DNA of 64,000 nucleotides from Chloroflexota bacterium (GTDB lineage: Bacteria > Chloroflexota > Anaerolineae > UBA1429), in the NCBI GenBank assembly GCA_019873625.1, contig JAIOAW010000001.1, positions 1 to 64,000 of the forward strand, written 5' to 3'. The notes under the pieces are model-generated. The model worked only from the letters and a program-made list of their open reading frames with translations, was not told where the DNA came from and made no database searches. Shown here piece after piece: positions 1 through 64,000 of the stretch; positions within the stretch are counted from its first letter, which is position 1; every line of letters starts with the position of its first letter. A program made the position numbers and the translations under genes.

Positions 1-437
1 TCTGCCATACGATGCGTGTCTTCACGTCTCTTGACCGCATTCCCCGTATTTTGCGCCGCATCCAAGAGTTCGCTAGCCAACTTTTCTGGGAAGGCCTTGC
101 CCGAACGGCTCCGCGCCGACTGCAGGATCCATCGAATGGCCAAAGACGTCCGGCGATGGGGCGGCACCTCCACGGGAACCTGATAGGTAGCCCCACCCAC
201 GCGCCGCGGCCTGACCTCAATGACCGGCGCCACATTGCGGAGAGCCTGCTCAAAGACCTCTAGCGGGTCTTTGGAGGTTTTCGCAGCGACAATCTCAAAG
301 GCATCATAGACCAGGCTTTCCGCCAGGCTCTTTTTGCCATTTTTCATCACATTATTGATAAAGGCCGCCACCGTCTCGCTATTGTATTTACGATCGGGCG
401 CGATAACCCTTCGAGGTGGCCGATACCGTCTCGGCAT
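1..437 (-). CDS. rpsG: 30S ribosomal protein S7 (C-terminus cut by window edge)
   Basis: Reverse-strand translation MPRRYRPPRRVIAPDRKYNSETVAAFINNVMKNGKKSLAESLVYDAFE... is typical S7; start ATG at 437, downstream of rpsL. Confidence 0.95.
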   Translation of the reverse strand, partial: MPRRYRPPRRVIAPDRKYNSETVAAFINNVMKNGKKSLAESLVYDAFEIVAAKTSKDPLEVFEQALRNVAPVIEVRPRRVGGATYQVPVEVPPHRRTSLAIRWILQSARSRSGKAFPEKLASELLDAAQNTGNAVKRREDTHRMA

Positions 438-485
438 GCTAGATCCTCCCTGCCCTTACAACGTCTCTTGAACCGATAAAGGACG

Positions 486-932
486 CTACTTCCTGCGTTG
501 CTGCGGCTGAGCGCCCTCTTTGGGCTTTTTGGTGCCATACTGCGAACGCCCATGCCCACGGCCCTCTACGCCGGCCGCATCCAGGGCACCACGGATAATC
601 TGGTAGCGAACGCCCGGCAGGTCTCTCACGCGCCCGCCGCGCACCAACACCACCGAGTGCTCCTGCAGGTTATGCCCCTCGCCTGGGATATAGGCCGTAA
701 CCTCCACCCCGCTCGACAGGCGAACGCGCGCGATCTTGCGCAAGGCCGAGTTGGGCTTCTTGGGCGTCATCGTGCGCACCTGAGTGCATACACCGCGCCG
801 CTGAGGCGCCCCCTTGCGAGATTGCTTCATAATCCCCTTGAGGGAGTTGTAAGAATAACTCAGGGCCGGCGCCTTGGATTTATGGGTTTTCGGTTTGCGT
901 CCTTTGCGAACAAGTTGATTGATAGTCGGCAA
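486..932 (-). CDS. rpsL: 30S ribosomal protein S12, TTG start
   Basis: (M)[12 protein letters not shown]...[73 protein letters not shown] upstream of TTG at 932; the longer ORF to 1160 is an N-terminal over-extension. Confidence 0.95.
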
Positions 933-981
933 ACTGACCCTCCTTACACGGTCTCCAAAACGGCTGAACTCACGAACGCGG

Positions 982-1010
982 ATTATACCATCCTCAAGAT
1001 ATTCTGTCAA
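982..1010 (-). promoter_or_regulatory. Perfect-consensus sigma70 promoter for rpsL-rpsG: TTGACA-N17-TATAAT
   Basis: + strand reads attata (982-987) ... tgtcaa (1005-1010), spacer 17. Confidence 0.85.
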
Positions 1011-1052
1011 AGCAACGTATAGGCACTGATGGCGATGATGCGCATAGACACA

Positions 1053-1096
1053 CATTGGGGTTTTGTGCGCCGTGCGGCCTTCACAAAACCCCAATG
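1053..1096. terminator. 15-bp-arm perfect inverted repeat between rpoB and rpsL, terminator-like but without clear T-tract
   Basis: cattggggttttgtg (1053-1067) / cacaaaaccccaatg (1082-1096). Confidence 0.5.
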
Positions 1097-1114
1097 CCCC
1101 ATCTAACGCTGACC

Positions 1115-5053
<3,939 letters not shown>

Positions 5054-5317
5054 AACACGCTCCTTATCGCAAAGGCTAGTGAAAAATTACCAGCCGACGC
5101 AACCGTGTCCTGGGTCGAGCCAACCCTATTCAAAAGGAAACGCCCTGGCACAACGAAACGTCACCTTGCTTGACCGTTCTTTGCAAGGTGACCCGCCTAT
5201 GCCAAGGACATTGAACAGGGTACAACCGTCCTATGCTCGAGGTGCTGAATACAAGGTCTTGCTATCTTGGTGGATGCCCCCGCACCGGCCAATGTACGTG
5301 GGGATTTGCGACTTTCC

Positions 5318-5345
5318 ATCATACCACATTTGACCGTCGTGTCAA
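5318..5345 (-). promoter_or_regulatory. Putative rpoB promoter TTGACA-N16-TATGAT
   Basis: + strand atcata (5318-5323) and tgtcaa (5340-5345); implies a leader of about 260 nt containing a hairpin at 5160-5192. Confidence 0.7.
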
Positions 5346-5429
5346 ATTTCACCTGTCCTTGCGCCAAAAGATCGTTACCCGCCATTGATAAAGCCAATGG
5401 CCAGGACACATAGGTCAGGAGCACCGCCC

Positions 5430-5670
5430 TCCCGGCCCGCACGCGAGGCCCCCCTCACCCTGGCCCTCTCCCACTCTAGGTGGGAGAGGGAACCCCGCAT
5501 AGCACGCGCCTCGCGCTCCGATTTCCCTCTCCCACATCACGTGGGAGAGAGGTTGGGGTGAGGGCCAAACACCCGGAGCGCGGGCCTCCTGGCCCGCACG
5601 CGAGGCGGGAGCCTCGCGCTCCAATTTCCCTCTCCCGCGCCAGCGGGAGAGGGGCTGGGGTGAGGGTCTT
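5430..5670. repeat. Composite palindromic REP-like repeats (modules CCCTCTCCC..GGGAGAGGG-TTGGGGTGAGGG and GGAGCGCGGGCCTCC..GGCCCGC-GCGAGGC-GGGAGCCTCGCGCTCC)
   Basis: At least three imperfect copies of the first module and one full plus partial copies of the second; related copies at 9350-9402 and 55478-55745. Confidence 0.85.
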
Positions 5671-5679
5671 CACGCCCCC

Positions 5680-5708
5680 TTGCCAACGCGCACAACCCCT
5701 TTTATACT
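5680..5708 (+). promoter_or_regulatory. Putative promoter TTGCCA-N17-TATACT for the downstream sensor gene
   Basis: ttgcca 5680-5685, tatact 5703-5708, spacer 17. Confidence 0.6.
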
Positions 5709-5741
5709 ATCCGCACTTAGTTCCCTTGCACTCGGAGCCTT

Positions 5742-7409
5742 ATGGCAAAACTCGGTCGTCCACTCCTTGCACTCGGCCTCGTCGGCCTCGCCCTCTTGGC
5801 GGGGCTGGAAGTGATCCTCCTTTCCGGCGGCATTTTGGCTTGGCCAGTGTGGGCACTTTTCGGCCTCACCGTTCTGTGGTTCGGGGTTATGGCCTACCGC
5901 ATAGCCCTCCTCCGGCGCGAACTCGCCCTTCGCGAGCGCCTGCTCAAAATCGGCCGCGAACTCGCCTCGCTGCGCGAGGGGGGCGAACTCCTCGACCGCC
6001 TGGTGGAGGCCATCGCCCAACTCATCCCCCAGGCCGATAAATGCGTCATCCACCTCCTCGGCCCAGGGGGGAAGCGCCTCTTCCCCCGCTACACCACTGC
6101 GCCCACGCCCGGCCCCTCTATGGGGATGCCCGCCGATCAGGGCATCGCCGGCCAGGCCCTCAAAGAGCGCCGCGCCATCTGCGTGGATGACGTCACCAAA
6201 GAGCCGGCCTTTCTTCCGCTCAGTTCTGGCAGCGACCTGCGCGCCCTTTTGGTGGCGCCCTTTTACGTGGCCGAACAGCCCCTGGGCACGTTGAGCCTCA
6301 ACAGCCGCGTCCCGGGCGCCTTTTCGGCGCGCGATGTCGAGATCGTCTCCATCTTGGCCGGGTTCGCCTCGAACGCCTTTTACCAGAGCCGCGCCCTTGC
6401 CCAAGGGCAACTGCAATCCAACCGACTGGCCGCTATGGTGGACCTTTTGGATGACGGCCTCCTCATCCTGGACGAGGCGGGGCGCATCCTGCAACACAAT
6501 TTGGCCCTTACGCAGATCATCGGCCTGGGCGCGCGAGACCTGACCGGCCTCTCGCTGAACGACGCCTCTTCCGATGAGGCCCTGCGCCGCCTGGCTGCCC
6601 TGGTCAGCGCGTTGGATTCCACCCCCGAGCGGGGCGTTCAACGCCTTTTGGCGCTTGAGGGATCGCCCTCCCGCCGTTTGCGCGTCACGCGCACGCCCTT
6701 TACCGACCGCGATGGGAACCGCCTGCAGATGATCGCCCTGCGCGACGAGAGCGAGCACGCCGCCCAACTCCAGGCCCAGCAGTCGCTGGCCACCGCGGCG
6801 GGCCTGGAACTCTGGGCGCTCCAACAGCGCACCCTGGAGGGCACCCCGCAAGAGGCCCCCGCCTTGGCTGCGGCTATGCGCCGCCTGGCGGCCAACCTGG
6901 CCGACCCCTGCCTCCTCGATGGCGACCCAGCGCACCTCCAGCGCGAACCGGTGGACCTTTCGGCGCTCTTACTGGAGGTATACCGCCGCTTCGGGCAGAT
7001 GGTGGACGTCTCCACCGGGCTTCTCGCCATCAAATGCCCCGACGAGGTGCCCCTCATCTTGGGGGATGCCGAGCGCCTGTCGCGCGCTTTGCTCTGTTTA
7101 CTTGGGAATATCGCCCACCGCGCGCGGGAGGATACCGAGGCGACTCTACGCGTGACGGTGGAAGGGGATATGCTCGCGCTATCGCTAGAGGATACGGGGG
7201 CGCCTATCCCCCCTGAGGAGCGCGCGCGCCTCGTGAGCCATCGTTTTACGCTCGGCCAGGCCCTCCCCACAGGCCCCGCCGGCACGGGGTTCGATCTCTA
7301 CGCCGCCAAGCGGCTCATCGAGGCCCACGGCGGGCAGATGTGGATGCCGGACCCCCCGCCGGGGCTGACGCAGTTCCGCATCCTGCTGCCCATCGCCGAG
7401 GTCGCCTAG
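5742..7409 (+). CDS. Membrane sensor protein: N-terminal TM, GAF, PAS, C-terminal HATPase-like (degenerate histidine kinase)
   Basis: Two hydrophobic N-terminal helices; GAF-like region QGIAGQALKERRAICVDDV...LLVAPF; PAS LLDDGLLILDEAGRILQHN; G boxes LEDTGAPIPPEERARL...GTGFDLYAAKRLIEAHGG; no recognisable HELRNPL-type H-box. Confidence 0.75.
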   Translation: MAKLGRPLLALGLVGLALLAGLEVILLSGGILAWPVWALFGLTVLWFGVMAYRIALLRRELALRERLLKIGRELASLREGGELLDRLVEAIAQLIPQADKCVIHLLGPGGKRLFPRYTTAPTPGPSMGMPADQGIAGQALKERRAICVDDVTKEPAFLPLSSGSDLRALLVAPFYVAEQPLGTLSLNSRVPGAFSARDVEIVSILAGFASNAFYQSRALAQGQLQSNRLAAMVDLLDDGLLILDEAGRILQHNLALTQIIGLGARDLTGLSLNDASSDEALRRLAALVSALDSTPERGVQRLLALEGSPSRRLRVTRTPFTDRDGNRLQMIALRDESEHAAQLQAQQSLATAAGLELWALQQRTLEGTPQEAPALAAAMRRLAANLADPCLLDGDPAHLQREPVDLSALLLEVYRRFGQMVDVSTGLLAIKCPDEVPLILGDAERLSRALLCLLGNIAHRAREDTEATLRVTVEGDMLALSLEDTGAPIPPEERARLVSHRFTLGQALPTGPAGTGFDLYAAKRLIEAHGGQMWMPDPPPGLTQFRILLPIAEVA

Positions 7410-8035
7410 GCGCGGGCCGATCGAACCGCTTCCTCCTCGGCCAAAAGGGCGCGGGCGTGCGCGAGGTCTTGCGGCGTGTTGATGTTGAAGAAGGAACGCC
7501 GGAGGGGGTCCAGCCTTTGGATGGTTTCCTCTTCCAAATAGCGCACCGCAAGGCCCTGCAAAAAGACGCTCAGCCGGCGTTCGGCGCGCCCCAGGGCGCC
7601 GTAAAGGCGATCGAGGCAGGTTTGGTGATAGAGCGCGTGGAGCGGTTCTAGGCCCACGTGCAGGCGAGGCACCACGGCCTGGCAGCCTTCGGCCAACTCG
7701 AGCATCGCTTCCACCACGGGCCGCTGGATGAAGGGCATATCGCAGCCCACCACGAGCACCCACGGCCAGCGCGCCGCCTGCAAGGCGGCGGCCAGCCCGG
7801 CGAGCGGCCCCTCGTAGGGGGCCAGGTCCTCTAGGAGTCGCGCCTCGGCTACCGCCAGGCCCTGCCCCCTCCGCACGATGACCAGCCGATCCTCGCCCAG
7901 CCAGGCCAATCGGCGCAGGGCGCGATCTATAAGCCGTTCGCCGCCCAGGCAAAGGCCGGCCTTTTCGCCGCCCAGCCGCAGGCCCTCTCCCCCAGCCAGG
8001 ATGGCTACGCTCACGCGGCCGATCTCCGCCCTCAC
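7406..8035 (-). CDS. mobA: Molybdenum cofactor guanylyltransferase, GTG start overlapping degV stop
   Basis: VSVAILAGGEGLRLGGEKAGLCLGGERLIDRAL...VLVVGCDMPFIQ...NINTPQDLAHARAL; the ORF extending to 8527 overlaps degV and is over-extended. Confidence 0.88.
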   Translation of the reverse strand: MRAEIGRVSVAILAGGEGLRLGGEKAGLCLGGERLIDRALRRLAWLGEDRLVIVRRGQGLAVAEARLLEDLAPYEGPLAGLAAALQAARWPWVLVVGCDMPFIQRPVVEAMLELAEGCQAVVPRLHVGLEPLHALYHQTCLDRLYGALGRAERRLSVFLQGLAVRYLEEETIQRLDPLRRSFFNINTPQDLAHARALLAEEEAVRSARA

Positions 8036-8916
8036 AGCCGAGAGGCCCCCTCGGGCACGTAGCACAGGCCCACCGTGCCCGGCCCGGAATGCACCATCAG
8101 CGCGGGAGAGAGGTCGCAAAAGAGGGTCTCGACGACGGGCACCCTTTCGGCCACCAGGGCGCGGAGCGCTTCGGCCTCTTCCAGCGCAGCGGCATGGGTG
8201 AGCGCCAGGCGAATGCCCTCGCCCCCCGGCACGGCCTCGGCCACGAGTTCGGCTATGCGCCGGTAAGCGCGCGGACGCGAGCGGGCCAGCCCCGCCAGGA
8301 CGATCTCCCCATCTTCCATCGAGATAATCGGCTTGATGTTCAAGAGCGCCCCCACGAAGTGTTGGGCGCGCCCAATACGGCCCCCCATATAGAGGTAACG
8401 CAGGGTATCCGCCGTTTGGAGCATACGCGTCACGGGGATCATCCTCTGCACCAGGGCGCACACCTCCTCCAGGGTTGCGCCCTGGGCGGCCGCTCGTGCG
8501 GCTTGCAGGCTCATCCAGCCATGGCACATCGAGACATTGCGCGTATCCACCACGCGGATTTCCACATCGGGCCGGTGTTGAAGGGCCATACCGCGCCCCA
8601 CCAAGGCCGCCTGGTAGGCGCCGCTTCCGCGCGAGGTCATATGGAGCGAGAGGATAGCCGGGGCGCGTTCCGCCGCCTGGAGATAGGCCGCCTCGTAATC
8701 GCCGGGGCCGGGGTTGGCCGTCTTGGGGAGTTCGGCCTCTTTGGGGAGGGAAGCGAGGTACTCGGCAAAGGCCTGTGGGCCGATATCCACGCCATCGCGC
8801 AGGGCCTGCCCCTGCACGTGCACATAATAGGGCACCACGATGATCCCATACTCGGCAGCCGCCCCTTCGGGCAAGCTGGCCACACTATCCGTCACCACCG
8901 CCACGCGCGCCATCAT
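8032..8916 (-). CDS. DegV family fatty-acid-binding protein
   Basis: VAVVTDSVASLPEGAAAEYGIIVVPYYVHVQGQALRDGVDI...SLHMTSRGSGAYQAA...VDTRNVSM. Confidence 0.92.
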   Translation of the reverse strand: MMARVAVVTDSVASLPEGAAAEYGIIVVPYYVHVQGQALRDGVDIGPQAFAEYLASLPKEAELPKTANPGPGDYEAAYLQAAERAPAILSLHMTSRGSGAYQAALVGRGMALQHRPDVEIRVVDTRNVSMCHGWMSLQAARAAAQGATLEEVCALVQRMIPVTRMLQTADTLRYLYMGGRIGRAQHFVGALLNIKPIISMEDGEIVLAGLARSRPRAYRRIAELVAEAVPGGEGIRLALTHAAALEEAEALRALVAERVPVVETLFCDLSPALMVHSGPGTVGLCYVPEGASRL

Positions 8917-8940
8917 TCCCTCCTCTAATCAACACACAAA

Positions 8941-8972
8941 AGGGATGCCGTGCCTTGCGCCTCGGCATCCCT
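8941..8972 (-). terminator. Rho-independent terminator of acpP
   Basis: agggatgccg / cggcatccct arms; T-rich TTTTGTGTG follows on the minus strand. Confidence 0.75.
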
Positions 8973-8997
8973 CATCTTCCTCAACGCCCCAGGCCCC

Positions 8998-9234
8998 CTA
9001 GCGGGCGCCGTGCTGTTCCAGATAATTCACAGCATCGGCCACCGTGGCGATCTTTTGCGCATCCTCATCCGAAATCTCGCCGCCGAACTCCTCCTCAAAA
9101 GCCATAATGAGTTCCACCAAGTCGAGCGAATCGGCCTCGAGATCCTCTCGGAAGCGCGCCTCCATCGTTACGCGGCTCTCATCCACCCCCAATTGATCGA
9201 CGATAATGGCCTTTACACGGTCGAAAACGGTCAC
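8998..9234 (-). CDS. acpP: Acyl carrier protein, GTG start
   Basis: (M)[77 protein letters not shown] phosphopantetheine site. Confidence 0.96.
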
Positions 9235-9349
9235 GGTCCCTCCCTCCTCGTGTGGTTTGGGGCGAGTATAGCACCGCCCAGCGAGCGCGTCAATCCGCTC
9301 ACCCCTATAACACGCGGAAGAGGAGAGGGTTGCGCCCCAGCACGCCATC

Positions 9350-9402
9350 CGGAGCGCGGGCCTCCCGGCCCGCAGCGCGAGGCTCCCGCCTCGCGCTCCT
9401 CT
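9350..9402. repeat. Second-module palindromic repeat copy (GGAGCGCGGGCCTCCCGGCCCGCAGCGCGAGGCTCCCGCCTCGCGCTCC)
   Basis: Near-identical to 5576-5622 and 55591-55630. Confidence 0.75.
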
Positions 9403-9464
9403 TCGAAAAAGGTCAAGAGCGGACCTTATCTCCAGGTAGCCTCTAACACACGCCCCATTGTAAA

Positions 9465-9496
9465 AAAGAAAGGCGCCGAGAAGGGCGCCTTTCTTT
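9465..9496 (-). terminator. Rho-independent terminator after pilin gene
   Basis: 13-bp arms aaagaaaggcgcc / ggcgcctttcttt followed by TTTTA on the minus strand. Confidence 0.85.
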
Positions 9497-9518
9497 AAAA
9501 AGAGGAGCTTCTAGCGAC

Positions 9519-9989
9519 TTAGTCCGGTGTGCAGATATAGTTGCCGTCGTCGTCAATGACGATCGAGGTATCGGCGTCGCCATCTACACCATCCGTGTCT
9601 TCCCCGCAACCATCCACCGTGCAACAGACCGTTGGCTCGTTACCGTCGTTCCACACTACTACGGACTGCCCCGGATAGCCCACGTCGGACCACGTGTAAT
9701 AGTACTTGGTCGCTCGCTTGAGGTACTGCCCTACTTCCGCAAAGGCAGCGTCATTGGGATTAATCTGCTTTGGCTCAGTAGTATTATCAGCCAAATTGAT
9801 AAGTGGTTGTTGCAAGGTGACATACGCGTTCAGGGCCGTCTCTACCGTCTCCCGCTCGGACTGCATCCCCCGCTTCATAGCCACCATCCGCAGGTTGCCC
9901 ACGCTCAGGGCCACAATGCCGATGAGGATGGCCAAAATGGCCAAGACGATCAAGAGTTCGATGAGGGTAAAACCACGTTCTTTACGCAT
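9519..9989 (-). CDS. Type IV pilin (class III signal peptide) with Asp/Cys-rich C-terminus
   Basis: MRKERGFTLIELLIVLAILAILIGIVALSV; C-terminus VCCTVDGCGEDTDGVDGDADTSIVIDDDGNYICTPD. Confidence 0.9.
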   Translation of the reverse strand: MRKERGFTLIELLIVLAILAILIGIVALSVGNLRMVAMKRGMQSERETVETALNAYVTLQQPLINLADNTTEPKQINPNDAAFAEVGQYLKRATKYYYTWSDVGYPGQSVVVWNDGNEPTVCCTVDGCGEDTDGVDGDADTSIVIDDDGNYICTPD

Positions 9990-10191
9990 CGTTGTCCTCC
10001 CTATATGAGATGGATTGCATCACAAAATCTTCCGCCCGCCGAGAACCCTTCCCTTTTTTGCCGATGTGCACCTCCTTCTCTCCCCCTATGGATAAACCGT
10101 TTGAACTCTTGAACTCTGCCGGCATTCTAGCACGAAGGAGTGCTCCAATGCGTAAAGGTTACGTAAATATCCAGTAAGCCTCGTGTAAACG

Positions 10192-11295
10192 TTAGGCGGC
10201 AAGGCGCGTGCGGAGGTAATCGGGGTTCTGCGCCTTGCTCATCACCTCTTCCAAAGAGACCTTGCCCTTCTGGTAGAGTTCTTGCAGGGCTTGGTCGAGC
10301 GTCTGCATACCGTATTTTTGGCCCGTCTCAATGACGCCGGGGAGTTGGTGCGTCTTGGCATCTCGGATGAGGCTGCGCACGGCGGGCGTGGCCGTCATCA
10401 CCTCCACGGCGGGCACACGGCCGGCGCCGTCGAGGGTGGGGAGGAGGGTCTGCGAGAGCACCCCCTCGAGGATGCCCGCCAACTGCACGCGCACCTGCTG
10501 CTGTTGATGCGGCGGGAAAACGTCAATGATGCGGTCCACGGTGAGCGCGGCGCCGGCCGTATGCAAGGTGGAGAGGACGAGGTGGCCCGTCTCGGCCGCG
10601 GTGATGGCCGCCGCGATCGTCTCCAAATCGCGCATCTCCCCCACCAAGATGACGTCCGGATCTTGCCGCAGGGCGTGCTTGAGGGCCGTCGCGAAAGAAA
10701 GCGTATCCCCGCCCAACTCGCGCTGAGTGATGAAACAACGGTTATCGCGCAGAAGATATTCGATGGGGTCCTCGATGGTGATGATGCGCCGCGCCTCGCG
10801 CTGGTTCAAGTAGTTGATCATCGCCGCAAGCGTGGTGGATTTGCCACTGCCCGTCGGCCCGGTGACGAGGATCAACCCGCGCGGCTTGAGCACAAGTTCT
10901 TTGCAGATTTGGGGCAGGCCGAGTTCCTCGATGGAAGGCACCACGAAACTCAGCCGGCGCATCACGATGGTGATGGTGCCGCGCTGCAGGGCGATATTCA
11001 CGCGAAAGCGCCCTACGCCGCTCAGCCCGTAGGACATATCCAGTTCGAGTTCCTCGCGAAAGCGCCGGCGCTGTTCTTCGTTCGTCAACTCCTCGAAAAA
11101 GCGTTCCATATCCTCCGCGCCCACGATGCCGTACTCCATCTGCGGGCGCAGTTCGCCGTGGATGCGCAACACGGGCCGGCTCCCGGCCTTGAGGTGCAGG
11201 TCCGAGGCGAGTTTCTCGCCCGCAAGTTGCATCAGTTCCTGGATGTGCACCTCAGAAATCGGCTTAGAAACTCCCGAAACTCCGCTATCCGCCAT
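10192..11295 (-). CDS. pilT: Type IV pilus retraction ATPase
   Basis: GELRPQ..., ILVTGPTGSGKSTTLAAMINYLN, ITIEDPIEYLL, LRQDPDVILVGEMRDLETIAAAITAAETGHLVLSTLHT. Confidence 0.95.
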   Translation of the reverse strand: MADSGVSGVSKPISEVHIQELMQLAGEKLASDLHLKAGSRPVLRIHGELRPQMEYGIVGAEDMERFFEELTNEEQRRRFREELELDMSYGLSGVGRFRVNIALQRGTITIVMRRLSFVVPSIEELGLPQICKELVLKPRGLILVTGPTGSGKSTTLAAMINYLNQREARRIITIEDPIEYLLRDNRCFITQRELGGDTLSFATALKHALRQDPDVILVGEMRDLETIAAAITAAETGHLVLSTLHTAGAALTVDRIIDVFPPHQQQQVRVQLAGILEGVLSQTLLPTLDGAGRVPAVEVMTATPAVRSLIRDAKTHQLPGVIETGQKYGMQTLDQALQELYQKGKVSLEEVMSKAQNPDYLRTRLAA

Positions 11296-11317
11296 GGCTA
11301 ACTTCCACCTTCGGAAA

Positions 11318-12154
11318 CTAGATTAAGCGCATATACCCTGCGAGCGCTGTGTCTCCATAGAGCATCACGAGGAACGTCGTCACCACGAGAAAGGGCGCAA
11401 AGGGCACAGCCGTCTTGCGGCCGGCCTTGCCGCTCAAGAGAAGGATGACGCCCACGATGCCTCCTAGGATGAACGAACCGAACACGGCCATCAGCGCCCC
11501 CGGGAAGCCCGTGATGAGGCCGGAGAAGGCGGCCAGGCGCACATCCCCATCGCCCATCCCCTGCGGGCTGATGAGATAGACGAGGAGAAAGATGAGGAAA
11601 GCCACCACCCCGCCCACCAGTTGGCTCACCGCGGCCACCTGGCCGGCGTTCAGCGTTAGCCGATAGGGCAAAAAGAGGGACATCACCGCCGTGTGGTAAG
11701 AGGGCACATCCCCCGCCAGGCGCCGCACCGGGATGAGGAGAAGCGCCAAGATAATCGAGGGGATGATGACCACGTTCAGGATGAGTTTGTGCTCCAGGTC
11801 AATCACCGCGATGACGAGGAGGATGACGCTGTAAAGGGTATAAATGCCCAGCGCCCACGTTGGCCCCACCCGCCAGGCCAAAAAGGCAAAGAGCGCCCCC
11901 GTGAGGAGTTCCACCCAGAACACCCGCCAGGGGATGCGCTCGCCGCAGGTGCGGCAGCGGCCCTTCAGGGCGAGGTAACTCACCAGGGGCACCATCTCCC
12001 AGGCCGCCAAGCGCCGGCCGCAGGAGGCGCAGTGCGAGGGCGGCCGCAGGAGCGACTCGCGCCGAGGCAGGCGGTCTATCACCACGTTCAGAAAACTCCC
12101 CACCAGCAGCCCCACCAAGCCATACAGCACTATGAACACCGCGTGCGTCATCAT
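11318..12154 (-). CDS. pilD: Prepilin peptidase / N-methyltransferase
   Basis: GSFLNVVIDRLPRRESLLRPPSHCASCGRRLAAWEMVPLVSYLALKGRCRTCGERI; ATGATG start overlapping the pilM stop. Confidence 0.95.
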   Translation of the reverse strand: MMTHAVFIVLYGLVGLLVGSFLNVVIDRLPRRESLLRPPSHCASCGRRLAAWEMVPLVSYLALKGRCRTCGERIPWRVFWVELLTGALFAFLAWRVGPTWALGIYTLYSVILLVIAVIDLEHKLILNVVIIPSIILALLLIPVRRLAGDVPSYHTAVMSLFLPYRLTLNAGQVAAVSQLVGGVVAFLIFLLVYLISPQGMGDGDVRLAAFSGLITGFPGALMAVFGSFILGGIVGVILLLSGKAGRKTAVPFAPFLVVTTFLVMLYGDTALAGYMRLI

Positions 12155-13041
12155 ACCGCTTTCATCACCAGGCCGAGGTTCACCATATATTCGGGCACGG
12201 GCAGTTCCTCTGGGCAGGGCAAAGGCGCCAGGGGGCGTTCTACAGGCCGATCCATCGCGCCGCGAAAGCGCTCGATGGCCTCCCTCTGGCTGAGGAGCCT
12301 CCCCGTGAGGCAAACGGGCGTGTTCGCCTCGATGGGCGCTGTGGGGTGGCTATCGTTATAGAAATGGATGGTCTGGTTCAACTCGCTGACCAGGCGATCT
12401 ACCTTGGCGAGAGGCGAAAGGGCCGGGTTCACGGTGAAGGTGCGCATAATGGCGGGCAGGTAATCCACCACCAAGATGAGGTCGAGCATATCCTGCTCCA
12501 GGTTGACGATGACGGCCTCCTCTCGGCTCACGGCGCGCACCAGGGCAAGCGGCTTGAGGTCCAACGCCTGCAAGGGGATGCCCGCCGCCTGAAAAGTGCG
12601 ATACAGGGCATCCACCAAGTCCCTCGGCACGCCCAAAAGGTAGATGCGCTGTTGATCTCCGGTGGAGGGCAGGCTCTGCCAAGAGAGATAGAGGTTTTCG
12701 AGCGATACGGGCATCTCGCGTTTGGCCTCGCGCGAGATGGCCGCCTCCATCATCGAGGCCTGCAAGCGCGGCATCGTGAGCAAGCGCGGGATGGAGCGCA
12801 GCCCGCAGATGGCCGCCACCACGCGCCGCCGGTCGAGGTTCTCCCTCGCAAAGAGGCCTTCCAAGGCGCGGCCCACCTCCATCGGGTTTGTGATCAACCC
12901 TTCGCTCACCAACCCCGCGGCCAGGGGCGCGCTCCCCCAGCGGCTCACGCGGCCCTTTTGCAGGGCCAGGTAGCGGATATCCGTCGCCTCGATGACGATA
13001 GAGACGCAATCTTTGTATTGTGCTTTGCTCGAACGGGCCAT
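12151..13041 (-). CDS. pilM: PilM-like pilus assembly protein
   Basis: Actin-like fold features (SIVIEATDIRYLALQKG; AVIVNLEQDMLDLILVVDY) and position in the pil operon. Confidence 0.75.
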   Translation of the reverse strand: MARSSKAQYKDCVSIVIEATDIRYLALQKGRVSRWGSAPLAAGLVSEGLITNPMEVGRALEGLFARENLDRRRVVAAICGLRSIPRLLTMPRLQASMMEAAISREAKREMPVSLENLYLSWQSLPSTGDQQRIYLLGVPRDLVDALYRTFQAAGIPLQALDLKPLALVRAVSREEAVIVNLEQDMLDLILVVDYLPAIMRTFTVNPALSPLAKVDRLVSELNQTIHFYNDSHPTAPIEANTPVCLTGRLLSQREAIERFRGAMDRPVERPLAPLPCPEELPVPEYMVNLGLVMKAV

Positions 13042-13051
13042 CCTCTTTACC

Positions 13052-14332
13052 TCATGGGATGCATAATCTCATGCCCACGTAAATCGTCGCGCTCGTCAGG
13101 TGGTTGGCGGCCATCACATCGGCCACGGAGATGCCGTAGCGCCGGGCGATGCTGTAGAGCGTATCCCCGGCCTTGACGACGTACACGCCATGGGGGCACG
13201 GCGCCGGCCCCTGGCTCGGGCCGAGCCACACGCTGAGGGGCGGCCAGCCCTGCCAGCCCTCCGGCGGGATGATCAATCGCTGATAGACGTGCACGGTGTA
13301 CGTCGAGAGGTTGTTCGCCAGCATAAGCATAGGGAGGCTCACCTTATAATGCGTAGCGATGGAATAGAGCGTCTCTCCGGGCTGGACAATGTGGATGATC
13401 GGCCCCGGCTGGGCGCTGGAAGGGATGAACAGCGCCCGATAGGCCCAGATCACAGGGACCTTGAGGTTGTTGATGGCCATAATCGCCCAAACAGTGGTGT
13501 TATAGAGCCGCGCCAAGGAGTAGAGCGTCTCCCCAGGCTGGACGATATGAACAATCGGCCCCGGCGGTACCTGGCCGCTCGCGGGAATCCAGATGGTCTG
13601 CCCGGCGCGCAAGGCGGGGCTCATCATCCCGTTCATCTGCATAATAGCCTGCACCGTGGTGCCATACCGTTTGGCCAGGCTGTAGAGCGTATCTCCCTTT
13701 TGCACCACATATTGGAAGGGTTGGCTCACGGGCTGGGGCGTGATGGTAGGCGTGGGGAAAGGCGTCGGCCCCGGTGGGGACGTGGGCGTGCTCGTGGGCA
13801 CGGGGATGGTGCAGTAGCGCGCCACGGCCTCCAGCCCAAGGCGCGCCTCTTCGCCATCGGGCTTGATGAGAAGCGCCTGCCGGAACTGGCTGAGCGATTC
13901 GGTGCACCGCCCTTGGGTGAGGAGTTGCCAGCCGTAGTTGAGCAGGGCATAGTATTTTTTATTCTGAATATCGTCATACGTTGGGTTAATGGCGATGACT
14001 TGCTCGATGAGGTTCAGCGCGAGCGGCCAATCGCTGGCATGCCAGGCGGCGTCAATCTGGAGCATAAGTTGCGTCAGCCGTTCGGCCTGGGTGAGCGTGG
14101 CGGTGGGCGTTACCGTGGGTGTGGGGCTAACCCCCTGAGGCCGCACCGAAGGTATGCCGGCGCGCAAGGGCGCCTCGCGGGCCGAAACAGCCGCGGGTGC
14201 CCAGAAGCCCGCCGCCAAAAGGCAGGCCACCAGAAGGCCGAGCACAGCGCGCCGGCCTGCTCCGCCCCAGGCGGCCTTTCTTCCCTTCTTTTTAGCCCAG
14301 ATGCGCGTCCTCACAAGCGTGAACCCTCTCAC
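13052..14332 (-). CDS. Secreted LysM protein (TPR-like N-terminus plus four LysM domains), GTG start
   Basis: Four repeats of YVVQKGDTLYSLAKRYGTTVQAIMQMN...AGQTIWIP type; N-terminal signal; Pro/Thr linkers. Confidence 0.85.
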   Translation of the reverse strand: MRGFTLVRTRIWAKKKGRKAAWGGAGRRAVLGLLVACLLAAGFWAPAAVSAREAPLRAGIPSVRPQGVSPTPTVTPTATLTQAERLTQLMLQIDAAWHASDWPLALNLIEQVIAINPTYDDIQNKKYYALLNYGWQLLTQGRCTESLSQFRQALLIKPDGEEARLGLEAVARYCTIPVPTSTPTSPPGPTPFPTPTITPQPVSQPFQYVVQKGDTLYSLAKRYGTTVQAIMQMNGMMSPALRAGQTIWIPASGQVPPGPIVHIVQPGETLYSLARLYNTTVWAIMAINNLKVPVIWAYRALFIPSSAQPGPIIHIVQPGETLYSIATHYKVSLPMLMLANNLSTYTVHVYQRLIIPPEGWQGWPPLSVWLGPSQGPAPCPHGVYVVKAGDTLYSIARRYGISVADVMAANHLTSATIYVGMRLCIP

Positions 14333-15318
14333 GGCTTGGGCACGGGCACGCCGAGCGCCGTCAACTCGGCTAGGATGGTCGCATTGGCGGGGTCCAGCCG
14401 CAGCGCGGCCAAATATTGCTGGCGGGCCAAATCCACCTGGCCGGCCGCCGCCAAATCTCTGCCGTAGCGCGTATAGGCCTCCACCGTCATCTCGACGATA
14501 TCCGACCGCCCTGGGGCCAGGGCCAGCAAGCGTTCGCCATAGGCGATGGCCGTGGACCAATCTTGCGCGTGCCAAGCGCCCCACAGGGCCTGCTCATACC
14601 GAGAGACCTCGAGCGAAGCGTTCGCAGGGATGAGCCAGCCCCCAGGCGCGAGGCTCGCCGGCGAAGGCGTTGGCTGGAGCAGCGGTAAGGCGCCGAGGCC
14701 GGGCGCCGCACCGGGCACCTCAGCCGCCGGTTTGGGCGCCGGCGTCGCCGCCGTAAAGACCGTCAGGTTGATTTTGGCGGTCGAGGGGCCATCTCGCGCG
14801 ATGGCGAGGTTTTCAAAGACAAACGTCTTGAACGTGCTCTGGGTGATGGCCGCGAGGAACCGCAACAGGTCGGCAAAGGTCCCCTTCGCCTCGATGGCGT
14901 ACGTCTCGATGCCATAGGGCAAACTGACGGACGTTTGGCCGGGCGGGATGAGCGATTCCAGGCGCACCAGGTAGGTGTTGAACTGCATAGCGATGTTATA
15001 GTAACCGCTCAACTCCGTGCGCACCTGGGCCGGCGTGGGGAAATCGGCCAAGAGGGCCTGGGCCTCGGCCTGGAGAGAAGCCAATTGATCGCGAAGGGCC
15101 TGCGGCCCCTGCACGCGCAGTTTTTCCACCTGGGCGATGCTCGCCTGTGTGACCTCCAATTGCGATTGCATACTGGCGCGTTCGCTTTGCGCCCCCTGCC
15201 ACTGGAAGGCCCCCCACGCGCACGCAACCAAGCCGAGAACGGCCACCACCACGCCAAGGGCATTCTTAGCCCCGCCCAGCCGGATGCGCCCAAAAATCTC
15301 GCTCACGTCTCTGTTCAT
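14329..15318 (-). CDS. pilO: PilO-like protein with C-terminal TPR-like extension
   Basis: N-terminal TM plus coiled coil; SGYYNIAMQFNTYLVRLESLIP...YAIEAKGTFADLLRFLAAITQSTFKTFVFENLAI; C-terminal tetratricopeptide-like region. Confidence 0.75.
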   Translation of the reverse strand: MNRDVSEIFGRIRLGGAKNALGVVVAVLGLVACAWGAFQWQGAQSERASMQSQLEVTQASIAQVEKLRVQGPQALRDQLASLQAEAQALLADFPTPAQVRTELSGYYNIAMQFNTYLVRLESLIPPGQTSVSLPYGIETYAIEAKGTFADLLRFLAAITQSTFKTFVFENLAIARDGPSTAKINLTVFTAATPAPKPAAEVPGAAPGLGALPLLQPTPSPASLAPGGWLIPANASLEVSRYEQALWGAWHAQDWSTAIAYGERLLALAPGRSDIVEMTVEAYTRYGRDLAAAGQVDLARQQYLAALRLDPANATILAELTALGVPVPKP

Positions 15319-18300
15319 GGTGTCACCGGCCTCATTCTCATAATGATCACAAAGCGCAGCACCTGGGCGCCGGGCGTCGGCGCTTGAAACTGCTGGCGTA
15401 GGAGCGGCTTATTCACGAGTATGCTGAGGTCCATTGGCCCCTCGGCCTCTCGCCGTGGCGCGGCAAGGGCGAAGCCCCGTGCGCTGGGCGTGCCCACGGG
15501 GGCGGGCACCGCATACACGATGGGCGAAGGCAATTCGTAGGCCCGGATGTAGTATTCCTTATCCGGCCCGAACAGCCCTCGGTTGTAAATGCCCACCGTC
15601 ACCTCGCCATCGGTCAGCGCGTCGAACTCGACGCGCGAGTTCTGATAGGGCGAACCGGGCAGGGCATCGTCGTTATTCAGGCTGCCCGGCCCCACGGGCG
15701 GCCCCGAAACGACGATCTCCGTATCCACACCGGGCATCAACGGCGCGCAACTGAGCCGCTCCGGGTCAAAGGGCGTGGTCGTGGTCACCACATAGTTGGG
15801 CGCAATCTCGTTGCCGCAGGTAAAGATGGTATAGCGCCGCCCCGCTTTGACCTTGACGAACACGCGGTCCCAATCGTTCACCGGGTGGAAGGTATGTCGC
15901 TGGCCCTCCCCCACCGAGAGGTAGCGGATGAGCACATCATCCGGCTCAAATGTGTCGCCGCTCACCGTGCCCAGGTCATCCACCTGGATTTTGTACGTCG
16001 CCCCCACCTCAAAGTAAGGCCCCTTGTTGAGCACGCGCACGTGGACGGTCTGCTCCGCGCCGGAATCGTTCTGAATTTCCAGGGCAGAGGAGAGATCGCC
16101 GGGGTACCGATCGTCATTCTGCCAGGTGAAGGAGGCCATCGTCCCTTCCAAGACGGTATCCACCCCCGGCGCGAGATCGGTGGTCTGTACCAGGTAACGG
16201 TGCCCAGGCTTGGCCGTAAAGTAGACGCGATCCACATCGCCCGACGGGAAGAAGACCCTCTCCTGCGGCGCGCCCATCGCGATGGGCACGCCCGCCGCAT
16301 CATCCGGCTCATAGGCGTCGTTGGCGTTCACGCCCGTCACGCTAAAGGTATAGGTCTTGCCCGCGCCGTAAAACCCCTTGTTGCGGATGGTTACAAATAC
16401 GGGCTGTTCGTTAGGCAGGTTGTTCACCAGATGAATCCGCGAACTGGGGTCCTGCGGGGCGCGGTCATCGTTCACATAGAGGTCCGCGCCCAATTGCGCC
16501 TCGAGGATCGTATCCACCCCCAGGGCCAGGTTGATCGTCTCGATGTTATAGGCATAGCCGGGCTTGGCCGTAAAGACCACCCGATCCACATCGCCCGCTA
16601 GGCAAAAGTTGCGTTCCTGCACCTCGCCCACGGCCATCATCCGCCCGGTGGCGTCATCCGGCTCGTAGGCATCGCGGCAATCGGGCGTGGGCGTGGCTGT
16701 GGGGATGAGGATGCCCGCCGTCACCTTGATGGAATATGCCGCCTCCGGCCCGAACTGTTCGCGGTTTTCCACCGTGATGGAGGCCTTGCCATCGCGCCGC
16801 GCGGTGGAGGTGAGGAGCGAGGCCGGGTTGCCCGGCGCGGCATCGTCATTGTAGTAACTGCGTCCATCCACCACCACGGTCAGGGCCGTATCCACCCCCA
16901 CGGAGAGGTTATACGTCTTGACCTCATAGGTCACGCCGCCTTTGACGTTGAATTCCAGACGGTCCACATCGCCGGGCGGGTAAAAGGTGTGGCGCTGTTC
17001 CTCGCCGGGCGAGATGGCGCGCGGCGAAAAGTCATCCGGCTCATAAAGGTCGCCGCCCACCTCGCGCACCTGGAGTTTGTAGGCCATATCAATGCCGTAA
17101 AGGCCCTTGTTCGTAATGTTCACCGAGGCCGTGTCATCCAGGATGGCCTTGAACTCCACTCGCGAGGAAGCGTCTCCCGTGGCCACGTCATCGTTCGTAT
17201 AGACCTGCCCGCCGAGGAACACGGTAACCACCGTATCCACGCCCGTGGCCAGGTCCGTCGTGCGCACCTCATAGGCGCGCCCCGCCTTCACGGGGAAACT
17301 GACGCGGTCAATATCCCCATAGGGGTAAAAGGTGCGCTCCTGCACCTCGCCCACGGCCATCGGCCGGGGGACGAGATCATCGCGCTCATAGGCGTCTCCG
17401 GCCACCTCCAGCACCTGGAGGACGTACCACTGCGTGGGGCCGTATTGGTCTCGGTTCGAGATGCGCACGTACACCTGCTGATCCGTGGGCATAGGCACCT
17501 GCACCTCGACGAGCGAGGCCAAGGCCCCCGCGCCCTCCGCCGAGGGGCAACGGCAGGCCAAAAGCCCTGGGTCGCCAGGGCGGCAATCGTCATTGGCATA
17601 GTGCGCGCCGGCCACGCTCACCTCGAGGAAGGTATCCACCCCATAGTGCTGAGGGATGGCCTGGATGCAGTAACGCCGCCCCGCCTTGCCCAAGAAGGTC
17701 GCCGTATCCACATCGTAGATGGGGTTAAAGTTGCGGTTTTGCGTCTCACCGATGGAGACGGGCTTCGGGTCAAAATCGTCTATCTCATAATTGTCATAGG
17801 CCTGAATGGTGGGCGTGGCTGTGGGGCCAGTAGGGGTGGTGGTGGCCGTGACGGTGGGTGTGCGCGTGGGCGTGATGGTGGCCGTGGGCGTGGCCGTGGG
17901 CGTGTAGAACGGCTCGCCGGCGACCTGGAGAGATTGGATGGCCACCTCCTCAAAGGCGCCGGAGCGATCGAGGGCGCTGGCATAACTCAGCACGTCATCG
18001 CGGCTGAGGCTGAGGCCGGTAAGCGTCAACTCGTTGCCGTTCTGGTAAAGTTCATCCAAGCGGATGCGTTCGGGGTTGTAGGCGAGCATCGCGTTCAGGG
18101 CGGGCGCCCAATTGCGCTGCCCTCCGAGGGCCGTCTCGTGCGCGGCGCGCAGGGCCTCGAGCACCTCAAGGGTCTGCGAAATCTGCTCGGTGAGGGTAAT
18201 GGCCTCCGCCGCGGGGGTGCGCAGGGCGATGAGCGTCTTTTGTGCGCTGGCCACCGAGGTGCGCAACTCGCGCACCTGGTTCTTGGTGCCGGCGGTAAAG

Positions 18301-18440
18301 GCCCAGAGGGGGATTGCCCCAATCACAAGGCATATGCCCACCACCCAGAGGATTTTATAAATGGGCGAGACGACACGCGGCCGATAGGCGGGAGGCAGAA
18401 TGTTCAGGTCAATCGGCCCTACGGGTTGATCGTTTGGCAT
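15315..18440 (-). CDS. pilN: PilN-like protein with six tandem PPC-like repeats
   Basis: N-terminus MPNDQPVGPIDLNILPPAYRPR + TM + coiled coil + LTLTGLSLSRDDVLSYASALDRSGAFEEVAIQSL; then six DxYEPDDF...GEVQERTFYPPGDVDRVxFxVKAGxxYEVxTxxLxxGVDTxL...NDD repeats. Confidence 0.85.
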   Translation of the reverse strand: MPNDQPVGPIDLNILPPAYRPRVVSPIYKILWVVGICLVIGAIPLWAFTAGTKNQVRELRTSVASAQKTLIALRTPAAEAITLTEQISQTLEVLEALRAAHETALGGQRNWAPALNAMLAYNPERIRLDELYQNGNELTLTGLSLSRDDVLSYASALDRSGAFEEVAIQSLQVAGEPFYTPTATPTATITPTRTPTVTATTTPTGPTATPTIQAYDNYEIDDFDPKPVSIGETQNRNFNPIYDVDTATFLGKAGRRYCIQAIPQHYGVDTFLEVSVAGAHYANDDCRPGDPGLLACRCPSAEGAGALASLVEVQVPMPTDQQVYVRISNRDQYGPTQWYVLQVLEVAGDAYERDDLVPRPMAVGEVQERTFYPYGDIDRVSFPVKAGRAYEVRTTDLATGVDTVVTVFLGGQVYTNDDVATGDASSRVEFKAILDDTASVNITNKGLYGIDMAYKLQVREVGGDLYEPDDFSPRAISPGEEQRHTFYPPGDVDRLEFNVKGGVTYEVKTYNLSVGVDTALTVVVDGRSYYNDDAAPGNPASLLTSTARRDGKASITVENREQFGPEAAYSIKVTAGILIPTATPTPDCRDAYEPDDATGRMMAVGEVQERNFCLAGDVDRVVFTAKPGYAYNIETINLALGVDTILEAQLGADLYVNDDRAPQDPSSRIHLVNNLPNEQPVFVTIRNKGFYGAGKTYTFSVTGVNANDAYEPDDAAGVPIAMGAPQERVFFPSGDVDRVYFTAKPGHRYLVQTTDLAPGVDTVLEGTMASFTWQNDDRYPGDLSSALEIQNDSGAEQTVHVRVLNKGPYFEVGATYKIQVDDLGTVSGDTFEPDDVLIRYLSVGEGQRHTFHPVNDWDRVFVKVKAGRRYTIFTCGNEIAPNYVVTTTTPFDPERLSCAPLMPGVDTEIVVSGPPVGPGSLNNDDALPGSPYQNSRVEFDALTDGEVTVGIYNRGLFGPDKEYYIRAYELPSPIVYAVPAPVGTPSARGFALAAPRREAEGPMDLSILVNKPLLRQQFQAPTPGAQVLRFVIIMRMRPVTP

Positions 18441-18640
18441 GGCCCTTTCCCCTATCGTATCGAGTGCGCTTCATATCGCGCCGAACGATGTTCACGCACC
18501 CCAAAATGAAGCCATTCCGCTCAAATGGCGCCATTATACAAGAGCCACATCGCCCCGTAAAGCGTCACCGCAAGGCGATTCCCCCCTAGTGCCCGCGCCA
18601 AACGCCTTCGCTGTGAATCGCCATATCCCCCGGCGGGTCG

Positions 18641-19792
18641 TTATTCTGACCACCATGCCGAGATGGTGGGGATATTATCCTCGCAGTAGCGCACGCGCGC
18701 CACCGCCACGCGCCCCCGAGAGGTGGAACGGATATCGTAGATGCTGCACGTTTCGGGGGCCGTCATATTAAAGGGCACCTCGGTGTACAAGGTGTTTTTG
18801 GAGACGAAAATCGTGTTCGCCACAAAAGCGCCTACGAAACTCGTCTTGTTCCCGGCGAGGTTGATGGTGCCGTTCGGGGCATAGACTACGCCTGCTGTGC
18901 TCTGGAACTTGTTGGAATCAATATAGATGGCATTCGCCGCGGTCGAGGTCGAAAAGAGCACGAGGCCCGGCACATAAGGGGTAACCAAATTATCTTGGTT
19001 CGCCGTTTGGCTGAACCGGATCGTCCCCAGGGCCGCGATGGTTACCTTATCCCACACCACCTTGTTGCTGCTGATGACCACATTGCCCGTGGCATAGTGC
19101 AGGCCAGAAGGCAAATCCTCCTTCTTGCTGGGCGCCCAATTTCCCGCATGAAAGTAATATTTCCCTTCGGCAGTCGCCTTGGCCGCCCACGTTCCCCCTG
19201 GCTGAAAATCGGCGATATTCCACGAGACGGGCCACTCCTCGGTAAGCCCTTCAATCGTCTCGCCGGTAATGGTTACGTTACTCCCGTTGATCTCCACATC
19301 GCTGCCCGCGCTCACCGTGCCCGTGATGTGCGTGTTATTCCCATCAATGGTCACATCGCCGTTAGCGTGCACGCCGCCATCCACGGTGGTGTTGTTCCCT
19401 TCGATGATCACTTGGCTGCCCGCCCACATCGCCCAGGGCCAGGGCACCGGGTTGACGAGCACGGCCTCCACCGTGGGGGTGATGGCGTTCACCGGGCCGG
19501 GGATATCCGTGATGGTCAGCGGCGTGCCGCGTTGGTCAAGCAGGGCCTTGCGAAGGTTCATATCCACCTTGAGGCGCTGGATGACGTACTCGATGGCGGC
19601 ATCGTTCGTGTAGCGCGCCTCCAGCACGCTCCGGTACATCTGCGCCGTGGCATGGCGCGAGAGCATAAAGCGCAAAAGCGGGATGAGCAAAAAGGTGCCG
19701 ATCATCACGGCCACCAGAGCAAAGGGCAGGCTCACGCCCCGCTCACCGCGTGCTCGTTCCCCCTCGCTCCGCCGAAGGTATCCTAGACTCAT
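18641..19792 (-). CDS. PilX-like pilus-associated protein with bactofilin/beta-helix-like central region
   Basis: GVSLPFALVAVMIGTFLLIPLLRFML; repeats GGVHANGDVTIDGNNTHITGTVSAGSDVEINGSNVTITGE. Confidence 0.6.
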   Translation of the reverse strand: MSLGYLRRSEGERARGERGVSLPFALVAVMIGTFLLIPLLRFMLSRHATAQMYRSVLEARYTNDAAIEYVIQRLKVDMNLRKALLDQRGTPLTITDIPGPVNAITPTVEAVLVNPVPWPWAMWAGSQVIIEGNNTTVDGGVHANGDVTIDGNNTHITGTVSAGSDVEINGSNVTITGETIEGLTEEWPVSWNIADFQPGGTWAAKATAEGKYYFHAGNWAPSKKEDLPSGLHYATGNVVISSNKVVWDKVTIAALGTIRFSQTANQDNLVTPYVPGLVLFSTSTAANAIYIDSNKFQSTAGVVYAPNGTINLAGNKTSFVGAFVANTIFVSKNTLYTEVPFNMTAPETCSIYDIRSTSRGRVAVARVRYCEDNIPTISAWWSE

Positions 19793-19801
19793 CTTTCCCT
19801 C

Positions 19802-20335
19802 CTAATCTGAGGGCCGCCGTTCGAAAACCAGGTTGGCCGATTGCGTCTGCGCCCCCACGGTTACAGTAATTTCCACCCACACGGTAGAGGTTACCGTGCG
19901 CGAAGGGCCAAAACTGAGGCCCGCGATGTGATCCGAAAGCAAGCGCTCGCCAGCCCCGTCGTTGCGCGTGAGCCGGCCCGTGGCGTTCTCCCCCGCCGTA
20001 TAAGTGTAGGTTACAAAGATGGGCGGCGGTACAGTCGGCTCGGCAAACGTCTGCGGCGTGACGTGCGGAATGCGCAAGGCCAACTGCGCGCCCGCCGTGC
20101 TCGTGATGACCCGCCCGCTCGCGGCGGCGATGATATCGTGGTTCATCAGGGTAGAGATGTTCTCCAACTCGGCCCCCGCGCTAAAGGAATGCTGATAGTC
20201 CCTCGTGATGCGGGCGAACTGATAGATGGCCACCCCGAACGTGCCCAGGAGAAGGCCCGAAATGGCCACGGCGATCAAGATTTCGACGAGGGTAAACCCC
20301 CTGCCTTTCTCAACCGAAGGCCTGGCCCCGCTCAT
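19802..20335 (-). CDS. Minor prepilin (PilW-like)
   Basis: GFTLVEILIAVAISGLLLGTFGVAIYQFARI. Confidence 0.8.
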   Translation of the reverse strand: MSGARPSVEKGRGFTLVEILIAVAISGLLLGTFGVAIYQFARITRDYQHSFSAGAELENISTLMNHDIIAAASGRVITSTAGAQLALRIPHVTPQTFAEPTVPPPIFVTYTYTAGENATGRLTRNDGAGERLLSDHIAGLSFGPSRTVTSTVWVEITVTVGAQTQSANLVFERRPSD

Positions 20336-20766
20336 GGCCGATTCCCCTTGTAACTTTGGAGTTGAAAGGCCGGCTCAAAGGGGCTGAGCGCACTATACAC
20401 GACCACGGTGATCTCCTGCAAGCCCTGATCGGTCTCCTCCGTGGGCACCGTGGTCGTGAAGGTAGGAGAAATCCAATACCGTACGCCCACCGTCACGGTC
20501 AGGTAACTCGGCACGGCGATGGTGGGGTAAGGTTCCGCCGTGGGGTTCACGCGGTAGGGCGCCGCTTTGACGGCCTCCATCTGGGTGCGGGCGTAATTTT
20601 CGGCCGCCACGTGCTCGCGCATAGCCACCACGCCCGCGCCAGCCGTCGAGATGCCGCTCAAAAGGAGCACGATGACCGTGGCGATGATGGCCAGCGCGAT
20701 CAATTCGCTAACCAGGGCCGCACCTCGCGCCCTCGCGCCCACCGCAGACCTCCCCCATCCCCTCAT
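20332..20766 (-). CDS. Minor prepilin-like protein (PilV-like position)
   Basis: RGAALVSELIALAIIATVIVLLLSG; overlapping ATGA junctions with its neighbours. Confidence 0.6.
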   Translation of the reverse strand: MRGWGRSAVGARARGAALVSELIALAIIATVIVLLLSGISTAGAGVVAMREHVAAENYARTQMEAVKAAPYRVNPTAEPYPTIAVPSYLTVTVGVRYWISPTFTTTVPTEETDQGLQEITVVVYSALSPFEPAFQLQSYKGNRP

Positions 20767-21962
20767 TGGATGGACCCCATCAGCGAGTACATCGGCATAA
20801 TGACGGAGACGGCCACAAACCCCACGAGTGCGCCGATAAAGATCGTGAGCGCCGGCTCCAGGGCGCTCGTCATCGCCGAGACGGCGCGATCCACCTCTTC
20901 TTCGTAGAAATTGGCCAACGTCTCCATATTCGAGTCAAGCGAACCCGTCTCCTCGCCCACGCGCACCATTTGGACGAGCATCGCGGGGAAGATCTTGCGC
21001 TGCGCCAAGGGCGCCGAAAGGCCATGCCCTTGGAGCAACTCGCTATGCACATCCGTCAAGGCTTTGCGGATGATGCGGTTGCCCTGCGTGCGGATGACCA
21101 TCTCGATGATTTCGGGCAGGGCGATGCCTGCCTGAAGGAGCGAGGAAATGGAACGGCACATCCGCGCCACGGCCCCCTCGATGATCACCCGCCCCAAAAG
21201 GGGCACCTTGAGGAGCAGCCCGTCAAACAGGACGTGGCCGGATTCGGTTCGTAAGATGAGCATAAAGAGCACGATGGCCCCCACCAGCCCGCCGAGGATA
21301 TAAAACTTGTAGGTCGAAAAGAACTTGGTGATGGCGATGAGAATCTTGGTGGGGAGGGGCAGGTCGGCCCCGAAGGAGAGGAACATCTCCATCAGGGGCG
21401 GGAGCGCCACCGTCAAGAGCAAAAAGACCACGCCGATGGCCAAGATGAGCACGAAGGAAGGATAGGCCATAGCCCCGCGCACCTTGCGCACCAGGTTCTC
21501 TTCCTTTTCGAGGTAGGTGGCCAGTTGGCGCAGGACCATCTCCAGGTTGCCGGCGCGTTCGCCGATTTCGATGAGGCGGGGGTAGAGCGCCGGAAAGGCC
21601 CGTTCGTGCTTCGCGATCGCTTCGGAAAGGAAGCGCCCTTGCTGAACATCCGTCGTGATCTCGGTCAGGATGCGCGCAAACCGCTTATCGCGCACCTGCT
21701 CTTTGAGCAAAAAGAGCGCCCGCACGATGGGGATGCCCGATTCGATGAGCGTGGCCAACTGCCGCGAGAAGACGATGAGATCCCGCGTGCGGATGCGCCC
21801 GCCAAAGAGCGGCGCCGACGCGCGCCGCGCCACCTCGTGCAGAGAGACGACCGTAAGATTCTGCCGCCAAAGGATTTCCTCGGCGGCAGATTCGTTCGGC
21901 GCCTCCAACACGCCCTGCACCCTTCGTCCATCGTTGGTAAAGGCCACATAACGGTACGCCAT
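20763..21962 (-). CDS. pilC: Type IV pilus inner-membrane platform protein
   Basis: RDLIVFSRQLATLIESGIPIVRAL...SEAIAKHERAFPALYPRLIEIGERAGNLEMVLRQLATYLEKEE. Confidence 0.95.
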   Translation of the reverse strand: MAYRYVAFTNDGRRVQGVLEAPNESAAEEILWRQNLTVVSLHEVARRASAPLFGGRIRTRDLIVFSRQLATLIESGIPIVRALFLLKEQVRDKRFARILTEITTDVQQGRFLSEAIAKHERAFPALYPRLIEIGERAGNLEMVLRQLATYLEKEENLVRKVRGAMAYPSFVLILAIGVVFLLLTVALPPLMEMFLSFGADLPLPTKILIAITKFFSTYKFYILGGLVGAIVLFMLILRTESGHVLFDGLLLKVPLLGRVIIEGAVARMCRSISSLLQAGIALPEIIEMVIRTQGNRIIRKALTDVHSELLQGHGLSAPLAQRKIFPAMLVQMVRVGEETGSLDSNMETLANFYEEEVDRAVSAMTSALEPALTIFIGALVGFVAVSVIMPMYSLMGSIQ

Positions 21963-22000
21963 CCTGAGATGCACCCTCCCAACCTTCGAGACGGATCTCC

Positions 22001-23920
22001 CTAATAGAGCGCAAAGACCTTCTTGAGCACCTCGGTGGGCGTGGTGATGCCCATTTTGGCCTTAAGCATGCCATCCTTGAGCATCGTGCGCATACCGGCC
22101 CGCAGGGCGGCCGCCTGGATATCATCGGAGTTGGCGTTGCGGAGCACCAGCCGGCGCAGTTCGTCGTTCATAATGAGGAGTTCCATCACGGCAATGCGCC
22201 CACGGTAGCCCGTGCCCGCGCAGTAACTGCAACCCCGGCCATATTCAAAGCGCGTGCGCGTTTCCCCCGTCTCTCGCTCATAGACAGCGCGTTCGGCATC
22301 GGGGATTTCGCGCTCCTCCCGGCAGTGATCGCACACGCGCCGCACCAGGCGCTGCGAGAGCACCGCCAAGAGCGAAGAGGTCACCAAGAACGGCTCGACG
22401 CCGAGGTCAATAAGCCGCAGGAGCGAGCCAACGGAGTCATTGGCGTGGATGGACGAAAAAACCAAGTGCCCCGTCAACGAGGCCTGCACGGCGGTGCTGG
22501 CCGTCTCTTGATCGCGGATCTCGCCCACCAGGATGATATCGGGGTCCAAACGCATAGCCGCCCGCAGGCCGCTGGCAAAGGTGATCCCCGCTTGGCGGTT
22601 CACTTGCACTTGGGTAATCCCCTCAAAGCGGTATTCCACCGGGTCTTCGATGGTGATAATCTTGTTCTCGTCGCGATCCAGTTGGTTCAGGCTGGCGTAG
22701 AGGGTGCTCGTCTTCCCGGAACCCGTGGGGCCGGAGACGAGGACGATCCCCCACGGCGCGTGGATGACCTTCTGATAGGCTTCCTGCATATCCGGCAAGA
22801 AGCCCAATTCATCCAGCGCCCGCACCGAGACGGATTTATCCAGCACGCGTAGGACGGCCATCTCGCCATAGATGCTGTTGATGGTGGCCACGCGGATATC
22901 CACCGGCCTGCCGCCCACCTCCACCGTGAATTGGCCATCTTGCGGGCGCCGCCGCTCGGCGATGTTCATATTCGCCAGGACCTTGATGCGCGAGAGGAGC
23001 GGCGCGTGCACGCGCAGGGGCAGGGACATCGTCTCGTGCAAGACGCCGTCAATGCGGTAACGGATGCGTAAATGCTTTTCTTGCGGTTCGATGTGGATAT
23101 CCGAGGCCTGATCGCGCACCGCCTGGTGGATCATCAATTGCACGGCCCGCGCGATGGGCGTCTGCGCCACGACCTCCGCCGAGAGCCGTTCGGCCGTATC
23201 GAAATCCACGTCCGTCGTGAGGGGCGTGATGCGCTCGATTTGCCGCTCGATCTCCAACTCGGCCTGATAGTAGCGCACGATGGCGCGCTCGATATCTTCG
23301 CTCGTGGCCCGCACCGGGCGGACGTTCAGCCCCGTGCGCACGCGCAGGTCTTCGATGGCATAGAGGTTCGTGGGGTCGGCCATCGCCACCACGAGGTAAC
23401 CATCTTCCACGCGCAAGGGGAGCAGCGTGTATTTGCGCGCCAGGTCTTCTGGCACCAGTTCGAGCGCCGACTGGCTGACCTCAAACCCCTTGAGGTCCAC
23501 AAGGGGCAAATCTACGCGGGTGCCGCTTTTGCGTTCGATCATCTCGATGACGGCGGCCACGTCGAACGGCTTATAGAGGATGCCATCCACCCCCGACCAG
23601 AGCGCCTCCGAGACGAATCCCTCCAATTTGCTGTGCCCCGTCATAATGAGCGTCATCACGCTGGGGTTCACCGCTTTGATCTGGTTGAGCGTCTCCACGC
23701 CGTTCATACCCGGCATCATAATGTCAATCATCACCAAATCGAAGCGGTTGCGCCGCAAGGCCTCCAGGGCCGTCTTGCCATCCTGGGCGATGGAGACGGC
23801 ATATCCCCGATCCTCGAGGATATCGCCGAGGGTCTCGCACATTTCCGGGTCATCATCCACGATGAGGATGTTCTTGATGGCCCGCTGCTTCAATTGGGTT
23901 TGCTGGATCGCTTCGTTCAT
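22001..23920 (-). CDS. pilB: Type IV pilus extension ATPase with N-terminal receiver (REC) domain
   Basis: REC: ILIVDDDPEMCETLGDILEDRG...LVMIDIMMPGMNG...LIMTGH...LYKPF; ATPase: VSGPTGSGKTSTLYASLN, ITIEDPVEYRFEGITQVQVN, LRLDPDIILVGEIRDQETAS; CDHC/CSYC zinc site. Confidence 0.95.
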   Translation of the reverse strand: MNEAIQQTQLKQRAIKNILIVDDDPEMCETLGDILEDRGYAVSIAQDGKTALEALRRNRFDLVMIDIMMPGMNGVETLNQIKAVNPSVMTLIMTGHSKLEGFVSEALWSGVDGILYKPFDVAAVIEMIERKSGTRVDLPLVDLKGFEVSQSALELVPEDLARKYTLLPLRVEDGYLVVAMADPTNLYAIEDLRVRTGLNVRPVRATSEDIERAIVRYYQAELEIERQIERITPLTTDVDFDTAERLSAEVVAQTPIARAVQLMIHQAVRDQASDIHIEPQEKHLRIRYRIDGVLHETMSLPLRVHAPLLSRIKVLANMNIAERRRPQDGQFTVEVGGRPVDIRVATINSIYGEMAVLRVLDKSVSVRALDELGFLPDMQEAYQKVIHAPWGIVLVSGPTGSGKTSTLYASLNQLDRDENKIITIEDPVEYRFEGITQVQVNRQAGITFASGLRAAMRLDPDIILVGEIRDQETASTAVQASLTGHLVFSSIHANDSVGSLLRLIDLGVEPFLVTSSLLAVLSQRLVRRVCDHCREEREIPDAERAVYERETGETRTRFEYGRGCSYCAGTGYRGRIAVMELLIMNDELRRLVLRNANSDDIQAAALRAGMRTMLKDGMLKAKMGITTPTEVLKKVFALY

Positions 23921-24031
23921 CTTGCACTACCGCGGACGCATTTCGCTTCGCACTGCTTATCGACGGATATCGTAACACATTCGGCATAATAAGACAAGTG
24001 AAAAGGAGGCCCTCTATGCCCCAATGAGCGG

Positions 24032-24442
24032 TTATGTAAAGTCTTGGCCCTCCGGGGCCGCCGACTTTTCCGCAAGCACCTCGCGGACGAGGGAGAGTAA
24101 GGCCGGCAAATCGAGCGGCTTATAGAGAATGGCGAGGACGTCTCCTCGCACGCCGGCCAATTCCTGGCCATCCGCATAGGCGGACATCAACACCACGTGC
24201 AGGCGCGGGGCCTCCCGCCGCATTATGCGCAGGGCCTGCAACCCATCGAGGACGGGCATCCGCACGTCCATCAATACCAAATCGTAGGCCACCTCCCGCG
24301 CCTTGCGCACGGCCTCTTCGCCGTTGGCCGCCTCATCCACCCGGCCAAAGTACTCCGCCAAAATATCCACCAGGGTGGTGCGCATCCCCTCTTCGTCATC
24401 CACCACCAGCAGGGCCGCTGGAGGGGGCATCTTCTTGGGCAT
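24032..24442 (-). CDS. Stand-alone response-regulator receiver protein
   Basis: LLVVDDEEGMRTTLVDILAEYFGRVDEAANGEEAVRKAREVAYDLVLMDVRMPVLDG...LYKPLDL. Confidence 0.9.
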   Translation of the reverse strand: MPKKMPPPAALLVVDDEEGMRTTLVDILAEYFGRVDEAANGEEAVRKAREVAYDLVLMDVRMPVLDGLQALRIMRREAPRLHVVLMSAYADGQELAGVRGDVLAILYKPLDLPALLSLVREVLAEKSAAPEGQDFT

Positions 24443-26075
24443 AGATCGTGACGCTCCTTGAGGTACCCTCTTCCTCTGAGAGAGGAATTTTGACGATGAA
24501 TTCGCTCCCCTGCCCCACCTGGCTGAATACCTCTATTTCGCCATGGTGGGCATCCACCAACAGTTTCACGATGGAAAGCCCCAAGCCAATGCCTTTGGCC
24601 TTGGTGGTAAAGAGCGGCTCAAAGATGCGCGGCAAATCCTCCGGGCGGATGCCCTCTCCCGTATCCTTGACGGAGAAACAGACCCATCCCCCGTCTTTGA
24701 ACGTGCTGATGACCACTTCGCCGCCCTCCGGCAGGGCTTGGATGGCGTTATTCAGGAGGTTCGTGAGGATTTGCTCCATCTTGCCCGCATCAAAGGGCGC
24801 GGCAGGCAAAGAAGGGTCGAGTTGCGTCTTGATGACGACGTTCTCGGGCACCTCAATTTTGTTCAGGACGCGCTCCACGAGCACGTTGGGGTCCAAGACC
24901 TCCTTTTCCACCTCTCGCACGCGCACAAAGTTCATCAAATCGGTGATGATCTTGTTGGCCGCACGCACCTCATGCTCGATGATATCGAGGTGTTTGGTGA
25001 TCTTGGGGTCCTCCTCGCCCAGGCGCATACGCAAAAAGTACACGGAATTGTTAATGACCCCCAACGGGTTGCGCAGTTCGTGGGCGATGCTCGCGCCAAG
25101 TTGGCCGACGGTCGCCAACCGTTCCGAGCGCAAAAGGCGCTGTTGGGTCTCCTCCAAGGCGCGGGTGCGCTCTTCGACGCGCCGCTCTAGTGCGCGGTTC
25201 CAATCCTCCAGCTTAGCCACTAGGCGGGCGTTCTCCACCAGGCCGGCCACCTGGCCGCTCAGGATGGTGAGCATCTCGATATCCACCGGGCGAAAGGTCC
25301 CCCGCCCTTGCCCCTTGGTGAGGAGCAAAATGCCCACATAGCGCCCCGGCGCGTGGAGCGGCGCACACAATACGGAACCCACCCCAGAGCGCTCAAAGGC
25401 CTCGCGAATGCCCAATTCCCCGGCCACCTTTTCATCCACGATAAAGGCCGCCTGCCGGTCGCGCGCGGCGCGGATGAGCGTGGCGCACTCTGGGCCGCAC
25501 CCCAGGTCTTCACCGACGAATGCCTCTTTGACAACGGTTTGATCGTCCTCTTCCAGAGAAAAGAGGGCCGCGCTACCCGCCTCCGCCTCTCTCAAGGCCA
25601 GGTTGAGCACCTCTTGATAAAAGGCGCCGAGATCAACGTGCTCCAGGCGCCGCTTGGCCAGTTCAAAGAGCGGCATCAAGACGCGCATCCGCGCCCGCTC
25701 TTGGGCTATGCGCACCTGGGCCAGGGCGCGGTCTACGGCGCTCTTGAGTTCGAGCGGCGTAAAGGGTTTAGGCAAAAAGTCCTGCGCGCCGCCGCGCAGG
25801 GCCTTGATGGCCAAATCAATGGACCCCACCCCCGTGATGACGATGACGACCAGTTCCGGCAGAATCTCGCGCGCCCTATTGAGGAGTTCGATGCCGTTCA
25901 TCCCCGGCATAGCGACGTCCGTCACGAGCACATCAAAGGCCCCGGCCCGGAGGAGCGCGAGCGCCTCCTCGCCGGAAGAGGCGCCCTGCGCCTCATACCC
26001 CATACGCGAGAGCGCCCGGGTGCAAAACATCAGGACGGTCGGCTCATCATCTACAACGAGGATGCGCTCTCCCAT
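24396..26075 (-). CDS. REC-GAF-HisKA-HATPase sensor histidine kinase
   Basis: REC ILVVDDEPTV...VTDVAMPGMNG...PKPF; H-box LGASIAHELRNPLGVINNSVYFL; N/G boxes LLNNAIQALPEGG, VKDTGEGIRPEDLPRIFEPLFTTKAKGIGLGL. Confidence 0.93.
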   Translation of the reverse strand: MGERILVVDDEPTVLMFCTRALSRMGYEAQGASSGEEALALLRAGAFDVLVTDVAMPGMNGIELLNRAREILPELVVIVITGVGSIDLAIKALRGGAQDFLPKPFTPLELKSAVDRALAQVRIAQERARMRVLMPLFELAKRRLEHVDLGAFYQEVLNLALREAEAGSAALFSLEEDDQTVVKEAFVGEDLGCGPECATLIRAARDRQAAFIVDEKVAGELGIREAFERSGVGSVLCAPLHAPGRYVGILLLTKGQGRGTFRPVDIEMLTILSGQVAGLVENARLVAKLEDWNRALERRVEERTRALEETQQRLLRSERLATVGQLGASIAHELRNPLGVINNSVYFLRMRLGEEDPKITKHLDIIEHEVRAANKIITDLMNFVRVREVEKEVLDPNVLVERVLNKIEVPENVVIKTQLDPSLPAAPFDAGKMEQILTNLLNNAIQALPEGGEVVISTFKDGGWVCFSVKDTGEGIRPEDLPRIFEPLFTTKAKGIGLGLSIVKLLVDAHHGEIEVFSQVGQGSEFIVKIPLSEEEGTSRSVTIYAQEDAPSSGPAGGG

Positions 26076-26078
26076 ACC

Positions 26079-27629
26079 TCACCCACCTATCTTTGAGAGA
26101 TCGTCCCTATCTCCGCGGGCCACCAGGTCGCACCAGGTTTGGGTGATGAAAGGATCCAACTGGCGGCCAGCCAAAGACCGCAAGCGTTCCAAGGCCTCTT
26201 CCGTCGAGAAGGCCGCACGGTAGGGGCGATCGGTCGTCAGGGCGTCGAAGGTATCCACCACGGCGATGATCCGCGCCCCCAGGGGGATGGCCTCCCCCGC
26301 CAACCCCTCGGGGTACCCCGAGCCGTCGTACGCCTCGTGATGATACTGCACAAGGGGGATAATCTCCCGGAAGGCAGGGATGCCGCTCAGAATCCGAGCG
26401 CCCATCACGGGGTGCAGTTTCACGCGGTCGAACTCATCCGGCGTCAAGGTGCCATTCTTGCGCAGGGTCGTATCGCCCACGCCGAGTTTTCCCAAATCGT
26501 GGAGCAAACCGCCCACGGCCAGCACTTCGAGCATACCGTTTCCTAGGCCCAGCGCCCGGCCCAACCGCTGCGCATAGCGGGAGACGTGCTCCGAATGGGC
26601 CTTGGTATATTCATCAAAAGTGCCCAGCGCCTCGACCAGGGCCTGCACCGCGGGGAGGCTCGCCTCCGTCAGCCCGCGGAAGGAATCCATCACGTGCTGG
26701 CGCGCCCGCGCATGCACCATAGCAATGGCGATCTGCGTGGCAAAGACGTGCAAAAGTTCGGCGTCGTCGCGCGTGTAAAAGGGCAAACCCGCCTTGCGAG
26801 CGATAGCCAGCGTCCCCGCCACCTCGTCGCCGCGCCAAAGGGGCACCGTGATGCTCGTGGCCACGTGAGGGCACGGCGTCTCGTCCATCCCGGCATTCCA
26901 GAGGATCCACGGCGCATTTTGCGCGGCCAAGGCCGCGATCTCCTCGCGCAGGAGATGCTTCCACGGCCAGCCATCCAACGGCTCCCCGCTTGTAACCACG
27001 AGCCTCCCCTCGGCCAGATGTTCATCCACAATCGAGATCTCGACGCGTGTGGGCGTAAAGGTGCGCTGGACGAGATCCATAATCGCATCGAGCATATCGG
27101 CGAGGTCCATCTCGCTCGAGAGGATGCGCCCCAGTTCGACCAAGGGAGCGATGGGCGAACGGAGCGCCTGCGCCCGTTGGGCGCGAGATTTAAAGATGCG
27201 CGCCACCTTTTGGCGCAGTTCGTAGATGTCGAACGGCTTGGTGAGGTAATCTATGGCGCCGCGCTGCATCGCCTGCACCGCGCTCTGGATGGTGCCGTAG
27301 GCCGTGAGGACGATGATATCCATATCGGGGTAGAGGGAGTGTACCTGTTCCAAGAGTTCCAGCCCGCCCATCTCGGGCATTTTGAGGTCGGTAATGACCA
27401 AGTCCGCAGGCTGCTCCCGCAGGCGCTGGAGGGCCTCCTTGCCGTTTGAGGCCTCATACAGCATATAGCCCTCGCGCTGAAGGACCTGCACGATGAGATG
27501 GCGCACATCCGGCAAGTCATCCACCACCAAAATGCGCCGAGATAAACCGCTCTCCTCCACCCTGCCCCCTTTCGTAGGTGAAACCTGCCGCGTGGCGACT
27601 TCTTGCAATTCTTCAAACGAAATCGGCAT
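26079..27629 (-). CDS. REC-GAF-HD-GYP response regulator (putative c-di-GMP phosphodiesterase)
   Basis: [16 protein letters not shown]...[11 protein letters not shown]...[23 protein letters not shown]...[42 protein letters not shown]. Confidence 0.93.
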
Positions 27630-27800
27630 CGTGCCTCACCCCCATCCAACTCTGGCAAAGAAAACGGCACGCTTCACTATTACAAGTATAATCCATCGGA
27701 TGAGGGTATCAATAAACAGTGCGTAAATTCGCACGAAAGCGCAGATAAACACGATAGAGGGCATAGGCTGCGAAAAAGGCAAGCGATAAAGAATCGCGCC

Positions 27801-28241
27801 TCAGCGGCCCGTCGAGCCAAAACCGGCCTTGAGGGCCTGAATGCCAGGTGGGGGTTCGTCGAGGGGTTGAAACGCCTGGCGATCTATGGAGATGGCCCAC
27901 ATCTGAGCGATGCGTTCCCCATGGCGGATGAGCCGCGGCCAGGGGCAATAGACCAGGGCGCACATCTCCTGCCCGTTGAACTCGCTCTCGATGAGGCCGT
28001 CATGCACGAGGATGCCCCGCAAAAAGTTCCCACTGCGCCCCGTGACGCGCACGGCCATATCCGGCGGAACCTCGAGCGCCACGCCAGTGGGGATGCGCGC
28101 CGTGCCCCACACCAGGCGCCACCCTCGGCGTGGCAGGCGCGCTTTCAAATCTAAGGCGGCGCCCAGGTGCCGTTCGGGCCACTGGGCGCCTTCTCCAACC
28201 AGCCAATAGCGGATCATCGCACGAGAGCGAAAGGGCGTCAT
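27801..28241 (-). CDS. dUTPase-family protein (divergent active site)
   Basis: GAALDLKAR, VRVTGRSGNFLRGILVHDGLIESEFNGQEMCALVYCPW, HGERIAQMWAI, KAGFGSTGR match trimeric dUTPase motifs I-V; ATGA overlap with the upstream gene. Confidence 0.8.
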   Translation of the reverse strand: MTPFRSRAMIRYWLVGEGAQWPERHLGAALDLKARLPRRGWRLVWGTARIPTGVALEVPPDMAVRVTGRSGNFLRGILVHDGLIESEFNGQEMCALVYCPWPRLIRHGERIAQMWAISIDRQAFQPLDEPPPGIQALKAGFGSTGR

Positions 28242-29125
28242 TCCCCGCTGGGCGCCACGAGGGTATCGGCCCCGAGGATAATCTCTTGCCCTGCGGGCAG
28301 GAGCACCGTCTTGACCGTGGGCGCCAAGCGCGTGGCCCACTCATACTTGATGAGGTCAGGGTTGCCCCGCAGTTGGTTAGCGATGAGTTGCAACGCCGCC
28401 GCCTCGGCCTCGGCCTCCACACGGCGCGATTCGGCGCGCCCCTGGGCGGCGATGACGGCCGCTTTCCGCTCGCCCTCGGCGCGCGCCAGGGTGATCTCCA
28501 CCTCCTTTTGCGCCGCCTGGAGTTCATACTGCTTCTGGAGCGCGGCCTGCTCGGCCACCTGTTTGCGTTCGATGGCCTTGTTGAACTCCTCGGAAAATTC
28601 GATATTCGCCAGTGACAACTGGTCTACGATGAGGTCGTTGGCGGCCAGGCGCTCGCCCAAGTTCTCTTGGATGATGTTTTTGAGCACCTCGCGCTCCATC
28701 AAGATGCGGTCAATGCGGAACTGCGCCGTCGCCGCCTTGATGGCCTCCTGCAAGGCGGGCACCACGATGATGTTCTCGTAATCCAGCCCCACCTCTTGGT
28801 AGAGTTTATTCACCTTTTGCGGGTCAGGGTGGTAGTTCAGCACGCCCGTCACGTTGATCAACTGCAAGTCTGACGAGGCTGCCTCGGCGTACACCTCCAA
28901 CTTTTTGGTGCGCACGTCCACCTGCACCACCTGCCGCACGATGGGCGGGATGATGAGGTGAAAGCCCTCGCCGAGCGTGGTCTGCTCCACCCGGCCGAGC
29001 ATCACCACCACTCCTCGGTGCCCCGGCGGGATGACCGTGTACGACGAAAAGACGACGACAAGCCCGATCACCACGAGCACGGCGATCAAGAGCACCCGGC
29101 CCCACGGGCGAGATCGTTTATCCAT
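28238..29125 (-). CDS. SPFH/band-7 prohibitin-like membrane protein
   Basis: VFSSYTVIPPGHRGVVVMLGRVEQTTLGEGFHLIIPPIVRQVVQVDVRTKKLEV...KQVAEQAALQKQYELQAAQKEVEITLARAEGERKAAVIAAQGRAES. Confidence 0.92.
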   Translation of the reverse strand: MDKRSRPWGRVLLIAVLVVIGLVVVFSSYTVIPPGHRGVVVMLGRVEQTTLGEGFHLIIPPIVRQVVQVDVRTKKLEVYAEAASSDLQLINVTGVLNYHPDPQKVNKLYQEVGLDYENIIVVPALQEAIKAATAQFRIDRILMEREVLKNIIQENLGERLAANDLIVDQLSLANIEFSEEFNKAIERKQVAEQAALQKQYELQAAQKEVEITLARAEGERKAAVIAAQGRAESRRVEAEAEAAALQLIANQLRGNPDLIKYEWATRLAPTVKTVLLPAGQEIILGADTLVAPSGE

Positions 29126-29228
29126 AGCGCTCCTTTCTCACGTTTACCCCATCATAGCAGGTTCCGCCGCCCTTGCCAATTGAGTGCCTATCGCCCAAAT
29201 AAAGAGCGGCAACAAGGCTCCTGCAAGG

Positions 29229-29256
29229 TTGTTAGCGAAAAGGGGAAGGATATGAT
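29229..29256 (+). promoter_or_regulatory. Putative promoter TTGTTA-N16-TATGAT for the RM pair
   Basis: ttgtta 29229-29234, tatgat 29251-29256. Confidence 0.5.
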
Positions 29257-29310
29257 AAAATAAACAATAGGAATGGCCCTTTCGAGAGCCTCCTGAAAGG
29301 AAGGTTTGCC

Positions 29311-30123
29311 GTGGACCCTATCTTCTATCGGGATGAGCGCGTGATGATCCTTCACGATGATATTTTGACAACACGCGCCATCTCAGAAAACAGCATAGAC
29401 TTGATCGTTACCTCGCCACCTTACAATGTGGATATCCAGTACAACTCGCATCAAGATGACATTTCCTACCCCGAGTATTTGGAATTCACCCGCCTATGGC
29501 TTACCCGCTGTTTTTCGTTCCTCAAAGACGATGGGCGATTTTGCCTGAATATCCCGCTGGATAAAAACAAAGGCGGGCAGCAGAGCGTCGGGGCAGATAT
29601 TACCACCCTTGCCAAAGAGGTCGGGTTCAAATACCACGCGACGATCGTCTGGAACGAAGGGAACATCTCCCGCCGAACGGCCTGGGGGTCCTGGATGAGT
29701 GCCTCGGCGCCCTTTGTCATCGCCCCCGTCGAACTGATCGTCGTTTTGTACAAAAAACGCTGGCGCAAAACGAGCGGCAGCGGCCAATCGGATATCACGC
29801 GCGATGAGTTTATGAATTGGACGAACGGCCTGTGGACCTTTAGCGGTGAAAGCAAAAAGAAGGTAGGCCACCCGGCGCCTTTTCCCATCGAACTACCGCG
29901 CCGTTGCATCAAACTCTTTAGTTTTGTGGGAGATACCGTGCTCGACCCCTTCCTAGGGAGCGGCACCACCCTCATTGCCGCCGCGATGCTGAACCGCTTC
30001 GGCATCGGCGTGGAGATTGACGCTTCCTATTGCGAACTCGCCAAGCGGCGCATTCTCTCTACGCCCGAACTTTTGCAACACACCTTGCCCACGGGGAACC
30101 TCGATGCCGCCCAAGACCATTAA
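29311..30123 (+). CDS. Type II DNA methyltransferase, beta-class N4-cytosine/N6-adenine, GTG start
   Basis: Motif IV DLIVTSPPYNVDIQYN before motif I DTVLDPFLGSGTTLIAAAML (beta-class order); SD GAAAGGAAGG. Confidence 0.9.
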   Translation: MDPIFYRDERVMILHDDILTTRAISENSIDLIVTSPPYNVDIQYNSHQDDISYPEYLEFTRLWLTRCFSFLKDDGRFCLNIPLDKNKGGQQSVGADITTLAKEVGFKYHATIVWNEGNISRRTAWGSWMSASAPFVIAPVELIVVLYKKRWRKTSGSGQSDITRDEFMNWTNGLWTFSGESKKKVGHPAPFPIELPRRCIKLFSFVGDTVLDPFLGSGTTLIAAAMLNRFGIGVEIDASYCELAKRRILSTPELLQHTLPTGNLDAAQDH

Positions 30124-30685
30124 CCAACTCGTGATGGAGTATTTTGCCGCGCACCCCAATGAGGATCTAGAGCACGGCCCCGTGGTGGATTGGGTTACCC
30201 AGCAATGGCTCCAAACGCACGATACGCCGCCCCGTGACCCCTGGCGAGCCATCCGTTATCTCCATCAGCGAGGCGTTCTGATCAAAGTCCGCAAAGGCGT
30301 GTACCGTTATGACCCACAAGCCGCTTCTCAACGCGACTTGGAGGATTTCACGCCCGCCCAAAAGGAGGCTATCTTTCGCCGAGATAACTACCGTTGCGTC
30401 ATCTGCGGGCGCGGCCGAGAGGATGGCTACGAAATCCACGCCGATCATATCATCCCTAAAGAATTGGGCGGCAAAGCGGTCATTGAAAATGGGCAGACCC
30501 TCTGTTCCATCCACAACTTTCGCAAGAAGAACTATCGGCAGACCGAGACGGGCAAGCGTATGTTCATCCACCTTTATGAACTCGCCCAAAGCGTGGGAGA
30601 TGAACCGCTCATCGCCTTCTGCCGAGAGGTTTTGGAGGCCTTTGAGAAGCATCATATCAACGACCACATCGAATGGAAGCGGTAA
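30104..30685 (+). CDS. HNH restriction endonuclease with N-terminal winged-helix-like domain, overlapping the methyltransferase gene
   Basis: FTPAQKEAIFRRDNYRCVICGRGREDGYEIHADHIIPKELGGKAVIENGQTLCSIHNFRKKN; N-terminus PPKTINQLVMEYFAAHPNEDLEHGPVVDWV...HQRGVLIKVRKGVYRYDP. Confidence 0.85.
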   Translation: MPPKTINQLVMEYFAAHPNEDLEHGPVVDWVTQQWLQTHDTPPRDPWRAIRYLHQRGVLIKVRKGVYRYDPQAASQRDLEDFTPAQKEAIFRRDNYRCVICGRGREDGYEIHADHIIPKELGGKAVIENGQTLCSIHNFRKKNYRQTETGKRMFIHLYELAQSVGDEPLIAFCREVLEAFEKHHINDHIEWKR

Positions 30686-30732
30686 TGGTTAGCCCACGCA
30701 CTTTGATTCCTGGCTCTGCAAAGGGATAGAGG

Positions 30733-33700
30733 ATGGCCTCAATCTATCGTCTATTTGCGGCCTCGCGCCGCAAGGGGTTGCCTTGGCTCTTTGGTGCGAT
30801 CTTGCTCATCGGCGCCTTTTGGGGGGTTACCCTCTGGCGCGCCCACAGCCTGGATGCTTATCTCCGCGAGATGCTCCTTTACCAGGCCAAGGCCCTCGCC
30901 CGAAACGTGGACCCCGCGTTGGTCCAAAGGCTCACCTTCACCCCCACCGATAAGGGCAACCCCGCTTACGAGCGCCTGCGCGCCCAGCTCACGGCCTATG
31001 GGCGCCTCATCCCCAACTGGGGCATTTACACGATGGCCCTGCGGGATGGGCAGATCGTCTTTGGGCCGGAGAACTATCCCGAAGGCGACCCGATGGCCTC
31101 CCCGCCGGGCACCGTGTATCAAGAACCGGCGCCGGAGGATTTCGCCATCTTTCAGACGGGCCAGCCGTGCACCATCGGCCCTGTGTCCGACGAATATGGC
31201 ACGTTCGTCTCGGCCCTCGCCCCCGTGTGGGACCCCGACACCGGCCAGGTGCTTATGGTCGTGGGGATTGATATCCTCGCGGAAGATTGGTTGGCCGAAA
31301 TCCATCGCGTGTACCGCCAGGCGCTGTGGGCGGCCTTGCCCATCCTCTTTTTGGTCGGCTGGTATGGGGCTGTGCATCTGTGGCGCCGGGGCGCCGCACG
31401 CCGGCCTTGGCTATCCCTTCCTCACCTGGAGGCCATTTTCACCGCGATGCTCGGCCTCTACCTCACGGGCTTGGCCGCTGCCTTGGGCAATGAATCTGAG
31501 CGCCTGAGCCACCAACGGTTCTTTCAAGAGTTGGCCCAAACGCGCCTGGCCGGCGTGCGCGCGGCGGTCGAAAGCGCCCAGCGAGACTTGGCCTCCATCG
31601 CGCGGTATTTCGAGAGCAGCGAGGATGTATCCCGCGAAGAGTTCGCCCGTTTTGCCGGCGAACTCGCCCGCAACACTGCGGTGGAGGCTTATTACTGGGC
31701 GCCCATTGTGCCAGCCCAACAAAGGGCCGCCCTAGAAGAAACTGCCCGGCGAGAGGGCCTTCAGAACTATGCCATCTGGGAGCGAAATGCCGCGTTGGAG
31801 CCGGTGCCTGCCTCTCCCAGAGAGGTGTATTACCCCATCTATTATGTGGAACCGCCGCCCATAGGGGTCTCTGCCTTGGGGTTTGACCTCGGTTCCGAGC
31901 CGCCGCACCGCGCTGCCCTGGAAGAAGCCTTGCGGACGGGCTTCCCCACGGCCACCGAGCCACTCACCCTCTTGAGCGAGCCGCGGGAGAGGCTGGGCGT
32001 CATCCTCCTGCAACCGACGACATCGGGCGGCGAACAGAGCGACGGCCTGGTGGGGGGCGTCTTACGCCTTCAAGGCTTACTCGAGGGCGCCCTACGCCCT
32101 TATTATGAGGTGCCCCCGCTCCTTGGGTTGGGCCTCTTGAGCCTAGAGCCGCAGACCACGCGCGTCCTGGCCGTGTACCCGCAGGAGCACCTCGCCGAGC
32201 ACCCCACGCTGACCACGGGGATGCAGTTGCGGGGGCCACTTTACGCCGTCCAGCCGCTCTTCATCGGGGGGCAGACCTTCCTCCTCAACGCGCGCCCCTC
32301 GAGCGCCTTTGAAGCCCTTCAGCCCCGCCGCGCCCCCTGGCTCATCGCCCTGGCTGGCCTGAGCCTGACCGCAATGCTGGCCACGATGGTGAGCCTTTTC
32401 CACCGTCGCGAACAGGCGCTTCAAGAGCAAGTGCGCGAGCGCACCATCGCCCTAGAGACGGCGCGCGACCGCGCCCAGGGCTACCTGGATGTGGCCGGCG
32501 TCATCCTCCTCCACATTGACCGCGAAGGGCGTGTAACGCTCATCAACCGCCGTGGGCTGGAGATTCTGGGCTGTCGTGCGGAGGAGGTCATCGGCAAAGT
32601 TTGGGTGGACCACTTTGTGCCGCCCGAAGAGCGCGAGGAGACGCGCCAAGTGCTCCAAGCCCTGCTCGAGGGGCGCGCCAACGCCGCCGCGTTCGAATAC
32701 CACGAAAACGCCATCCTCACCGCCCAAGGCGAGCGGCGCCTCATCGCCTGGCACAACATCCTCATCCGCGATCGGGAGGGGCGTTTTCAGGGCATCCTCT
32801 CCTCCGGCGAGGATATCACCGAGCGCCGCCGCGCCGAAGAGGCCCTCCGCGAGAGCGAGGAGCGCCATCGGCGCGTCTCGCAGATGATCTCCGATTACGC
32901 GTATGCCTACCGCGTTGAGCCGGATGGCACGCTCAACGTAGAGTGGGTCATCGGCGGGTTCGAGCGAACGACGGGGTTCACGCTGGAGGAATCCGAGGCG
33001 CGCGGCGGCTGGAGCGCGCTCATCTACCCGGAGGATATGCCCATCGCCCTGGAGCGCGCCAAACGACTCTTCTCCGGCCAGGCGGATGTGAGCGAGTTCC
33101 GCATCGTCCGCAAAGATGGCCAAATCCGCTGGCTGCGCGATTACGGCCAGCCCGAGTGGGATGCGCGCGAGGGCCGCGTGGTGCGCATCTACGGCGCGGC
33201 GGAGGATATCACCGAGCGCAAGCGCGCCGAAGAAGAGCGCCTGGAGATGGAGCGCCGGCTCTTGCAGGCCCAGCGTTTAGAGAGCCTCGGCGTGCTCGCC
33301 GGCGGCGTCGCCCACGATTTCAACAATCTCCTGATGGCCATTATGGGCAACCTGGAACTCGCCCTCCTCGACCTCCCGCGCACGTCAGGCATCCGCGCCA
33401 ACCTCCTCGAAGCCTCTCAGGCGGCGCGGCTTGCCGCCGACCTCACCCGGCAACTCCTGGCCTATGCCGGCAAGGGGCGCTTTACGCTGAGCCGCGTCAA
33501 CCTGAACGCGGTGGTCCAGGAAAATGCCCAACTCTTCCGCACGGCCATCCCCAGGGCGGTCACGCTGACGCTGAACCTAGCGCCGGATTTGCCCACCATC
33601 GAGGCCGACCGCAGCCAAATCCAACAGGTGATGATGAACCTCCTCACCAACGCGGCCGAGGCCATCGGTGAAAAGCCAGGGGCCATCACGCTCACCACGG

Positions 33701-34440
33701 GCGTGATAGAGGCCGATGCGGCGCTCCTTGCCCAGAGCCGCCTGCCGGAGGTACCCCCGCCGGGCCGTTACGTCTTTTTGGAGGTAACCGACACGGGCTG
33801 TGGGATGGACGAGGCGACCATCGAGCGCGTCTTTGAGCCGTTCTTTAGCACGAAATTCACCGGGCGGGGGCTGGGGATGTCTGCCGTGGCGGGCGTGGTG
33901 CGCGGCCACGGCGGCGCTATCTTTATCAAGAGCGCCATCGGTCAGGGCACCACGGTGCGCGTCCTCTTCCCGGCGGCCCAGGGCGAACCGCGTCCTCAGG
34001 AGCCGCGCGAGGCCGAAAGGCAAACCGCCTCGGCCACCGGCGGAGAGAAGACCTCTCGCGGCCTAGCCTTGGTGGTGGATGACGAACCCTCCGTGCGCCA
34101 AGTGGCCGAACTGATGTTCCGGCGGATGGGCTTCCAGGCCTTTTCAGCAGCGAGCGGCCCAGAGGCCCTCGAGTTCCTCCGCCGCCACGGGCCGGTCCGC
34201 ATCGTCCTCCTCGACCTTTCGATGCCGGGGATGGACGGCCTCACGGCCCTCGCCGAGATGCGCCGCCTGGTGCCGGATATCCGGGTCATCCTCTCCAGCG
34301 GCTACAACGAGCAGGCCATCTCTCAGCGCCTGACGGGCCAAGGCGAGGTGGAGTTCATCCAAAAACCGTTCGATTTCGCCGCGCTGCGCGAGGCGGTGGA
34401 GCGCGCCCTAGGCCAGGCCCAAGGAGGCGCGGAGGCATAA
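30733..34440 (+). CDS. Hybrid sensor histidine kinase: two extracellular sensor regions (second CHASE-like), PAS-PAS, HisKA-HATPase, REC
   Basis: LGVLAGGVAHDFNNLLMAIMGNLELAL; two PAS/PAC ending GEDITERRRAEEAL / AEDITERKRAEEERL; C-terminal ALVVDDEPSVRQV...LLDLSMPGMDG...QKPFDFAAL. Confidence 0.95.
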   Translation: MASIYRLFAASRRKGLPWLFGAILLIGAFWGVTLWRAHSLDAYLREMLLYQAKALARNVDPALVQRLTFTPTDKGNPAYERLRAQLTAYGRLIPNWGIYTMALRDGQIVFGPENYPEGDPMASPPGTVYQEPAPEDFAIFQTGQPCTIGPVSDEYGTFVSALAPVWDPDTGQVLMVVGIDILAEDWLAEIHRVYRQALWAALPILFLVGWYGAVHLWRRGAARRPWLSLPHLEAIFTAMLGLYLTGLAAALGNESERLSHQRFFQELAQTRLAGVRAAVESAQRDLASIARYFESSEDVSREEFARFAGELARNTAVEAYYWAPIVPAQQRAALEETARREGLQNYAIWERNAALEPVPASPREVYYPIYYVEPPPIGVSALGFDLGSEPPHRAALEEALRTGFPTATEPLTLLSEPRERLGVILLQPTTSGGEQSDGLVGGVLRLQGLLEGALRPYYEVPPLLGLGLLSLEPQTTRVLAVYPQEHLAEHPTLTTGMQLRGPLYAVQPLFIGGQTFLLNARPSSAFEALQPRRAPWLIALAGLSLTAMLATMVSLFHRREQALQEQVRERTIALETARDRAQGYLDVAGVILLHIDREGRVTLINRRGLEILGCRAEEVIGKVWVDHFVPPEEREETRQVLQALLEGRANAAAFEYHENAILTAQGERRLIAWHNILIRDREGRFQGILSSGEDITERRRAEEALRESEERHRRVSQMISDYAYAYRVEPDGTLNVEWVIGGFERTTGFTLEESEARGGWSALIYPEDMPIALERAKRLFSGQADVSEFRIVRKDGQIRWLRDYGQPEWDAREGRVVRIYGAAEDITERKRAEEERLEMERRLLQAQRLESLGVLAGGVAHDFNNLLMAIMGNLELALLDLPRTSGIRANLLEASQAARLAADLTRQLLAYAGKGRFTLSRVNLNAVVQENAQLFRTAIPRAVTLTLNLAPDLPTIEADRSQIQQVMMNLLTNAAEAIGEKPGAITLTTGVIEADAALLAQSRLPEVPPPGRYVFLEVTDTGCGMDEATIERVFEPFFSTKFTGRGLGMSAVAGVVRGHGGAIFIKSAIGQGTTVRVLFPAAQGEPRPQEPREAERQTASATGGEKTSRGLALVVDDEPSVRQVAELMFRRMGFQAFSAASGPEALEFLRRHGPVRIVLLDLSMPGMDGLTALAEMRRLVPDIRVILSSGYNEQAISQRLTGQGEVEFIQKPFDFAALREAVERALGQAQGGAEA

Positions 34441-34463
34441 GGAGGCCGCGCCCTCCAATGGGC

Positions 34464-34492
34464 TTGAAAGGCGGTTGGGTTTCCGCTATACT
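34464..34492 (+). promoter_or_regulatory. Putative promoter TTGAAA-N17-TATACT
   Basis: Located about 77 nt upstream of the ADH start; leader contains inverted repeat gaagcct..aggcttc (34501-34531). Confidence 0.6.
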
Positions 34493-34568
34493 TTTGGGTA
34501 GAAGCCTCGTTAGGCGTTGCGCCAAGGCTTCGGGGCATAAGCCCTAACCTATGTGGAGGGTGTGCGAG

Positions 34569-35627
34569 ATGAAAGCGGCGTTATTTTATGGTGGGCCAGA
34601 TATCCGCGTGGAACACGTGCCCGACCCCGTGCCTGGGCCGGGGGAGGTCGTGGTGCGCGTAAAGGCGGCGGGCATTTGCGGGAGCGACCTGCACAACTAT
34701 CGCGACCCGAGTTTCTCCTTCTACCGAACCGCCGGCCCGCAGTTGAGCGGGCACGAATTGGCCGGCGAAGTGGCCGCCCTCGGCGAGGGCGTTACCGGAT
34801 TGCAGATAGGCCAGCGCGTGGGCGTGGAGCCGCGCCACCTGGTGGGGTGCGGCCACTGCCGGTGGTGCCGCCGAGGAGATTATCACCTCTGCCCCACGCG
34901 CGGGCGCCAGGGCGATAAGCGCTTGCATTCCACGGGCTTTGCCGAGTACTCCTTGGAACCAGCCTTCAACGTCTATCCCCTGCCCGATCATGTGGATTTG
35001 ATCGAGGCCTCCATCCTGGATGTGTATGCCTGCGCGGTGCACGCCTTGCGCTTGGCGCCGGTCAACCCGACGAAGACGGTCGCCATCCAAGGGGCCGGCG
35101 CCATCGGGCTGACGGCGCTGGAACTCTTTAAGATCGGCGGCGCGAAAAAGGTCATCGTGTGCGATGTGGTGGATGCCGCCCTGGAGATGGCCACGCGCCT
35201 GGGCGCCGATGCCGTGGTCAACAGCGCCAAGGTGAACGCCGTCGAGGCCGTGCGCGACCTGACGGATGGCGAAGGGGCAGATGTCGTCATCGAGGCGGTG
35301 GGGGGCACAGCGCCCACCTTCGGGCCAGATATCTCGATGGCGGCGCGGGGCGGCACGGTGCTCGTCATCGGGATGTACAACAACCCCCAGAACTTGGATA
35401 TCCGCGAGGCGCAGGCCAAGGAGATCAACGTCCAACTGTGCAACAGTTATTCCCTATGGGATGGCGTGCCCGAGTTCAAGATCGCCCTGGATTTGATGGC
35501 GGCGGGCAAACTGCGCGCCAAAGAGTTGATCACCCATACCTTCCCGCTGGACCAAATCAAAGAGGGGTTTGAGGCGGCGGCCAACAAGGCCAAGTCGGGC
35601 GCCATCAAGGTGGTCATCCTGCCTTAA
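34569..35627 (+). CDS. Zn-dependent alcohol/polyol (threonine/sorbitol-type) dehydrogenase
   Basis: MKAALFYGGPDIRVEHVPDPVPGPGEVVVRVKAAGICGSDLHNY...GHELAGEV...CGHCRWCRRGDYHLC...GAGAIGLTALELFKIGGAKKVIV. Confidence 0.92.
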   Translation: MKAALFYGGPDIRVEHVPDPVPGPGEVVVRVKAAGICGSDLHNYRDPSFSFYRTAGPQLSGHELAGEVAALGEGVTGLQIGQRVGVEPRHLVGCGHCRWCRRGDYHLCPTRGRQGDKRLHSTGFAEYSLEPAFNVYPLPDHVDLIEASILDVYACAVHALRLAPVNPTKTVAIQGAGAIGLTALELFKIGGAKKVIVCDVVDAALEMATRLGADAVVNSAKVNAVEAVRDLTDGEGADVVIEAVGGTAPTFGPDISMAARGGTVLVIGMYNNPQNLDIREAQAKEINVQLCNSYSLWDGVPEFKIALDLMAAGKLRAKELITHTFPLDQIKEGFEAAANKAKSGAIKVVILP

Positions 35628-35748
35628 GTTCGAGGGGCGCTCTCCTGAAGCGTTTCGCAGGCCGGCGGGTGAGGTGGCCTTGCCGGCCTGCGTATCTCCT
35701 TGCAGGCCAACCTTTATAAGGATTCATCCATCCCCTCGAGGCCGTTTT

Positions 35749-35777
35749 TTGGTCATCATCCCCTTTCGGCGTATAAT
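35749..35777 (+). promoter_or_regulatory. Putative ppdK promoter TTGGTC-N17-TATAAT
   Basis: ttggtc 35749-35754, tataat 35772-35777. Confidence 0.6.
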
Positions 35778-35844
35778 CGGTGTGTTTTGTGCCGGCTTAT
35801 TCTGCGGCCATACGCTGAGGGATACCTTGAGGAGGAATCATCCT

Positions 35845-38529
35845 ATGACAAAAAAGTGGGTTTACCTATTTTCGGAAGGCAACAAGGATATGCGCAACCT
35901 GTTGGGCGGCAAGGGCGCGGGCCTGGCCGAAATGACCAACGCTGGCCTTCCCGTGCCGCCGGGGTTCACCTGCACTACCGAGGCCTGCCTGGCCTACTTT
36001 GCCGCGGGCAACCAATTCCCGGAGGGGATGTGGGAACAGGTGAAGGCCGCTATGGCCCTCATCGAAAAGGAGACGGGCAAGCGCTTTGGCGACCCCTCCA
36101 ACCCGCTGCTCGTTTCGGTGCGCTCGGGCGCCCGCGCCTCTATGCCCGGTATGATGGATACCGTGCTTAACGTGGGCCTCAACCCAGAGACGCTCGCGGG
36201 CCTAGCGCGCATTACGGGCAACGAGCGCTTCGCCTACGACGCCTACCGCCGCCTCATCTCGATGTTTGGCCGCATCGTTAAGGGGATTGACGGCAAAAAG
36301 TTCGATGAAGTCTTGGAAGCCTGGAAGGCCAAGACGGTGGGCAGGCGCGATACGGACCTCACCACTGAGATGCTCCAAGAGATCGTCAAGGAATACAAGG
36401 CGATTTACAAGCAGGAACTGGGCGAGGAATTTCCGGATGACGTCTGGAAGCAGTTGAGCGAGGCCATCGAGGCCGTGTTCAAATCGTGGTTCGGCGAGCG
36501 CGCCGTAACCTACCGCCGCTTGAACAAAATCCCGGATGATTGGGGCACGGCGGTCAACATCTGCACGATGGTCTTTGGGAATATGGGCGATGACTCCGGC
36601 ACGGGCGTGGCCTTTACGCGCGACCCCAACACCGGCGAAAAGGTCCTTTACGGCGAGTATTTGACGAACGCCCAAGGCGAAGACGTGGTGGCGGGCATCC
36701 GCACGCCGATGAAGATCGCCGAACTCCAGCGCGTCAACCCAGCCATCTATGAGCAGTTCGTGCGGCTTGCCGAGATGCTCGAGCGCCACTACCGGGATAT
36801 GCAGGATATCGAGTTCACCGTGGAGCGGGGCCGCCTGTGGCTGCTCCAGACGCGCAACGGCAAGCGCACGGCGCGCGCGGCGGTCAAGATCGCCGTGGAT
36901 ATGGTGAACGAGGGCCTCATCACCAAGGCCGAGGCTGTGGCGCGCGTCGAGCCGGAACAGGTAGATGCCCTCCTGCACCCGATGTTCGACCCGGCCGCCA
37001 AAGAGAAGGCTATGCGCGAGGGGACCTTTATCGCCAAGGGCCTCAATGCCTCGCCCGGCGCGGCCACGGGCATTGCCGTATTCGATGCCAAGCGCGCCGA
37101 AGAGCGCGCCAAAGCGGGCGCGGCGGTGATCTTGGTGCGGCCCGAAACCTCGCCCGAAGATGTGGGCGGGATGCTCCTCTCCAAGGGCGTCCTCACCCAG
37201 CACGGCGGGGCCACCTCGCACGCCGCCGTGGTGGCGCGCGGCAACAACCTGCCCTGCGTGGTGGGCTGCGAATCCATCGAAGTGGATACGGAGCATCGCC
37301 GCTTTACCATCGGGCCGATCGTGGTCAACGAGGGCGATACCATCTCCATTGATGGCACCACGGGAGAGGTCTTCAAGGGCGCCCTCCCGATGCTGGAGGT
37401 GGATTGGAATAAAGAGGTGGATCTGCGCACCCTCCTGAGTTGGGCAGACGAGTTCCGCACCCTGGGCGTGTACACGAACGCCGACTACCCTCGCGACGCG
37501 CGGCGCGCTCGCGAGTTCGGCGCGGAGGGCATCGGCTTGTGCCGCACGGAGCATATGTTCTTCGAAGAGGAGCGCCGTCCTTCCGTGGTGGGTATGATTA
37601 TGGCCAAGACGGATGAGGAGCGCGCCAAGTATTTGGAAGAACTCCTTCCCTTCCAACGGGAGGATTTCGAGGGCATCTTTGAGGCGATGGACGGCCTGCC
37701 CGTGATCATTCGCCTGATTGACCCGCCGATGCACGAATTCCTACCCAAGCGCGAGACGCTCATCGAGGAGGTAACCACCCTGCGCTGCACGGGCGCTGAC
37801 CCGCAACTCTTGGCCGAAAAGGAGCGGATGCTGGCCCTGGTAGAATCCCTCGCCGAGGTGAACCCTATGATGGGCCTGCGCGGCTGCCGCGTGGGGCTGA
37901 TGATGCCCGGCGTTACCGAGATGCAGGTGCGCGCCATCTTCCAGGCCGCCTGCCGCCAAGCGAAAAAGGGCATTGACGTGCATGTGGAAGTGATGATTCC
38001 CCTCGTGACGCACGTCAACGAACTGCGCCTCGAAAAGGAAAAACTCGCCCGCGTGGCAGAAGAGGTCATCGCGGAGGAGGGCATCCGCGTGGATTACAAA
38101 TTCGGCACGATGATCGAGACGCCGCGCGGGGCGCTCACGGCGGGGGAACTCGCCGAGTATGCCGAGTTCTTCTCCTTCGGCACGAACGACCTCACCCAGA
38201 TGACCTTTGGCTTTTCGCGCGATGACGCGGAGGGCAAGTTCTTGCTCAAGTACGTCGAGCAAAAGATTTTGCCGGCGAACCCCTTCCAAACGCTCGACCA
38301 GGATGGCGTGGGCAAGTTGATGCGTATGGCCGTCGAGGCCGGCAAGGCCACGCGCCCCGATATCGAACTGGGCATCTGCGGTGAGCACGGCGGCGACCCC
38401 GCTTCGATTGACTTCTGCCACCGCATCGGCCTCAAATATGTGAGTTGCTCGCCCTACCGCGTGCCCGTGGCGCGTTTGGCGGCGGCGCAGGCTGCGCTTC
38501 GCTCCCCTGCGCGGTTAGAAGATAAATAA
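35845..38529 (+). CDS. ppdK: Pyruvate, phosphate dikinase
   Basis: KWVYLFSEGNKDMRNLLGGKGAGLAEMTNAGLPVPPGFTCTTEAC; VRSGARASMPGMMDTVLNVGLN; GGATSHAAVVARGNNLPCVVG; GLCRTEHMFFEEER; FSFGTNDLTQMTFGFSRDD. Confidence 0.97.
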   Translation: MTKKWVYLFSEGNKDMRNLLGGKGAGLAEMTNAGLPVPPGFTCTTEACLAYFAAGNQFPEGMWEQVKAAMALIEKETGKRFGDPSNPLLVSVRSGARASMPGMMDTVLNVGLNPETLAGLARITGNERFAYDAYRRLISMFGRIVKGIDGKKFDEVLEAWKAKTVGRRDTDLTTEMLQEIVKEYKAIYKQELGEEFPDDVWKQLSEAIEAVFKSWFGERAVTYRRLNKIPDDWGTAVNICTMVFGNMGDDSGTGVAFTRDPNTGEKVLYGEYLTNAQGEDVVAGIRTPMKIAELQRVNPAIYEQFVRLAEMLERHYRDMQDIEFTVERGRLWLLQTRNGKRTARAAVKIAVDMVNEGLITKAEAVARVEPEQVDALLHPMFDPAAKEKAMREGTFIAKGLNASPGAATGIAVFDAKRAEERAKAGAAVILVRPETSPEDVGGMLLSKGVLTQHGGATSHAAVVARGNNLPCVVGCESIEVDTEHRRFTIGPIVVNEGDTISIDGTTGEVFKGALPMLEVDWNKEVDLRTLLSWADEFRTLGVYTNADYPRDARRAREFGAEGIGLCRTEHMFFEEERRPSVVGMIMAKTDEERAKYLEELLPFQREDFEGIFEAMDGLPVIIRLIDPPMHEFLPKRETLIEEVTTLRCTGADPQLLAEKERMLALVESLAEVNPMMGLRGCRVGLMMPGVTEMQVRAIFQAACRQAKKGIDVHVEVMIPLVTHVNELRLEKEKLARVAEEVIAEEGIRVDYKFGTMIETPRGALTAGELAEYAEFFSFGTNDLTQMTFGFSRDDAEGKFLLKYVEQKILPANPFQTLDQDGVGKLMRMAVEAGKATRPDIELGICGEHGGDPASIDFCHRIGLKYVSCSPYRVPVARLAAAQAALRSPARLEDK

Positions 38530-38551
38530 CCATAACGCCCGTTTCGCTGTG

Positions 38552-38586
38552 CGCCCTCCCGCAGGGGCAGCCCTTGCGGGAGGGCG
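38552..38586 (+). terminator. Rho-independent terminator after ppdK
   Basis: cgccctcccgca / tgcgggagggcg arms followed by tttcgtct. Confidence 0.75.
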
Positions 38587-38760
38587 TTTCGTCTAGCGCC
38601 CTATCCGCCAGGCGCGGGGCGCGCCCTCCCGGTTGGGCGCAGAAGGCCCGCAACGGGATATTTGCCGCCTTGACGCGCCTCCCCGTTCTGGCTATGTTTG
38701 AAGTGGTTTAGCGATAGCCCTTTTCCCCTGGCAAAGGTGTGCGTTTTAGCGAGGCTCCTC

Positions 38761-40707
38761 ATGGGCGTAGTGGATGAGATCAAACAGCGGCTGGATATCG
38801 TCGAGGTCGTAGGGGGCTATGTGCCCCTGCAAAAGGCGGGGCGCAATTATAAGGGGCTGTGCCCCTTTCATTCCGAAAAGACGCCCTCCTTCATCGTCTT
38901 CCCCGATACGCAGACGTGGCACTGCTTTGGGGCCTGCGGCACAGGGGGCGACCTCTTTACCTTCATTATGCGGCGAGAGAACCTCTCCTTCGCCGAGGCC
39001 CTGCGCCTTTTGGCCGAGCGGGCGGGCGTGCGCTTGGAGCCACTCACCCCTCAGCAAGAGGAGGCCCGCCAGGAACTGGATCGCCTGCGGGCTGTGAATG
39101 CGGCCGCCGCCGCCTATTACCACCATATTTTGATGGATACCCCCGCAGGCGAGGCTGCCCGGCGCTATCTGGAACGCCGAGGCGTGCTCGCCGAGACGAT
39201 GCGCGCCTTTCAAATCGGCTTTGCCCCCGCCGAGTGGCACGCCCTGGAGGAGTATCTCCGCCGGCAGCGTTTTGCCCAAAACGATATGCTCGCGGCAGGG
39301 GTGCTCACCAAGAACGAGGCCGGCGCCGTGTATGACCGCTTCCGGGGGCGCATCATCTTCCCCGTGCGAGATGCGCAGGGCCAGGTCATCGGCTTTGGCG
39401 GCCGCGCCCTGGGCGATGAAGAGCCGAAATACCTCAATACGCCCGAAACCCCCCTGTTCGATAAAGGGAGCGCCCTCTATGGCATAGACCTGGCGCGCCA
39501 GAGCATCCGCGCCAGCGGCCAGGCCATCGTGGTGGAGGGGTATATGGATGTCATCATCCTCCACCAATGCGGCGTAACGAACGCCGTGGCCTGTATGGGC
39601 ACGGCGCTCACCGAGGCGCACATCGAGGCCCTCAAGCACCTGGCGCGTACGTTCATTTTGGCGCTCGATGCGGACGAGGCCGGCCTGCGCGCCGCCGAAC
39701 GCGGCGTCGAGACGGCCCAACAGGCCCTGCCCCGCCGCGTGGTGCCGACCCTCTCGCCCAGGGGGCTGATCCGCTATGAAGAGCGCCTCGACGCCGAAAT
39801 CCACGTGCTCCTTTTGCCGGATGGGCTGGACCCAGATGAACTCATCCTCCAAGACCGCCCCCGGTGGGATCGGTTGGTGGCCGAGGCTCTGCCCGTGGGC
39901 GAGTTCCTCTTTCGCCGGGTGATCGAATCGGCCGATTTGACCACGGCGCACGGCAAGCGCGAGGCGGTGGATCGCCTCCTCCCCATCTTGGCGGCGATAG
40001 ATAACCCCGTCGAGCGTACCCATTATCTCCAGCGTTTGGCGCAGGCCGTGCGCATAGACGAGCGGCAACTCTTGCCCGCCCTGCGGCGCCTGCGCCGCTC
40101 CGAGGCCGGCCCTAAGCAAGCCAAGGGCGCCGCTGCATTGGCTGAAACGCGTTCCGATGAAAAGACGCCGGAACCCGGCCTTGCGCCCGATGCGGCCCAA
40201 GGCCTAGAGCGCCGCTGTTTGGCCCTCTTGATGATGGCCCCGCACCTCTTGCCGGAGGTGATGGCGGCCGCCAACCTCTCTAGCGAGACGTTCCAGGATG
40301 TGCGCCACCAGCAGATTTGGGCGGCGCTAGCCTCCCTCGCGCCGGAGGACCTCGAGGCTCCCTTGCCAGCCCTCGCAGGCCGACTTGACACGGCCTTGTA
40401 TGCTCATGTAGAATCTCTTTTACGCGAGTTAGAGACTGACCCTCCTCTCTCACCCGATTTGATCCGAGAGGACCTCCTCAAGTGCTCAACGCGCCTGCGC
40501 AAACAATATCTCTCTCGCCTTATCGGTGAGTTGCGCTTCTTGCAGATGGATGCCCAAGAGCAGGGCGCCGAGGAACGCTTGCGCGAATTACGCGCGTTGA
40601 CCGATCGGCTCACCCGAGATTACTATCAAATCGATCGGCGCTTCTACGCCGCCACCCTCGTGGGGCGGCGGCAAGCCAAAGATCAAGCAGGATCGAACCA
40701 TGTCTGA
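38761..40707 (+). CDS. dnaG: DNA primase
   Basis: [89 protein letters not shown]...LDADEAG. Confidence 0.97.
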
Positions 40708-41968
40708 CCAGGCTGCGGATATCGCTGACCGAGAAAAACGCAAACAACGCCTCCTTGATAAGGGCGAACGCAACGGCCAACTGACGCGCCAAGAGATCCT
40801 GAACGCCTTGGGCGAAGACATCTCGCCCGAGGAATACGAAGATACGGTGCGGGCCTTGGATCAGATGGGCGTCCTCGTCATCGAGCCAGAGGACGAGAGC
40901 GCGATCGAGGCGTTGGCCGGCGAGGCGCTGGATACTGAGGCGTTGATAGAGGGCATCGGCGAACCGATTGGCGACCCGGTGCATATGTACCTGCGCGAAA
41001 TCGGCCGTGTGCCGCTCCTCGAGCCAGATGAGGAGATCCGTTTAGCCAAGGATATCCACGAGGGCGCCGAGGCCGAAGAGCGGTTGAAAAAGGAGGGCGA
41101 AATCCTCTCGCCGCAGGAGCGCCAGGCCTTGGAACTCAAGGTGATGCGCGCCGAGGTGGCCCGCCGGCGTATGATCGAGGCGAACTTGAGGTTGGTGGTC
41201 AGCGTGGCAAAACGCTTTGCGGGGAGGGGTATGTCTTTCTTGGACCTCATCCAAGAGGGCAACCTGGGTTTGCTGCGCGCCGTAGAAAAGTTCGATTACA
41301 CCAAAGGGTTCAAGTTCAGCACCTATGCCACGTGGTGGATTCGCCAGGCCATCAACCGCGCCATCGCCGATCAAGGGCGGACGATCCGCATCCCCGTGCA
41401 TATGATCGAGAGCATCAACCGCCTTTCGCGGGCCATCCGAGACCTTCAGCAGGAACTCGGCCACGAACCCACCCCTGAGGAAATCGCCATCACGCTGGAT
41501 TACCTTTCTGACGAGGATAAACGGGCCATCGAAGAATCGGCAGCCGAGGGAGCCGATGACCTCCCACCCGAGGTGCGTCAGAGGTTGCGCAAGGCGGCCC
41601 GCAAAGTGCGCCAGATTTTGGCCGTCTCGCAAGAGCCGATGTCTTTGGAGACGCCTATGGGCACCGAGGAGAGCAGCGCCCTTGGCGATTTCATCGCCGA
41701 TGATACCGTTTCTAACCCCACCGATGAGGCTACGCGCGAACTCCTCAGGCAGCAGATGAAAGATATTCTCGATTCACTGACCGACCGCGAACGCGAGGTG
41801 CTCGATTTGCGTTTCGGCCTCACGACCGGCGAAAGCCTCACCCTCGAAGAGGTGGGCGAGAGGCTGGGCATCACGCGCGAACGGGTGCGGCAGATCGAGG
41901 CCAAGGCCCTGCGCAAATTGCGCCACCCCACGCGCAGCCGCAAACTGCGCGATTATTTGGGAGAATAA
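40700..41968 (+). CDS. rpoD: Primary RNA polymerase sigma factor
   Basis: [122 protein letters not shown]; overlaps the dnaG stop by 8 nt. Confidence 0.97.
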
Positions 41969-41992
41969 CCACCCTCACTACAAAGGATTTGC

Positions 41993-43195
41993 ATGGCACG
42001 GCGAACTATCGGGCAGATCGGCACCCTGTGGTCTCAAAACCTGATCCTTCTGGCCACGGCGACATTCCTTTATAACTTTGGCAACGGCCTTTTTAACGGC
42101 GTCAGCACGAACTTTTACGTCCAAACCCTGGGCTTGAGCGGCAAGCAGGTCCTTTGGTTGGCGGGCCTCCGCGAGATTCCCGGCCTGGGGCTGATGTTCA
42201 TCGCAGCGCTTCTCATCAAACTCCCGCTATCCTATCGGGCCGGCCTGGCCATGCTCATTATGGCCGTGGGGTATGGCTTGTACGCTTTGGTCGGTTCATT
42301 TGCGGGGCTTGTGGCCGTGGCCATCGCGGCGAGCCTGGGCTTCCATCTCTGGTTCCCCTTGCGTAATGCCTTGGGCATGGCCTTGGTGCCACGGGAGCAC
42401 TCTGGCCGCGTGTTGGGGGTGCTGACCTCCGCGCAATCCCTCGCGGCCATCGTGGGGATGGGCGCCGTCGCGATTCTTTCCAAGGTGGCTGGCTCCCTCT
42501 CCTTGCGCGCTTATTTCCTCATCGGGGCTGCCCTAATCTTGATTGGCGCTGGCTTTGTCTTTCGTTTGCCCAAAACGTTGGGCGCCCCGCGCCAAGAGGA
42601 ACGGCGCCTCCTCCTGAAGCGCCGCTATTGGCTCTTTTATGTGCTGACCTTTTTCGAAGGCTCGCGCGTGCAGGTGTTCCACGCCTTTGGCACGCTCGTC
42701 TTGGTGCAATATTACGGGTGGTCGGTATCGCAAATCAGCCTGCTCCTTTTGGCGAGCAGCATCGTCAACTTTATCGCGTCGCCCTACATCGGGAAGGCGC
42801 TGGATACCTGGGGCGAACGGAACACCCTCACGGCAAGTTATCTCCTCCTCGTGCTGTGCTTCATCGGCTATGCCACGGTTCACCACCCCGTGGTGCTGGG
42901 GCTGCTCCTCATCTGCATCAACCTGCTCGTCCTCTTGCAAATCGGCCTACAGACGTATGTAAACCGCATCGCCCTGCCTGAGGAACTGACGCCCACCCTC
43001 TCGGCGGGCGTTACGATCAACCATATCACCTCGGTGGGGATGTCTCTCCTGGCTGGGTCGCTTCTGGCGCTGGTGGGCTATGAGGCGCTCTGCTGGGGCG
43101 TGGCAGGGGTCATCCTTCTTTCGGTGCCCTTCGCCTGGGCCATTCGGACGCACTACCCCGCCGTGGCCGAGCCACACGCCGCCCCAGCCGAATGA
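41993..43195 (+). CDS. MFS-type transporter
   Basis: About 12 hydrophobic segments; LGFHLWFPLRNALGMALVPREHSGRVLGVLTSAQSLAAIVGMG. Confidence 0.85.
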   Translation: MARRTIGQIGTLWSQNLILLATATFLYNFGNGLFNGVSTNFYVQTLGLSGKQVLWLAGLREIPGLGLMFIAALLIKLPLSYRAGLAMLIMAVGYGLYALVGSFAGLVAVAIAASLGFHLWFPLRNALGMALVPREHSGRVLGVLTSAQSLAAIVGMGAVAILSKVAGSLSLRAYFLIGAALILIGAGFVFRLPKTLGAPRQEERRLLLKRRYWLFYVLTFFEGSRVQVFHAFGTLVLVQYYGWSVSQISLLLLASSIVNFIASPYIGKALDTWGERNTLTASYLLLVLCFIGYATVHHPVVLGLLLICINLLVLLQIGLQTYVNRIALPEELTPTLSAGVTINHITSVGMSLLAGSLLALVGYEALCWGVAGVILLSVPFAWAIRTHYPAVAEPHAAPAE

Positions 43196-43199
43196 CGCA

Positions 43200-43232
43200 A
43201 AACGCCCCACGGATCGGTTCCGTGGGGCGTTT
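43200..43232. terminator. Terminator hairpin after the MFS gene
   Basis: 14-bp arms aaacgccccacgga / tccgtggggcgttt. Confidence 0.8.
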
Positions 43233-43364
43233 ACGATGAAAAAGGCCGAGGGATTTGCCCCTTAGCCGCGCTCGAATGGGCAAAACTTCGCGTTTCACCC
43301 TGCCCTGGGCAGAGAGGGAACCCCAAGAGCCTGGGCTGGCATGGCATATGCGGAGCGATGAGGA

Positions 43365-43583
43365 TTACTCGTCGAGGTCCTCCTCGTCTTCCTCATCCTC
43401 CTCGTCATACCACTCGTCGTCCTCTTCTTCGTCGTCTTCCCAGGGCCAATCCAACTCGATGGGATTCAGGCTCACCACCTCGAGTTCGGTTTCGCAGGTG
43501 GGGCAATAGACGATATCGCCGATCTTGGGGGTGGTGCGAAGATAGATCTTTTCATCGCAGCCGGGGCACGTCGCGTAAGGCAT
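43365..43583 (-). CDS. LysW-like small zinc-ribbon protein with polyacidic C-terminal tail
   Basis: MPYATCPGCDEKIYLRTTPKIGDIVYCPTCETELEVVSLNPIELDWPWEDDEEEDDEWYDEEDEEDEEDLDE; CxxC..CxxC ribbon and ELEVVSLNPIEL resemble amino-group carrier proteins; SD AGGAG 7 nt before ATG 43583. Confidence 0.8.
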   Translation of the reverse strand: MPYATCPGCDEKIYLRTTPKIGDIVYCPTCETELEVVSLNPIELDWPWEDDEEEDDEWYDEEDEEDEEDLDE

Positions 43584-43781
43584 AGTTACTCTCCTAGTCA
43601 TTTTCTGTCAAGCACAGATTCTCATCAGGCAAAAGCAGTATAGTATGCCCCTGTGCAAAAGCCGTCGTAAAGGCATTCTAAAAAACGCTGCATTGCCCCA
43701 AACACGTATGATTTTTTGTATGCCCTGAGGAGGGAACTTATCGCAAGAGCGTAACGTTTTTATAAAAAAGAGCGTATTCCA

Positions 43782-43810
43782 TTGCGATATGCCCATAAAC
43801 ATGCTATAAT
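43782..43810 (+). promoter_or_regulatory. Strong sigma70-type promoter TTGCGA-N17-TATAAT upstream of the PA14 protein gene
   Basis: ttgcga 43782-43787, tataat 43805-43810, in an AT-rich intergenic region. Confidence 0.8.
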
Positions 43811-43868
43811 GGGATTGTAATGGTCGTAACGTCTCGCGGAGGGGAACAAACCCGCAAAGGAAAGGGGG

Positions 43869-45677
43869 ATGGATGCTATGAACGTGGCCAGAGGCCGAAG
43901 CCGTGTGCAGCAGATCGTTCGTATGATGCTCATCGCCTGGATGGTAGTGGCAGGCACTTTGGCGCCGGCCGTCGCCGTATCGGCCAGCCCCGACCCGGCC
44001 TGGCGGGGTGAATATTATAACAATATGAACCTCGCCGGGGCGCCCATGATGGTGCGCGATGACGCCACCATTGATTTCGACTGGGGCACGGGGTCGCCCG
44101 GCGGCGGAGTGCCGGCGGATAACTTTTCGGTGAACTGGACGAACTTTATCTACTTCACCGAGGGCAACTACAACTTTCACGTGACGGTGGATGACGGCGT
44201 GCGCGTGTGGGTGGATGATCAACTCCTCATTGACCAGTGGCACGATCAGCCCTCCACCACCTACCACGCCTCCAAGTATCTCGGCACGGGGTATCACAGC
44301 CTGCGCGTAGCCTACTATGAGCACGGCGGCCAGGCAGTATGCCGCTTCTGGTGGGATAGCGGCCCCGGGCCGATCGCCGCGTGGCGCGGCGAGTACTACA
44401 ACAATACCGCCCTAAGCGGCACGCCGCTCGTGCGCGATGACGCGGCGATCAGTTTCGATTGGGGGGCGGGCGCCCCGATGGGCGGCATCAACGCCGATTA
44501 TTTCTCGGTGCGCTGGACGCGAAACATCTACTTCCCCACGAGCGGCACCTATACCTTTTACGCCACGGTGGATGACGGCGTGCGCGTGTGGGTAGGCAGC
44601 GCCTTGGTCATTGACAGGTGGTATCCGCAGTCTCGCACGACGCACTCGGGGAGCATCTACCTCGCCGCGGGCACGTACCCCGTCAAGGTGGAGTACTTTG
44701 AACAAACCGGCGTGGCCGTGTGCATCCTGAGTTGGACTGGCGCCGGCGCACCGCCCGCGGGTGCGGAGATCATCGTGGATGACCGCGACCCAGGGTTCAT
44801 CTGGGGCGGGCCGGCCTCGAGTTTCTACAGCCGGGCCTACGGCTACCGTGGGCGCCTGTTCTGGACGTGGAACTCGACTTCCACCATCCGCAACTGGGCC
44901 AAGTGGTTCCCCTATGTTCCCACGCCGGGGAACTATGCGGTGTATGTGTACATCCCCAGCCGCTATTTTGGCACCAAGAGCGCGCGTTACGTCATCAACC
45001 TGAACGGGGTAACCCACACGCGCGTGGTGAACCAGAACAACTACTACAACCAGTGGGTGAGCCTGGGCACCTACTACTTTAGCGGCGGGTCGGGCGAATA
45101 CGTCTTTTTGGGAGATGCCACGGGCGAACCCTACGCCACGCGCTACGTCGGGTTTGACGCGGTCAAATTCGTCCGGCAAGAGGGCGCGCCACCTCCACCT
45201 CCGCCTCCGCCGCCACTCGTCTGCCCGATTACGCCCGTCTTGGGGTTTGGGCGCGTGTGGAGCACCTACAGCGCCGTGCGGGCTAAACTGGGCTGCCCCA
45301 CCGAACCGGAGCAATCCACCTGGGCCGGCGAGCAGACCTTTGTAGGCGGCTATATGTTCTGGCACGGCGGGCAAAAATACATCTATGTGCTCTACAGCAA
45401 CGGCACCTGGCAGGGCTTTGAAGATACCTGGACCTCTGCCGAGCCGGAGTGGGATCCTTCCATCGTGCCGCCGCCGGGGTACTATCAGCCCAAGCGCGGC
45501 TTTGGCAAGGTGTGGCGGAACAATCCGGGTGTGCGCAGCGCCCTCGGCTGGGCCACCATCGAGGAATATGGCTTCTTTGGCTCCAGCCAGACCTTTACCG
45601 GCGGGCGGATGCTCTGGAGCCCCACGCGGGGCATCTACGTCCTATACAACGATGGGACGTGGCAGCGCTACAACTAG
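43869..45677 (+). CDS. Secreted protein with two PA14-like domains, a golvesin/CBM-like beta domain and C-terminal GFGRVW-type repeats
   Basis: AWRGEYYNNMNLAGAPMMVRDDATIDFDWG...VTVDDGVRVWVDDQLLIDQW (twice); Pro-rich linker PPPPPPPPP; LGFGRVWSTYSAVRAKLGCPTEPEQ and GFGKVWRNNPGVRSALGWAT. Confidence 0.85.
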   Translation: MDAMNVARGRSRVQQIVRMMLIAWMVVAGTLAPAVAVSASPDPAWRGEYYNNMNLAGAPMMVRDDATIDFDWGTGSPGGGVPADNFSVNWTNFIYFTEGNYNFHVTVDDGVRVWVDDQLLIDQWHDQPSTTYHASKYLGTGYHSLRVAYYEHGGQAVCRFWWDSGPGPIAAWRGEYYNNTALSGTPLVRDDAAISFDWGAGAPMGGINADYFSVRWTRNIYFPTSGTYTFYATVDDGVRVWVGSALVIDRWYPQSRTTHSGSIYLAAGTYPVKVEYFEQTGVAVCILSWTGAGAPPAGAEIIVDDRDPGFIWGGPASSFYSRAYGYRGRLFWTWNSTSTIRNWAKWFPYVPTPGNYAVYVYIPSRYFGTKSARYVINLNGVTHTRVVNQNNYYNQWVSLGTYYFSGGSGEYVFLGDATGEPYATRYVGFDAVKFVRQEGAPPPPPPPPPLVCPITPVLGFGRVWSTYSAVRAKLGCPTEPEQSTWAGEQTFVGGYMFWHGGQKYIYVLYSNGTWQGFEDTWTSAEPEWDPSIVPPPGYYQPKRGFGKVWRNNPGVRSALGWATIEEYGFFGSSQTFTGGRMLWSPTRGIYVLYNDGTWQRYN

Positions 45678-45697
45678 CGGGCGAATACCAACGTCAA

Positions 45698-45723
45698 GGG
45701 CCTCGGAGGCGCCTCCGAGGCCC
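45698..45723 (+). terminator. Rho-independent terminator
   Basis: gggcctcggaggc/gcctccgaggccc perfect palindrome followed by tttctttt. Confidence 0.85.
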
Positions 45724-45749
45724 TTTCTTTTGGGGCGCCGTGGGAGAAG

Positions 45750-46229
45750 TCAAGCCCCGTCCGTCAAAGGCAAGACCTGCCCTTGCGTGATGCGCACGAG
45801 TTCCGCAAAGGTAATGGGGAAGACGGCATAGGGTGAGCCGGCCGCGGCGTAGAGCACCTCAAAGCGCGCGAGGGAGGCATCTATCAAAATGGGGAGCGAC
45901 TGGGCGTGGCCGATGGGCGGCACGCCGCCGGGGGCATAGCCCGTCACGCGGAGGGTCGTTTCCGCATCGGCCAGGCGCACCTGCTTGCGGCTGATGCCAT
46001 AGTGCGCCGCCAAGGCGCGATCGCTCACCTTGCGGTCGCCAGCGGCGAGGACGATGATCGGCTCCCCGGCGATCAAAAAGCACAGGCTCTTGACGATGCT
46101 CCCCTGCGTGGTGCCGATACTTTCGGCGGCCTGCTGTGCCGTGGCGGTGGAGGCCTCGAGATAACGGATGTGGATGCCCGTTTGCAGGGCATCCAGTGCG
46201 GCTTGGACGTGTTCTGGAGAGAGGGCCAT
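45750..46229 (-). CDS. ybaK: YbaK/EbsC-type aminoacyl-tRNA deacylase
   Basis: ATAQQAAESIGTTQGSIVKSLCFLIAGEPIIVLAAGDRKVSDRALAAHYGISRKQVRLADAETTLRVTGYAPGGVPPIGH. Confidence 0.88.
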   Translation of the reverse strand: MALSPEHVQAALDALQTGIHIRYLEASTATAQQAAESIGTTQGSIVKSLCFLIAGEPIIVLAAGDRKVSDRALAAHYGISRKQVRLADAETTLRVTGYAPGGVPPIGHAQSLPILIDASLARFEVLYAAAGSPYAVFPITFAELVRITQGQVLPLTDGA

Positions 46230-46258
46230 CGGCAAAGGGATGCCTCCTAGGAATGCAC

Positions 46259-46658
46259 GGCGAGCGAGCGGGCCGATAAGCCGAATTCTGTGACCCACGG
46301 CTGAGCCGTGAGCCGGTGGCCATCTCTCTAGGCGGCCTACCTGGAGAGTCAGGAGCGAGCAGCCCCCGGCCCAGAGGGTTAGCCCTCGGGCGCCTCCTGC
46401 TTGGCCTTGCTCCCGATGGGGTTTGCCTGGCCGAGCCAGTCGCCTGGCCCGCCGGTGGTCTCTTACACCACCTTTTCACTATGACCCTTTGCAAGAGGGG
46501 TCCCCCCCTCACAAAAGGCTACCTGTTTTCTGTGGCACTATTCCGTCGGGTCACCCCGCCTGGGCGTTACCCAGCATCGTGCTCTGTGGAGTTCGGACTT
46601 TCCTCAGGCGCCTTGGGTTGCCCCACGCGCCCGCGGCCACCTGGCCCCCTCGCTCGCC
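46259..46658 (-). ncRNA. rnpB: RNase P RNA (bacterial class A-like)
   Basis: Reverse complement contains GAGGAAAGTCCGAACTCCACAGAGCA, GGGTAACGCCC, GCCACAGAAAACAG, GTGTAAGAGACCACCGG, GGAGCAAGGCCAA, AGAGATGGCCACC, ACAGAATTCGGCTTATCGGCC; ends pair (GGCGAGCGAG / CGCTCGC). Confidence 0.97.
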
Positions 46659-46663
46659 CTTTC

Positions 46664-46692
46664 AAAATAACACAAGAGGTGCCCCTTGTCAA
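46664..46692 (-). promoter_or_regulatory. Putative rnpB promoter TTGACA-N17-TATTTT
   Basis: + strand aaaata 46664-46669 and tgtcaa 46687-46692. Confidence 0.7.
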
Positions 46693-46784
46693 AACATATA
46701 GTTTACATAACGATAAGTGTGGCACAACCCCCCGTTTTGATGTATGATATCGAGTACCCTGAACCTCAGCCCTAGGAGGGAAGT

Positions 46785-47564
46785 ATGATCATCCTTGGCA
46801 TCGTCGGAAGCCCGCGCCGAAATGGCCGCACGGCGCAACTCGCCCAGGCCGCGCTCGAAGGGGCCGCCGCCCAAGGGGCGCAGACGCGGCTCATCTACTT
46901 GGTAGATTACGCCCTCCGCCCCTTCACCGGCCAGGGGAATGCCGAAGAGGCGGAGACGTTCTGCCCCGAAACGCTCAGCCTCTTGTGCGAAGAGGCGGAC
47001 GCTCTCGTCTTGGGCGCGCCGGTCTATTATGGCGATATCAACGGCCTCACAAAAGATTTTATGGATACGGTGCGCATTCGGAATTCCAACGGCAAGCCCG
47101 CCTTGGGGTTCGCCATCGCCGGCGGGTCGGGCAAGGGCCTCCTTTCGGGCGTGCAAAGCATCTACCATTGGTTCTATCACCGCCAGTTCCGCGCCATAGA
47201 CCCCACGCCCGTCTCGCGGTTCAATATGGCAGAGGCGGTGGCCTCGCTCCGCCAAAGCGGGGCGCGCTTGGTGGAAGAGGTAGTCAAGTTTCAACCCTTC
47301 CCCGGCCGCGCGCGCGACGATCGCTGGGCGGACGTTTTAGCCCACTATGCCACGTTGCCCTACTTTGACGCTGACCCGGTGGATGAGTTCTTCCTCTTGG
47401 CCCGCCAACTCCTCGCCTGCCGCCGGGGGAACGCGCCAGAAGAGACCCTCGCCCTAGCCCAAGCCGATTACGACCGCGCCTTGGCGCTCCTGCAAGAGGG
47501 CCAGCGCCCCGAGGCGGGCCGCTTGGCCGTGCGCGCCTACGAGCGCCTGTACTATCGGGGATAA
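46785..47564 (+). CDS. Flavodoxin-like NADPH-dependent FMN reductase family protein
   Basis: MIILGIVGSPRRNGRTAQLAQAALEGA...ADALVLGAPVYYGDINGLTKDFMD. Confidence 0.85.
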   Translation: MIILGIVGSPRRNGRTAQLAQAALEGAAAQGAQTRLIYLVDYALRPFTGQGNAEEAETFCPETLSLLCEEADALVLGAPVYYGDINGLTKDFMDTVRIRNSNGKPALGFAIAGGSGKGLLSGVQSIYHWFYHRQFRAIDPTPVSRFNMAEAVASLRQSGARLVEEVVKFQPFPGRARDDRWADVLAHYATLPYFDADPVDEFFLLARQLLACRRGNAPEETLALAQADYDRALALLQEGQRPEAGRLAVRAYERLYYRG

Positions 47565-47568
47565 ATAC

Positions 47569-47607
47569 GGTAGCGCTCGCCCCCCTGGCCTTGAGGCGAG
47601 CGCTACC
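47569..47607. terminator. Terminator-like hairpin between convergent genes
   Basis: ggtagcgctcgcc / ggcgagcgctacc, no strong T-tract. Confidence 0.45.
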
Positions 47608-47636
47608 CCTTGAGGAGGAGAGCATATCGGCAAAAG

Positions 47637-48383
47637 TTAGAGGGAGAGGCCCCCATCTACCCCGATGACCTGGCCGGTGATATACCCAGCCGCGTCGGAG
47701 GCGAGAAAGGCCACGAGCGCCGCCACGTCCTCCGGCTGGCCCAGCCGGCCGAGGGCGATGCGCTCTTTGGCCTTGGCGATGATTTCCTCTCCCAAGGCAG
47801 CCGTCATATCCGTCTGGATAAAACCGGGGGCCACGATATTCACGGTGATGCCCCGGCTGCCTAACTCCTTGGCGAGCGTCCGCCCAAAGCCGATGAGGCC
47901 CGCCTTGGCGGCGGCATAGTTCGCCTGGCCCACGTTCCCGGCCAACCCCACGACGGACCCCATCAGGATGATGCGCCCGGCGCGCTTTTTGAGCAAGACC
48001 CTCTGCACGGCCTTGGCGCAGAAAAAGGCCCCTTTGAGGTTGGTGTTCAACACGGCATCCCATTCCTCTTCGGACATACGCAAAAAGAGGTTATCGCGGG
48101 CGATGCCGGCATTCGCCACGAGGATATCCACCGTGCCAAAGGCCTCCAAGGCGCCCTGCACCAGCCTTTCCGCTTCGCCAGAACGGCTCACATCGGCCTG
48201 GATGGCCACAGCCTGCGCCCCCCGTTCGCGGATGCGCGCCACCACCTCCTCGGCGGCGCTGGCCTTCGCCTGATAGTTCACGACGATATTCGCCCCTTGC
48301 GCGGCCAACTCGAGGGCGATGGCCCGCCCAATGCCCCGCGAACTCCCCGTTACAATCGCCACTTTACCACTGAGGGTCGGCAT
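47637..48383 (-). CDS. fabG: 3-oxoacyl-ACP reductase
   Basis: GKVAIVTGSSRGIGRAIALELAAQGANIVVNY...VANAGIARDN...YAAAKAGLIGFGRTLAKELGSRGITVNIVAPGFIQTDMT. Confidence 0.95.
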   Translation of the reverse strand: MPTLSGKVAIVTGSSRGIGRAIALELAAQGANIVVNYQAKASAAEEVVARIRERGAQAVAIQADVSRSGEAERLVQGALEAFGTVDILVANAGIARDNLFLRMSEEEWDAVLNTNLKGAFFCAKAVQRVLLKKRAGRIILMGSVVGLAGNVGQANYAAAKAGLIGFGRTLAKELGSRGITVNIVAPGFIQTDMTAALGEEIIAKAKERIALGRLGQPEDVAALVAFLASDAAGYITGQVIGVDGGLSL

Positions 48384-48392
48384 AGCGCTCTC

Positions 48393-49334
48393 CTAAAAGG
48401 TGAAACATTCTATCTCGGCGGCAGTCGTAACGGCCTGGGTCACCACCTCCGGGCAGATGCGTTTGACCAACCCCGAGACGACGGCCTTGGGGCCGATTTC
48501 GATCATCTGCGCGGCGCCCGCCGAGGCCATCTTCTCCACCGATTCCACCCACCGCACGGGCGAACTCAACTGTTTGATGAGGGCGGCCTTGATCTCCGCC
48601 GGGTCGCTCAAGGGGCTGGCCGTTACGTTGCTCACCACGGGCGCCCAAGGGCGCTGAAAGGTCGTGCGCTCCAGGGCCTCGCTCAAGCGCTCAGCGGCGG
48701 CCTTCATCAAGGGCGTATGGCAGGGGACGCTCACCGCAAGCGGGAGGGCACGCTTGGCGCCGCGCTCTCTGGCCAATTCGCCGGCCCGCTCCAAAGCCTC
48801 CCGTGCGCCCGCGATGACGACCTGCCCCGGCGCGTTATCGTTCGCCACCCAGAGGCCCGCCCTTTCTCCGCCTATATCGGCCACCAATTGGGCCACCTGG
48901 GCCTTCTCTAGGCCAAGGATGGCCATCATCCCGCCGGGGGTAGAGGCCCCCGCATCGCGCATCGCCTCGGCGCGGGCGGCCACGAGGAGCACCCCTTGGC
49001 GGAAGGGCAACGCCCCGGCCACGGTGAGCGCGGTGTATTCGCCCAGGCTGTGCCCCGCCAAAAAGCCCACACGGCTGGGGAGGCTCAGGCACCGCGCCTC
49101 CAGGGCGCGCCATAGGGCGATGGAGGTTACATAGACGGCGGGCTGGGTGTTCGCCGTGTCGTTCAGGAGGGCCTCCGGCCCTTCGAAACACAGCCGCGAG
49201 AGGTAAAACCCAAGGAGATCATCGGCCTCCTCGAAGGCGGCGCGCGCCTCAGGAATAGCCTGCAAATCGGCCCCCATGCCGACGAATTGGCACCCCTGCC
49301 CTGGGAAGATCAGCGCGATGGAACGGTCAGTCAT
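48393..49334 (-). CDS. fabD: Malonyl-CoA:ACP transacylase
   Basis: IALIFPGQGCQFVGMGADL...FLAGHSLGEYTALTVAGAL...VPCHTPLMKAA. Confidence 0.95.
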   Translation of the reverse strand: MTDRSIALIFPGQGCQFVGMGADLQAIPEARAAFEEADDLLGFYLSRLCFEGPEALLNDTANTQPAVYVTSIALWRALEARCLSLPSRVGFLAGHSLGEYTALTVAGALPFRQGVLLVAARAEAMRDAGASTPGGMMAILGLEKAQVAQLVADIGGERAGLWVANDNAPGQVVIAGAREALERAGELARERGAKRALPLAVSVPCHTPLMKAAAERLSEALERTTFQRPWAPVVSNVTASPLSDPAEIKAALIKQLSSPVRWVESVEKMASAGAAQMIEIGPKAVVSGLVKRICPEVVTQAVTTAAEIECFTF

Positions 49335-49340
49335 CTTTCC

Positions 49341-50289
49341 TCACCGAATCAGTTGAGCGGGCAGGCGCTGGAGGATGTCCTCCGCCTCTTGCGCAATGCG
49401 CTCGACGAGCACTTTGGCCGGCACGATATCCCGCACCAGGCCGGCGATCTGCCCGGCCATTAGCGAGCCGTGCACCACGTCCCCCTCGAGCACCGCCTTG
49501 CGCAGGCGCCCCGTGCCGAATTCGATCACCTCTTGCTCAGAAGCGCCCCGTTTCTCCAGCGCTTCGAAATCCCGCGCCATCGGGTTGCGCAAACAGCGCA
49601 CGGGGTGCCCGATGGAATAGCCCGTAACCATAGTGGAGCGTTCGTTGGCCTTGAGGATGGCCTGCTTGTAGTTGGGGTGGGCAATGCATTCCTCCGTGCA
49701 GATAAAGCGCGTGCCCATCTGCACGCCTGCCGCGCCCAAAGCCAGGGCCGCTGCCAGGCCGCGCCCATCGGCAAAGCCACCCGCCGCGATGACGGGGATG
49801 CGCACCGCATCCACCACTTGGGGGACGAGCGCCATCGTCGTCACCTCGCCGATATGCCCGCCCGATTCCTCCCCTTCGGCGATGACGGCATCGGCCCCTG
49901 CGCGCTCCAGGCGCTGGGCCAGCGCCGCCGAGGCCACCACGGGGATGACGATGATGCCGGCCTCTTTGGCCGGTTTGATGTACGGCGTGGGGTTGCCGGC
50001 CCCCGTGGTGAGCACGGGCACTTTCTCGGCAATGCAGAGTTCGACGACCTCTGCGGCAAAGGGGCTAAAGAGGGGAATGTTCACGCCGAAAGGATTGGCG
50101 GTGTGCGCCCGAATCTGATGAATCTGCTCGCGTACCCAATTCACCGGCGCATTCCCGGCGCCCAGCACGCCCAAGGCCCCCGCCTCCGAAACGGCCGAGG
50201 CCAATTCCCACGTGGCTACCCAGGCCATGCCCCCTTGAATAATGGGGTAACGGATGCCTAATAGATCGGTAAGCGCTGTTTTGAGCATC
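49341..50289 (-). CDS. fabK: FabK-type enoyl-ACP reductase (2-nitropropane dioxygenase-like flavoprotein)
   Basis: LGIRYPIIQGGMAWVATWELASAVSEAGALGVLGAG...GADAVIAEGEESGGHIGEVTTMALVPQVVDAV.IPVIAAGGFADGRGLAAALALGAAGVQMGTRF. Confidence 0.9.
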
Positions 50290-50421
50290 AATGCCAACTG
50301 CCTCCTATGCGACGTCGCTTGCGAAAACACCTCAGGCGCCCTGCGGTTACGGGGGAAACTCTTGCCCCGCTTGCGTGTTAGAGGTAACGAACTCATCTTG
50401 CAGGTTTTAGGAGGTTTTGGT

Positions 50422-51675
50422 ATGACGAGACGCGTTGTGGTGACGGGTATGGGCGTCATTTGCCCCGTCGGCAATGACCTCCCTACGGCTTGGGCGAACC
50501 TCATCGCCGGCAAGTCGGGCGTTGGCCCCATCACCCACTTCGATGCGAGCGCCTACCGCACCACCATCGCCGCGGAGATCAAAGGGTTCGACGCCAAGGA
50601 TCACTTTGGCGCCAAAGAGGCGCGGCGTATGGATCCCTTTGCACAGTACGCGGTAGTGGCCGCACGCGAGGCCGTGCGCGACGCCGCCCTGAATCCCGAA
50701 GAACTCCGCAACCACTTGGGCGAGCGCACGGCGGTCATCATCGGCTCGGGCATCGGCGGGATGGGCACCGTCACCGAACAGATTTTGACCCTTTTCGAGC
50801 GCGGCCCCGCCAAGGTCAGCCCGTTTCTCATCCCGATGATCCTCCCCGAGACGGCGGCCAGTATGGTAGCCCTGGAATTCGGCCTGCGCGGGCCGAATAT
50901 GGCCGTCACCTCGGCCTGCGCCACGGGGGCCAACGCCATCGGCGAGGCGAGCGAGATGATCCGCCGGGGCGCCGCCGACCTCGCCCTGTGCGGCGGCTCG
51001 GAGGCGGGGGTCATCCCCATCTCCGTGGCGGGGTTCAGCGCCATGCGCGCCCTTTCGGAGCGCAATGACGAGCCGGAACACGCCTCTCGCCCCTTTGACC
51101 GCGACCGTGATGGCTTTGTGGTGGGCGAAGGGGCCGGCATCCTCGTGCTGGAGGCATTGGAGCACGCCCGCGCGCGCGGCGCGCGCATTTATGCCGAGTT
51201 GGTGGGCTATGGCACGAACGATGACGCCTATCACATCACCGCGCCCGATGAGAAAGGCGCCGGCGCGGCGGCCTGTATGCGTTTGGCGTTGGAATCCGCC
51301 CAGATGCAGCCGGAGGAGGTGGACTATATCAACGCCCACGGCACGAGCACCCCGCTCAACGATGCCACCGAGACGCGCGCCATCAAGGCCGTGTTCGGGG
51401 AGCACGCCTATCGGCTGGCCGTCTCTTCGACGAAATCTATGACGGGGCACCTGTTGGGCGCGGCAGGGGCCGTGGAGGCCATCTTTAGCGTGATGGCCCT
51501 GCGAGAAGGGGTCATCCCGCCGACCATCAACCTGGATCACCCCGACCCCGAGTGCGATTTGGATTACGTACCCCATCAAGCGCGGCGCGCGGCCGTGCGG
51601 GCGGTGCTTTCCAATTCCTTTGGGTTTGGCGGCCACAATGTATGCCTCATCTTCCGCCGCCTAGAGGAGGCCTAA
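50422..51675 (+). CDS. fabF: Beta-ketoacyl-ACP synthase II
   Basis: MTRRVVVTGMGVICPVGNDLPTAWANLIAGKSGVGPITHFD...VTSACATGANAIGEA...INAHGTSTPLNDATE...STKSMTGHLLGAAG; SD TAGGAGG. Confidence 0.96.
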   Translation: MTRRVVVTGMGVICPVGNDLPTAWANLIAGKSGVGPITHFDASAYRTTIAAEIKGFDAKDHFGAKEARRMDPFAQYAVVAAREAVRDAALNPEELRNHLGERTAVIIGSGIGGMGTVTEQILTLFERGPAKVSPFLIPMILPETAASMVALEFGLRGPNMAVTSACATGANAIGEASEMIRRGAADLALCGGSEAGVIPISVAGFSAMRALSERNDEPEHASRPFDRDRDGFVVGEGAGILVLEALEHARARGARIYAELVGYGTNDDAYHITAPDEKGAGAAACMRLALESAQMQPEEVDYINAHGTSTPLNDATETRAIKAVFGEHAYRLAVSSTKSMTGHLLGAAGAVEAIFSVMALREGVIPPTINLDHPDPECDLDYVPHQARRAAVRAVLSNSFGFGGHNVCLIFRRLEEA

Positions 51676-51676
51676 A

Positions 51677-52816
51677 CTGAACCGTCGAGGGGAAATCATC
51701 GGTTGGGGGATGTATGTGCCCCCGCGCGTCTTGACGAACGACGATCTGGCCCAAAGGGTCGAGACCTCGCATACTTGGATCGTCGAACGCACGGGCATCG
51801 AACGGCGCCATATCGCCGACCGTGAGACGAGCGCGACGATGGCCATCGAGGCGGCGCGGGCGGCCCTCCAAGTGGCCGATGCGGACCCACGGGATATAGA
51901 CCTCATCCTCGTGGCCACCGCCACGCCCGATTATCTTATGCCCTCCACGGCCTGCTTGGTGCAGGATGCCCTGGGGGCCATCCGTGCAGGGGCGGTGGAC
52001 CTCAACGCGGGATGTTCGGGGTTCGTCTATGCCCTCGCTATGGCTAACCAGGCCATCGCCTCGGGCGAGCATCGGCTCGTCTTGGTCATCGGCGTGGAAA
52101 AACTCAGTTGCATGGTGGATTGGCAAGATCGTTCGACGTGCGTCCTTTTTGGCGATGGCGCCGGCGCGGTGCTCCTACGCGCTGCGGAAGGCCGCTCGGG
52201 CATCCTCGCCTCCCTCCTCGGCGCCGATGGTTCCGGCGCAGACCTTCTCATCATCCCGGCGGGTGGGAGCGCCCAGCCCCCTAGCCTAGAGACGGTGGAG
52301 AAGCGCCTGCACTATCTGCGGATGAACGGCCGCGAGGTCTTTCGCTTTGCCACCCGCGTGGTGCCTCGGGCCATCGAACAGGTGGCCGAGAAGGCGGGCC
52401 TCACGGTGCGCGATATTGACCTCGTCATCGCCCACCAGGCCAATCTGCGCATTCTGGAGGCCGTGGCCAAACGCCTGGGCCTGCCGATGGAACGGTTCGT
52501 GGTGAACTTGCAAGAATATGGCAATACCTCGGCAGCCTCGGTGCCCATCGCCCTCTGTGAGGCGGTGCAAAACGGGCGCATCCAACCGGGGCAGCACCTC
52601 GTCTTGGTGGGGTTTGGCGCGGGGCTGACCTGGGCGGCCGTGGCGCTCAAGTGGAGCGAGGCCCCCGCGCGGCTGGCTGTGCCGCGCTTCCACAACCTCT
52701 TGCGGTCTATCCTATACCGTTGGGCGGCCTGGCGCACGCGCCTGCGCCAACTCTTGCGGCGCCTCGCGGTGGAAGGCATCCGCCGTGCGGAGCGACGCGG
52801 CAAACCTCCCTCATAA
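51677..52816 (+). CDS. fabH: Beta-ketoacyl-ACP synthase III, probable CTG start, basic C-terminal extension
   Basis: (M)NRRGEIIGWGMYVPPRVLTNDDLAQRVETSHTWIVERTGIERRHIAD; Cys LNAGCSGF, His IAHQAN, Asn YGNTSAAS. Confidence 0.9.
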   Translation: MNRRGEIIGWGMYVPPRVLTNDDLAQRVETSHTWIVERTGIERRHIADRETSATMAIEAARAALQVADADPRDIDLILVATATPDYLMPSTACLVQDALGAIRAGAVDLNAGCSGFVYALAMANQAIASGEHRLVLVIGVEKLSCMVDWQDRSTCVLFGDGAGAVLLRAAEGRSGILASLLGADGSGADLLIIPAGGSAQPPSLETVEKRLHYLRMNGREVFRFATRVVPRAIEQVAEKAGLTVRDIDLVIAHQANLRILEAVAKRLGLPMERFVVNLQEYGNTSAASVPIALCEAVQNGRIQPGQHLVLVGFGAGLTWAAVALKWSEAPARLAVPRFHNLLRSILYRWAAWRTRLRQLLRRLAVEGIRRAERRGKPPS

Positions 52817-52821
52817 TGGCC

Positions 52822-52865
52822 AAAACCGCCCCCTATGCGCAAATGTCGAGATAGGGGGCGGTTTT
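52822..52865. terminator. Bidirectional rho-independent terminator between convergent fabH and maoC
   Basis: 15-bp arms aaaaccgccccctat / atagggggcggtttt. Confidence 0.9.
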
Positions 52866-52876
52866 CCGTTCGGGTG

Positions 52877-53338
52877 TTAGGCGCTTCGGCTTTTCATCAA
52901 GAGCGACCACGTGCCGCTTTGCACCACCTCATCGCGCTGGTTGAGCACCTCCACGGCGAGGATGACCATTCCCCCGCCCATACTGGGCAAAAGGCGCGCC
53001 TTTTCGACGCGGGCGCGCAGGCGAAGGGTATCGCCAATCTTGATGGGCGCTTTGAACTTCCACTCCAGGCCGGTGAAGGCGAGCACCGTCCCCTCAAGCG
53101 CCCCGCTGCGCGCTGCCAACCCGGAGGCGATGGCCAGCCCCAACAGGCCGTGGGCGATGCGTTCGCCATAGGGCGTGCCCTTGGCAAATTCCGCGTCGGT
53201 ATGGATGACGTTGAAATCTCCCGAGAGGCCGGCAAAGAGCGTAATATCGCTTTCCGTTACCGTGCGGCCGGGGCTTTCGATCTCCAACCCCGGTGTGAGG
53301 TCCTCCACATACAATCCCTGCCTAGGCCAGGTCGCCAT
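52877..53338 (-). CDS. MaoC-like (R)-specific enoyl hydratase/dehydratase
   Basis: TVTESDITLFAGLSGDFNVIHTDAEFAKGTPYGERIAHGLLGLAIASGL. Confidence 0.92.
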   Translation of the reverse strand: MATWPRQGLYVEDLTPGLEIESPGRTVTESDITLFAGLSGDFNVIHTDAEFAKGTPYGERIAHGLLGLAIASGLAARSGALEGTVLAFTGLEWKFKAPIKIGDTLRLRARVEKARLLPSMGGGMVILAVEVLNQRDEVVQSGTWSLLMKSRSA

Positions 53339-53473
53339 AGAAAGGTGCTCCTTTCACGTTTTACTCCTCTAACCCCCATCCTCCCCGCGCGATGCTCCCC
53401 CGGAGGGGCTGAAGGATGGTTTCCGCACGCTAAAGTTTGGGGCAAGGGCAAGGGTTCGTATAATAACTTCACT

Positions 53474-54172
53474 ATGGCGCGGAAACATCGAGGGGTCAAG
53501 AAGGGGTTCTGGAAAACCGTGGGGCGGGGCTTGATCCTTGCCGGGGGCATTCTCTTTTCTCTGGGCGCGTTGGCAGCCTTGGGTGCTTTGGCCCTGCGCT
53601 GGTGGACGGATCGCACCGCCAAGCCGCTCATCTACAGCCTTGAAACCGCGCCGCCTCGGCGGGTGGCCATCGTCTTCGGTGCGGGGGTCTGGCCCGATGG
53701 TCGCTTGAGCGCCATTTTAGAGGATCGTGTGTACACGGCGGTGCAATTGTACCGCGCCGGCAAGGTGGAAAAACTCCTGATGACCGGCGACAATCGCTTC
53801 ATCGAATATAACGAGCCGGGGCATATGCGCGCCTATGCCCTTTCTCTCGGCGTGCCCGACGAGGATATCGTTCTAGATTACGCCGGCCGGCGCACCTACG
53901 ACTCTTGTTATCGGGCGCGGCACATTTTCGGCGTGTCGAGCGCCATCTTGGTAACCCAGGCTTACCATCTCGACCGCGCCCTCTTCACAGCCCGCGCCCT
54001 GGGTATTGACGCTGTAGGCGTAGCCGCCGATCGGCAGCCCTATGTGTACCTGCGGCGCTATTGGTGGCGAGAGATGCTCGCGACCCCCGTGGCCTGGTGG
54101 GAGGTGCACATCAGCCACCCCTTGCCCGTGATGGGCGAGCCGCTTTACATCTTCCCCGAAGATCATAATTAA
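53474..54172 (+). CDS. SanA/YdcF-like (DUF218) membrane protein
   Basis: RVAIVFGAGVWPDGRLSAILEDRVYTAVQLYRAGKVEKLLMTGDN...VLDYAGRRTYDSCYRARHIFGVSSAILVTQAYHLDRALFTARALGID. Confidence 0.9.
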   Translation: MARKHRGVKKGFWKTVGRGLILAGGILFSLGALAALGALALRWWTDRTAKPLIYSLETAPPRRVAIVFGAGVWPDGRLSAILEDRVYTAVQLYRAGKVEKLLMTGDNRFIEYNEPGHMRAYALSLGVPDEDIVLDYAGRRTYDSCYRARHIFGVSSAILVTQAYHLDRALFTARALGIDAVGVAADRQPYVYLRRYWWREMLATPVAWWEVHISHPLPVMGEPLYIFPEDHN

Positions 54173-54313
54173 CATAAAGATAGATTTGACAAATGGGGAA
54201 AAATCCATAGACTCTATACCCAATGCGGGTATCATAAAGGGCTAACGGCGAGGTGGCCGCGAAGCCCTTTATCGTATCTCGCGCCCAATCTTTTCAGGAG
54301 GGAGACAGACGTT

Positions 54314-55459
54314 ATGCAGTATCGAGCGTATGGGAAGACGGGCCTACGCGCCTCGACGCTGGGTTTTGGCGCGATGCGCCTGCCCGCGCGCGAAGACGGC
54401 ACGTGCGACTACGACCGCGCCGTGCCTATGCTCCAGAGGGCCATCGAACTAGGCGTGAATTATATTGATTCCGCCTGGGGGTACATCAACGGCACGAGCG
54501 AAGTGGCCGTGGGCAAGGCCATCAAACCGTATGAGCGCGCCAAACTTATCCTTTCCACCAAGATTCCCATCAACGATCTGTATGGCCCCGAATGGCGACG
54601 GCGCTTGGAGGTGCAACTCCAGCGTTTCGATTCGCCCTATATTGATGTGATGCATATGCACAACCTGCATTGGCAAGTGTTCCAAGAGCATGGCTTGGGG
54701 GAAAATGGCTGCCTAAAGGCCGCGCGGCAGGCCCAGGCCGAGGGGTTGATCCGCCATTTGGCCTTTTCCTCCCACGATACGCCGGAGAACGTCATCCGCC
54801 TCATCGAGACGGGCGAGTTCGATGGGGTCCTCCTGCAATACAACTTTCTCGACCGTAGAATGGAGGAGCCGATCCGCCGCGCCCACGAGAAAAGTTTGGG
54901 CGTGGTGGTGATGGGGCCGGTGGGCGGCGGCCGCCTGAGTATGTGGGATCCGCAAGCCCTGCGCGATCTCATCCCCGAGAGCGTGGTCTCTGCGCCCGAT
55001 TTGGCCATCCGCTGGGTGCTTTCGAACCCGAACGTCACCGTGGCCCTTTCGGGTATGAACACGCTGGAGATGATCGAGCAGAACGCCTCCAGCGCCAGCC
55101 GCGAACAGCCCTTTACGCCTCAAGAGCAGGAGATGGTCAACCGCCTCCTGGCCAAACTGACCGAGTTCGCCAACCTCTACTGCACGGGGTGCGGCTACTG
55201 TATGCCCTGCCCCAACGGGGTGGATATCCCCGGCAACTTCCTTCTGATGAATTATTACCGCGTCTATGGCCTGCGCGAGTATGCCACGCGCCAGTATGCC
55301 TTGCTCAAGCAAGGCAAGGAACTCTGGCTGCAAGGCACGCGCATCGCGGGGAAGGATGCCTCGGCCTGCGTGCAGTGCGGCACCTGCGAGCCGAAATGCC
55401 CCCAGAATATCCCCATCATCGAGCAACTCGAAGAGGTCGAGCGCGTGCTCGGCGCATAA
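54314..55459 (+). CDS. Aldo/keto reductase with C-terminal 4Fe-4S ferredoxin-like domain
   Basis: MQYRAYGKTGLRASTLGFGAMRLPAREDG...; CTGCGYCMPCPNGVDIPG and CVQCGTCEPKCPQNIPI. Confidence 0.93.
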   Translation: MQYRAYGKTGLRASTLGFGAMRLPAREDGTCDYDRAVPMLQRAIELGVNYIDSAWGYINGTSEVAVGKAIKPYERAKLILSTKIPINDLYGPEWRRRLEVQLQRFDSPYIDVMHMHNLHWQVFQEHGLGENGCLKAARQAQAEGLIRHLAFSSHDTPENVIRLIETGEFDGVLLQYNFLDRRMEEPIRRAHEKSLGVVVMGPVGGGRLSMWDPQALRDLIPESVVSAPDLAIRWVLSNPNVTVALSGMNTLEMIEQNASSASREQPFTPQEQEMVNRLLAKLTEFANLYCTGCGYCMPCPNGVDIPGNFLLMNYYRVYGLREYATRQYALLKQGKELWLQGTRIAGKDASACVQCGTCEPKCPQNIPIIEQLEEVERVLGA

Positions 55460-55486
55460 ACACCCTCTTCCCAAGGCCCTCTCCCG

Positions 55487-55590
55487 CCGGCGCGGGAGAG
55501 GGCCGTATGGAGTGCAGAAACTTCTTTCGCGATTACCGCTCCGCATTCCCTCTCCCGCTGGTGCGGGAGAGGGGTTGGGGTGAGGGTCTT
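55487..55590. repeat. 104-bp exact direct repeat, copy 1 (contains REP-like palindromes)
   Basis: ccggcgcgggagagggccgtatggagtgcag...ggggttggggtgagggtctt, identical to 55642-55745 (offset 155). Confidence 0.95.
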
Positions 55591-55641
55591 GCCTCCTGGC
55601 CCGCGACGCGAGGCGGGAGCCTCGCGCTCCGTTCCCTCTCC

Positions 55642-55745
55642 CCGGCGCGGGAGAGGGCCGTATGGAGTGCAGAAACTTCTTTCGCGATTACCGCTCCGCA
55701 TTCCCTCTCCCGCTGGTGCGGGAGAGGGGTTGGGGTGAGGGTCTT
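55642..55745. repeat. 104-bp exact direct repeat, copy 2
   Basis: Identical to 55487-55590. Confidence 0.95.
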
Positions 55746-55757
55746 CCCGCAGCCTGT

Positions 55758-55785
55758 TTGCGGAACCCCGCCGGGCGGCTACAAT
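55758..55785 (+). promoter_or_regulatory. Putative promoter TTGCGG-N16-TACAAT
   Basis: ttgcgg 55758-55763, tacaat 55780-55785; just downstream of repeat copy 2. Confidence 0.5.
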
Positions 55786-55805
55786 ACGCCCAGTCCTTTC
55801 GAGGG

Positions 55806-56867
55806 ATGAGCACGATGCGGCAGGCCGAGGTTCAGGCGCTCTTTTTGCAGCGGTTCGGCGAGGTTTACCCCCAACTCCAGTTCCGAGGGTTGCGGCGCTT
55901 CCCCGATCGTTCCTACGCACCGTACGCCCTGGCGCTGCGCGTGGCTTTGGGCAAGAGCCGCCATGAACTCGATCTCCTTTGCATCATCTTGACGGAGGGC
56001 CACCCCGAAGAGGTACGCCACTTTTTGCGGCAGGTATCGCAGGCCCGTCCCAACTCGGGCTATGGCGAGGCGCTCATCGCGCTGGTGGCCCCCTACTTTT
56101 CGGAAGAGGCCCAGGCCCTCTGCCGCGAGGCGGGCGTGGGCTATTTGGACCTGGCGGGCAACGCCTACCTGGAGACGGATCGCGCCTACCTCCTCCTCAC
56201 GGGGAAGCCCAATCCCCTCGCGCGCAAGCGCGAGGTACAAAGCCCCCTGCGGGGGCGCGCCGAACGCGTGGTGCGCCGCCTATTGCTCGAGCCGGGGCGC
56301 ACCTGGGCGCTCCGCGCCTTGGCCGAGGCCGCGCAGGTGAGCCTGGGGCTAACCAGCATGGTTACGACTGCGCTCGCCAAGAGCGGCTGGGTGGCCAAAA
56401 CGCGCCAAGGCGTCTCGCTCTTGGATGCGAAAGGTCTCCTCGAAGCCTGGGCGAACGTCTATGACCTGCGCAACAGCCCCTTTATCGCCTACCGCGCCTG
56501 GGATGATCCGGCCATTTTGGAGCGGCGCCTCGTGCAGAATAAAGGCCTTGCCGGCCACTACGCGCTGACCCTCTGGTCCGGCGCGCACCACCTGTTGGGC
56601 GAAGTGGAGACCCCGGGCCATATGGCGCTCTTTTGGCGCGGCGCGCCGGAGGATTTGGCGCAAGCCCTGCGCCTGAGCCGAGACGTGGGCAAGGGATATG
56701 TATTCGTCTTTCAGCCGTATGATGAGAGCCTCTTGTGGGGGGCGGTGCAGACGGCCGAGGGCCTGATGGTGGCGCACCCTTTGCAGTTATACCTCGACCT
56801 TGGCTCGGGAGATGAGCGCGAACTCGCCCTGGCTCAACGCGTGCGCGAGGCCCTGCTCCCCTGGTAG
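55806..56867 (+). CDS. AbiEi-type antitoxin-like winged-helix protein (orphan)
   Basis: SRHELDLLCIILTEGHPEEV...EAGVGYLDLAGNAYLETDRAYLLLTGKPNPL...GRAERVVRRLLLEPGRTWALRALAEAAQVSLGLTSMVTTALAKSGWV. Confidence 0.6.
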   Translation: MSTMRQAEVQALFLQRFGEVYPQLQFRGLRRFPDRSYAPYALALRVALGKSRHELDLLCIILTEGHPEEVRHFLRQVSQARPNSGYGEALIALVAPYFSEEAQALCREAGVGYLDLAGNAYLETDRAYLLLTGKPNPLARKREVQSPLRGRAERVVRRLLLEPGRTWALRALAEAAQVSLGLTSMVTTALAKSGWVAKTRQGVSLLDAKGLLEAWANVYDLRNSPFIAYRAWDDPAILERRLVQNKGLAGHYALTLWSGAHHLLGEVETPGHMALFWRGAPEDLAQALRLSRDVGKGYVFVFQPYDESLLWGAVQTAEGLMVAHPLQLYLDLGSGDERELALAQRVREALLPW

Positions 56868-57928
56868 GCCGCTGAAGGGGCCGCCGGACGCCGCTGGCAC
56901 ATCTCCAAGACCAAGAGATCGAGCGCCAAGCGGCCCTCAATGCGCCCCGTTTTGATGGCCTGGTCTATCTCCAAAATGCGCCCAAGGAGGCGTTCGAGTT
57001 CCTCTGCGCTGAACTGCTGGGCCTGGCGCAAGAGGCGCGTCACCATAAAAGGGCGCAGGCTGAGGGATTTGGCGATCTCTCCACTAGGGGTGCGCTTTTC
57101 TTCGGTCATCTCTTTCACCAAGAGGATGAGCCGCACCTGCCGGGCAATCATAGTCAAGAGATAGAGTTCGTTCGCCCTCTCGGCAAAGAGGCGCGCCGTC
57201 AGGGCCAAGGCCTCTTTGCGTTGGCGCAAGCCCAGGGCGTCCATCAGGTCAAAGATGTTCGCCTCTTGGGCGGCGCTCGTCAGGGCGCGCACATCCTCTA
57301 GGGTGATGGCCCGCTCATAGGCCGCATGGGCGGCCAGTTTTTCCAACTCCTGGTCGAGGGCGCGCAGATCGCCCCCCACGAGTTCGACGAGCGCCGCCAC
57401 GGCCGGCGCGGTAATCTCGACGCCCTTTTCTTTGGCGCGGCGGCGGATCCACGCGGCCAAATTACGCCGCCCCTCCTCCTGGCGCGGGTTCAAGAGTGGG
57501 AAGGCGCGCACGTGGCCCTGGGGGTTGCCTTGGGCATACTTGAGCACGGGGTGGTTCGGGGGGAGCGTGACGCTTTCCACAAAAACCAGCCGCGTGGTGG
57601 GCGGGAGATGCGGCAGATAGGCCAAAAGGGCGGCGGTCTCTTCGTTGGGGGCGGCGGGCGCCTCCTCCGAGGCCTCTTCCCCCTCCGCAGGCCCAGAGCG
57701 TCGGCGGCCACCCAAACGCTGGAGGAAATCGTTGACGATGACCAGCCGCCGGCCGGCCAGGAAGGGCAAGGCGTTGCAGGCATTCATCAACTCGCCGAGC
57801 GCCAGGCGGCGCCCGTCGAGCACGGTGGTGTTCAGGTCGCCCGCCCCCTCGCGGGCCACAAGCGCCTTGAGGCGCGCCACCTCCTCGGCGCGGCTGAACT
57901 CATCCTCCCCGTGAAAGATATAGAACAC
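56834..57928 (-). CDS. holA: DNA polymerase III delta subunit, GTG start
   Basis: (M)FYIFHGEDEFSRAEEVARLKALVAREGAGDLNTTVLDG...NACNALPFLAGRRLVIVNDFL...LVGGDLRALDQELEKLAAHA...ANIFDLMDALGLRQRKEAL. Confidence 0.9.
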   Translation of the reverse strand: MFYIFHGEDEFSRAEEVARLKALVAREGAGDLNTTVLDGRRLALGELMNACNALPFLAGRRLVIVNDFLQRLGGRRRSGPAEGEEASEEAPAAPNEETAALLAYLPHLPPTTRLVFVESVTLPPNHPVLKYAQGNPQGHVRAFPLLNPRQEEGRRNLAAWIRRRAKEKGVEITAPAVAALVELVGGDLRALDQELEKLAAHAAYERAITLEDVRALTSAAQEANIFDLMDALGLRQRKEALALTARLFAERANELYLLTMIARQVRLILLVKEMTEEKRTPSGEIAKSLSLRPFMVTRLLRQAQQFSAEELERLLGRILEIDQAIKTGRIEGRLALDLLVLEMCQRRPAAPSAAYQGSRASRTR

Positions 57929-58040
57929 CCCTCTTCCTTCTTTCGTCCGTGCTGCCCAGAGAGTATAGCACACCTCGCGTGTAGACCGATAGCGCTCGCG
58001 GTAGATTCCCCCATTTTTCACATCCGGGCGCTTCGAGCGA

Positions 58041-58069
58041 TTGAAGGCCCCGGCGAGGGGCGCTATAAT
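58041..58069 (+). promoter_or_regulatory. Putative promoter TTGAAG-N17-TATAAT
   Basis: ttgaag 58041-58046, tataat 58064-58069. Confidence 0.65.
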
Positions 58070-58098
58070 CCCGCTCAGATTTCCCTGGAGGAACGCCG

Positions 58099-59481
58099 AT
58101 GGCGGGAAGGGTCAAGATCATCCTGAGCGACCTGCACCTTGGCGCTGGCCAAGCCGAGGACGGCAACGCGCTGGAGGATTTCACAAGCGATGCGGCCTTT
58201 GCCGGGTTGATGCAGTCGCTCTTTGAAGAAAGCGAGACCGCCCAGCGCGAGGTGGAACTCATCTTCGCGGGAGATACCTTCGAGTTCTTGCAGGTGCCGG
58301 CCCTCGGCGAAGGGGAAGCGTTCGACCCCACGGCCCGCTACAGCCCCGCGCAATACGCCGCCTCCGATGAGGCCGCTTCGGCGGCCAAGATGCGCCTCAT
58401 CACGGCGGGGCATGTGCTCTTTTTCGCGGCGCTGAGGGCCTTTCTCAACGACGCGCCGCCCAGGCGCACGGCGACCTTTATCAAAGGGAACCACGATGTG
58501 AACTTGCACTGGGCCGCCGTGCAAGAGGTGATCCGCCAGGTTTTAGATGCCACAGGCCCCCGCGCCGGCTGCGTAACGTTCGAAGAGCGGCGCATAAGCC
58601 GCGAGGGAATCTATGTGGAGCACGGCCATCAGTACGCGGAGCGCATCAATCGCTTCCCCGATTTCGAGGAGCCGCATGACCCCAAGGCGCCCGACCAACT
58701 TTATCTCCCGCCCGGCTCGGGGTTCGTGCTCGGCTTCCTCAACCGGCTCGAACGCGAGCACTATTGGCTGGATGGCGTCAAGCCGATTACGGCGCTCATC
58801 TGGTACATCCTCGCGCTGGATTTTCGGTTCGGCATCCGTGCCCTGGGCGCCCTCCTCAGCCAACTGCCGGCCCTGATGTGGGGGAGTTTGCCCATCACCT
58901 GGGCGGTAACGGCCTACCTCGAAGCCCACGAACGGTTGGAGCAGGAGGTGGCCGATGCGGACCGCCTGGAACCCCTTTCGCACGACCCGGAGCGGCTGGG
59001 AGACCTCTTCCGCCGGGCGGATTTGGCCCTGGCCCTTTACGGCGTGCCCTCGCGGGAGGCGGAGGCTGCCGCCTGGCCCGACTATGCGGCGCTGCCCCGT
59101 GGGGCGGCCGAAGAGGCTGCCCAACGCGAGGCCTTGAGCCGCATCGCTGCCCAAAAATGCCGGCAAGAAAGGGCGCGCGTGATCGTCTTTGGGCACACGC
59201 ACGAGGCCACGCTGGAGGATCTGGGCGAGGGCGCGGTGTACTGCAACACCGGCACCTGGACCTGGACCCGCGGCTTTGCCCCCCACGATTTCGCCGCTTG
59301 GCGGCTCCTTTTCAAGAACCCCGAGCAATTCACCCAGGAGCGCCGGCTGACCTACGTGCGCATCGAGTACGACGAGGCCGGCCAGCCCCACGCCCAGTTG
59401 TTGACCTATCAACCGCCCAAGCCCAAGGCCAAGGGCCTCTGGCTAGGGCTTCTGGGGCGCCTGATGGGGCGCCGGCGCTGA
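58099..59481 (+). CDS. Calcineurin-like metallophosphoesterase
   Basis: IILSDLHLGAG...LIFAGDTFEFLQ...FIKGNHDVNLHW...YVEHGHQY...VIVFGHTHEATLEDLGEGAVYCNTGTWT. Confidence 0.92.
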   Translation: MAGRVKIILSDLHLGAGQAEDGNALEDFTSDAAFAGLMQSLFEESETAQREVELIFAGDTFEFLQVPALGEGEAFDPTARYSPAQYAASDEAASAAKMRLITAGHVLFFAALRAFLNDAPPRRTATFIKGNHDVNLHWAAVQEVIRQVLDATGPRAGCVTFEERRISREGIYVEHGHQYAERINRFPDFEEPHDPKAPDQLYLPPGSGFVLGFLNRLEREHYWLDGVKPITALIWYILALDFRFGIRALGALLSQLPALMWGSLPITWAVTAYLEAHERLEQEVADADRLEPLSHDPERLGDLFRRADLALALYGVPSREAEAAAWPDYAALPRGAAEEAAQREALSRIAAQKCRQERARVIVFGHTHEATLEDLGEGAVYCNTGTWTWTRGFAPHDFAAWRLLFKNPEQFTQERRLTYVRIEYDEAGQPHAQLLTYQPPKPKAKGLWLGLLGRLMGRRR

Positions 59482-59483
59482 CC

Positions 59484-60815
59484 TTACCTGCGACCCTGGG
59501 CCTCCTTCCAGGCTGCCAAATCCTGGAGGACGCGATCCCACACGGCCTGGGGAGCGCGTTCGCTGGGCCACGGGCGAAAGCCCAAGCCCAGATATGTGGC
59601 GATGGCCGGTAAGCGCCAGGCCTGCGTGGTGAGCATCGCGCGATCCATCCCCCGCGCGCGGATGCCGTGCAGCGCGGCAAGGACGATGGCCTTCCCCAGC
59701 CCTTTGCCGCGTTCCGTCTCCACCGCGCCCACCCATTCTACGGCGCCCCAGCGTTCCCCCTCGATTTGGATATGCCACGCGCCGGAGGCGGCTACGGGTT
59801 CATCCCCCTTCCAGATGATCTGGAGAAAATGGGGATCATACTCAGGGTCTCGGCGATAGACGCGGTCGAACCAGGCCTCATCGGCCTCGCCGGCATAGTT
59901 GGAGGCGTTCATCACCCGCAAGTAGGCCCACACCTCATCCGCCTCCATCGGGCGCAGGGTGTAACCCTCCGGCAAGGCGATGGGCGGCAGATCGTCGAGC
60001 CGATCTCGCCGCAGGCGAAGATGAATATCGCGAAAGTATTCCGCGGCCCAAATCTCATACGGGCAGGAGGCGCCCACGACCTGTGTGCTCACCCCAAAAT
60101 GCTCTTGGAGGTAGCCCGCCAAGGCGCGTAGGCCGGGGAGGGCGGCCACCTGAGCGGGGACGATGACGGTGGGCAGGCCTCCTTCGGCAAAACGCGAAAG
60201 GTCGCGCGGCGCATCGAGGGCCGCATCGGGCACGATGAGGATATCGGCCCGCAACTCGGCGAGGCGGGCGAGGTCAACGGCCTCCCCTAGGGTGAGCGCC
60301 GCGCGGCGCACCATCTTGGAGCGCGAGCCGATAAACTGTACAGCCTGCCCGCCGAGGTCGGCGATGCGCCGGCCGACGCGGAAGACGACCTCCCACGCGG
60401 TGATGGGGGGCAGGGCGTACAGGGCATACGGCCCCTCCACGGCCACGGCCTCGCCTAGCCTGAGGAAGGCGCCCAAGGCATCGCGCAGGCCAAGGTGCGG
60501 AAAGGCCGTCCACGCCTCGCCGAGGCGTAGGATGCTCATCCCCGCCCCCTCGAGCCACCTTCGCTTACGCGCGTTGAGGGCCTGAGAGGAGGCATCCTCT
60601 TCGGGGTAAAACGTAGGCGCCATCGCCACAAAGAGGGTGCAGCCTAGGGCCTGCGCCTCTTCCAAGGCGGCCTGCGTCGCCTGCCACCCCACGGCAATGC
60701 CCGCCACGGGCGCTTCGAACGCCCCGTATTCTAGGCCAATCTCCGCGCTAGCCCCATCGGTAGAGAGGCCCTGAACGGCAAAATGCTCGAGCAGATCCCG
60801 CACTGCGATGGTCAT
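59484..60815 (-). CDS. Degenerate NIF3-like domain fused to GNAT acetyltransferase
   Basis: N-terminus MTIAVRDLLEHFAVQGLSTDGASAEIGLEYG...AGIAVGWQATQAALEEAQALGCTLFVAMAPTFYPEE; C-terminus YTLRPMEADEVWAYLRVMNAS...GAVEWVGAVETERGKGLGKAIVLAALHGIRARGMDRAMLTT. Confidence 0.7.
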   Translation of the reverse strand: MTIAVRDLLEHFAVQGLSTDGASAEIGLEYGAFEAPVAGIAVGWQATQAALEEAQALGCTLFVAMAPTFYPEEDASSQALNARKRRWLEGAGMSILRLGEAWTAFPHLGLRDALGAFLRLGEAVAVEGPYALYALPPITAWEVVFRVGRRIADLGGQAVQFIGSRSKMVRRAALTLGEAVDLARLAELRADILIVPDAALDAPRDLSRFAEGGLPTVIVPAQVAALPGLRALAGYLQEHFGVSTQVVGASCPYEIWAAEYFRDIHLRLRRDRLDDLPPIALPEGYTLRPMEADEVWAYLRVMNASNYAGEADEAWFDRVYRRDPEYDPHFLQIIWKGDEPVAASGAWHIQIEGERWGAVEWVGAVETERGKGLGKAIVLAALHGIRARGMDRAMLTTQAWRLPAIATYLGLGFRPWPSERAPQAVWDRVLQDLAAWKEAQGRR

Positions 60816-60824
60816 CCAGCCCCC

Positions 60825-62564
60825 TCACAACGCGCGGTTATCGCGTGCGGCGATGAGCGCCGTCGCCCGCTGGATAAAGGCCTCCACGCTCATCGCGCCC
60901 AAGTCCTCATTCGTGCGCAACCGCACAGAGACCTGGCCGCTGGAGGCCTCGCGGTCTCCCACCACGAGCATATAGGGGATCTTTTCCAATTGGGCGGCGC
61001 GGATTTTGGCGTTCATCCGGTCGCCGCTCCTATCCACCTCGGCCCGCATCCCGGCGGCCGCCAGGCGCTGGCATACCTCCTGCGCGTAGGCCATATGCCG
61101 GTCGGCGATGGGGATGAGCCGCGCCTGCACGGGCGCGAGCCACAGGGGGAAGGCCCCCGCATAGTGCTCGATGAGCACCCCAAAGAAGCGCTCGAGCGAT
61201 CCCAAGAGGGCGCGGTGCACCATATAGGGGCGGTGCTCTTGGCCATCTTCGCCGATGTAGACCATATCGAAGCGCTCGGGCAAATTAAAGTCGAACTGGA
61301 TGGTCGTCATCTGCCATTCGCGGCCCAGGGCATCTTTGATCTTGAGATCAATCTTGGGGCCATAGAAAGCGCCGCCGCCCTCATCCACCTCATAGGGGAT
61401 TCCCTCGGCGAGGAGCGCCCGCCGCAGAGATTGGAGGGCCTGCTCCCATCGGGCCGGTTCGCCGATGGCCTTTTCGGGGCGCGTGGCCAGATAGGCCTGA
61501 ATCTCCTCAAACCCAAAGGCCCGCCAAAGCGAAAGGGAAAAGCGCAGAACCTCGAGGATTTCGTCCTCGATCTGCTCCGGCGTGCAGATGATATGGGCGT
61601 CATCCTGCGTGAAACCGCGCACGCGCATCAGGCCGTGGAGGACGCCGCTCTTTTCGTAGCGGTACACCGTGCCCAGTTCCGCCCATCGCAAGGGCAGTTC
61701 GCGGTAGGAACGCCGCTGGGTATTGTAGATCATAATGTGGAAGGGGCAGTTCATCGGCTTGATGTAATAATCTTGCCCGTCAATATCCATAGGCGAGTAC
61801 ATACTCTCGCGGTAGAACCCCAGGTGGCCCGAAGTCTCCCACAGCCAGGCGCGCCCGATGTGGGGCGTGTAGAGGATCTCGTAGCCGCCCTCGCGGTGGC
61901 GCTGGCGCCAAAAATCCTCTACCTGCTGGCGGATGCGCCCTCCTTTGGGGTGCCAGTAGACGAGGCCGGCGCCGGCCTCCTCGTGCAGGCTAAAGAGGTC
62001 GAGTTCTTTGCCCAGGCGGCGATGGTCGCGCCGTTCGATTTCCTCGAGGTGCGCCAAATAGGCCAGGAGTTCCTCGCGGCTGGGCCAGAGGGTGCCGTAA
62101 ATGCGCTGGAGCATAGGGCGCTTTTCATCGCCACGCCAATAGGCCGCCGCCGTGTTCAGGAGTTTGAAAGCATCCACCGGGATTTGGCCCGTGTGCTCTA
62201 TATGAGGCCCACGGCAAAGATCTAGAAAATCACCATGGCGGTAGATGGTAATCACCTCGCCCTCGGGCATCTCGCGGATGAGTTCCAGTTTGTAGGGCTG
62301 GTTGGCAAAGAGGGCCAAGGCCTCTTCGCGCGATACCTCCTGGCGGATGAAGGGATGGCGCGCCTTGATGCTTTCCACCATCAGGGCCGAAATCCGTTCG
62401 AGATCCTCCGGCGTCAGGGCGCGCGGCAGGTCGAAATCGTAGTAAAACCCGTCCTCGATGGCCGGGCCGATGCCCAGTTTGGCCTCGGGGAAGAGTTTCA
62501 GCACGGCCTCGGCCATCACGTGCGAGGCGGAATGACGCATCGTTTCCAAATCGGGTTGAGACAT
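60825..62564 (-). CDS. thrS: Threonyl-tRNA synthetase lacking the N-terminal TGS domain
   Basis: MRHSASHVMAEAVLKLFPEAKLGIGPAIEDGFYYDFD; CRGPHIEHTG; MNCPFHIMIY; RVRGFTQDDAHIICTPEQ; SD AAGGAGGT. Confidence 0.97.
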   Translation of the reverse strand: MSQPDLETMRHSASHVMAEAVLKLFPEAKLGIGPAIEDGFYYDFDLPRALTPEDLERISALMVESIKARHPFIRQEVSREEALALFANQPYKLELIREMPEGEVITIYRHGDFLDLCRGPHIEHTGQIPVDAFKLLNTAAAYWRGDEKRPMLQRIYGTLWPSREELLAYLAHLEEIERRDHRRLGKELDLFSLHEEAGAGLVYWHPKGGRIRQQVEDFWRQRHREGGYEILYTPHIGRAWLWETSGHLGFYRESMYSPMDIDGQDYYIKPMNCPFHIMIYNTQRRSYRELPLRWAELGTVYRYEKSGVLHGLMRVRGFTQDDAHIICTPEQIEDEILEVLRFSLSLWRAFGFEEIQAYLATRPEKAIGEPARWEQALQSLRRALLAEGIPYEVDEGGGAFYGPKIDLKIKDALGREWQMTTIQFDFNLPERFDMVYIGEDGQEHRPYMVHRALLGSLERFFGVLIEHYAGAFPLWLAPVQARLIPIADRHMAYAQEVCQRLAAAGMRAEVDRSGDRMNAKIRAAQLEKIPYMLVVGDREASSGQVSVRLRTNEDLGAMSVEAFIQRATALIAARDNRAL

Positions 62565-62589
62565 CGAAATACCTCCTTCAAAATGGCCA

Positions 62590-62850
62590 CCCAATGAAAC
62601 AGCCCCTCACCCATGGGGCGAGAGGCTGTGCTCACGCGGTTCCACCCAATTTTCGCGGCGCCGTAGAGGCCGCGCTCTTGTGCCGATAACGGGGCCACCG
62701 GGGCTTCATACTGGGCCAAGGGCCGTTCCGAAGCCGGCTCGCAGGGGGTTTTCTCCGCCCGCCCGTGAGGAGGGTTCCAGTCTATGCCCTCCACTCCCTG
62801 GCACGGCCGAAGACGGGTACTCGTCCTGCTCAACGCCTTTTATATAGTAT
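62590..62850 (-). promoter_or_regulatory. T-box leader (tRNA-responsive) upstream of thrS
   Basis: Reverse complement contains TTGGGTGGAACCGCG (T-box motif), preceded by AGCAGGACGAGTACCCGTC...; followed by hairpin CAGCCTCTCGCCCCATGGGTGAGGGGCTGTTTCATT; -10-like TATACT at the 5' end. Confidence 0.92.
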
Positions 62851-63008
62851 ACTACGGAAACGGCCTGAGATACAATTTGGCGAAAATGCCGAGTGTTGGT
62901 CAAAGAATCAGCCCACTGCCCAACTTTGACGTAGCCTCACGAGCGCCTATCATATCAACAAGCCTTTTGTGATGCAGATCGAGAGTTCCTTTCGAAAGGC
63001 GGTGAACA

Positions 63009-64000
63009 ATGAAAAAACTGTACCTGTTTGGCCTTATCCTTGTTTTGAGCATCGCGTTGGCGGGGTGCTTGCCCGCTTGGCCACGGTGGGCCCCCTCGCC
63101 CACGCCGACGATCGCACCAGCCCCCACGGCCACCGCCGCGCCGCCTCAGCCGGTTCTAGCGCCCACCGCCCCAGCCCAACAGGCCAAGGCGCCCCTGAAC
63201 GTGGAGGAATCGGTCAGCGCCCTGGAGGCGCTCGTCGAAGGGGTGTATAACAGCGCCGCGCCCGCTGTGGTGAACATCACCAGCCGCACCGTGCTCTACA
63301 CCTATTTCAACCAACCCGTTCCCCAGGAGGGAACCGGTTCGGGCTTTTTCTATGACCGCGAAGGGCACATCGTAACGAACTATCACGTGGTGGCGGATGC
63401 GCAATCCCTCACCGTCACGCTCAAAGAGGGGCAAGTGTATCCCGCCACGCTCGTGGGCGCAGACCCCTCGACGGACCTCGCTGTGATCAAGATCGAGGCG
63501 ACGGACCTGCCCGACCCGCTCCCCTTGGCCGATTCGGCGCAATTGCGCGTAGGGCAGTTCGTCCTGGCCATCGGCAACCCCTTTGGCCTGGAGCAAACCC
63601 TGACGATGGGCGTGATCAGCGCTTTGGGCCGGGAGATCGAAAGCCCCGATGGGCGCTTTATCGGAGAGGCCATCCAGACGGACGCGGCCATCAACCCCGG
63701 CAACTCGGGCGGCCCCTTGCTGGACCTGCAAGGGCGCGTTATCGGGGTCAACTCGCAGATCATCAGCACAAGCCAATCCTTCGCGGGCATTGGGTTCGCC
63801 GTCTCCTCTAACACGGTGCGGCGCGTGGTGCCTCAACTCATCGCCCATGGGCGCTATCCGCACCCGTGGCTGGGCGTGCGCCTGCTGGATATCACCCCAG
63901 AACGGGCCGAGGTGCTCAAGCGTTACGGCGCGTCCGTGCCCGTAGATCAGGGCGTGATGATCATAGAGATCGTGCCGGGAAGCCCTGCCGATAAGGCAGG
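63009..64000 (+). CDS. HtrA/DegP-family serine protease, lipoprotein-type signal (truncated by window end)
   Basis: MKKLYLFGLILVLSIALAGCLP; GTGSGFFYDREGHIVTNYHVV; STDLAVIKI; IQTDAAINPGNSGGPLLDLQGRVIGVNSQI; start of PDZ. Confidence 0.93.
   Translation, partial: MKKLYLFGLILVLSIALAGCLPAWPRWAPSPTPTIAPAPTATAAPPQPVLAPTAPAQQAKAPLNVEESVSALEALVEGVYNSAAPAVVNITSRTVLYTYFNQPVPQEGTGSGFFYDREGHIVTNYHVVADAQSLTVTLKEGQVYPATLVGADPSTDLAVIKIEATDLPDPLPLADSAQLRVGQFVLAIGNPFGLEQTLTMGVISALGREIESPDGRFIGEAIQTDAAINPGNSGGPLLDLQGRVIGVNSQIISTSQSFAGIGFAVSSNTVRRVVPQLIAHGRYPHPWLGVRLLDITPERAEVLKRYGASVPVDQGVMIIEIVPGSPADKA

Follow-up and report, generated by a model that had tools for sequence, protein, structure and literature searches.

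A two-component receiver where the N-domain normally binds c-di-GMP in a type IV pilus extension motor of Anaerolineae, with a proposed role in motor regulation

The window, a stretch of 64,000 nucleotides from an Anaerolineae genome, carries a full type IV pilus cluster with all of its pilus genes on the minus strand. The extension motor, designated here REC-PilB, is encoded at 22001–23920 (−), and the whole span is a single frame of 639 residues with no internal stop. Next to it lie the platform protein PilC (20763–21974, −; T2SSF E = 1e-55) and three minor-pilin-like genes (20332–20766, 19802–20335, and 18641–19792, spanning 18641–20766, −), which show an N_methyl match for 19802–20335, tight gene order, and homologues in relatives. 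A PilN-like protein of 1041 residues (15315–18440, −; PilN E = 1.4e-6) is extended by PPC-like repeats (DAYEPDD...; PPC E = 2.5e-5, just under the cut-off). Several such repeats are unusual for a PilN, and a homologue of 1094 residues was found in genome G012. The cluster continues with a TPR protein in the position of PilO (14329–15318, −; TPR by Pfam, PilO by position only), PilM (12151–13041, −; PilM_2 E = 1.7e-10), the prepilin peptidase PilD (11318–12313, −; identified by reading the sequence, the listed start being probably too early), the retraction ATPase PilT (10192–11295, −; T2SSE E = 1.7e-49), and a major-pilin-like protein (GFTLIELLIVLAILAIL; 9519–9989, −; N_methyl E = 9.9e-11).

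The pilus cluster is located directly downstream of a two-component cluster that encodes a REC-GAF-HD-GYP protein, a REC-GAF-kinase, and a stand-alone REC. Counting the motor, this amounts to four receivers, three of them in separate proteins. The stand-alone REC (24032–24442, −; 136 residues, Pfam E = 2.4e-21) directly precedes REC-PilB, and the 111-bp gap between them allows separate transcription of the motor gene. The REC-GAF-HisKA-HATPase kinase (24396–26075, −; recognized by Pfam and by synteny in relatives) is a candidate phosphodonor, its putative partnership with REC-PilB being assigned from the neighborhood only. The REC-GAF-HD-GYP protein (26079–27629, −; HD_5 E = 6.9e-38) is a probable c-di-GMP phosphodiesterase, the translation of which contains the HDxGK motif as HDLGK together with the HHExxDGxGYP motif. 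Similar genes accompany the motor in relatives: the G011 locus keeps the REC-GAF-kinase, the stand-alone REC, and an OmpR-type regulator; HD-GYP and an OmpR-type regulator occur in both G012 and G006, with a REC-kinase in G012; and the upstream genes of G072 and G099 encode a double-receiver protein and kinases. The window also encodes a hybrid kinase of 1235 residues (CHASE-PAS-PAS-HATPase-REC; 30733–34440, +) outside the pilus cluster.

Domain analysis of REC-PilB yielded a receiver at residues 18–128 (23537–23869, −; Pfam Response_reg E = 2.3e-29), MshEN_C at residues 137–222 (23255–23512, −; Pfam MshEN PF05157 E = 1.2e-24), and the T2SSE ATPase core at residues 253–632 (22025–23164, −; Pfam E = 6.2e-126). 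The receiver profile (PF00072) scored 102.2 bits against a cut-off of 30.2, and the receiver contains an acidic pair (D22/D23), a phospho-acceptor (D66, in MIDIMMPG), T94 (LIMTG), and K117 (LYKPF). The codons of the last three are at 23723–23725, 23639–23641, and 23570–23572 (−), respectively. The ATPase core is complete, with Walker A (GPTGSGKT, 397–404), the catalytic Glu (E467), the His box (489–495), and zinc cysteines at 530/533/564/567. AlphaFold modeling of residues 1–235 (mean pLDDT 76) returned the (beta-alpha)5 fold of a receiver and the MshEN_C fold, joined by a linker of low confidence at 132–137; the full-length model (mean pLDDT 50.5) was too weak to be used for the ATPase. The original prediction, made by reading the sequence, had placed a complete phospho-receiver in the first ~130 residues and had the protein enter the N-domain at its C-terminal half, and both points agree with the Pfam matches and the modeled fold.

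REC-PilB is the only extension ATPase of the genome, the other member of the motor family being one PilT-type ATPase. It scored below the curated cut-offs of both the PilB equivalog TIGR02538 from NCBIfam (534.8 vs. 675.65) and the GspE equivalog TIGR02533 (565.5 vs. 630.25). The name PilB therefore reflects the genomic context and not the equivalog status: PilC, PilM, PilN, the pilins, and a separate PilT are all nearby, which is the setting of a PilB/GspE extension ATPase.

In MshE of V. cholerae, MshEN_N holds c-di-GMP with two motifs of 24 residues each (Arg9–Gln32 and Arg38–Gln61); MshEN_N by itself (residues 1–62) is no weaker a binder of the messenger than the complete domain. The MshEN_C part comprises residues 65–145 (PMC5013675). 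As a control, we inspected the Chloroflexota PilB L112, in which PF05157 matches only residues 80–166 and two motif-like segments precede residue 80. By this comparison, the Pfam MshEN model corresponds to MshEN_C and leaves out the c-di-GMP-binding half. We therefore rejected the PF05157 match as an intact MshEN domain between the receiver and the ATPase core, since the model covers MshEN_C only. The earlier reading had reported no upstream RLGxxLxxxG-type segments, and a search of REC-PilB for the RLGxx...Q c-di-GMP motif, in strict or relaxed form, likewise found none; of the features of an MshEN c-di-GMP receptor, the MshEN_C subdomain is present and the MshEN_N motif pair is missing. Helix alpha5 of the receiver ends at ~130 and MshEN_C starts at ~137–140, so the linker of ~9 residues leaves no room for the four-helix bundle. 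Sequence searches aligned REC-PilB residue 137 with residue 81 of Geobacter PilB, and residue 136 with residue 57 of M. xanthus PilB, indicating that the receiver replaces ~55–80 N-terminal residues of a normal PilB. Judged from sequence and predicted structure, MshEN_N is absent from REC-PilB and the receiver is in its place.

We found an extension-type ATPase in 16 of 396 Anaerolineae genomes, and half of these (8/16) have REC-PilB, in a total of 10 copies. G072 and G099 contribute two copies each; in G006, the copy is broken across contigs. This survey of fusions in Chloroflexota, which had been proposed as a check, revealed the same replacement of MshEN_N by REC in every copy; no further REC-PilB was found in 399 genomes across the phylum. 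A joining of a REC gene to pilB through an assembly or gene-call error has a negligible probability, as the same junction recurs in single open frames in the 8 genomes, which belong to several genera, and the stretch between the domains lacks an internal start that has an evident ribosome site. The artefact was refuted by the independent genomes with the same fusion, and REC and PilB can be regarded as one gene, as originally assumed. In the motor tree, the REC-PilBs form one side of a branch with a support of 63/94. This support is modest, and the fusion is probably of single origin. As neighboring lineages of the tree have MshEN_N, the change probably ran in the direction of replacement.

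Outside the phylum, no profile match over the REC part was observed among the matches listed for 198 genomes of the G741 phylum, 120 of G743, and 150 of G742. The profile-start criterion alone would miss REC motors of the G742 phylum, and a sample of long ORFs from this phylum was read as well. These included motors with a REC-MshEN_N-MshEN_C-ATPase order (L192 and L195–L197) and one with a degenerate REC (L198). We dropped the idea that the fusion is unique to Anaerolineae, because REC precedes MshEN_N in these ORFs. They resemble REC-PilB in having an N-terminal receiver on an extension-type ATPase, but there the receiver was added through a long linker before a retained MshEN_N-like segment, whereas REC-PilB has no MshEN_N. 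Receiver–motor fusions thus arose at least twice, once by addition and once by replacement.

Across the 10 copies from 8 genomes, 26 of the 112 REC positions do not vary, and D22, D23, D66, and K117 are among them. The chance of all four named sites being invariant is ~0.003 if positions are taken as exchangeable. The switch Thr (T94) is Thr or Ser in 7/10 copies; G004 and G006 have Ala at this site, and G012 has Val. As far as residue identity can tell, the phosphorylation chemistry is conserved in the REC-PilB copies, and the Thr coupling is not universal. In G072, a second REC-PilB (L109; L171:9056–10906) stands in tandem with the intact copy and has GPPNSGKT instead of GPTGSGKT at Walker A; it may contribute a non-catalytic subunit to a mixed hexamer. 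In G036, a gene upstream of REC-PilB (L169:4221–5258) encodes a stand-alone receiver that runs into ~30 residues from the start of MshEN_C; it is probably what is left of a tandem REC-PilB after truncation.

The G161 motor (L101; L174:4641–6608), also from Anaerolineae, provided a further arrangement. Profile comparison aligned it with REC-MshEN_C over the whole alignment at 99.7% probability, and joining it to the REC-PilB group was not rejected (p-AU 0.53). Its receiver-like domain has 21% identity to the REC part of REC-PilB from the window and receives no Pfam receiver call; the five key sites read G, A, Y, P, and L. From its alignment and position, we take this domain to be a pseudo-receiver. 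As in REC-PilB, a receiver-like fold replaces MshEN_N, but all of the catalytic residues are gone, so the receiver fold can persist for another reason, e.g., docking.

The closest non-REC motors of Anaerolineae (L099, L100, and L102–L104) have MshEN_N without the RLG...Q residues, and other near relatives (L110–L113) keep one near-complete c-di-GMP motif. Given the degraded motifs in the nearest MshEN_N motors, the replaced part may already have ceased to work as a sensor. GGDEF matches in the genomes with degraded MshEN_N (G023, G035, G139, G180, and G258) are weak and partial (E = 1e-12 at best); degraded MshEN_N coincides with the lack of a strong GGDEF, as if the site had decayed with the messenger. 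Two loci with such degraded motors (L176:6973–8550 and L178:736–1815) have a receiver gene just upstream of pilB, in which a CpaE/TadZ-like C-terminal part was recognized by eye and Pfam sees the receiver only.

These motors bear on the history of the replacement. The sensing of c-di-GMP may have been lost first, with the receiver filling a slot that no longer sensed; this order of events would change the history and is compatible with a receiver-regulated motor. Motors such as L099, L100, and L102–L104, in genomes whose GGDEF matches are weak and partial, speak for it, but the near-complete motif kept in L110–L113 and the strong GGDEF match found in every REC-PilB genome (1–5 matches in all) run against it, and we consider it a tentative possibility that we lean against. 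Loss of the messenger itself as the cause of the receiver takeover was rejected for the REC-PilB genomes on account of these strong matches. In the present genome, one strong GGDEF protein and the HD-GYP protein of the cluster, with its catalytic motif, indicate that c-di-GMP signaling is not gone.

With the above results in hand, we propose that the extension motor of this Anaerolineae type IV pilus is regulated via its N-terminal receiver instead of c-di-GMP, and give this reading a probability of roughly 0.55. A receiver in the sole motor suggests that pilus extension may be under the direct control of a sensor kinase. The neighboring REC-GAF kinase, either directly or via the stand-alone REC, would phosphorylate D66. 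The phosphorylated receiver, present in six copies per hexamer, could then alter the packing of the N-domain ring on the ATPase or its docking to the stator (PilM/N), and this change would turn extension on or off. Such phospho-gating would fit the intact receiver, the kinase cluster next door, and the invariance of the Asp pair, Asp, and Lys over 10 copies. The original prediction had inferred direct gating of extension by phosphotransfer, with the second-messenger sensor swapped for a receiver. For the domain, the swap held across the clade, as REC replaces MshEN_N; for the signal, the word "swapped" is not yet justified. That the clade exchanged a second-messenger input for direct phosphotransfer to the hexameric motor, with no transcription, c-di-GMP, or adaptor involved, is a proposal to which we assign slightly less than even odds.

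Phosphorylation of D66 ranks as the most likely reading, and in its main rival the receiver works chiefly as a module for docking or localization, which took over the stator- or pole-binding of N1 and for which phosphorylation is secondary or vestigial. The loss of T94 in three genomes and the complete loss of the active site in G161 weaken the gating reading and favor docking, as do the degenerate receiver in the REC motor L198 of another phylum and FimX, which acts on PilB with a receiver lacking the Asp (PMC11656802). Pure docking, however, does not need the Asp pair, the phospho-acceptor Asp, and the Lys, and the invariance of these catalytic residues in 10/10 copies favors phospho-gating; kinase genes also adjoin REC-PilB. 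On balance, we regard docking as the main role as rather unlikely. A different reading follows from the four receivers of the cluster, several of which compete for the same phosphoryl groups and reduce the weight of the gating reading: the motor-borne receiver might be a phosphate sink or feedback element of the neighboring phosphorelay, leaving motor activity unaffected. The stand-alone REC could already fill that role, however, and the fusion to the sole motor was retained in 8 genomes, which makes a sink very improbable.

For a motor that bears its own receiver, regulated as proposed above, the link from chemosensory or two-component signals to the pilus motor would become testable with a kinase and a single purified protein. 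MshE and the MshEN-type PilBs (V. cholerae MshE, M. xanthus PilB, and C. perfringens PilB2) share MshEN_C, T2SSE, and the extension role with REC-PilB, but have their own c-di-GMP-binding MshEN_N where REC-PilB has the receiver (PMC5013675; PMC11656802). Bd2402 of Bdellovibrio also combines REC and MshEN in one protein; compared by its description, and motor domain aside, it is an MshEN response regulator that binds c-di-GMP tightly (PMC5013675). In the PilB-PilZ-FimX system of Xanthomonas, PilB itself does not bind c-di-GMP and is governed by a receiver-bearing partner; the FimX receiver acts in trans and lacks the Asp, whereas that of REC-PilB is in cis and intact (PMC11656802; PMC10333796). 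PilG and PilH of the Pil-Chp system likewise exert receiver control over extension, but as separate single-domain proteins. They affect PilB localization, but no reported interaction links them to PilB (PMC11656802). The passages found in a recent review of PilB describe no receiver in it (PMC11656802). Our literature search for REC fused to PilB returned only a general remark on the combination of MshEN with REC (PMC5013675), and an earlier listing among response-regulator outputs is possible; as far as we searched, an intact receiver replacing MshEN_N in a sole extension motor is undescribed.

The N1 domain of PilB is the site of c-di-GMP action and probably a stator contact too (PMC11656802). 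Our results indicate that the N1 slot is exchangeable: in Chloroflexota alone, it is filled by MshEN_N (degraded in some motors), by a receiver or pseudo-receiver, or by a pair of restriction-endonuclease-like domains, and some motors have nothing recognizable there. The last type, with nothing recognizable before MshEN_C, was observed in L117, L118, L120, and L125. The restriction-endonuclease-like domain pair takes the place of MshEN_N in the Dehalococcoidia-like PilBs L116, L119, and L122–L136. In L116, this region matched Mrr_cat with E = 7e-10 and, more weakly, a Pfam family of inactive REase-like domains.
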